IMG/VR virus record: IMGVR_UViG_3300042383_000552
Coordinates: 1-31,384 of that record
Length of the DNA stretch: 31,384 nucleotides
Direction: 5' to 3' (one strand)
Source: a virus
In this document: in pieces, positions 1 to 31,384 of the stretch
How the letters are laid out: each line of letters starts with the position of its first letter
Numbering within the stretch: position 1 is the first letter of the stretch
Position numbers and translations under genes: made by a program
The notes under the pieces: generated by a model
Told to the model about the DNA's origin: nothing
Database searches by the model: none
Seen by the model: only the letters and a program-made list of their open reading frames with translations

Positions 1-1
1 C

Positions 2-1009
2 GATCTAAATTCAGACGCAATGGACTACGTTGCATCCCAGGATGCCAAGTACGTAGACGAATCAACCGGCAAGATTACGACAACTCTTAGGAATCTGCTC
101 GACTCAGGAATGCAGGCAGAGTTTAGGCGTCTTGTAGACGAGGAGGCACGTAGGTCTGGTGTCGGTCCAGTGTTCGAGGCAGACGACCTGAATGCGCTGT
201 CGATTTGGAAGCAAGGCACGACTGATGGATTCTATGGCCCATTTGGCCAGCGACGTGTGCGCAACCAGGGGACGCAGACATGGTGGGCTGTACGAAGGGG
301 CGGACTTGACGCTGCAGAGCGTCTTGCTGCCCTGTCCGGTGCAGCAGACAAGGTAAAGCCAGGCGCAGACCCAATCCTCGACGCACTACGCGCAGAAGGT
401 GATACCCGAGCCAAGCTTATGCCTCTGGACAAGGAAACAGAAGGACTGTCACGCGTAGCTAAGTCATACATCCGTAACCACAAGATGAAACTCATCGGAG
501 GTGGCGGACTCCTTGGCGCTATTGCCATGGGAGTTGGCGTTGACGCTGCGCTGAACAAGGCAGAATACGGAGATCAGGCGGCTGCAGACATGCTTCCTGC
601 TTCGGTGGCTATGAACGCTGCATTCGAGGCAAGCCCGCTGCTGGGATCAGCACTTGCTTTGTCCCACTCAGCCGTGAACAAGCAGGATATGATGCGAACA
701 CTGGTAAATATCATTGGATCGCTAGCAGGAGGCGCTGCAGGCGGTGCGCTTGGAGCCTTCGCCGGTGGCGTTGGAGCCTTCGCAGGCGGTACTGCAGGCA
801 GCATGGCCGGTGCAGGGCTAACAAACGCAATCTACAACGCAGTAACTGGCCAAACTGACTACGATACGCAGCAGATGCCAGCCAATGTCGCTGTAGACGA
901 GCGAAACTCAGCCGGAGCGGCTAGCACTGCGGCACGAGTAATGCCAGCTGTTGCTAGAAACAACACGGCAATGGATCAAATCAAACAACTTGAGAGCCTA
1001 GGAGGGTAA
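2..1009 (+). CDS. C-terminal part of a glycine-rich virion-type protein (5' end cut by window edge)
   Basis: The frame is open from base 2 with no stop before the first ATG at base 20, and no ribosome binding site precedes that ATG. The gene therefore most likely begins upstream and only about 335 residues are visible. The first half is hydrophilic. A glycine-rich hydrophobic segment follows at about 498-560, and a long GGxxGGxxG glycine-zipper stretch at about 709-840. The tail is Ala/Asn-rich. Glycine zippers of this kind occur in membrane-active phage ejection (internal virion) proteins and in tape-measure proteins. I recognise no catalytic motif. The stop TAA abuts the next ATG, so the two genes are translationally linked. 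A similar glycine-zipper block sits in the 1679-residue protein at 12477, which makes a shared structural or ejection role plausible but unproven. Confidence 0.75.
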   Translation, partial: DLNSDAMDYVASQDAKYVDESTGKITTTLRNLLDSGMQAEFRRLVDEEARRSGVGPVFEADDLNALSIWKQGTTDGFYGPFGQRRVRNQGTQTWWAVRRGGLDAAERLAALSGAADKVKPGADPILDALRAEGDTRAKLMPLDKETEGLSRVAKSYIRNHKMKLIGGGGLLGAIAMGVGVDAALNKAEYGDQAAADMLPASVAMNAAFEASPLLGSALALSHSAVNKQDMMRTLVNIIGSLAGGAAGGALGAFAGGVGAFAGGTAGSMAGAGLTNAIYNAVTGQTDYDTQQMPANVAVDERNSAGAASTAARVMPAVARNNTAMDQIKQLESLGG

Positions 1010-1405
1010 ATGAGGAGCATTTCAGAGCTACAGGACTACATAAATCGCTGCACTACCATCCTTGGGCTGTCCCACTGGAAGGTAGAAGTGTCAAAGCACC
1101 CATGCGAGGAGGACAGTTGGGCTGATATCGATGTCAGCCAGAACCTGTGGAACGCTACGATGCGTGTTTCTGCCGAGTTCTGGTCCCTGGACCCAGCTGA
1201 GAAGCGCCGGGTAATCGCCCACGAGCTGCTTCACGTCCACTACGCGGGCGCAGAGCGGGCAGTAGAGGCCCTGGACGGGGTACTTGGGCGTGAGGGGTAC
1301 GAGATCATCTCAAACTTGTTCGATGTGGAGGTAGAACGGGCAGCCGATGCCCTTTCCACCCCTGTCGCACGGTTACTTCCACCAATCGATGAGCTGAACA
1401 CTTGA
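1010..1405 (+). CDS. Small HExxH zinc metallopeptidase-like protein
   Basis: This 131-residue protein carries the zincin signature HELLH (His71, Glu72, His75). A downstream acidic helix (around Glu107/Glu109, followed by RAAD) could supply the third zinc ligand, as in gluzincin-type peptidases. The N-terminal part (residues 1-60) has beta-strand-like alternation with Trp residues. There is no signal peptide or membrane segment. The ATG directly follows the TAA of the upstream gene, with AGGAGGG just before it. Phage-encoded stand-alone zincins of this size are known, but their substrates mostly are not. Lying between a virion-type gene and the tail fibre gene, it could process a structural protein or act on the host envelope; both are inference. 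The stop TGA lies inside a TTGACA hexamer (1402-1407). Confidence 0.75.
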   Translation: MRSISELQDYINRCTTILGLSHWKVEVSKHPCEEDSWADIDVSQNLWNATMRVSAEFWSLDPAEKRRVIAHELLHVHYAGAERAVEALDGVLGREGYEIISNLFDVEVERAADALSTPVARLLPPIDELNT

Positions 1406-1444
1406 CAAAAATGGATATATATGAAGGGTATTTAAGGGGGAGCA

Positions 1445-3595
1445 TTGGCTAGACTACGTTTTGGAAGGCCTATCTCGCTTCGCTGGAACGGACTTCTCAT
1501 TGAGGGTCCGGCAAACACCGTGTTCGAGATCCCAGATGAGTACTACGAGGAATTTAACCAAGACATTGGGCCGGTAGAGCCTACCCTGGTATGGCTTGAC
1601 GCTGACGAGGGTGCTACCCTACGGGGGCGCGTTACTGCTCTTGAGGGCTCCTCCGTCCTTGCTCTTAGCGATGACGAAGCAGTTGCTCTTGGTACGGCAT
1701 CTTCTGGAGTGGGAGGGGAGGCAAGCAGAGATGACCACGTCCACCCAACAACCGGATTAGCACTTTCAGCTCATAACCACAGCGGGACGTATGAGCCCGT
1801 CAACACATCCATCCTAAAGTCTATTGTTGACGCTAAGGGAGACCTTATCGTTGGAACAGCAAATGACACAGTCTCTCGTCTTTCAGTATCGGGGACTGAT
1901 GGTTACGTACTATCAGCCGACAGCTCAGCTGCTACCGGCCTTTCATGGGCAGCTCAGTCCGGAGGATCACCACTTAGCGACACTAACGCTCTAGCTCTTG
2001 GGACTGCAGCACCTGGAGTTGCTGCATCAGGAAGCCGTCAAGACCACGTTCATCCAACTACAGGACTAGCACTTGACGGTCACGACCACGATGCGGACTA
2101 CGCACCTATCGCTGACGCTAACCGTGCCGATGTCGTGTATGAAACCTGTAAGAACAGCTCTGGCGGAAGCATTGCCAAGGGGAAAGTAGTATATATCGAC
2201 GGTTCGGACGGCACCAACCCAACCATTGAACTATCAGACGCCGACATCGAGTCAACGTCGAGCAAGACTTTAGGGTTTACTGAAACTGCATCCAACAACG
2301 GAGACCAGGTCAACGTAGTAATCTATGGTCGCCTTACAAATATTGACACTAGCGCAGCCTCAGCAGAAGGCGTTTCAGTATGGCTTTCCGGGACACCAGG
2401 AGAAGTTGTATTCGGATCTCCTCCTGCAGAACCAGCACACTCGGTATACCTAGGAGTTGTAACAAAAAAGAACCCAAGCACCGGTGAGATCTTTGTCAAG
2501 GTCCAGAACGGGTACGAGCTTGACGAGCTTCACGATGTCTCCGTAGGCTCACCATCTGATTTGGATATTATCCAGTACGTATCATCGACTGGACTATGGA
2601 CCAAGAAAAGCATTTCTGCTGCTGGGATTTCAGGTACATCCCACAACCACTCCGGGGTATATGACCCGGCAGGAACGACATCTACCCACGCTGCTCTTAC
2701 AACCACAGTTCATGGAATTACTGATACTTCAAACCTGGTATACACATCAGATGCAAGGCTTACCGATGCACGAACCCCAAGCTCAACCCTTGCTCATGCA
2801 TCTACCCACCTTTCAGGAGGATCAGATGAGCTATCTGGGATCTCGCCATCTCAGGTCACAGGGACAGCAGTAGTCACGGCAGACTCGCGTCTTTCTGACT
2901 CACGAACTCCGACTGCCCACAAGACATCTCACTCTACAGGGGGAAGCGATGAGCTAGTTGCTTCAGACATTGGGGCAGCCGCAACGTCTCATACTCACAC
3001 CATTCCTCCAACTGGTTCTATCCTTATGTGGCCTACTAGCTCAGCGCCATCTGGATACCTATTCCTTGATGGATCAACATACAGCCAGGCAACATACCCA
3101 GACCTTGCAGCAGTCTTTGGGGTCGTGTCTGGGACATTTACCCTCCCAGATATGCGCGACCGATTTGCCGCTGGTCTTTCTATCGTTGGGGCGCTGTCAA
3201 ATAACGCTGGTACTTTTGCTCCAGACACATCAAATAGCATTGCCCACACGCACACCACAAACATAACTCACGACCACGACGACACTATTGCGGTCAATAA
3301 CCACGCGCTACACGATCACAGTGTTAACGTTGCTACCACTACATCATCTGGTCCAAGTGCCACGACAAGCCGAAATTTTGGAACCCAGACCCTAGCATCG
3401 TACCCAACCACAGACCATACGCATACTGTAAACCCAGCAGCGGTTACGTCCGCAGACAACTCGGCTGGTATTAGCCACACAGTGACTGGTGGCGTCACCG
3501 CCCTTGGCACAACTAATGTCACGTCAAGCGCAATGAGCGACAACGGTACCGTTCTTCCGAAGTCAACACTCCTAAACTTTATCATTAAGACTTGA
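1445..3595 (+). CDS. Tail fibre / collar-domain receptor-binding protein
   Basis: A 716-residue protein started by TTG with AAGGGGGAG just upstream. The N-terminal region (about 60 residues) probably anchors to the tail. Two 46-residue repeats at 1661-1798 and 1970-2107 share a DHVHPTTGLAL core and an HxHxxxY ending, and a third partial copy (HNHSGVYDP) lies near 2643. A second repeat type (RLTDARTP / RLSDSRTP followed by GGSDEL) occurs at about 2752-2838 and 2881-2961. Residues about 524-575 (GSILMW...GYLFLDG...TLPDMRDRFAAG) match the phage tail collar domain. The C-terminal part is very rich in HxH pairs (HTHT, HDHD, HDHS), as in metal-coordinating trimeric fibres such as T4 gp12. It probably forms a trimeric fibre that contacts the host surface. 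Confidence 0.9.
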   Translation: MARLRFGRPISLRWNGLLIEGPANTVFEIPDEYYEEFNQDIGPVEPTLVWLDADEGATLRGRVTALEGSSVLALSDDEAVALGTASSGVGGEASRDDHVHPTTGLALSAHNHSGTYEPVNTSILKSIVDAKGDLIVGTANDTVSRLSVSGTDGYVLSADSSAATGLSWAAQSGGSPLSDTNALALGTAAPGVAASGSRQDHVHPTTGLALDGHDHDADYAPIADANRADVVYETCKNSSGGSIAKGKVVYIDGSDGTNPTIELSDADIESTSSKTLGFTETASNNGDQVNVVIYGRLTNIDTSAASAEGVSVWLSGTPGEVVFGSPPAEPAHSVYLGVVTKKNPSTGEIFVKVQNGYELDELHDVSVGSPSDLDIIQYVSSTGLWTKKSISAAGISGTSHNHSGVYDPAGTTSTHAALTTTVHGITDTSNLVYTSDARLTDARTPSSTLAHASTHLSGGSDELSGISPSQVTGTAVVTADSRLSDSRTPTAHKTSHSTGGSDELVASDIGAAATSHTHTIPPTGSILMWPTSSAPSGYLFLDGSTYSQATYPDLAAVFGVVSGTFTLPDMRDRFAAGLSIVGALSNNAGTFAPDTSNSIAHTHTTNITHDHDDTIAVNNHALHDHSVNVATTTSSGPSATTSRNFGTQTLASYPTTDHTHTVNPAAVTSADNSAGISHTVTGGVTALGTTNVTSSAMSDNGTVLPKSTLLNFIIKT

Positions 3596-3596
3596 G

Positions 3597-3782
3597 GTGA
3601 GTATGGAACTAGTAACAGTACAATACATCTGCGAAACTACTGGCTGCCCAAAGAGCGGGGTTGGCCCACGAACGGCTGTTATAAGAAAAAATGAAGACGG
3701 TACATTTCCAGATTTTACTTGCGGAGTTTGTATGGAAAAATTAAACTTTACAGTTGTGGAAGTAAATGAAGATCCTGAGTAA
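3597..3782 (+). CDS. Small zinc-ribbon-like protein
   Basis: A 61-residue protein with two cysteine pairs, CETTGC near the N-terminus and CGVC in the second half, spaced like a zinc ribbon or treble clef. The start is either GTG at 3597 or ATG at 3603; GAGGTG just upstream overlaps both, so the exact start is uncertain. Base composition is more A/T-rich than in the flanking genes. It begins one base after the fibre stop and overlaps the next gene by 17 bases, so it sits in the same transcript. Function is unknown. A nucleic-acid-binding or protein-scaffolding role is the usual guess for phage zinc ribbons. Confidence 0.65.
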   Translation: MSMELVTVQYICETTGCPKSGVGPRTAVIRKNEDGTFPDFTCGVCMEKLNFTVVEVNEDPE

Positions 3783-4227
3783 GTGCGCAGTTTGCGCACA
3801 TCCTCTGGTTGACGTAATCAACCGAAAGATGACAGAGGGAATCTCTGATCAGAAGGTGTCTAACTGGCTGAAGGTTGAGGGTAAGTACGTCAGCAGGATC
3901 ACTCTAGGCAACCACAGGCGACAGCACATGACAGTTGAGCACGTTAAGGCAAGGCAGGAGCTTACTAAAAACATCCAGAGCGCCATCAAGGTTGAGACTA
4001 CCAATGGGGATTTGGCTCGCCTGGTTAGCACATACGTTTATAAGATGGTAGAGAATGGGGATGTAATCCCTACGTTGTCTGAGGGCCTCAGGGCCCAGGA
4101 GATGATGGACCGTCGTAAGGAAAAGAACGCTGACCGTGAACTGGCCATTTCAATGGCCGGAATCCTAGGTGGCGGATATTTGGTAGAAGGTACAGCAATG
4201 GAGGTCATGGATGAGCAAGGAGCTTAA
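3766..4227 (+). CDS. Zinc-finger/HTH-like protein, candidate small terminase subunit
   Basis: A 153-residue protein with Cys7-x2-Cys10 and His50-x3-His54, which could together bind zinc. Between them lies a helix-turn-helix-like stretch (SDQKVSNWL...VSRITLGNHRRQH). The second half is predicted helical with a charged region (MMDRRKEKNADREL). DNA binding plus a helical oligomerisation region, two to six genes ahead of the large terminase, is the usual arrangement for a small terminase subunit. No other candidate is visible in the window. I cannot confirm this without a profile search, and an unrelated DNA-binding protein is equally compatible. The ATG at 3766 is preceded by TGGAAG. The gene overlaps both neighbours by 17 bases. 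Confidence 0.7.
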   Translation: MKILSKCAVCAHPLVDVINRKMTEGISDQKVSNWLKVEGKYVSRITLGNHRRQHMTVEHVKARQELTKNIQSAIKVETTNGDLARLVSTYVYKMVENGDVIPTLSEGLRAQEMMDRRKEKNADRELAISMAGILGGGYLVEGTAMEVMDEQGA

Positions 4228-4426
4228 GGCTACACTCGCGTCATGGGGACGCTCTTTCTTGGCTGCATGCCTCGCGCAGTTTCTTGCGCTAGGTACTGGA
4301 GTGTTTGATCTTAGCGCAGATGGCGCTAAGCATATTTTTGCAGCAGGGCTGGCAGCAGTTGTCCCTGTAATTGTAAGATATTTGAACCCTGAAGATAAGT
4401 CTTTCGGGAATAAAGGAGAAAAATAA
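4211..4426 (+). CDS. Small two-helix membrane protein, holin-like
   Basis: A 71-residue protein with a short charged N-terminus. Two hydrophobic segments follow, about residues 15-32 (FLAACLAQFLALGTGVF) and 43-58 (FAAGLAAVVPVIVRYL), separated by a short polar loop, and the C-terminus is hydrophilic and charged (NPEDKSFGNKGEK). Size, topology and charged tail fit a class II holin, which would open the inner membrane to let the endolysin through. No lysin gene is adjacent; the best lysin candidate is about 20 kb downstream at 24430. The call therefore rests on topology alone. The start lies inside the previous gene, and the stop TAA overlaps the next ATG (TAATG). Confidence 0.7.
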   Translation: MSKELKATLASWGRSFLAACLAQFLALGTGVFDLSADGAKHIFAAGLAAVVPVIVRYLNPEDKSFGNKGEK

Positions 4427-4959
4427 TGGGAGTAGATGACAGGCCTAGCAGGCCTACGCCCCGACCAAAGGTCAAAGTAAGCCCAAAGCGGGTAAAGAAC
4501 AAGACCATTCGGGAGGCAGTATACAAGAAGGAAAAGAACGCTCGTGGCGGCAAAGACTTTACCAGCACTCGAGGGTTCAAGATCAAGGCTCGTAAGGGCG
4601 ACAAGGTAGTTACAAACAAGAAGGGCGAGAAGGTTGTAGTTCGAAAGAGCGGCAACCGAGTCGTGACCAAGAAGAGCGGTGACGTTGTACGTCGCAAGGC
4701 TAACAAGGATCGAGTTATTTCCAAGAAGCCAGGGGTTAAGACTCCTCCGACTCCTCCAACAGGACCATACGTGAGCGCACCGAAGAAGAAGTATGACCCA
4801 GCCAGCACTATGGCCACTACAAACAGCAAGTACACTGGCGGACTTTCTAGCGGGTCTGACACAAGAACTGGCTCAGAGAATTACGCAGCACGCCGAGCAA
4901 ACAATCCGGCTCTGCCAAAGCGATCACCACGCCCTAGGGCGCGAGGAGGAAAGCGATAA
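4426..4959 (+). CDS. Highly basic repeat protein (lysine/arginine-rich)
   Basis: A 177-residue, strongly basic protein. Residues 57-101 form five tandem nine-residue units: KGDKVVTNK, KGEKVVVRK, SGNRVVTKK, SGDVVRRKA and NKDRVISKK (bases 4594-4728). Each has a turn-forming KG/SG, a valine pair and terminal lysines, which suggests a small beta-hairpin or solenoid with a positively charged face. A proline/threonine linker follows, then a basic, low-complexity C-terminus ending PRPRARGGKR. There are no cysteines and no membrane segment. Electrostatic binding to DNA, RNA or lipopolysaccharide is the obvious inference; no family is recognised. It is translationally coupled at both ends (TAATG) and heads a run of small basic genes before the terminase. 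Confidence 0.75.
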   Translation: MGVDDRPSRPTPRPKVKVSPKRVKNKTIREAVYKKEKNARGGKDFTSTRGFKIKARKGDKVVTNKKGEKVVVRKSGNRVVTKKSGDVVRRKANKDRVISKKPGVKTPPTPPTGPYVSAPKKKYDPASTMATTNSKYTGGLSSGSDTRTGSENYAARRANNPALPKRSPRPRARGGKR

Positions 4960-5129
4960 TGCCAGGTAAGAAGAAGATGCCAGCTTTCCTAATGGAAATG
5001 TATGGCAAGAAGTCAAAGGGCAAGGGCAAGGGCAAGGTTTCAGGCAAGGGCAAGAAGCTCCCTAAGGGTGGAAAGACCCTTCGTGGAACTAACAAGTCCG
5101 GACAAAGGACTGCCGCTCAACGTGGCTAA
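4959..5129 (+). CDS. 56-residue lysine/glycine-rich small protein
   Basis: An ATG overlapping the upstream stop (TAATG at 4957-4961), with GAGGAGGAAAG ahead of it, opens a 56-residue frame ending at TAA 5127-5129. The product begins MPGKKKMPAFLMEMYGKK. It contains an alternating KGKGKGK run, then KLPKGGKTLRGTNKSG, and about a third of its residues are lysine. The next gene starts at GTG 5122 inside its last codons. The good Shine-Dalgarno and the tight coupling on both sides argue for a real gene. Function is unknown; the composition resembles small DNA-condensing or virion-associated basic peptides, which is only an analogy. Confidence 0.65.
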   Translation: MPGKKKMPAFLMEMYGKKSKGKGKGKVSGKGKKLPKGGKTLRGTNKSGQRTAAQRG

Positions 5130-5427
5130 GACAGCCGCCTGGACCCGCAAGGAGGGCAAGAACCCTGCTGGCGGTCTAAATGCTAAGGGGCGTGCCAGCT
5201 ATAAAGGCGGCACGCTCAAAGCCCCTGTTAAGTCAGGGGATAATCCGCGTCGGGCTTCGTTCCTGGCTCGCATGGGTAACATGCCAGGGCCGGAGCGGGA
5301 CTCAAAGGGACGGCCCACGCGGTTGCTACTCTCGCTCCAGGCTTGGGGCGCTAGCAGCAAAGCAGATGCTAAAGCCAAGGCTAAGGCTATCAGCTCAAGG
5401 AATAAGGGAAAAAAGCGTGCCAGCTAA
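5122..5427 (+). CDS. DUF6321-like small basic phage protein
   Basis: A frame starting at GTG 5122 gives 101 residues beginning MAKTAAWTRKEGKNPAGGLN. That motif, with the later LKAPVKSG..PRRASFLARMG and PTRLLLSLQAWGAS, matches a conserved phage family that I recall as DUF6321, found just upstream of terminase genes in several marine and freshwater phages. The frame is open further upstream to an ATG-like start at 5002. That extension is low-complexity Arg/Ala sequence that reads through the preceding gene, so I chose the GTG, where the conserved domain begins. The C-terminus is lysine-rich (SSRNKGKKRAS). Function is unknown. Confidence 0.75.
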   Translation: MAKTAAWTRKEGKNPAGGLNAKGRASYKGGTLKAPVKSGDNPRRASFLARMGNMPGPERDSKGRPTRLLLSLQAWGASSKADAKAKAKAISSRNKGKKRAS

Positions 5428-5545
5428 GCGTCTAACCGTTGCCGAGAAATACCAGCAATTGAAAGCACAGACTGAACGTGCTGGTATGACAGTCAAGGAA
5501 AAGAACGGTAAGATTGTCGTGTCTAGAAAGAAGGCAGACAAGTAA
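5417..5545 (+). CDS. 42-residue basic small protein
   Basis: GTG at 5417 lies inside the end of the previous gene and is preceded by AAGGGAAAAAAG. The frame runs to TAA at 5543-5545. The product (MPAKRLTVAEKYQQLKAQTE...VVSRKKADK) is 42 residues long and has a probable N-terminal amphipathic helix followed by a short basic beta-like end. The same frame is open upstream to about 5180, but that extension is out of register with the conserved DUF6321-like coding and is not credible. The stop overlaps the next ATG (TAATG). No family is recognised; support comes from the tight packing and the composition shared with its neighbours. Confidence 0.55.
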   Translation: MPAKRLTVAEKYQQLKAQTERAGMTVKEKNGKIVVSRKKADK

Positions 5546-5700
5546 TGCCAGCAAAGCAAGGACTCTACGCCAACATCAACGCAAAGAAGAAACGCATTGC
5601 TGCCGGTTCTGGCGAGAAGATGCGCAAGCCTGGAAGCAAGGGAGCCCCATCTGCTAGGGACTTTAAGGAATCAGCGAAAACAGCAAAGAAGAAGAAATGA
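5545..5700 (+). CDS. 51-residue GLYANINAKKKR-type small basic protein
   Basis: ATG at 5545 overlaps the previous stop, and the frame ends with TGA at 5698-5700, which overlaps the terminase ATG (ATGA). The product starts MPAKQGLYANINAKKKRIAA and ends in AKTAKKKK. The GLYANINAKKKR start is a recurring signature of tiny proteins encoded next to packaging genes in many tailed phages; I recognise the motif but know of no assigned function. It is the last of five small basic genes ahead of the terminase. Overlap at both ends and the conserved motif make it more secure than its size suggests. Confidence 0.7.
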   Translation: MPAKQGLYANINAKKKRIAAGSGEKMRKPGSKGAPSARDFKESAKTAKKKK

Positions 5701-7193
5701 ATCTTACTACTGAGATTGCTCAAGATCTAGCCAGAGGCAGAACCGACATCGGTTTCTTCGCCTCTCGTTGGCTTGGGATCAATCTCAACCCTGGTCAGCT
5801 TGCTTGGCTCCAGGGGATGTCAGCCAGGGATGAGACGGGGTACAGGCCCAAGTACCTTACCACCGTCTGCTCCGCTGGCAACCGTGCGGGTAAGACGCTT
5901 GGAATGGCTGTAGGCATCCTGCACTCAGCCACATACAAGCTAGGGCTTCGCCCCTCGGAGTTGAACAATCAGGCCGACGCGGAGCGTTGGACTACGGAGC
6001 CCTATGAGTGGTACCACATCGGCATCCAGCAGGAGACTGCTGAGTTGGTGCATCGTGAGCTTTCTATGATTTTTCAAAGCTCGCACCCAGCCCAACGCGG
6101 TAGGGGATGTCCGATTATTAAGGAGATAGGTCCAGTATACATCTTTGACAAGAAGTACCGTGGAGAGTACCTGTGGATCAAGATCCATCCTGTATTCGGT
6201 GGAGCTAACATCCACTTCCGCACAACCCAGGACAAGGCTAAGGCACTGCTTGGAAAGGACATGAACGGTATCTCATTTGACGAAGCCGCGTTTGAGCCTC
6301 ACCTTCTGATGATCTATCAGGAGGTTCTCAACCTGCGCCGTCTATCCACCGGTGGCCAACTGCACTTCATCGGCACACCTACAGAAGGTATCAACGACTA
6401 CGCTGACCTGTGGGAGCTTGGCAATCCTAAGAACCCAAACAAGGACGAGCAGTTCATGAGCTTCCGCCTGTCTACCAGGGACAACGTGGGCTTCGGGCTC
6501 AACGGGTCAACCTTTGACTCCATCGTCCGGCAGCAGGCCGAGTACCTAGTACCACAGAACATCGACGGGTTCTTCATTGAATCACGAGACGCATACTTCA
6601 ACTCAGAGATGGTCGACAAGTGCTTTGTCGAGTTTGAGGAAGAGATGGCACCAGCCAAGGGCCGTCGCTACGCACAGGGTGTTGACCCTGGCATCTCGTC
6701 GGACGCCACATGGGCTGTCACGCTAGACTACACAGAGCGGAATATGATGGTAGGAGTAAGGTGCCGACGGAAGATCGGCAAGCAGACCATCCCCGCAGTC
6801 ATCAACATGGTGCGTGAAGGGCACCTTCTCTACACGCAGGATGGAGCTGCATGCACCACTATTGTGGACTCCACCGGGTTTGGCGGGAAGCTGTTCCGAC
6901 AAGAGTTCAGCATCATCAAGCCCCTGCGCGACTACGACTTCGGTGGCACTCGCGCTAAGAAGCTCGAGCTGCTCGGAGACCTAAAGGCGGTCATCGACCG
7001 TGGTCAGCTCAAGCTTCCACGAAGCGGAGTTTGGATGGAGCTACGCCGGCAGCTGCTTGGCTACAAGCTCAACGACAAGAACCTTTCAACGGACGCCGTG
7101 ATGGCACTTGCCCTCTCGGTCAGGCACGCTACTCGCAATCCTTCCAACCCTGTTGAGAAGCCTGTGTTTAGCTACTTTGGGGAGTATGCATAA
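5697..7193 (+). CDS. terL: Terminase large subunit (DNA packaging ATPase/nuclease)
   Basis: A 498-residue protein, normal length for TerL. The ATPase domain has a Walker A variant CSAGNRAGKT (residues 58-67) and a Walker B ISFDEAAFE (Asp195, Glu196). A coupling motif HFIGTPTEG follows near residue 225. The C-terminal RNase H-like nuclease domain shows GVDPGISSDATW (Asp330, Asp336), TTIVDSTGFGG (Asp391) and LSTDAVMALA (Asp466), which supply the metal-binding acidic residues. It cuts concatemeric DNA and pumps it through the portal encoded by the next gene. The ATG overlaps the upstream TGA, and the stop TAA overlaps the portal ATG. Confidence 0.96.
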   Translation: MNLTTEIAQDLARGRTDIGFFASRWLGINLNPGQLAWLQGMSARDETGYRPKYLTTVCSAGNRAGKTLGMAVGILHSATYKLGLRPSELNNQADAERWTTEPYEWYHIGIQQETAELVHRELSMIFQSSHPAQRGRGCPIIKEIGPVYIFDKKYRGEYLWIKIHPVFGGANIHFRTTQDKAKALLGKDMNGISFDEAAFEPHLLMIYQEVLNLRRLSTGGQLHFIGTPTEGINDYADLWELGNPKNPNKDEQFMSFRLSTRDNVGFGLNGSTFDSIVRQQAEYLVPQNIDGFFIESRDAYFNSEMVDKCFVEFEEEMAPAKGRRYAQGVDPGISSDATWAVTLDYTERNMMVGVRCRRKIGKQTIPAVINMVREGHLLYTQDGAACTTIVDSTGFGGKLFRQEFSIIKPLRDYDFGGTRAKKLELLGDLKAVIDRGQLKLPRSGVWMELRRQLLGYKLNDKNLSTDAVMALALSVRHATRNPSNPVEKPVFSYFGEYA

Positions 7194-9604
7194 TGGCAAA
7201 AGGTAAAGGCATAAGGAAGCTACCAGGTTCTTTCGTAGATGGAAAGCCACAGCCGTCTCTGTATACCACAGATGACACTTTGGCAACTCCTGAGCAGCTT
7301 CGCAATATCAAGAAGCACAACACAGAAGCTAAAGCTTCGGTAAGGGGGTCAAAGCCCAAGATCAATGTCCCTGGTGGATTTGTAAAAACTGAAATCCAGG
7401 AAGGTAATACGGATTCTCCAGAGTATTCAATTGGAGCTATTAAGGCTGCGGTCGGTAGGGCTCGAAAAGAAATTCGCGGAGAAAAAGTAGATATTGAGGT
7501 TAAGGGCGGATCTCTAAAAACTGTTCTTGAGCCAGCCAAGGTAAAGGTAAGGAAGTCAGAACCTCTTAGAAGCGCAGTTGCAAATCGAAATGCAACCAAG
7601 GCTGGCAAGGGGAAGACGATCCCAGGCATGATTGTTTCGGGCGGAAAGATTGCCAGCAAAAAGATTGTTGCCGACTACTCCAAGATGTCGAACCTCACTG
7701 ATGCCCAGAAGAAGGCACTCAGCATGGAGAAGCAGCGCCTCAATGCCATTGGCGAGGTAGCCGAGGAGAACGAGTACTTCGGGATTATCGGTGATGCCAT
7801 TGTAAAGAAGCAGATGGTTGAGCCTGAGCAGAACCGGATGCGTGCACTCTACCGACGATACGACCACTACTTCCACCCACAGACTTTCACTCTTGGCGGA
7901 GCAGACCACTGGGCAGAAGACCCAAGCGCACGTCTTTCAGGGCGGTCGCACGTTTCTGTAAACGTCCATGCCTCTTACGTGCAGATCCCAGCATCTCTTC
8001 AAGCAGTAACGCCTATTGTAAACTACACTCCAACTGGACCTACAGAAGAGGAAAGAAACCAGGCAAGCAGAAGGGAGAGACTCTTCTACGCGTGGTGGGA
8101 TAACAACGAGTTTGACCTGCGTCTCGAGGAGGCGTCTCTGCTTAAGGCTCTTTATGGAACAACTGCAGCAAAGGTATACTGGGACCCAACCAGGAAGATG
8201 CCACGGGTACAGATTGTAGATACCCCAGAAAATCTTTACCTGGGATACGGAACGTCTGACTATAGCAGGATTGACTGGGCTCTATACAGCTACGGAGTTT
8301 CACCTCAAACTGCAATCGAGGACTACGGCATCAACGTTATTCCTGTAAATGACGGGAACAAGTGGTACCCATATACCTCGGCTAGCACGCACGATGACCC
8401 AATTGCTAGCATCTATCTGAACAGCTACCACAGAGATCCTATCCGGTATCAGACTGCATATGACCAGATGAAGATTGAGGTCATGGACTACTGGTACAAG
8501 CATCCGACTCAACCAGGAAAGCCACCGCTCGTCTGCAACGCTATCATCGTTGGGAACACTGTCGTCAAGAAGACCGAGCACCCAGAGATGGAAGGCGTCA
8601 TTCCTTACATTATGCTACGGAACAGCATGATCCCTGGAAGCCCATACGGAAAGCCAGAACTATACGACATTGAGCAACTGCTCCGAGAGAAGGACGAGAA
8701 GATAACCGCCCAGGCACAAATGATCCACTCTGTTGTCGGAGGACAGATGTGGCAGCTGGTGGGCGCGGAAGCTCCGGATGAGGTTCCTGCCAACGCTATC
8801 CCGAAGCCAAACCAGGTCGCTACCCCTGGGGCAGGTAACCGCATTGAATCCATCAACCCGTTCATCCCGCAGTTCCAGGTCGAGGACTACAACAAGCGTA
8901 TCGACCGCGAGCTTGCAGTGGTGTCTGGCCTTAACGACCTGCTCCTCGGTCTTGCTCCGTCGACCGTTCTCGGCTCGAGCCGTGCGATCGCTCAGCTCAT
9001 GGCTAACTACGAAGCACGAATCAGCCCGAAGAGAAAGATCCTTTACGCCTGGGTCCAATCTGTGTGGGAGGTTTGTGCAAGAATCTGGGAGAACAAGGAC
9101 AGGGCAGTGTCCAGTATCATCGACGGGGAATACACTATCTCGATTACGCCTCCAGAGCTTACGCCACGAGACACAATCGAGCTTGCCCAGACCGCCATCA
9201 ACCTGGTCCAGAACCGACTCTGGTCTGCCGAGCGTGCGATGGATCGCATGGGAGTTACTGACCCAGAGGGCGAGAAGGAGCTCATCCGCGAGGAGCAGAC
9301 GGACGCAACGCTCAACCCGGCAGCTGTACAGACAATGGGTGCTCTCATCCAGATGTTTTCCCAGATGCAGCAGCAGCCCCCGGCTCCTGCCCAGCAGATG
9401 GCACAGCAAGGACAGGCCAGCGCAATGGAGGCAATGGCAAGCCTGAACCCGCCACAGGGTGGCATGGAAATGTTGAACGCACCAACGGATGGCGGTATGC
9501 CGCCACAGGAGTCCCTGCCTATGAACGCGCAGGGTGGTGGAGCTGATCTAATGGCAATGCTGCAAGCAGCGCAAGGCGGGATACCGCAACAGGAAGGTGA
9601 ATAA
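7193..9604 (+). CDS. Portal protein with basic N-terminal extension
   Basis: An 803-residue protein immediately after TerL. The portal fold starts at about residue 200 (RMRALYRRYDHYF, then RRERLFYAWWDNNEFDLRL and LLKALYGTTAAKVYWD). It continues through the stem/wing region (YGKPELYDIEQLLREKDEKI, YEARISPKRKILYAWVQSVWE). The last about 90 residues are low-complexity Gln/Met/Pro/Ala/Gly. The first about 160 residues are basic and low in hydrophobics, unlike a standard portal N-terminus, and match the composition of the small basic proteins encoded just upstream. The protein forms the dodecameric DNA-entry vertex and binds TerL and the head-tail connector. The call rests on position and the conserved core; the extension is unexplained. 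Confidence 0.9.
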   Translation: MAKGKGIRKLPGSFVDGKPQPSLYTTDDTLATPEQLRNIKKHNTEAKASVRGSKPKINVPGGFVKTEIQEGNTDSPEYSIGAIKAAVGRARKEIRGEKVDIEVKGGSLKTVLEPAKVKVRKSEPLRSAVANRNATKAGKGKTIPGMIVSGGKIASKKIVADYSKMSNLTDAQKKALSMEKQRLNAIGEVAEENEYFGIIGDAIVKKQMVEPEQNRMRALYRRYDHYFHPQTFTLGGADHWAEDPSARLSGRSHVSVNVHASYVQIPASLQAVTPIVNYTPTGPTEEERNQASRRERLFYAWWDNNEFDLRLEEASLLKALYGTTAAKVYWDPTRKMPRVQIVDTPENLYLGYGTSDYSRIDWALYSYGVSPQTAIEDYGINVIPVNDGNKWYPYTSASTHDDPIASIYLNSYHRDPIRYQTAYDQMKIEVMDYWYKHPTQPGKPPLVCNAIIVGNTVVKKTEHPEMEGVIPYIMLRNSMIPGSPYGKPELYDIEQLLREKDEKITAQAQMIHSVVGGQMWQLVGAEAPDEVPANAIPKPNQVATPGAGNRIESINPFIPQFQVEDYNKRIDRELAVVSGLNDLLLGLAPSTVLGSSRAIAQLMANYEARISPKRKILYAWVQSVWEVCARIWENKDRAVSSIIDGEYTISITPPELTPRDTIELAQTAINLVQNRLWSAERAMDRMGVTDPEGEKELIREEQTDATLNPAAVQTMGALIQMFSQMQQQPPAPAQQMAQQGQASAMEAMASLNPPQGGMEMLNAPTDGGMPPQESLPMNAQGGGADLMAMLQAAQGGIPQQEGE

Positions 9605-9606
9605 AA

Positions 9607-12477
9607 ATGGCACGACGCGGTAGATTCGGTCGATCTGGAACAAGCCAGAACCTAACTATGCTTGTTTACCAACTACTCAAGCAGCAGATGCAAGACGAGA
9701 TTGAGGCAATCCTCCAGGCGTACGAGACCAACATGAAGGATGGAAAGTACACCAGCCAGTTCAACGGACAGAACGTTGACGGCCAGTTTGTCATTGATTA
9801 CTACAAGCAGATGCTTGCCGGCTTCCCGCCTGGAACCACGGAGTACGAGACCATCAACTCGAGGCTCGAGGAGTTCGAGCGGCAGTACCGAACGGACGTC
9901 CAGAACCTAATTATCAACGCAATGAACAACGGTACGCAGATTGACTTCGGTCTCCTTGGCAACGACTTCCAGAACAAGGGTATCTCTGAGGTCACCGTGT
10001 CCGACCTCGCCGGATGGGCAGACCAGGAGATCGCTGACCTCATTGCAAACGGAGAGACTGAGCAGGCAGACAAGCTAAGCGGCGCTGTGTTCGTAGCCAA
10101 GTTCAACGTAGCCAATGACGGCAAGGATGCAGCCTACAAGCGCGGAGAGATCACAGCTGCAGAGTACGCAAGCTGGCTCGGCAAGCAGGCACAGTCGTCG
10201 CTTGACGCCGGCATGACGGAGAGCAGCGAGGCCTACCGCCAGATCATGGGTCTTCAGGCTGGCATGCTCAAGATCGCCCGGACAGAAGGTCGTGTCGAGG
10301 CGTACAACAACTATACCAGCACAATGAACTCGCTAATGAATCGTCTTGACACTGCGGCAACTAAGCTGTTTGACAAGTACAAGTCTCTTGGCGGGATCTA
10401 CTCGTCAGTAATTGACGGGCTTATTGCTGCTAACGGCGGTGATGCATATAAGGCTATGCAGGCACTTGCCGATGCAAGGAAGAAAGGCGACCAAGAACTT
10501 GGCGCCGTTTACGGAGCTATCTTCAACGAGATGGGGACAGACCCAGAGGAGATGTCATTTGGCGACGCGGTAAACGAAGTGACTTCACGGTTTGTACAGA
10601 TGCAAGACAATGGATTTAGTGGGGTAAGCCCAGACGACGTAGGTAAGCTAAACGATACCGTTGACGCAATCATTGCAGGAAACAACGAGTTCGTTGCGAA
10701 CAGTGGCATCTCATTCAACAGCGGTGCCGGTCAGGCTGCGGTATCCAGCCTATACAAGGACCTTCGAGCAGCTGGTGCCTACGCAGTACAAGAGGGAGTT
10801 CAGCAAGATCTGGTCTCCGGACAACCAAGCCTGGTCCTAGACGCGTGGAAAAAGTTTGGGTCTATGGTTTCTGGTGTTGATACAACCGGTTACGAGTGGC
10901 TAGTTGGAATGTCACAGGGCAAGTTTTCTACTCAACTTATTGGGCCCGAGCAAAGGGCGTGGTTTACTCCAACTCAACTACAGGATGGGTACATTACTCA
11001 AGATGAGTTTGACGCCGCTGTAATGTCAAGGCCATTCAATGAGAATGAAGTTACTGGATGGGTAGATGCCATTGCTGTAAACGCGACTAAACTTCTACCG
11101 TTCCCTGGCGCTTCGGGTGCTGCTGACGTGTCAGCAAACAGCGCAATTAAAGGGTTCCTTGATGCCATGGTGCACGACTCTATCATTAGAAACGGCGGCA
11201 CAATGGTTGTTCAGCCAAGCGGCGTAATGTCCGTGACCACAAATCCAAGAAACGTTGACGGATACAATATGGCAAGAACAGTAATGCTACCAACTGGATC
11301 TGATGGAAAGATTAGGTTTGCAAAATCTATTCCTCTACAGATTATGGCTGATGCTCCACAAAGTAACCCAGAGCCTTATAACTTCCCGGTGAGCATTCAG
11401 GTATTTAATAGTGGTGGGAATGCCGGAGCAAACAACACGTTCATGGTAATCGAGGGAAGCCAAGGGCAATCCCATCAGGTTCCGTGGTACCAGGGCAAGA
11501 AGTGGCTTGAGGCCATTGGTATCGTTGTGGACGACACATCGTTCCACACGCCTGGTGAGTATGGTTCTTCTGTCTACATCCGTGCAGATGACCTTAAGTC
11601 AAGCAAGCCAGACCAGTGGACTGAAGCGTTCAAAAACTTTGACAACCCAGCAAGCGACTGGTTCTGGGGTAAATCAACTGCAGGAAATGGTCTTGGTATC
11701 ATTAATGTAAACGAGAACACTGTATCATCTACATACAACTACGGTCTAATTGGAAAGCAAGAGTACCTTGACAGCGTCATCACTGGCATTCTGTCGAACG
11801 GCAGGGACTCGATCCTGGCCGCAGCTACAGATCTTGCCAAGAAGGAAGGTAGGGAAGTTGACAGGGACCACATCAACCGTGCTGCGTTTGAAATGATCCC
11901 ATTCCTTCCAAAGTCAAACAACACCAACTTGTTTGATATTCCGCTGCTTATGAAGAATCCGAAGATCACTTCGGCATTCAACACGTGGTTCCCTGCGATC
12001 AAGGCCGGTAGTGGTCTAGCAACGATGCAGCCAGGGGCTATCCCTAATCAATCGCTGTTCCCGAACTACAACCCAGCCTCTACATATAATCCACCCGGAA
12101 CTGGCAACCCGCTAACATCCGGGAATCCGAACTGGAAGTGGAAGCCAGAGACCCAGGTACCAGCTCAGCCACAGGGAGGCGGTCAGGGTTTCAACCCAAT
12201 GAATGTCATTGGTGGCTTGGTGTCTGGTGTGTCTAGCTTCATCGGAGAGGCGTTTAAGAACAAGCCGGCAATGGTGCAGAAGCTTCCTAAGGTCACTGCG
12301 AAGCCTGCAACGACAGCGTCTACTCCTACTGTGAAGGTGTCTAGCTACGCAACTGGATACACAAAGCCAGCAACGCAGACGACACCAACCTACGGGATTA
12401 GGCCTACAACGACAAAGCCTACTAACGTAGTCAAGGCAGACGTTCCTAATCCAAGGTACACAAGGGGCATCTTCTAG
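9607..12477 (+). CDS. Large uncharacterised protein between portal and scaffold (956 aa), probable virion protein
   Basis: A 956-residue protein with an RBS (GGAAGGTG) ahead of ATG 9607. The first about 330 residues are mostly helical, with repeated acidic/Gln-rich heptad-like stretches, after a basic start (MARRGRFGRSG). The middle is mixed and Asn/Ser-rich. The C-terminal about 130 residues are Pro/Thr/Gly/Asn-rich and disordered, with one hydrophobic glycine-containing segment (NVIGGLVSGVSSFIGEAF). I recognise no enzyme motif. Its place between portal and scaffold, and its translational coupling to the next giant gene (TAGTG), suggest a virion component, perhaps an internal or ejected protein. 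A tape measure is conceivable but would be in an unusual place. Confidence 0.85.
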   Translation: MARRGRFGRSGTSQNLTMLVYQLLKQQMQDEIEAILQAYETNMKDGKYTSQFNGQNVDGQFVIDYYKQMLAGFPPGTTEYETINSRLEEFERQYRTDVQNLIINAMNNGTQIDFGLLGNDFQNKGISEVTVSDLAGWADQEIADLIANGETEQADKLSGAVFVAKFNVANDGKDAAYKRGEITAAEYASWLGKQAQSSLDAGMTESSEAYRQIMGLQAGMLKIARTEGRVEAYNNYTSTMNSLMNRLDTAATKLFDKYKSLGGIYSSVIDGLIAANGGDAYKAMQALADARKKGDQELGAVYGAIFNEMGTDPEEMSFGDAVNEVTSRFVQMQDNGFSGVSPDDVGKLNDTVDAIIAGNNEFVANSGISFNSGAGQAAVSSLYKDLRAAGAYAVQEGVQQDLVSGQPSLVLDAWKKFGSMVSGVDTTGYEWLVGMSQGKFSTQLIGPEQRAWFTPTQLQDGYITQDEFDAAVMSRPFNENEVTGWVDAIAVNATKLLPFPGASGAADVSANSAIKGFLDAMVHDSIIRNGGTMVVQPSGVMSVTTNPRNVDGYNMARTVMLPTGSDGKIRFAKSIPLQIMADAPQSNPEPYNFPVSIQVFNSGGNAGANNTFMVIEGSQGQSHQVPWYQGKKWLEAIGIVVDDTSFHTPGEYGSSVYIRADDLKSSKPDQWTEAFKNFDNPASDWFWGKSTAGNGLGIINVNENTVSSTYNYGLIGKQEYLDSVITGILSNGRDSILAAATDLAKKEGREVDRDHINRAAFEMIPFLPKSNNTNLFDIPLLMKNPKITSAFNTWFPAIKAGSGLATMQPGAIPNQSLFPNYNPASTYNPPGTGNPLTSGNPNWKWKPETQVPAQPQGGGQGFNPMNVIGGLVSGVSSFIGEAFKNKPAMVQKLPKVTAKPATTASTPTVKVSSYATGYTKPATQTTPTYGIRPTTTKPTNVVKADVPNPRYTRGIF

Positions 12478-15400
12478 TGCCAGTATATTACTCGGGTAAT
12501 AACGAGCTACAGCTCCCAACGCTCCCGAACGAGCCAAAGGGACTTACCGTAGACATCGGCGGTGATACTCGTCTAAGCACGCTTCAGCCGCACGAGGAGC
12601 TTGCCAAGAAGTTCGGCGTTGCCATCGAAGATACCGTGAAGACCGGTATCGGGATCGGCAGCTCCATCCCTGGCGTCAAGGAAGTTACTAAGGCTGTGGC
12701 GGATTCTCCGATTGGAGACGCCGCCGGGTCCTTCTTCGACATCCTGAACATCCCAAGCGAGATCGTCCAGGGCATTGCTGCCAGGATGCGCATGGGAGCT
12801 GACGACCTTCCGATGGACATCAAGAACATGATCGCCATGGGGAAGAGCGATGACGAGATCGTGAAGTACATGATCGACACACAGCGCTCGTTCTCAAACG
12901 ATCGGTCCGCGAACCTGCTCTTCTCGATCCTGCTTGATCCACTCAACTTCACTCCGCTTGCACTTGGCAAGGTGCGATATCTCAAGACGCTCACAGGACT
13001 TACAGGAGGTGTAGCCGGTGGCGCCCTGGGCGGTACCCTCCTTGCCGGACCGGTTGGTACACTGGGCGGAGCGTTGGTCGGGTCGACTCTTGCTGCTCGC
13101 AAGTTCACCTCCAAGATGGACAAGATCCGCGATGCCGCAACTGCTGCCGAGAAGGCTGACGACATGCCGAAATTGAGCGCACTTGAAAGCGCGCTCAACA
13201 AACTTGATCGACCAGTTGGATATGACGCGATGCAGAAGCTGCGGACTGGTAGCTCAATGACTGCAGCTATAGACAAGGCAAACGAGGTTATCTCTGAAGT
13301 CAGCAAGTCGGATGCCGATGAGGCAATCAAGGCCGACAGAATCCGGGTGCAGAAGGCTGAGATTTCAAATTCCGAAGAGGCGATGAAGAGCATGGGCGCA
13401 ATCTCTAATCCGATTGCGCTTGGTATCTACAACGGTATCGTTGGCGGCAAGAACACTATCCTATCCCCTATCCAAAAAAGGATTAGCCTTGCAGTGTTCG
13501 GATCGGCAGAGCAGGGGATGTTCCGCGAGGCTGGTGGCGCAGTTGTCAACGAAACTGCAGACATCATCTCTGACGGAATGCTTTCACAGCATAAGACGCA
13601 GCTACAGGAGCAGCTTGGGCGTGGCATGGCTGCTCTCGGGATCGGCGGTATCCAGAGGGCAATGTTCACCATGGAGAACACCCTTGGTCTAAAGATTGCA
13701 AACCGAAGAGCAGAGGCTTACTTTGCTGCCCTGAACAAGGTCAGCGCTGACGAGGCTGCCGGAGTTGTATTTACAAACAAGAACGAGGCAATCGCTGACG
13801 AGATGATTCGCATGGCTACAGAGGCGTCAGGAAATGCCAACGAATACTTCAGGACCACAAGCAGGGCGGAAGTCCTTTCCACCATCGATAGGTTGCAGAC
13901 CACCGCTCTTCCGGACGCACTACGTGCTGGGCCAAAGACTACTCAGGCAATCCAGGACATCGGGGCAGAGATTAGCAACCAGCTTATTGAGTCTCGCGTA
14001 CAGACGTCAAGGATTGGCGGTGGCAGCCTGGAAGAGGTTGTGCTCGACCAGATCCGCAAGGTAGGCGCTGATGGATTTGCAGCAGAGGGCGGCTCTGAGT
14101 TGCGTCGCGCAATCCAAGAGATCATCCCTCGTGTATCCAGCAAGGCAGCTGCCAAGTCCGAGTTTACTGCAAACATGAAGAGCATCTTCGCAAGGTACGG
14201 TGTTGACCCGAACGCTCCGGCTACAATGTCCGCTATTGACGACAAGTTCGAGAGGATCTTCGGCAAGCTGTTCGACGAGGGCGGCCAGCTTGCCAAGAAC
14301 GAGAGCGCTACCGAGGTAGCACGTCGTTTGCTTGTCACCGAGCTGAGCTCATACTCTACTGCCAACTCAGCAGCGGCCGAGTTCAACAGGACAATGGCAG
14401 GACTACTCGATACGAATAGCAACGCTTTTAAGAAACTTGCAGAAGAGATTGGCCCAGAGAACGCATCTAAGCTTGCGGGTACTCTTGAGGTCATCTCCAA
14501 GAACATCGGCAAGATCCACGTTGCACGTCAGGGTTTTATGTTCCGAGGCAAGGTTGTCGCCCTGATCAACGTTTGGGACGAGATTGCTGCAGCATCAGAC
14601 ACTGCGGTTGGCAAGATTGACAGGACTGACGTTCGCGTGTCTGGTCTTGTTCCAGAGGTAAACGAGACCGTTGGTACGATTGGAGACGTTCAGAAGATCC
14701 GAACGCTGATCGTAGACAAGATCACAAAGGCGCGACGGTCCACAGAAGAGATGAGCACAGAGTATATTGACATGCTAAAGAAGCTCAACACCAAGCTAGG
14801 AAAGGCAAAGAACCTTGCAGACGTCAGAAGGATCTGGCAGGAGACTGCGTACAACTCGCTGGATGACGTTCGTGCCTCCATGGGCAACCTCAATAAGCCG
14901 TCAGATCTGCATCAGTTCTTGAAGCAAGCCCTCGATGAGGGGCTTGTTATTGATCCTCTGACTAAGGCTGAGCAAGGCATTGTTGAGGCAGCAATGAACC
15001 TAATGAAGATTAACCCTGAGGTAATGTCAGTATTCACTAAGGGCGGGGCGTATCGACTGGCAAGGCAGCCTCAAGGGAACCTGATGTCCAGAGCAGAGGT
15101 AATCCGACACTCAGACCCTACTCAGATGCGAAACATCATGATGCGAAGACGAATCGCTCCATACATTGACATGACCAGCCACCACTTCGACGACGTCGCA
15201 ATGGAGGGCCGATACAACCTAAGCCGATTCCAGCACATCATGAATACCATCTTCTCCCCTATTGGCCAGGATGCCGTTGCCGCAAGCATCCGCCGCAGGA
15301 TGGCGTCGTACATGGCACGCGGTGGCGTTGGAGAAAACCAGATCGAAGCTATCCTTGACGAGCTCCTTGTCAAGGCAATCGAGCAGAAGATCTCCCCGCG

Positions 15401-17516
15401 AGGTCTTGATCACAAGGTAATATACGATGCATTCAAGCGCGGGTTCGAAGCAACGTCCGGGCCAGGATCGTTCGAGGCGTTCAAGAGGAACTGGAAACTC
15501 AACAGCATCAGCGACTCAGACTTTGAGCCGGTAAATGCCCTTATGCACTCGTTCCGTGGAGACACGAATGTGGTCGGCTTGACACAGGCTGCAACAGGCA
15601 CAGCTAAGGAGTGGAGTCCATGGATTGCCGGGTGGACGGACAAGTGGTATCCAAATCTAAAGTTCCGACTAAACCCTATTTACTTTGTACAAGAGTTCCT
15701 AGAAAGCCCGACTCTAAACTCTGCGCGTGGAGTTGACTCCACCGTTCTGTCTGGCATTACATCTGACGGTAAGGCATACTACATCAGCGCCGGCGAGGCG
15801 AAGGACCTAGCAGTCATCAGCCCTGAGGCGCACGCGGTCATTGACAACAACAACTTCCTAGCAGTCTTTAGGGAAGACATGCTCAAGCAGGCGCTTACTG
15901 GGCGATACGAAGATGTAGTCGCCGCAAGTGGATCACTCAAGAACTCACGCCTTGCTCGGGGATGGGACAATTTGTCACAGCGCAAGGAAGCGCAGCGCGA
16001 TGCCCTTACGCTCAACCTTACAGCGCAGCAGTTCTCCGATAGCCTGATGAAGAACAACCCGGAGTTCTGGTCTGCACTAGTATCGCACTATGGTCTGAAG
16101 GACCCGCGAGACGTGTTCGTCAACTTCGTTGAGTTCCGAAGAAGTCTGTCAAACCCAGAGCGAATTGCCACGCAGATCGACCTTGCTCGGCCTGCGGCGT
16201 TTGGATACTCTAAGGTCGTTGACCCAAAGATGCGAATCGTATCCGACGTAGAGAATCTTCTGTTCAGGAACATCCCGATCGGAGGAAGGCTTCCGGTTGA
16301 CGACGCAGACATTCTCGATGTTCTGTCTACGTATGAAGTAGCAGCAAAGAACGCGCACAAACTTCGCCCTGACGTGCTGGCTGACAACATTTCAATTGCA
16401 CAGACGCAGCTCCGAGATGGGGCGTACGACATGAGCTCAATTACCCCAGCGCTTGACGACCTCAAGCTGACCGCTGTGAAGATGAAGCAACACCGTATCA
16501 CTAACCCTAATGACGAGTATCCTGCAGAGCTGCTTGCCGAGTACGAGCAGAAAATTGGAAATGTCAAGTCTTCGTTCGGGGCGGCAAAGTTCCAGGCACG
16601 AATTGCAGAGCACCGCTTCGAGGCTACGCAGGAGCTCATGCGCCTAGCCGGGTTTGCAACTGTTGACGGTCAGCTTACACAGGAGACGGCCAACATTGCA
16701 CAGGCCCTGGCGATGGGCGCAGGGTACGGCGGCGACATTACTGGAATTAGTACTGTTGTCGACAAGACAGTGCGCGAGCTGATCAGCCGTGGCTTGTTTG
16801 TCGGATCAAAGGAGTTTACCAACGAGCTGGTCATGGAAGTGCGTCGCAAGTTTGGCAACGATGCCAAGACACTCAAGCTCCTAAGTGATGCCTCGTACCA
16901 GCTAGTTGCACGCCACGGGTCCGAAGAGATTGCGTACCGTGCGTTCCAGTATGTGTACAACAAGACGCTCGAGGAAGCGAACAGGGTCCACTACGTCAAC
17001 ACAAAGCGCAGCTTCTTCGAGAGGACGATCAACCACCCGGTACTTGGGTTCTACCCATACACTTACATGTTCAAGAAGATCCTGCCAGAGATGATGGCGT
17101 TTATGTTCAAGCGTCCGTTCGGCGTCACCGCTCCGTTCGCAGGGTACCAGGCATATTCGAAGATCAGGGAGTACGTTGAGTACGAGCTCGAGAATGATTA
17201 CGAGCTAAAGACGGCAATCGAGTCCAAGCCGGAGACAATGTTCATGCTAACGTCTCTGTTCCCAGGCGTGCCGTGGGACATCTCGGTCGTACCACCTTCC
17301 TGGCTGCGAGCAGTATCGCGCAGAATGTCTGGCCAGTCCGACAAGGACGTCGACCTCTTCAGCAACATCCTGCAAGAGGACATCCTGGACAGGACAACAA
17401 ACATCGGCGGCGTAGCAGCGCTCAGCCGAGGACTTAGCGTAGGTTCGGAGCTTATGAGCTCCAGTGAACAGCCTATACTTGAACAGGCTGAATATAAAAT
17501 CCCTAGGATTCCCTAG
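12477..17516 (+). CDS. Giant uncharacterised virion-type protein (1679 aa) with glycine-zipper segment
   Basis: GTG at 12477 (AAGGGG upstream) shares one base with the previous stop. The 1679-residue product is the largest in the window. Residues about 173-207 are a hydrophobic glycine zipper (GGVAGGALGGTLLAGPVGTL...), followed by long charged helical regions. A distinct region near residues 870-1060 is rich in Arg/Met (MRRRIAPYIDM). The C-terminal part contains an aromatic hydrophobic stretch (HPVLGFYPYTYMFKKILPEM). I see no polymerase, protease or lysozyme motif that I can defend. Length, a membrane-active-looking segment and location among head genes fit an ejection/internal virion protein, but the function is not established. 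Two inverted repeats lie at its 3' end. Confidence 0.88.
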   Translation: MPVYYSGNNELQLPTLPNEPKGLTVDIGGDTRLSTLQPHEELAKKFGVAIEDTVKTGIGIGSSIPGVKEVTKAVADSPIGDAAGSFFDILNIPSEIVQGIAARMRMGADDLPMDIKNMIAMGKSDDEIVKYMIDTQRSFSNDRSANLLFSILLDPLNFTPLALGKVRYLKTLTGLTGGVAGGALGGTLLAGPVGTLGGALVGSTLAARKFTSKMDKIRDAATAAEKADDMPKLSALESALNKLDRPVGYDAMQKLRTGSSMTAAIDKANEVISEVSKSDADEAIKADRIRVQKAEISNSEEAMKSMGAISNPIALGIYNGIVGGKNTILSPIQKRISLAVFGSAEQGMFREAGGAVVNETADIISDGMLSQHKTQLQEQLGRGMAALGIGGIQRAMFTMENTLGLKIANRRAEAYFAALNKVSADEAAGVVFTNKNEAIADEMIRMATEASGNANEYFRTTSRAEVLSTIDRLQTTALPDALRAGPKTTQAIQDIGAEISNQLIESRVQTSRIGGGSLEEVVLDQIRKVGADGFAAEGGSELRRAIQEIIPRVSSKAAAKSEFTANMKSIFARYGVDPNAPATMSAIDDKFERIFGKLFDEGGQLAKNESATEVARRLLVTELSSYSTANSAAAEFNRTMAGLLDTNSNAFKKLAEEIGPENASKLAGTLEVISKNIGKIHVARQGFMFRGKVVALINVWDEIAAASDTAVGKIDRTDVRVSGLVPEVNETVGTIGDVQKIRTLIVDKITKARRSTEEMSTEYIDMLKKLNTKLGKAKNLADVRRIWQETAYNSLDDVRASMGNLNKPSDLHQFLKQALDEGLVIDPLTKAEQGIVEAAMNLMKINPEVMSVFTKGGAYRLARQPQGNLMSRAEVIRHSDPTQMRNIMMRRRIAPYIDMTSHHFDDVAMEGRYNLSRFQHIMNTIFSPIGQDAVAASIRRRMASYMARGGVGENQIEAILDELLVKAIEQKISPRGLDHKVIYDAFKRGFEATSGPGSFEAFKRNWKLNSISDSDFEPVNALMHSFRGDTNVVGLTQAATGTAKEWSPWIAGWTDKWYPNLKFRLNPIYFVQEFLESPTLNSARGVDSTVLSGITSDGKAYYISAGEAKDLAVISPEAHAVIDNNNFLAVFREDMLKQALTGRYEDVVAASGSLKNSRLARGWDNLSQRKEAQRDALTLNLTAQQFSDSLMKNNPEFWSALVSHYGLKDPRDVFVNFVEFRRSLSNPERIATQIDLARPAAFGYSKVVDPKMRIVSDVENLLFRNIPIGGRLPVDDADILDVLSTYEVAAKNAHKLRPDVLADNISIAQTQLRDGAYDMSSITPALDDLKLTAVKMKQHRITNPNDEYPAELLAEYEQKIGNVKSSFGAAKFQARIAEHRFEATQELMRLAGFATVDGQLTQETANIAQALAMGAGYGGDITGISTVVDKTVRELISRGLFVGSKEFTNELVMEVRRKFGNDAKTLKLLSDASYQLVARHGSEEIAYRAFQYVYNKTLEEANRVHYVNTKRSFFERTINHPVLGFYPYTYMFKKILPEMMAFMFKRPFGVTAPFAGYQAYSKIREYVEYELENDYELKTAIESKPETMFMLTSLFPGVPWDISVVPPSWLRAVSRRMSGQSDKDVDLFSNILQEDILDRTTNIGGVAALSRGLSVGSELMSSSEQPILEQAEYKIPRIP

Positions 17517-17518
17517 GG
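17469..17518 (+). promoter_or_regulatory. Pair of inverted repeats at the gene end, upstream of scaffold/capsid
   Basis: Two potential hairpins occur in the last codons of the 1679-residue gene: CAGCCT / AGGCTG (17469-17474 and 17485-17490, ten-base loop) and CCCTAGG-ATTC-CCTAGGG (17501-17518, perfect seven-base stem). An AT-rich stretch (AATATAAAAT) lies between them, and the scaffold RBS AGGAGG begins a few bases after. No T-tract follows, so this is not a standard terminator. It could be an RNA processing or stability element, or part of a phage-type promoter for the highly expressed capsid genes; which one cannot be decided from sequence. Confidence 0.35.
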
Positions 17519-17533
17519 CAAATAGGAGGTAAC

Positions 17534-18046
17534 GTGGAAGAAGTCGTGAATCAGCCCGTCCCAGAGTCGCAGGAAGCTGCCACTCAGGACGATAACGATA
17601 TCACCACTTGGAAGAAGCGTCTAGCTGGCAAAGACCAAGCTCTGACATCTACCAAGAAGCAGTTGGATGAGCTTAAGTCTGAATACGAAAAGGTGCAAAC
17701 CTGGAAGCTTCAGATGGAAGAGGCCAGCCTAACTGAGTTCGAACGCGCTCAACGAAAGATTGAGACGTTGGAAAAGGAACTGCGCGCAACCAAGGAGGCC
17801 GAGACGAAGGCTCGTCTGGCCAAGGAGTACCCGACGTATGTTCAATGGCAAGAGAAGGTCGCAGAGCTCACCGATGAGGATCGAGCCCGCGAGTTTGAGT
17901 CGCTGCTGAAGACTGGTGGTAAGCCTGCCGAGGAGTTCGTAGATCCTAATAAGCCTGCTAAGGCCACACCGGTCAAGGCAGGGAAAAGAAGCTCCGATGA
18001 GATTGTTAGGGACATTGCTGCCCTTGGCAATCCTTGGGGCGAATAA
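17534..18046 (+). CDS. Capsid assembly scaffolding protein
   Basis: GTG at 17534 sits behind a strong AGGAGGTAAC ribosome binding site. The 170-residue product is highly charged. The acidic N-terminus is followed by a long coiled coil (about residues 25-110, including KKQLDELKSEYEKVQ and RKIETLEKELRATKE). A flexible Pro/Lys linker then leads to a short C-terminal helix (SSDEIVRDIAALGNPWGE), where scaffolds typically contact the coat protein. Size, coiled coil and position directly ahead of the major capsid gene are the classic signs. It would direct procapsid assembly around the portal and then leave or be degraded. No protease domain is visible. Confidence 0.88.
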   Translation: MEEVVNQPVPESQEAATQDDNDITTWKKRLAGKDQALTSTKKQLDELKSEYEKVQTWKLQMEEASLTEFERAQRKIETLEKELRATKEAETKARLAKEYPTYVQWQEKVAELTDEDRAREFESLLKTGGKPAEEFVDPNKPAKATPVKAGKRSSDEIVRDIAALGNPWGE

Positions 18047-18062
18047 CCAAAGGAGTTCATAG

Positions 18063-19073
18063 ATGGCTACGCAGACGCGTGCGCTGCTCGATACGAACAG
18101 CTCAAACGCTTATTCTGCGCTCATCACGGAGCTCGTGGCTTCGCAGGCTCAAGAGAACCTGCGCAACCGACTGGTTCACGCAATGCCGGGTAACTACACG
18201 GCAGGACGTTTCCAGAAGGGCAGCAACGAGATTCGCTATGCGCGCTACCCAGACCTCACGCCGCTTGGCGTGGCGGACACCCTTACCGAGGCTGGCGCCC
18301 CGGCTGAGTATGACCTCACGGTCACGACTGAGTCCTTCGTGCCCAAGCAGTACGGTAAGGTTCTCAAGATTTCAGACCTTGCGCAGCTCGACAGCCCGCA
18401 CGATCTGATCTCGATCGCGTCCGAGCGCCTTGCTCGCGCCGCCACGGAGTCGATGGACAACATCATTCGTGACGTCGTAGCCCAGGGCACGAACGTTATG
18501 TATGCTGGCAACGCGACGACTCGAGCCAACGTTGGTTTCGATTCGGACGACAACGTTGTCGGTATCACGATCAAGAAGGCAGTTGCGAAGCTCAAGGCTG
18601 CAAACGTTCCAACGTTTGCTGACGGCTTCTACCGTGCAATCATCCACCCAGCGGTCGAGTTCGACCTCTTGACGGATACCAGCGCGAACGGCTTCCTCGA
18701 GGCCACGAAGTACACCAAGTCGCTCGACCTCCTCAACGGAGAAATCGGCGCGTACGCTGGTGTTCGTTTCCTCGTATCGCCAAACGCAAAGAAGTTTGCT
18801 GGCGCTGGTAGCCAGGACAAGGACGTCTACTCGACGTTCCTGTTCGGGCCTGATGCCTACATCGTAGGCGACAGCCAGACGCTCCAGAGCTACTTCGTAG
18901 CTCCGGGCGGCGACCACAGCGATCCAATCGCGCAGGTTGCAACGCTTGGCTTCAAGATGCGCTTCGGCGCCATCCTCCGCGGTGAGGGCACAACTGGTGA
19001 GTTCGACGGTAGCAATACCTCGACCGGCCAGCCACGCTACCTCCGCATCGAGTCGACGGCTTCGACGATCTAA
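18063..19073 (+). CDS. Major capsid protein, N4-gp56 family (HK97 fold)
   Basis: A 336-residue protein with an AAGGAG site ahead of ATG 18063. The family pattern is clear: an N-terminal ENLRNRLVHAMPGNY helix, then TLTEAGAPAEYDLT, then FVPKQYGKVLKISDLAQLDSP, then a long helix ending in MDNIIRDVVAQGTNVMYAG. Later segments include FYRAIIHPAVEFDL and GVRFLVSP. This order is characteristic of the N4-gp56-type coat proteins, which adopt the HK97 fold. Its codon choice looks more biased toward C/G-ending codons than that of the tail genes, as expected for the most abundant protein. It follows the scaffold by 16 bases and is followed by a very stable hairpin. Confidence 0.93.
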   Translation: MATQTRALLDTNSSNAYSALITELVASQAQENLRNRLVHAMPGNYTAGRFQKGSNEIRYARYPDLTPLGVADTLTEAGAPAEYDLTVTTESFVPKQYGKVLKISDLAQLDSPHDLISIASERLARAATESMDNIIRDVVAQGTNVMYAGNATTRANVGFDSDDNVVGITIKKAVAKLKAANVPTFADGFYRAIIHPAVEFDLLTDTSANGFLEATKYTKSLDLLNGEIGAYAGVRFLVSPNAKKFAGAGSQDKDVYSTFLFGPDAYIVGDSQTLQSYFVAPGGDHSDPIAQVATLGFKMRFGAILRGEGTTGEFDGSNTSTGQPRYLRIESTASTI

Positions 19074-19088
19074 GAGTTAGCTAGCTGC

Positions 19089-19114
19089 GGGGGAGGGGCT
19101 TCGGCCTCTCCCCC
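19089..19114 (+). terminator. Strong UUCG-capped hairpin after the capsid gene (no T-tract)
   Basis: An eleven-base-pair stem with one G-U wobble: GGGGGAGGGGC (19089-19099), loop TTCG, GCCTCTCCCCC (19104-19114). It lies 15 bases after the capsid stop, and the next RBS follows at 19122. The run after the stem is AAAGCAACA, so intrinsic termination is doubtful. A 3'-end stabiliser or partial terminator that raises capsid mRNA relative to the tail genes is more likely. Confidence 0.7.
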
Positions 19115-19132
19115 AAAGCAACAGGAGACCAC

Positions 19133-19771
19133 ATGCCTATTACACTAAGTGCACTAAGAACAATTGTACGACGGGACCTTCGGGATTCCGGCGCCACCCC
19201 AACGTGGTCGAATGACGAACTCAACGACATGATCAAGTGGGGTGTGCAGGAAGTCTCCAGGGTCCGACCACAGGAGACATATGAAACCGCATCCTATACT
19301 GCTCCGGCTGTCGGAGCTTTCTTTACTATTGACACACTCACGCTGGACAGCGTTTACCGCGTGGACGCTTATAACTCTGGCGGCAAGCTCCTTCTTACAG
19401 TTCCTTTCTCGCAGACTACGGACGCTAATGGTGGATGGGACTTCATTGATGGAAAGCTGCACATGCCACAGTATTTCGTGCTGCCTAACAACTGTACACT
19501 GCGGGTGTTTGGATACAAGCACTATACCCAGCCCACGATTGACTCGTCCACTATCGAGCTCGACGACGATGCTACTAACGCCGTGCGTGCCTGGGTGCAA
19601 AAAGAAGCCATGTTCATGCTGATCTCTGACCGCGTGCGGTTCCAGCAGTGGGCCGTTGCATCAGGGGCTTCAGACACGAACAGTATCCAGCTTGCCCAGC
19701 TATACGGCGCAGCTCAGCGCCGATGGGAACAGATGTCTAAGGCAATCCGAAGAGTAAGGAAGACCCCTTAA
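19133..19771 (+). CDS. Head-tail adaptor/connector-like protein
   Basis: A 212-residue protein with ACAGGAGA ahead of ATG 19133. The N-terminal about 45 residues (SALRTIVRRDLRD...TWSNDELNDMIKWGVQEVSRVRP) resemble the helical start of phage gp6-type adaptors that plug beneath the portal. A central beta-rich region follows, then a helical end (AVRAWVQKEAMFMLISDR, RRWEQMSKAIRRVRK). Location directly after the capsid gene and before the distal tail gene fits a connector that joins head to tail. The match is by pattern, not a profile score, so the exact family is uncertain. No membrane segment or enzyme motif is seen. Confidence 0.75.
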   Translation: MPITLSALRTIVRRDLRDSGATPTWSNDELNDMIKWGVQEVSRVRPQETYETASYTAPAVGAFFTIDTLTLDSVYRVDAYNSGGKLLLTVPFSQTTDANGGWDFIDGKLHMPQYFVLPNNCTLRVFGYKHYTQPTIDSSTIELDDDATNAVRAWVQKEAMFMLISDRVRFQQWAVASGASDTNSIQLAQLYGAAQRRWEQMSKAIRRVRKTP

Positions 19772-19772
19772 A

Positions 19773-20615
19773 ATGGATCTATCTGCAGCAATTACAATCG
19801 AGAGGCCCGGACAGTCGGCACTGGATATCAATAGTATTCGTGACCCTCTCGCAGTCGGATCCTCTCCTCTATCAGGGTACAGCGTTGAGCAGGTAGACTT
19901 CTCAGGCGTTGCTATCACTGCGTTCATGGAGGACGTTCCACAGGCAGACGGAGTAGACGCTAGCGATCCGTACCTTGGCGGCAGATCTATCAACATGACG
20001 GTGTCAGTATACGGAAGCAGTTACGCTGACTTCTGGGACAAGATGAACGACTTGAACTACGCGCTGCAGGCGCAGCCCAAGTACGCTACAGGCTCTGCTC
20101 TTCCGTTCGATGGCATGAGGAAGCTATCGTTTACACAGCCAACGTCATCCGGAACTTACTCCCTGTACATGAATGTTAGGCCAGTAGCACTACCTAGATT
20201 TGTTACTGAAAAGGCCTCTGCTGCTGGAGTCACCTCCAAGGGGTATGCTGTTATTGTAAACGTTGTCCTTTTTGCTGAGGACCCATATAAGTACTTCGCT
20301 ACCAGCGCAACGTTTAGCCGCAGCGGAACAGGAACAATTAGCGTTGTGAATACAGGCAATACAGTTGCATGGCCTACAGTAACCTGGAACTTGACATCTT
20401 CTACGGCAACTTCGGCTACTCTTGGCTCTGACACTGTGTCCCATTCCGTGTTGGATACTTCTATTACGGACACATTTAAGACTGCAGTTTCTACTAGCCC
20501 CACCACATTGACAGGGTTTGAATTCTTCAGTATCCCCCCTGGGACATCATCTGTCAGCGTGGTTGGCCAGAGCGGCCAGACTATTAGCATTACTATAACC
20601 GAAGCACTTCTGTAA
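19773..20615 (+). CDS. Distal tail (Dit)-like protein
   Basis: A 280-residue protein. The segment YLGGRSINMTVSVYGSSYADFWDKMNDLNYALQ (about residues 69-102) follows the Dit/phage tail family pattern of a strand ending in GGR, an SVYGS turn and a helix ending in ALQ. The segment ending FAEDPYKYF (about residue 172) is the usual end of the Dit N-terminal beta-barrel. A Ser/Thr-rich beta-sandwich (residues 175-280), probably galectin-like, follows. Dit forms the hexameric hub between the tail tube and the tip complex. It is coupled to the next gene by TAATG. It follows the adaptor gene directly, with no tail-tube or tape-measure gene between, which is unusual. Confidence 0.72.
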   Translation: MDLSAAITIERPGQSALDINSIRDPLAVGSSPLSGYSVEQVDFSGVAITAFMEDVPQADGVDASDPYLGGRSINMTVSVYGSSYADFWDKMNDLNYALQAQPKYATGSALPFDGMRKLSFTQPTSSGTYSLYMNVRPVALPRFVTEKASAAGVTSKGYAVIVNVVLFAEDPYKYFATSATFSRSGTGTISVVNTGNTVAWPTVTWNLTSSTATSATLGSDTVSHSVLDTSITDTFKTAVSTSPTTLTGFEFFSIPPGTSSVSVVGQSGQTISITITEALL

Positions 20616-23125
20616 TGGCACGTAAAAACATCGTTGTAATCTATTCGATGAAGCCTTATAACGATGCTGCACCTTTCTCGAAAAACCAGGTGTTGGCAGT
20701 CATCCCTGACGCTAGAGACATCGGTGTCCAGATGTATGCCAACGACTCTGGATACGCATACTTCACTATTCCCGTCGATCACCCGGCAGCTCCACTTATC
20801 CAGCCACTGAAGCAGCACTACTCTGTGCAGCGCTGGGACGGAAGTGCGTACGTAGACATCCAGTCCGGTATCATTACCGACTATGACGCAGGGGTAAGCG
20901 AGATCGTCGTCAATGGGGTCGACTACATGACGGCGCTAAACAAATACTACACTCAGATCCATGGCCCTAAGATTGGGGACAAGGCTATCCCAAGCTCTGA
21001 CACTAGGTCTATCAGTGCAGGCGGAAACGGATCTACTCCAAAATCAGTTATCGCTCAGGCGGCTTCCAAAGATTTGGCTAAAAAAAGCGAGGGGTATTGG
21101 GTACCAGTTGTTGATTCTGTATATCCGAATGTAGGAAAGATAGAGATCTATGACGGAGTACCTGACAATGTACAGCCTGGAACTGCAGGAAATACATGGG
21201 GGAACAAAGACAAGTTAAAGGTTACGTACCAAGAAGACGTAAACGGAAAGAAAACCGGTGCTGTAATCATTGAGGGGTGCCAGTACATATGGCGTGACGT
21301 ATCATCAGCATACTTCCAAGATGGTGAAACAGGAAAGACTATTGAAGGCAACTTCTCCATTGGGACGAGCGCCTCAAACAAAGGATGGATTGGTCTAGTT
21401 TTGTACGCACAGCCTGGGGGTGCGCTGCTTGACTTCTCAACTGATCATTACTTTGCGCCAAGTGAAGTAGAGATTGGTGGCTACTATTCAGCACTTGGAG
21501 GAATTGACGCACCGATGCCATTTACTATTACTCTAAGGCCGTCTAACCACTACAACTCAGCAGACGAGGACCACACAGGGAGAGAGCGTGTATACTCAAT
21601 CCTAACAGAAGGGGTTAGCTATGAGTTTTACGCAATCCCATACTATATTGGAAACCTAAGCCCGGTTAGCGGTTCTGACTATAACCAGGGAATATGGGGC
21701 ACTGCAACATCCGGGCTAGACACTACCTTCACAGCAGGTCTACAGACGGACACCGTGCCAGGGGCTATATCTGCCTTGCTTGCAACACCTGCAGACCCAC
21801 AGTACGTGCTAGACAGAACAAACGACTACCCTGTTTCTTCTGAGGCTGTTGCGTCCACAAGTATGGCGTCTTCCGTAAAGACTGTTATCATGTCTAACCC
21901 ACTACCAGAGAACTATATTGTTGGGGATACGGTTACCGGAGCATCTAGTACCCTTGTCTCTGGAGCAAGCACTGACACAAGCGGTGCCATTACCAGTATC
22001 TCTAGCGACAGAAAAACTATTGTTACAGCTGCCGGCACTGCATCTTCCGGTTCTAGTACAGGCGGTACTCTAAATAAAACTAATACTGCTCTTGTTCCCC
22101 TTGTTAAATTTACAACCCTTAACCAACTAAATACTGCATCAAGTTCAGTAAAACATCCATATACAACAGCAGGTCAAGGACCAGTGGACTTTTTACGTGA
22201 CCTTGCTGACATCGAGATGGGATCTAGGATGGACGGTACGAAGGTGGTGTTTAACTACTATGGTGTACCGGGTGCTTCGGCAACTGGTGCTAGCCTGATT
22301 GTAAACCATGCTGTCTCGGCAAACCCACAGGACGTACTAGTATACCCAGGAAGCATCAAGGGTTTTAACGTCACGTCCAGGCTTAGCAGCAAGGTGAACT
22401 CAGTACGAGTCGTGCCTACAACCGACTTCCTTATCGGAGCTAGTACTGAGGCAGCCTCAGGGGCTAAGAGCCAAGGAGTCGTTAAGGTTTCTCAATATAA
22501 TGTTAGCGATCCATCCTTGCCAATTGTTCAATCTCAGTCAGGCTTCCTATCCTCGCAGTCTGCAGGCAACTTTGCGCAAGGTCTAGTAAATGACTTTGGA
22601 CAAGACGATGACGTTAGGTCTATCTCAGTTCAGCTTAGGACTGATCTATATGGACCCATTGGCGCAGCTGGTACCCCTAAGCTAGGGGAAACTGTTCGCG
22701 TTGTTATTCGACGAAAGTCGGCTGGGATTGGTGTTGACGAGGTGTCCGGCCTGTATAACGTTGGCGGTATGGAGTGGCACGCTCGCATCGATGGGCACGA
22801 GGACCTGATGCTAGACCTGGCTAAGCCAAGCAAGTTCAAGGGCCCAGCCGTTTCGTGGGGCGCAACCCCTGGTACACCAAAGCCGGACCAGACTAAGCCA
22901 ACTAGGAATCCGGCACCCCCACCACCCCCCGGTAATGAACCTGGCAAGAAAGATATTCCACCCGATCCAATGGCTCTCCCAAACCTAAACATTCAGCCAG
23001 GCAGGGGCGGAGCCTACATCCATGCACTCCACATGGCAAATAAGCCTGCTCCAAGACCAAGGCCGGGGACTACTCCTAAGGTAGGGCTCAAGCCTTGGGA
23101 CCCTAGGGCCCCTAGAGCACGATAA
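20615..23125 (+). CDS. Tail hub / Tal-like protein, ReqiPepy6 Gp37-like N-terminus
   Basis: An 836-residue protein directly after the Dit-like gene. The N-terminal about 125 residues (FTIPVDHPAAPLI, YSVQRWDGSAYVDIQSGIIT, EIVVNGVDYMTALN) follow the hub-domain pattern of siphophage tail proteins such as the ReqiPepy6 Gp37-like family. A Ser/Thr-rich middle contains a carbohydrate-binding-like insertion (about residues 150-390). A second hub-like part lies near residues 520-730 (FLRDLADIEMGSRMDG, GSIKGFNVTSRLSSKVNSVRV). The last about 90 residues are proline-rich (six prolines in a row near 22914-22931) and basic. It probably forms the trimeric tail tip and may contact the receptor. No lytic motif is recognised. 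Confidence 0.72.
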   Translation: MARKNIVVIYSMKPYNDAAPFSKNQVLAVIPDARDIGVQMYANDSGYAYFTIPVDHPAAPLIQPLKQHYSVQRWDGSAYVDIQSGIITDYDAGVSEIVVNGVDYMTALNKYYTQIHGPKIGDKAIPSSDTRSISAGGNGSTPKSVIAQAASKDLAKKSEGYWVPVVDSVYPNVGKIEIYDGVPDNVQPGTAGNTWGNKDKLKVTYQEDVNGKKTGAVIIEGCQYIWRDVSSAYFQDGETGKTIEGNFSIGTSASNKGWIGLVLYAQPGGALLDFSTDHYFAPSEVEIGGYYSALGGIDAPMPFTITLRPSNHYNSADEDHTGRERVYSILTEGVSYEFYAIPYYIGNLSPVSGSDYNQGIWGTATSGLDTTFTAGLQTDTVPGAISALLATPADPQYVLDRTNDYPVSSEAVASTSMASSVKTVIMSNPLPENYIVGDTVTGASSTLVSGASTDTSGAITSISSDRKTIVTAAGTASSGSSTGGTLNKTNTALVPLVKFTTLNQLNTASSSVKHPYTTAGQGPVDFLRDLADIEMGSRMDGTKVVFNYYGVPGASATGASLIVNHAVSANPQDVLVYPGSIKGFNVTSRLSSKVNSVRVVPTTDFLIGASTEAASGAKSQGVVKVSQYNVSDPSLPIVQSQSGFLSSQSAGNFAQGLVNDFGQDDDVRSISVQLRTDLYGPIGAAGTPKLGETVRVVIRRKSAGIGVDEVSGLYNVGGMEWHARIDGHEDLMLDLAKPSKFKGPAVSWGATPGTPKPDQTKPTRNPAPPPPPGNEPGKKDIPPDPMALPNLNIQPGRGGAYIHALHMANKPAPRPRPGTTPKVGLKPWDPRAPRAR

Positions 23126-23127
23126 AT

Positions 23128-23352
23128 ATGACCAGGGGACAGTTCGAGATCCTTCTTCAGAGGCTAGATGCCATTGACGAGAGGCTGCGCGATGTTGAGA
23201 TCTTCCAAGCTGAGAACAAGGCTGTGCGGAAGGCTAGACATGCAGGCGATATTGACGTAAAGTGGCGACTGGGAATCATTGCGTCCCTTGTCGGGTCGCT
23301 GGTTACCCTGGTAACGAAGGCGGTCGAGCTGCTTTCGAATGGAGGTAAGTAA
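23128..23352 (+). CDS. Small coiled-coil plus one-helix membrane protein, XhlA/holin-like
   Basis: A 74-residue protein. Residues 1-45 form a charged amphipathic helix, probably a coiled coil (LLQRLDAIDERLRDVEIFQAENK). Residues about 51-66 are a hydrophobic membrane segment (IIASLVGSLVTLVTKAV), and a short tail ends NGGK. This N-coil/C-membrane layout is that of XhlA-type haemolysin/holin-associated proteins encoded at the end of tail modules. Together with the candidate endolysin at 24430 it may form a lysis set; the two intervening genes are unrelated. The stop overlaps the following ATG (TAATG). Confidence 0.7.
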   Translation: MTRGQFEILLQRLDAIDERLRDVEIFQAENKAVRKARHAGDIDVKWRLGIIASLVGSLVTLVTKAVELLSNGGK

Positions 23353-24068
23353 TGGCAAAGGCCAACCTAGTAGAGCGCGTAGGCGCACTAAAGGAGCAGG
23401 GACTTTCCTTCACCAAGATTGGTGAGATGCTCAACATGAGCAAGGATCAGGTCCAGAAGTTCCATAAGCGCTACGCTGAGGGGGCTCCGGAGGATCACCT
23501 CCCTGCCCATAAGGTGAAGTTCAAGAGCCCACCGTTCGTGGGAATTGACATCGCGTACTTCGATATCGAGACGACGTTCAGCAACTGGCGCCGCATGTTG
23601 TGCGGTTCGATTGCGGACAGCCTTGGTAACGTGCTTACGCTTAGCCACGACACGCACCCAGGTAAGAACTGGCAGGACGACAGCGTCCTCGTCAAAGCAT
23701 ACTGCGAGGAGCTGGACAAGTACGACGTCATCGTCGGATGGAACTCCAAGCTGTTCGACGTGCCGGTGCTGAACTCGCGGCTGTTGTACCACGGCTTCAA
23801 GCCGTACAACCCGCGCATGCACCTGGACCTTATGTATAAGGCGACCGGGTCGAGCATCGCCATCGGGCGCAAGTCACTGGACAACGTGTCCAAGTACTTC
23901 GGTGTAGAGAACAAGAAGACCCCGCTCGATCCACGCACGTGGGACAATGCGGATCACGGCGACCGTGCGGCATACGAGAAGATTATCGAGCACTGCGAGG
24001 CTGACGTCCTCGTGCTGCGTGATGTGTATGCCAAGCTTAAGCCGATGGTGCACATCCTTCACCGATAA
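23352..24068 (+). CDS. HTH domain fused to RNase H-like (DEDD) 3'-5' exonuclease
   Basis: A 238-residue protein behind GGAGGTAAG. Residues 1-41 (LKEQGLSFTKIGEMLNMSKDQVQKFHKRY) are a homeodomain-like helix-turn-helix. Residues 62-230 are a DnaQ/YprB-like RNase H fold. Exo I is YFDIETT (Asp71, Glu73), Exo II is GWNSKLFDVPVLN (Asp136), and Exo III is HCEADVLVL (His214, Asp218). The catalytic acids are all present, so it should be active. The His-x3-Asp spacing is intermediate between the DEDDy and DEDDh types. Possible roles are proofreading in trans, host DNA or RNA turnover, or end processing. The fused HTH suggests site-guided or structure-guided nucleic-acid binding. It sits at the end of the tail block rather than with the replication genes. 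Confidence 0.85.
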   Translation: MAKANLVERVGALKEQGLSFTKIGEMLNMSKDQVQKFHKRYAEGAPEDHLPAHKVKFKSPPFVGIDIAYFDIETTFSNWRRMLCGSIADSLGNVLTLSHDTHPGKNWQDDSVLVKAYCEELDKYDVIVGWNSKLFDVPVLNSRLLYHGFKPYNPRMHLDLMYKATGSSIAIGRKSLDNVSKYFGVENKKTPLDPRTWDNADHGDRAAYEKIIEHCEADVLVLRDVYAKLKPMVHILHR

Positions 24069-24433
24069 TGACAGAGCAGGAGTTGGACCTAGAGTTTGCT
24101 AAGACGGTGGCTGTCGACTTCGACGACACCATCGCTATCCACGTCTTCGGCACCGTTGTTCCTGCCAGCGGTGTCGTAGACGCTCTCACCATGCTGCAAG
24201 AGGAGGGGTATAAAATCCTCATCCACTCTGCTCGTGCGTGGGAGGAGTGGCCTGACAGAGAGGAGAGACTTCTTGAAATGGAGGAGCTCCTTGCTCAATG
24301 GGGCGTTCCGTACGATGAAATTTACGTTGGCGAAGGAAAGCCTGGGGCTATGGCCTATGTTGACGATAGAGGAGTTCACTTTGACAACAACTGGTTTGAG
24401 ATCGCAAGCATGATTATAGAGAGGGGCAAATGA
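24068..24433 (+). CDS. HAD-superfamily phosphatase
   Basis: A 121-residue protein with all HAD motifs. Motif I is VDFDDT (nucleophile Asp17, acid/base Asp19), motif II is IHSAR (Ser54), the motif III lysine is in GKPGA (Lys91), and motif IV is YVDDRGVHF (Asp99, Asp100). There is almost no cap domain. Phage HAD proteins with the KPxAxxYVDDR ending are common, and proposed substrates include nucleotides and 3'-phosphate ends. No kinase domain is attached, so a polynucleotide-kinase-phosphatase role is not supported. Start and stop overlap both neighbours (TAATG and ATGA), which places it in the same transcript as the exonuclease and the peptidase. Confidence 0.85.
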   Translation: MTEQELDLEFAKTVAVDFDDTIAIHVFGTVVPASGVVDALTMLQEEGYKILIHSARAWEEWPDREERLLEMEELLAQWGVPYDEIYVGEGKPGAMAYVDDRGVHFDNNWFEIASMIIERGK

Positions 24434-24999
24434 AACTACAAGTAAAGAGTCAGCTACCACACATCGAAAAGGGAATGATCCTGGACGATTGCGGCCCATC
24501 AAGCGCAGCCGCTGCGGCTTCATGGGTGCACGGATACAATAAGAATTTTACAGCACTCGACGGAATCAATGCAGCAGCAGCCGCAGGCAGAGTGGATAAG
24601 GATGGCCGCGCTGACGGCACAAACTTCTCCGACTTGTCTAAGGCCTTGAAAAGAATGGGTTGCAATTCCGGGCACCCCGTTGACTGGGGCAACGTTATTC
24701 TGGCAGGCAAGAGAGGGAAAGCGATCATCGTCAACGTTCAGGCGCCCGTAGGGTATCCTGCTCACGCACTAGAAGTCAATGCGTTTGCCAAGAAGCTGAA
24801 GAAGTCCGGCATGTCTTGGGGCCACATGGTATGCGTAGCTTTCCACCCAGAGGTTGGGTGGCAGCTAGCCGACCCGACCATGAAGGGCAGGGGCAAGGAG
24901 AAGTTCGGGGTGGTCATTTCAGAGTCTGAGTTCCGTGCCATCGCATCATCCAAGGGGGACGCACCGTTCAAGCGGTGCCTGATTGTGCGCAAGGCTTGA
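24430..24999 (+). CDS. C39-like cysteine peptidase, candidate endolysin
   Basis: A 189-residue protein. LDDCGPSSAAAAASWV (Cys21 at a helix start) and WGHMVCVAFHPEVGWQLADPT (His132, Asp148) form the catalytic triad pattern of papain-like C39 peptidases. There is no signal peptide, no membrane segment and no separate cell-wall-binding domain. Stand-alone or N-terminal C39 domains are found in endolysins of phages of Gram-positive bacteria, especially actinobacteria, where they cut peptidoglycan cross-bridges. It is the last gene before a terminator, as lysins often are. A virion-associated or processing peptidase is the alternative. The stop codon TGA lies within the -35 box of the next promoter. 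Confidence 0.78.
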   Translation: MKLQVKSQLPHIEKGMILDDCGPSSAAAAASWVHGYNKNFTALDGINAAAAAGRVDKDGRADGTNFSDLSKALKRMGCNSGHPVDWGNVILAGKRGKAIIVNVQAPVGYPAHALEVNAFAKKLKKSGMSWGHMVCVAFHPEVGWQLADPTMKGRGKEKFGVVISESEFRAIASSKGDAPFKRCLIVRKA

Positions 25000-25024
25000 C
25001 GAGCTAGAGCGCATGCTCTAAGAT
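24996..25024 (+). promoter_or_regulatory. Sigma70-type promoter for the replication/recombination operon
   Basis: TTGACG (24996-25001), a 17-base spacer and TAAGAT (25019-25024) give five of six matches at the -35 box and four of six at the -10 box, with ideal spacing. Initiation is expected near 25031-25033, about 38 bases before the ATG at 25070. The -35 box overlaps the stop codon of the peptidase gene and the -10 box overlaps the left arm of the terminator. It would use host RNA polymerase, as expected for an early operon. Confidence 0.6.
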
Positions 25025-25060
25025 CCACAGTAGACGGACCTACTGTGGGTCTTTTTGTTT
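25021..25060 (+). terminator. Rho-independent terminator closing the late block
   Basis: The stem is GATCCACAGTAG (25022-25033) with CTACTGTGGGTC (25040-25051): twelve base pairs with one G-U wobble and an ACGGAC loop, extended by A25021-T25052. TTTTTGTTT follows at 25052-25060. It ends transcripts coming from the tail/lysis genes. Transcripts starting at the overlapping promoter lack most of the left arm and should escape it. Confidence 0.9.
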
Positions 25061-25069
25061 GGAGGGCGT

Positions 25070-25744
25070 ATGAATACGGTAGCTCAAGCATTCGATCTGG
25101 GACTACAGAACACACGGACAGAGCGTCCGGCTAGCACGCCATTCCGTGGCAGCACACTGGGCGGCTGCCTACGTGCGCAGTACTATGCGTACAACAACGT
25201 CGAGCCTAGCAATCCATTCGAGCCTCGTCTCTACCGCATCTTTGAACAGGGGCACGTCATCGCTGACGTCCTGTACAAGAAGCTGGAAGCGTCGGGGCTT
25301 TTCGATTCCATCCAGTTCGAGGTGCCTGTGGTGTGGGAGGAGATGGGATTCTCCGGCAACATCGACATCCTCGTGACGTGGAAGGGCGACGACAACGAAG
25401 AGGTCATCGAGCTAAAGTCGATGAACTCGCGTGGGTTCTCGTACCTGAAGGGACCGAAGCCGGAGCATGCAATCCAGGCGGCGTCGTATGCGATGACGCG
25501 TGAGCACTTGACTGGTGCTCAGGTAAACGCTAGGGTTGTGTACGTCAGCAAGGATGACTTCCGCATTGCGGAGTACACCGTTGGTGACGAGTGGCAAGAG
25601 AAGGCGTTGCGTGTCCTTAAGGCAGGCAACAAGTTCCTCAGTCAGGGGCGTATCCCCTGGCGTCTTCCCCTCGCTGAGGGAGAAGATCCTAAGAAGAAGT
25701 GGCCATGCGCAGGATGCCAGTGGCTCACAAAGTGCAGGGGGTAA
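25070..25744 (+). CDS. Cas4/RecB-like PD-(D/E)xK nuclease with Fe-S cysteines
   Basis: The ATG at 25070 has GGAGGG upstream; an in-frame TTG at 25055 lies inside the terminator T-tract and is rejected. The 224-residue product shows the RecB nuclease motifs: an Arg/Glu/His helix (RIFEQGHVIAD, residues 56-66), GNIDILV (Asp99), VIELK (Glu114-x-Lys116) and PEHAIQAASYA (Gln136, Tyr140). Four cysteines, Cys33 and the C-terminal C-x2-C-x5-C set (213, 216, 222), are placed as in Cas4/AddB proteins that bind a 4Fe-4S cluster. It should be a 5'-3' or bidirectional exonuclease that makes single strands for the ERF annealing protein in the next gene. No Cas genes or repeats are nearby, so this is not CRISPR adaptation. 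Confidence 0.88.
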   Translation: MNTVAQAFDLGLQNTRTERPASTPFRGSTLGGCLRAQYYAYNNVEPSNPFEPRLYRIFEQGHVIADVLYKKLEASGLFDSIQFEVPVVWEEMGFSGNIDILVTWKGDDNEEVIELKSMNSRGFSYLKGPKPEHAIQAASYAMTREHLTGAQVNARVVYVSKDDFRIAEYTVGDEWQEKALRVLKAGNKFLSQGRIPWRLPLAEGEDPKKKWPCAGCQWLTKCRG

Positions 25745-25746
25745 TC

Positions 25747-26268
25747 ATGGCAGAAGCCAAGACATCACTCGCTAGCAAGATTGCCAAGGTCATGCAGGCC
25801 GTTGGCTACGTGGAGAAGGGCGGCACGAACTCTGCCCAGGGGTACAAGTTCGTACAGGCTAGCGCTGTTGCGGACAAGGTACGAGCTGAGCTCACCAAGC
25901 TCAACGTGTCGATGACCCCGACGAACATCGACGTGATCAGCGAAGGGCTGACTCCTAGCGGTAAGCAGGCACTCATCACCCTCCGGTTCACGTGGACGCT
26001 GACCGATGGCGACACAGGCGAGACGATCACCTGGCAATCCGTTGGCACCGGCGCAGACTCAGGCGACAAAGCTGTGTATAAAGCAGCGACAGGCGCACTG
26101 AAGTATGCTCTACTTACAGGGTTCCTTATCCCGACCGGCGACGACCCAGAGGCCGACGCCAAGACGGACGATGAGACCTGGGAGAAGGCTAAGGAGATCG
26201 TAAAGGGATCGGTCAAGACACCGGCACCGAAGAAGACCGGTGATAGCTTTAATGGATTGGAGTTCTAA
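25747..26268 (+). CDS. erf: ERF-family single-strand annealing protein
   Basis: ATG at 25747 follows the nuclease stop by two bases; the reading frame is open further upstream, but only as a shadow of the nuclease gene. The 173-residue protein matches the ERF superfamily: SLASKIAKVMQAVGYVEKGG at the start, GYKFVQASAVADKVRAEL, a Gly-rich turn with Asp (SVGTGADSGDKAVYKAATGA) and the helix KYALLTGFLIPTGDDPEAD. The C-terminal about 35 residues are a charged linker ending in SFNGLEF, the sort of acidic/hydrophobic tip that binds SSB. It forms rings on single-stranded DNA and anneals complementary strands, working with the adjacent exonuclease in phage recombination. RBS: GCAGGGGG. Confidence 0.9.
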   Translation: MAEAKTSLASKIAKVMQAVGYVEKGGTNSAQGYKFVQASAVADKVRAELTKLNVSMTPTNIDVISEGLTPSGKQALITLRFTWTLTDGDTGETITWQSVGTGADSGDKAVYKAATGALKYALLTGFLIPTGDDPEADAKTDDETWEKAKEIVKGSVKTPAPKKTGDSFNGLEF

Positions 26269-26648
26269 TGGCACGACTAGACATTTGGCTGAGCGACAAG
26301 AAGACACCGACCGACAAGGTGTCAAAGAATGGTAACAAGTACCTCGAGGTGTACGGTACGATGCAGACGGCAGCGTATGAGGAGTGGGCAGACAGCGACC
26401 GCAGCAGTGCGGCACCTGATCGATACGCTTACATCACGCTCCGGTTCTTCGATGACTCTGCGCACGAGCACGTAGGCAAGGTGTACGAGTGGGCTCTCTC
26501 GCAAGAGAAAGATCCACGACCTAACGTCCACGTTGTCGGCAAGTTGAATGAGGACCGGGAGTACAACGGCAAGATGTATTACACGATGCTCGTGTCTGAC
26601 ATCTCACCGCTGCGCTACGGTGCGCTGCGCGGTAAGAAGAATGGGTAG
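26268..26648 (+). CDS. Probable single-stranded DNA-binding protein (OB-fold)
   Basis: A 126-residue protein coupled to the ERF gene by TAATG. It starts with strand-rich sequence (MARLDIWLSDKKTP...KYLEVYGTMQT), then YAYITLRFFDDSAHEHVGKVYEWA, then NVHVVGKLNEDREYNGKMYYTMLVSDISPL. The G-K-L near a Tyr/Met strand resembles the L45/strand-4 part of OB-fold SSBs. There is no typical acidic C-terminal tip; it ends RGKKNG. The place directly after an exonuclease/ERF pair and before a resolvase-like gene supports an SSB role. The family match is by pattern only. Confidence 0.7.
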   Translation: MARLDIWLSDKKTPTDKVSKNGNKYLEVYGTMQTAAYEEWADSDRSSAAPDRYAYITLRFFDDSAHEHVGKVYEWALSQEKDPRPNVHVVGKLNEDREYNGKMYYTMLVSDISPLRYGALRGKKNG

Positions 26649-26970
26649 GCGAGACCTCAACATGTCCTTCATCGAGGACATCGAGGCATGGAAAGCTGAC
26701 GGTTTCGACAACGCTATCATCGGTGTCGGGCAGCAGTTCACTGAAGGCGGTCAGGTGTACATCTACATCTACAGCAAGAAGGCCATCCTCGATATCATCG
26801 CTGATGACATTGTCAAAGAGATCAACAACAGGGTCAACACCTCCGACGAGGAGAGGGCAGAGCTAGCTAAGGATGCATGGGACCAGGCGTTGGAGTACTT
26901 CGACTACAACATCGCCGGTGCCTACATCGGGCGTGGCATGCCAGTGTTCTTGGAGGACATCGGTGAGTGA
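26641..26970 (+). CDS. Uncharacterised acidic small protein
   Basis: ATG at 26641 overlaps the previous gene by eight bases and gives 109 residues; an alternative ATG at 26662 would give 102. Neither has a strong Shine-Dalgarno sequence. The protein is acidic and helical, with a short Tyr/Ile-rich strand (QVYIYIYSKKAILDIIADDIV), an acidic helix (TSDEERAELAKDAWDQALEYFD) and a Gly-rich end. I recognise no family. Its gene starts inside the end of the SSB-like gene and contains the start of the resolvase-like gene, so it is likely to function in the same recombination/replication process. Confidence 0.65.
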   Translation: MGRRDLNMSFIEDIEAWKADGFDNAIIGVGQQFTEGGQVYIYIYSKKAILDIIADDIVKEINNRVNTSDEERAELAKDAWDQALEYFDYNIAGAYIGRGMPVFLEDIGE

Positions 26971-27316
26971 CGCAGCGCGAAGAGGTCGGCTCAACCGCTC
27001 GAGGGGTAACGCCTTCGAGCGGGAGGTAGCTCATAAGTTTGGGGGGAAAAGGGTAGGTCAGTACGGTGGTCCTGAGGATGTAGCTTCGGGGCAGTTCAAC
27101 ATCCAGGCCAAGTGCGGCCAGATGTTCAGCGAGAAGTACTGGAGGTGGCTCCAGGCTGTACCTCGCAAGGCAGGCCAGGTACCACTGCTAGTGGTTGGAG
27201 ATGCGCCTGGCTCCGGCAGCAAGCGCCGTGTGTTTGTGGTAATCGAGGAGCATGACTTCCTCGATCTAGTTGGAGGGCAAGATGCAAAGGCCGAAGAAGA
27301 AGCTGACAACGTTTGA
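26963..27316 (+). CDS. Holliday-junction-resolvase-like PD-(D/E)xK nuclease
   Basis: GTG at 26963, with GGAGG ten bases upstream, gives a 117-residue protein; the same frame is open further upstream only as a shadow. RSRGNAFEREVAHKF (Glu19/Glu21) is the N-terminal helix typical of archaeal-type Hjc and phage resolvase-like nucleases. GGPEDVASGQFNIQAKCG follows, with Asp39 and Gln48-x-Lys50. The glutamate of the usual E-x-K is a glutamine here, a variant found in some PD-(D/E)xK enzymes. A conserved C-terminal region (LLVVGDAPGS...RRVFVVIEEHDFLDL) completes the fold. It would resolve branched DNA before packaging. A structure-specific nick nuclease is the alternative. Confidence 0.8.
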   Translation: MSDAARRGRLNRSRGNAFEREVAHKFGGKRVGQYGGPEDVASGQFNIQAKCGQMFSEKYWRWLQAVPRKAGQVPLLVVGDAPGSGSKRRVFVVIEEHDFLDLVGGQDAKAEEEADNV

Positions 27317-27455
27317 GCTCGCGGTTGCGTGGGCTAAGACGTTCGAGCTAATCCACACGCGTCTTAAGGAGCTAGAAGTTCCGGACGCACACCAGATAGC
27401 GGCACGCGCAGCGGATGCGCTAGCCAAGGAGGGCGCCAATGGCGACAACACCTGA
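27282..27455 (+). CDS. 57-residue helical small protein
   Basis: ATG at 27282 has GGAGGG seven bases upstream; the in-frame TTG at 27270 would lie before that site and is rejected. The product (MQRPKKKLTTFELAVAWAKT...ALAKEGANGDNT) is predicted to be two amphipathic helices with a basic N-terminus. No family is recognised. It overlaps the resolvase-like gene by 35 bases and its end contains the RBS and start of the next gene, so it is in the same transcript. Confidence 0.6.
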   Translation: MQRPKKKLTTFELAVAWAKTFELIHTRLKELEVPDAHQIAARAADALAKEGANGDNT

Positions 27456-27642
27456 TGAAAGAGAAGAACGACAAGGCAAAGTACAGGGATTCATCAACGC
27501 AACGAGAGTGGCTGCTAACAAAGACAACCTCTGGTCTAGGATCGTTGTATCGGTTGCCGTCTTCGCAGCAATCGGAGCTGACCGACCGGGCACGAGTGTC
27601 GCAGTGGCAGCGCTCCTCTTCGTCTACCTTGGGAGAAAGTAA
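27439..27642 (+). CDS. Small membrane protein, two hydrophobic segments
   Basis: A 67-residue protein; ATG 27439 is preceded by AAGGAGGGC. A charged N-terminus (DEREERQGKVQGFI) is followed by hydrophobic segments at about residues 33-46 (SRIVVSVAVFAAIG) and 52-65 (TSVAVAALLFVYLG), ending LGRK. It probably spans the inner membrane once or twice. It could be an early membrane-acting protein (superinfection exclusion, replication anchoring) or a holin-type protein; its position inside the DNA-metabolism operon favours a role other than lysis. No family is recognised. Confidence 0.62.
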   Translation: MATTPDEREERQGKVQGFINATRVAANKDNLWSRIVVSVAVFAAIGADRPGTSVAVAALLFVYLGRK

Positions 27643-27643
27643 G

Positions 27644-27979
27644 GTGAAGGTACCACGTACGTTCCACGATTACTTTAGGTCGGTGTTCGCTGAGGCCAAC
27701 GAGATCATGGTGTCACGCCAGGGTTCGTATGGTCCGGCCAACGTCGAGAGCCTTGGGCCACACGGTGTGTTCTCACGCATGGCTATGGACAAGGTGAACC
27801 GTATCGCTCGTGCCATGAATGGGAAGATCGTTGACGGCAGGGTAGAGATGAATGACAACTGGTACACACCGGAAGTCCACGATGCCCTCATCGATACGAT
27901 CAACTACGCTGCCATTCTCATTGCCCTTGGGCAGGAGAAGTGGTCAGAGGTGTCACGAGGAGAAGACGAGGACCTATGA
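27644..27979 (+). CDS. Nmad1/DUF1599-like nucleotide-modification-associated protein
   Basis: GTG at 27644, with GGGAGA upstream, gives 111 residues; the upstream open frame is a shadow of the membrane-protein gene. The pattern SRQGSYGPANVESLGPHGVFSRMAMDKVNRI, then D at TPEVHDALIDTINYAAILIAL, follows the DUF1599 (nucleotide modification associated domain 1) and MazG-like helical families: a YG turn, a Gly-Val-Phe-x-Arg helix, a K-x2-R pair and the Asp-x2-Asn-Tyr-Ala helix. Phages often carry such proteins near DNA-modification or nucleotide-pool genes. The catalytic role is uncertain and no modification enzyme is visible in this window. The stop overlaps the next ATG (ATGA). Confidence 0.7.
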   Translation: MKVPRTFHDYFRSVFAEANEIMVSRQGSYGPANVESLGPHGVFSRMAMDKVNRIARAMNGKIVDGRVEMNDNWYTPEVHDALIDTINYAAILIALGQEKWSEVSRGEDEDL

Positions 27980-28212
27980 TGCCAGAGGTAGAGACTATGC
28001 CGATCGTCGTCGGTGGCAAGAAGGTTGCCAGCTTGATGATGATCTATGGTCCTTCCGGGTGGAAGGCACAGATAGTACAGAACACCAAGCCAGCAACGTC
28101 AGAAATGGTAGCTGAGGGCAAGGATCTACTTGGCCCTGAGTCAGCTAGGCAGATGGCGTTGATCATAGCCGGTAAGTGGCGTGACCAAGAAGCCGGACGA
28201 AGACGTCCTTAG
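27976..28212 (+). CDS. Uncharacterised small protein (78 aa)
   Basis: ATG at 27976 overlaps the previous stop (ATGA), with CGAGGA just before it; a second ATG follows directly. The product starts MMPEVETMPIVVGGKKVASL and looks like a short beta-sheet (GWKAQIVQNTKP) plus a C-terminal helix (ESARQMALIIAGKWRDQEAG), compatible with a small domain of the double-stranded-RNA-binding size class, but no family is recognised. The GTG start of the next gene lies inside its 3' end. Translational coupling is the main support. Confidence 0.55.
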   Translation: MMPEVETMPIVVGGKKVASLMMIYGPSGWKAQIVQNTKPATSEMVAEGKDLLGPESARQMALIIAGKWRDQEAGRRRP

Positions 28213-28414
28213 TATATTCAAGGCAGACGCCAAGAGGCTTGGCTTGGGTCTGCGTGAATACTGTAGGCAGTTCGGCATCGAGTATGAATCCCTGGGTGGC
28301 AGGGATAAGGTTGATCCCTTGACAAAGCATACACACATCAACTACCGTACTTGCGAAGTGTGCAGAATGAATGCACAGCTGAACGGAAGAAGTACGGAGG
28401 AGACTGATGATTGA
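28181..28414 (+). CDS. Small CxxC protein (77 aa)
   Basis: GTG at 28181 lies within the previous gene, with GGTAAG as a weak ribosome site. The product (MTKKPDEDVLSIFKADAKRL...) has an N-terminal helical, HTH-sized stretch (AKRLGLGLREYCRQFGIEYESL) and a lone CEVC pair near residue 60 that could bind metal with the nearby His (KHTHIN). No known family is recognised. The neighbouring small genes also carry cysteine pairs. Overlap with both neighbours supports translation. Confidence 0.6.
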   Translation: MTKKPDEDVLSIFKADAKRLGLGLREYCRQFGIEYESLGGRDKVDPLTKHTHINYRTCEVCRMNAQLNGRSTEETDD

Positions 28415-28796
28415 TCTAGTATTATCCCTAGCTCTCATGCTAGGTGGAGGCGACGCCACGTGGTACGGTGAAGATGGAAGATGTTACGACGGACATTGGA
28501 AGACCTGCTCCCCCTACCTGTCTAAAAAGGACGGCGGTCGTGGCGGCGAGTTGGTTATGTACGCTGCGGTTGGTAGCTGGAAGTGGGGCGACAAGCCGTA
28601 CCGGGTAAACGTATGCAGGCCAGCTAACGGCAGATGCGTGACAGTATGGGTCAGGGATTTCTGCCGTGCATGCAAGAATAAGTTTGGTGTGATAGACTTG
28701 TCACCGGCGGCGTTCAGGAAGCTCGCCCCTCTATATAGGGGAAGGATCAAAGTAGTGGTATCTGAGTATAGAAAGGAGTACGTGCGTGGCAGGTAA
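28407..28796 (+). CDS. RlpA/expansin-like double-psi beta-barrel protein with possible leader
   Basis: ATG at 28407 has CGGAGGAG upstream. The 129-residue protein opens with a hydrophobic stretch (residues 2-13, DLVLSLALMLGG) that could be a short leader, although no basic residue precedes it. ATWYGEDGRCYDG then begins the double-psi beta-barrel. The RlpA-type core continues with VTVWVRDFCRAC (Asp84 in the place of the catalytic Asp) and VIDLSPAAFRKLAPLYRGRIKVVV. Six cysteines (26, 34, 70, 77, 86, 89) could form three disulfides, which suggests an exported protein. RlpA is a peptidoglycan lytic transglycosylase and expansins loosen wall polymers. A wall-acting protein amid replication genes is unexpected. 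Confidence 0.8.
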   Translation: MIDLVLSLALMLGGGDATWYGEDGRCYDGHWKTCSPYLSKKDGGRGGELVMYAAVGSWKWGDKPYRVNVCRPANGRCVTVWVRDFCRACKNKFGVIDLSPAAFRKLAPLYRGRIKVVVSEYRKEYVRGR

Positions 28797-29082
28797 AGAC
28801 AGGAGCAAGTACTTCCGCAGCCGGACGAAGATCGGCAAGCTGGAAGCCGTAGGCATGGAGCTTATGTATGAGCAGGGTCACAAGGACTATGTTATAATCA
28901 GGGACGACAGGCTAGCTACATCGTTTGGTTGCAACACATGCGAGACATGGGGTTGCGTGGAGCTGGAGGAAAAGGACAAGCCTGTGCATGGAACGGTGTT
29001 CGAGTACCGGTGTGGTACGGCACCCAAGCTGGAGGTAACGCAGGATGGAGTCGACATACTCGAAGCCCTCTATCGATACTGA
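28786..29082 (+). CDS. Zinc-binding small protein (98 aa)
   Basis: GTG at 28786, with AAAGGAG upstream, overlaps the previous gene by eleven bases. Residues 1-40 are basic and mixed. CNTCETWGC (around residues 49-57) gives three cysteines close together and a fourth comes at YRCG (near residue 76), a possible zinc site. The last 20 residues (VTQDGVDILEALYRY) are helical. No family is recognised. It belongs to a group of cysteine-pair mini-proteins clustered before the helicase gene. A perfect extended -10 (TGTTATAAT) occurs within its coding sequence at 28890-28898, but no good -35 goes with it. Confidence 0.62.
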   Translation: MAGKDRSKYFRSRTKIGKLEAVGMELMYEQGHKDYVIIRDDRLATSFGCNTCETWGCVELEEKDKPVHGTVFEYRCGTAPKLEVTQDGVDILEALYRY

Positions 29083-29224
29083 CGATGGAGATATCACAGG
29101 CGAGTGCCCTGTGTGCGGGAAGTACCGCAAGCGTATCGAACGTGGTAGGATGAAGCCATGCTACATGTGGCAGAGAGAGAGGGAGAAAGATGACGACGAC
29201 AACACCGAACAATCAGCAGGCTGA
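29045..29224 (+). CDS. 59-residue zinc-knuckle protein overlapping the helicase start
   Basis: ATG at 29045, with GGAGG nine to ten bases upstream, opens a 59-residue frame to TGA at 29222-29224. The product contains GECPVCGKYRKRIERGRMKPCYMW, that is Cys-x2-Cys followed about 13 residues later by a single Cys, then an Arg/Glu helix and an acidic tail (DDDDNTEQSAG). It overlaps the previous gene by 38 bases and the helicase by 35. The cysteine spacing, the RBS and the filling of an otherwise empty gap (29083-29189) support it. It could be a small adaptor of the helicase or a nucleic-acid binder; this is inference. Confidence 0.6.
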   Translation: MESTYSKPSIDTDDGDITGECPVCGKYRKRIERGRMKPCYMWQREREKDDDDNTEQSAG

Positions 29225-30485
29225 GCGATCACTGCTTGGCTCAATCCTCATCGATCAGGATGTGCTGAACGACATCGAGCTAGACCCGCAGGACTTCTAC
29301 GACCGGCGCAATGCCATCGTAGCTGAGGCCATTCGCCAGGTGCATGGTGCAAACATGGCGGTCGATACCGTCACGGTTGCAGAGAACATCATGTCACGTG
29401 GCAAGGTCGATGACATCGGGGGCTTGTCATACATCAGCGATCTAATGAACGAGACTCCGACATCGGTGAATGCGGAGAGCTACTTCGAGATCGTTGACCG
29501 GATGGCCATGCTGCGAAGCTTGGCGAAGGCTGGCACTGAGATCGTCGACATCGCCCGGAAGATGCCTGAGGATGCTGAGGTTGCGCTCGATGATGCAGAG
29601 AAGACACTCTTCCACATCAGCAACAAGCGTCGCACGTCACGTTGGTCTGATGCACAGGACCTGATGGATGCAACGCAGGGCAGGATCAAGTCGATTGTCA
29701 TGGATGGCATTCGCCCAGGTGTGGTGAGTGGCATCGCTGGCATCGACGCAGTCACAGGTGGATGGCAGAAGTCTGACCTCGTCATCCTCGCAGCTCGGCC
29801 CAGCGTGGGCAAGACAGCTCTAGCTACTAGCATGGCGCTGTCAGCTGCGCAGTCGGGCAAGAAGGTTGCGATCTTCTCCATCGAGATGAGTGCTGAGCAA
29901 GTGGGCGCACGCATCCTATCTAGCGCAAGCGGTGTGCCACTCCAGGCCATCCGACATGGTGGGCTGGACATGGTGCAGCTAGTCGAGATCGACCAGGCAG
30001 CACAGCGCATCGCACGGCTTGGCATCTACGTCGATGACTCACCGATTGGATCGCCGTCCGTCATCCGCAGCAAGTGCCGGAAGATAGCAGCGTCGCAGGG
30101 TATCGACCTTGTGATCGTCGACTACCTCCAGCTCATGACACCGGACAAGGGTCGCAAGGATAGCAACAGGGTTAACGAGGTAGCCGACATTAGCCGGGCA
30201 CTCAAGGCACTAGCTCGTGAGCTAGACGTACCGGTGATTGCACTGTCGCAGCTAAGCCGTATGTCTGAGTATCGTGAGTCAGGCGAGCCACGCTTGTCCG
30301 ACCTACGTGACTCCGGTGCCATCGAGCAAGACGCCGACCTGGTGCTCATGCTGTGGCGCAGGGAAGAGCCAGACTTCACACGTCCTGTCGACAGTGTGAG
30401 CTGCAAGATTGCCAAGCATCGCAATGGTGCTACCGGTATCTGCGAGCTGGAGTTCATCAAGTCGACAGCTAGCTTCAGGGGGTAG
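29190..30485 (+). CDS. dnaB: Replicative DNA helicase, DnaB family
   Basis: A 431-residue protein. The N-terminal domain (QQAERSLLGSILIDQDVLND, residues 9-28) is the DnaB primase-interacting helical domain. The RecA-like C-terminal domain has Walker A ARPSVGKTALAT (Gly207, Lys208, Thr209), the IFSIEMSAEQVGARILS motif, Walker B IDLVIVDYLQLM (Asp311), VPVIALSQLSR and the DLRDSGAIEQDADLVLML motif. It also shows the conserved end (KHRNGATGICELEFIKSTASF). It unwinds DNA at the phage replication fork as a hexamer. The length is near the usual 440-470 residues. RBS: GAGGGAGAAAG before ATG 29190. No separate loader or primase is in the window; the zinc-knuckle protein just before it is a candidate partner. 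Confidence 0.95.
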   Translation: MTTTTPNNQQAERSLLGSILIDQDVLNDIELDPQDFYDRRNAIVAEAIRQVHGANMAVDTVTVAENIMSRGKVDDIGGLSYISDLMNETPTSVNAESYFEIVDRMAMLRSLAKAGTEIVDIARKMPEDAEVALDDAEKTLFHISNKRRTSRWSDAQDLMDATQGRIKSIVMDGIRPGVVSGIAGIDAVTGGWQKSDLVILAARPSVGKTALATSMALSAAQSGKKVAIFSIEMSAEQVGARILSSASGVPLQAIRHGGLDMVQLVEIDQAAQRIARLGIYVDDSPIGSPSVIRSKCRKIAASQGIDLVIVDYLQLMTPDKGRKDSNRVNEVADISRALKALARELDVPVIALSQLSRMSEYRESGEPRLSDLRDSGAIEQDADLVLMLWRREEPDFTRPVDSVSCKIAKHRNGATGICELEFIKSTASFRG

Positions 30486-30486
30486 C

Positions 30487-30762
30487 ATGGCAGTAAAGAA
30501 GATGGTAGTCCGTTGCGATTGCGAGGTTGCCATGTGCGACCACGCACGAGATGAAGTTGGCAGCTTGCTTCAGGATACATACGACGATGCGTATGACGAG
30601 GGGTGGAAGGACGCATTCGAATCCGTAAGGGCTACGCTGGTTGACATGGGCTTTGAGAAGGCATCCCGGATGGAGACACCTCCTCCTCCACCAAGGAAGC
30701 CGAAGAGGCGCCAGGCTGGGCAGCCGGATTCGCCAGGTAATAGGCGGGACCTGCCGAACTAG
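30487..30762 (+). CDS. Uncharacterised small protein with Cys/His cluster (91 aa)
   Basis: ATG at 30487 directly after the helicase stop (one base apart), with AGGGGGTAG upstream. The product opens MAVKKMVVRCDCEVAMCDHARD, where three cysteines and a histidine in ten residues suggest metal binding. An acidic amphipathic helix follows (DTYDDAYDEGWKDAFESV), then a proline-rich basic tail (TPPPPPRKPKRRQAG). The frame is open upstream to 30409 but that part lies inside dnaB. Function is unknown. It is the last + strand gene of the operon. Confidence 0.62.
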   Translation: MAVKKMVVRCDCEVAMCDHARDEVGSLLQDTYDDAYDEGWKDAFESVRATLVDMGFEKASRMETPPPPPRKPKRRQAGQPDSPGNRRDLPN

Positions 30763-30810
30763 AGCTGCATCCGCCCGGTACTAATCACGCCACGCGTATA
30801 CAAGAAGAAG
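30763..30810. other. Short convergent intergenic segment without a recognised element
   Basis: This stretch follows the last + strand stop and precedes the A-rich start of the - strand terminator. I see no ORF, promoter or convincing hairpin in it. No separate + strand terminator is evident, so transcripts of the helicase operon may end in or beyond the opposing hairpin. Confidence 0.5.
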
Positions 30811-30864
30811 TTAGAAATAAAAAAATGCCCTACCAGTGGGGAAGGATTCCACTGATAGGGCATT
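30811..30864 (-). terminator. Rho-independent terminator for the - strand genes
   Basis: An inverted repeat pairs 30825-30839 (ATGCCCTACCAGTGG) with 30849-30863 (CCACTGATAGGGCAT): fifteen positions with one C/A mismatch and a nine-base loop. A run of seven A at 30819-30825 lies to its left, so on the - strand the stem is followed by a T-tract. It starts five bases after the stop of the - strand gene at 30869. On the + strand there is no T-tract, though the hairpin might slow polymerase. Confidence 0.88.
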
Positions 30865-30868
30865 GTAG

Positions 30869-31210
30869 TTAGACTTCGCAGTCGTGTCCGTACTCGTACT
30901 CTTCTGCATCAGTCTCGTTGCTAAGATCGAACTTCCTACCACACTCAATGCATCGAGTGTCGATACCAAGAATGGTGCTAGCAGTCTTGGCACCGGCTGA
31001 GTTCTCTAGACATGCAGACGCTGCATCTCTAACTGCTTGGGCATAGACAATCTTCTCAGCTGTCTCACCTGGGTAGAAGTCATTGAAGTCAAAGTCTTCT
31101 ACATCCATGATTGATAGTCCGCAGATCTCGGTAAACTTTCTGTCTACATAGTCTACGAACTTCTCATAGGTTAGGCTAATCGTTTCCGACTGCTGTTGCT
31201 GTGCTAGCAT
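30869..31210 (-). CDS. Uncharacterised small protein with C-terminal zinc-ribbon-like motif
   Basis: A 113-residue protein read leftward, with AAGGAGG placed seven bases before its ATG. The N-terminus is Gln-rich (MLAQQQQSE), and helical, acidic sequence follows (TYEKFVDYVDRKF, VEDFDFNDFYPGETAEK). The C-terminus holds CIECGRKFDL and a final HDCEV, giving Cys-x2-Cys plus His and Cys as possible metal ligands. No family is recognised. It overlaps the upstream - strand gene by 35 bases and ends just before a terminator, so the two form a small operon opposed to the main one. Confidence 0.68.
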   Translation of the reverse strand: MLAQQQQSETISLTYEKFVDYVDRKFTEICGLSIMDVEDFDFNDFYPGETAEKIVYAQAVRDAASACLENSAGAKTASTILGIDTRCIECGRKFDLSNETDAEEYEYGHDCEV

Positions 31211-31379
31211 GCTCTGCCTCCTTCAACTTATTGCGGTGATGCTCGATAGCTGGCATCACCTCTTGCTCGATGAGACTATCGATATCCTTGTAGTTGTAGC
31301 CAATGTACCCACCAACTGAGTCGATGACATCGACATTGGTGTGGTTGCACTTGTCGCATGTGCTACGCTTGCTGACCAT
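31176..31379 (-). CDS. Small CxxC protein on the - strand (start uncertain at window edge)
   Basis: A 67-residue frame from an ATG at 31377-31379 to the stop at 31176. It starts with a cysteine pair (STCDKCNHTNVDVID), followed by a Gly/Tyr-rich turn (GGYIGYNYKDIDSL) and a charged helix (EHHRNKLKEAEHAST). Only five bases remain to the window edge and the frame is open there, so the true start could be further upstream; no ribosome site can be checked. A Cys-x2-Cys-x-His group suggests zinc binding. It is the first visible gene of the - strand pair and overlaps the second by 35 bases. Confidence 0.58.
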   Translation of the reverse strand: MVSKRSTCDKCNHTNVDVIDSVGGYIGYNYKDIDSLIEQEVMPAIEHHRNKLKEAEHASTATAVGND

Positions 31380-31384
31380 CCAGC

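Follow-up and report, generated by a model that had tools for sequence, protein, structure and literature searches.

Two giant proteins encoded between the portal and scaffold-like genes of environmental phages form a hypervariable, jointly exchanged pair and may be ejection proteins

The window analysed here is a 31,384-nt stretch of viral DNA. On its plus strand, the genes for the terminase large subunit (TerL, 5697-7193; PHROG 2, E 6e-17) and the portal protein (7193-9604; PHROG 156, E 8e-7) are followed by two giant genes, g1 (9607-12477; ATG start, 956 aa) and g2 (12477-17516; GTG start, 1679 aa). Next come a gene for a charged 170-aa protein, called scaffold-like from its position only (17534-18046), and the gene for the major capsid protein (MCP, 18063-19073; PHROG 1357, E 4e-46). 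A first-pass annotation of this DNA had described two coupled giant reading frames taking up a quarter of the window between portal and scaffold. Apart from the scaffold label, this description stands: the coordinates of both frames are exact, the g2 start overlaps the g1 stop by 1 nt, and the two genes together cover 7.9 kb, which is 25% of the window and ~19% of the closed genomes of relatives (~42 kb).

Scans of IMG/VR with single-protein patterns of g1 or g2 found nothing, probably because both proteins are so variable, and for this reason the terminase was chosen as bait; it gathered 125 IMG/VR stretches. Profile scans of IMG/VR recovered 163 stretches with g2 and 91 with g1. All genomes compared are metagenomic contigs. 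Three of them (G001, G003 and G013) are 41.0-43.0 kb long and have ends identical over 123 bp; therefore, the window amounts to about three quarters of a genome. The relatives fall into three layers: a near one (terminases at least 78% identical between members), a far one (about 70%) and a third clade whose proteins are shorter, about 880 aa (g1) and 1490 aa (g2). The two genes are direct neighbours in each of the 68 distinct contigs that contain them both, and 55 of the 68 have the identical 1-nt overlap. Upstream of g1, the portal gene lies at a distance of -29 to +12 nt (60 contigs where it is visible); downstream of g2, the distance to the scaffold-like gene is -4 to +48 nt (40 contigs). 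None of the IMG/VR relatives carries portal and capsid genes without the giants. It is misleading to call the pair inserted, as had been done, because it is an old and universal component of this widespread group of uncultured phages. The two genes define two protein families without annotation that are frequent in environmental viral contigs. A profile search of genome contigs with g2 and TerL found no prophage and no host; the capsid protein of the window distantly resembles those of Streptomyces and Bacillus phages.

The first 180 residues of g1 (9607-10146) form a constant, helical N-terminal domain. Their mean identity among near relatives is 61-73%, compared with 24-27% for residues 241-360. 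AlphaFold modelling, which the first-pass annotation had proposed, yielded AF2 models of g1 and of g2 residues 481-1679, both largely helical and of middling confidence (pLDDT 70 and 67, respectively). In the g1 model, long helices follow the helical N-terminal domain up to residue ~390; a beta-rich part covers ~530-660, and further helices lead to a disordered, Pro-rich tail that starts at ~814. No hydrophobic segment is consistent among g1 homologues. The modelled part of g2 is almost entirely helix. Three islands stand out in g2, the remainder being mostly 13-45% identical: residues 121-180 (12837-13016; 52% identity in near and 43% in far relatives), residues 1021-1080 (15537-15716; 60% and 41%) and residues 1501-1560 (16977-17156; mean identity 70% and 57%). 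The last island, with the motif RSFFERTINHPxLGxYPYSYMFKKILPE and its invariant columns, is the best conserved part of g2 and corresponds to the aromatic C-terminal stretch noticed earlier. The first lies just ahead of a glycine zipper, which had been placed at residues ~173-207 and was found at about 178-202 (13008-13082). This putative membrane segment has a hydrophobicity borderline for a membrane span; in the alignment it falls at one common position in both nearer clades, and the third lacks it there.

Searches of Pfam, PHROGs, PDB sequences and GenBank phages gave no confident match for either window protein, nor did individual scans of 28 g1 and 20 g2 homologues yield a confident family match, in agreement with the first impression that the pair carries no recognisable motif. 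That impression had been made conditional on the absence of a confident tape-measure, RNA polymerase or transglycosylase match; these were sought and none was found, and no RNA polymerase family is among the Pfam and PHROGs matches of the homologues. The suggestion of an internal virion enzyme fared less well, as the 28 g1 and 20 g2 homologues contain no confident enzymatic domain. EF-hand-like matches occur in 6 of the 28 g1 members (best E 1.5e-4). No MuF family was found in Pfam with the g1 homologues at E 0.1 or with the window protein at E 1. Searches of GenBank phages by tblastn with g1, g2 and distant g2 homologues gave no matches or chance ones only, and comparison with PDB structures (Foldseek and VIA-align 2) gave only generic helical matches, none distinct from the others. 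Among predicted structures, two uncharacterised UniProt proteins of uncultured Caudovirales phage match over most of their length: A0A6J5RZ15 with g1 (E 2e-11) and A0A6J5RYQ7 with g2 (E 2e-12). Their identity to g1 and g2 in structural alignment is only 13-16%; judging from the models, they probably belong to the same two families.

The pair diverges far faster than its neighbours. In pairwise comparisons of 16 genomes of the near clade, median identity is 87% for the terminase, 80% for the portal, 74% for the scaffold-like protein and 89% for the MCP, compared with 33% for g1 and 32% for g2; in near relatives, terminases are 78-99%, capsids 81-98% and portals 73-98% identical. The identities of g1 and g2 covary strongly (Spearman/Mantel rho 0.83, p 0.001, 1000 permutations), whereas both vary almost without regard to the neighbouring genes, the rho values of g1 and g2, respectively, being 0.30 and 0.15 with the terminase, 0.32 and 0.22 with the portal and 0.00 and 0.00 with the MCP. 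Very different versions are found in close relatives. For example, G010 and G013 are 99% identical in terminase, 94% in portal and 92% in MCP, but 36% in g1 and 32% in g2; for G015 and L129 the values are 97% (terminase), 37% (g1) and 39% (g2). Conversely, one allele is common to G001, G011, G013 and L051 (86-97% identity), which come from independent samples, and a second recurs in G010 and G017.

The boundaries of the variable region are sharp at the DNA level. Between G010 and G013, identity is 96.0% over the terminase and 84.4% across the portal and on to about codon 177 of g1; past this point a single 144-nt patch aligns up to the end of g2, and identity is 88.8% thereafter. In four genome pairs the similarity ends at g1 codons 172-212, that is, around the end of the constant domain. 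Trees conflict as well: L150 groups with G015 on the terminase tree and with G002 and L187 on the g2 tree, and AU tests reject a g2 group on the terminase data (p 0.0012) and a terminase group on the g2 data (p 8e-5), although these p-values are indicative because the groups were picked after the identity matrix was seen and the g2 tree has long branches. Identity covariation, conflicting trees and sharp DNA boundaries together argue, at the level of sequence, that the pair is a linked, exchanged cassette comprising the remainder of g1 and all of g2 (10147-17516), with the constant N-terminal domain as its putative anchor. The plain reading is that the pair passes between related phages as one unit, with recombination in the flanking conserved regions as the probable route. 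What is new here is how the pair evolves, a pattern that is visible across many samples. The occurrence of very different versions in close relatives, exchanged as a pair, suggests that DNA entry is the scene of an arms race.

Downstream of the capsid gene, the order is a neck gene (19133), a Dit-like gene (19773), a Gp37-like gene (20615), a small holin-like gene and replication genes. The stretch from the neck to the Dit-like gene yielded no recognisable major tail protein, terminator or tape measure, and in the closed genomes, too, no tube gene was recognised there, although HMMs can miss distant tube proteins. This late gene order may point to a short tail. With a short tail, the DNA would have to cross the cell envelope by other means, and since neither tail tube nor tape measure was recognised, its delivery probably needs other proteins. 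In podoviruses this is the role of ejection proteins, which carry the DNA across the envelope, are typically helical and, in some members, contain membrane-spanning segments, for which the g2 zipper is a borderline candidate. Several features make g1 and g2 candidates for such a role. First, they sit in the late virion block as adjacent genes (portal-g1-g2-scaffold-MCP in 68 contigs). Second, their models are largely helical. Third, their fast divergence has a counterpart in gp15-like proteins, which are 34% identical over the same time span in which portals are 69% identical (PMC8954989).

The closest parallel is found in the P22-like phages, where the ejection proteins gp7, gp20 and gp16 are likewise encoded by adjacent late genes, show very low identity between relatives and are exchanged among phages (PMC10883804). 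P22-like gp16s are mutually 22-26% identical, and gp16 and gp20 of P22 must match: the Sf6 gp16 or gp20 singly fails, and both together work (PMC10883804). Moreover, escape mutations against SieA, an inner-membrane exclusion protein, are found in both gp16 and gp20 (PMC10883804). The P22 proteins are smaller than g1 and g2 (229, 471 and 609 aa for gp7, gp20 and gp16), and their genes come after the tail genes, the P22 portal gene being directly followed by scaffold. In T7, gp15 and gp16 (747 and 1318 aa) resemble g1 and g2 in size range, mostly helical structure and fast divergence (PMC8954989); no transglycosylase domain was detected in the pair, and its gene location differs from that of T7 gp14, gp15 and gp16. 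Phage N4 and other Schitoviridae (gp50-gp52) have several giant virion proteins per phage, and N4 gp51 surrounds the portal (PMC12633501). In contrast to N4, no RNA polymerase domain was found in g1 or g2, and the N4 cassette follows the genes for capsid and tail. Direct comparison of g1 and g2 with T7 gp14-16, P22 gp7/20/16 and N4 gp51/52 gave hhalign probabilities of 0-11%, a weak negative because the templates were single sequences.

The earlier statement that most phages go straight from portal to scaffold or protease needs one correction, as the slot can be occupied in other phages too. Streptomyces podoviruses of the Beephvirinae (e.g. FlowerPower), located via a capsid protein 29% identical to that of the window, encode a giant of 1635 aa, gp9, in the same portal/scaffold-like slot, followed by NlpC/P60 peptidase and SLT transglycosylase genes. 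By analogy, this suggests that delivery proteins occupy the slot in at least two phage groups. What the two have in common is the slot: g2 compared with a five-member gp9 profile gave no similarity (hhalign probability 0.2%). Moreover, gp9 is at least 58% identical among 29 phages and, unlike g1 and g2, is not hypervariable.

On balance, we favour the view that g1 and g2 act as partners, matched to each other, and are the internal virion (ejection, or 'pilot') proteins of a podovirus-type phage. The first-pass suggestion of an undescribed ejection apparatus is thereby the best-supported reading, given the lack of a recognised tube or tape measure, the helical models, the fast linked divergence and the Streptomyces precedent for the slot; the presence of the pair in the virion and its ejection are what we infer. 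The first ~180 residues of g1 are likely the docking part, and we infer that this constant domain links the pair, as an adaptor, to the portal side, which is conserved. In the proposed mechanism, g1 and g2 would be packed beside the portal, with the g1 domain docked. On adsorption they would exit via the portal before the DNA does and either refold to form a conduit across the cell envelope or line one, the glycine-zipper segment of g2 possibly entering the membrane. The remainder of g1 together with g2 would constitute a matched, host-facing delivery assembly. Because entry can be hit by exclusion, exerted by the host or a prophage, this part would diversify rapidly and be exchanged as one cassette, and mismatched halves would be unable to function with each other. 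The hosts of P22 and T7 are Gram-negative. If the hosts of the present phages were Gram-positive, the conduit idea would need adapting, because phi29-like phages lack ejection proteins (PMC8954989).

It is reasonably probable that the pair works like an ejection-protein pair; the searches assigned it to no known family. A more specific proposal, which we put forward tentatively and with less than even confidence, is that it represents an undescribed two-protein DNA-delivery machine in the portal-scaffold slot of a large set of uncultured phages, unrelated to the T7-, P22- and N4-type ejectosomes, with a constant portal-docking domain and co-evolved, swappable parts that evade exclusion by the host or resident phages. 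If true, nature would offer an allele series of about eight cassette classes in closely related backgrounds, and one could ask which ejection parts must match, which of them touch the portal and what drives their change. The P22 exclusion protein acts on ejection proteins; such pressure may extend to wild phages, and the pattern described here is seen in many samples.

It is also conceivable, though rather unlikely, that g1 and g2 are virion-borne effectors of the polyvalent type, which would enter along with the DNA and target defences or metabolism of the host instead of building a conduit. Polyvalent proteins are encoded near virion genes (PMC5512222), a third giant upstream shows SLOG-type matches in single members, and the protein whose predicted structure matches g2 best (E 2e-12) carries the name 'Large polyvalent protein associated domain-containing'. 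Because of this name, and because gp20 of Bacillus phage Page has the LPD38 domain, membership of g2 among LPD38 proteins was checked. These proteins (Page gp20 and those of pelagiphages) are similarly giant, occur in podovirus-type phages and have a conserved domain near the C-terminus; unlike g1 and g2, the Page gp20 gene lies downstream of the tail genes. LPD38 was not detected by HMM in six-frame translations of 13 records, a scan in which the control was equally silent, and the g2 C-terminus scored no higher than shuffled sequences against an alignment of 7 LPD38 members, compared with 99.9% for the positive control. LPD38 was thus detected in neither g1 nor g2, and the striking resemblance in layout between the g2 C-terminus and LPD38 is at the level of shuffles. 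The absence of a confident enzymatic domain from every homologue also argues against effectors, as does the nearly full-length alignment of homologues without domain swapping.

Structural proteins of the head interior or portal vertex (core/scaffold or neck) that remain with the particle are an improbable alternative. The slot between the portal and scaffold-like genes is where other phages encode minor head proteins of the MuF/gp7 type (PMC5512222), and a constant N-terminal domain beside a conserved portal would suit such a role. However, the lack of a MuF match argues against it, and an identity of 24-33% is unexpected in a purely structural partner of capsids that are 81-98% and portals that are 73-98% identical. 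We regard it as very improbable that these phages have a long tail with an overlooked tube gene and that g1 or g2 is its tape-measure-like protein. Length and helicity would fit, Dit-like and Gp37-like genes lie downstream, and 3 of 20 g2 members have weak matches to the tape-measure family PHROG 167 (best E 2e-4). But g1 and g2 lie ahead of the capsid genes instead of just ahead of Dit, nothing lies between neck and Dit, no tube gene being recognised there in the closed genomes, both giants are exchanged together in near-identical backgrounds, and none of the best fold matches is a tape measure. Finally, every genome is a metagenomic contig, but it is extremely improbable that the cassette exchange is an artefact of chimeric assembly, since the same alleles recur in independent samples, the reading frames and the 1-nt overlap are intact, and G001, G003 and G013 close on themselves.

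The third giant reading frame (g3) encodes 2,400-2,761 aa, takes up ~17% of the genome and is present in every near-complete relative (for example, L082:10165-17442, L103:7401-15686, L085:1105-8862 and L097:4216-11886); the three giants together account for about 36% of the genome. The window edge cuts it, and positions 2-1009 hold only its C-terminus, which has a glycine zipper of its own. Single members match cpYpsA/SLOG (E 6e-8) or DUF7831 (E 3e-15). The g2 N-terminus against the g3 C-terminus gave an hhalign probability of 19.7%, above 15 block-shuffled controls; because the aligned core is glycine-rich, the similarity is taken as a lead. The third giant does not move with the cassette in G010 and G013, where 6 kb of this gene and its neighbour are 94.7% identical in DNA while g1 and g2 differ. 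In closed relatives it is always adjoined by a 131-aa protein with an HExxH motif (HELLH; 1010-1405 in the window), which has a weak match to a phage metalloprotease PHROG and, from its sequence, is probably a small zincin.

Other genes of the window deserve brief mention. Ahead of the terminase, a small basic protein (5002-5427) with a strong match to PHROG 4689 (function unknown) has a core conserved at 77-94%, including in far relatives. The capsid reading frame of the far clade (G006, G007, G008, G012, G014, G019 and G020) measures ~440-449 aa, compared with 336 aa in the window, and the ~100 additional residues are possibly a decoration domain. The Gp37-like tail protein (20615-23125) is the next most variable late gene, with 35-81% identity in near relatives, and does not strictly track the g1/g2 allele. 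A 129-aa, apparently secreted protein (28407-28796) with weak similarity to papain-inhibitor/expansin double-psi barrels is unusual company among replication genes and may hint at an actinobacterial host. The early gene block also encodes a Cas4/RecB-type nuclease (25055-25744; TIGR00372, E 1e-8).
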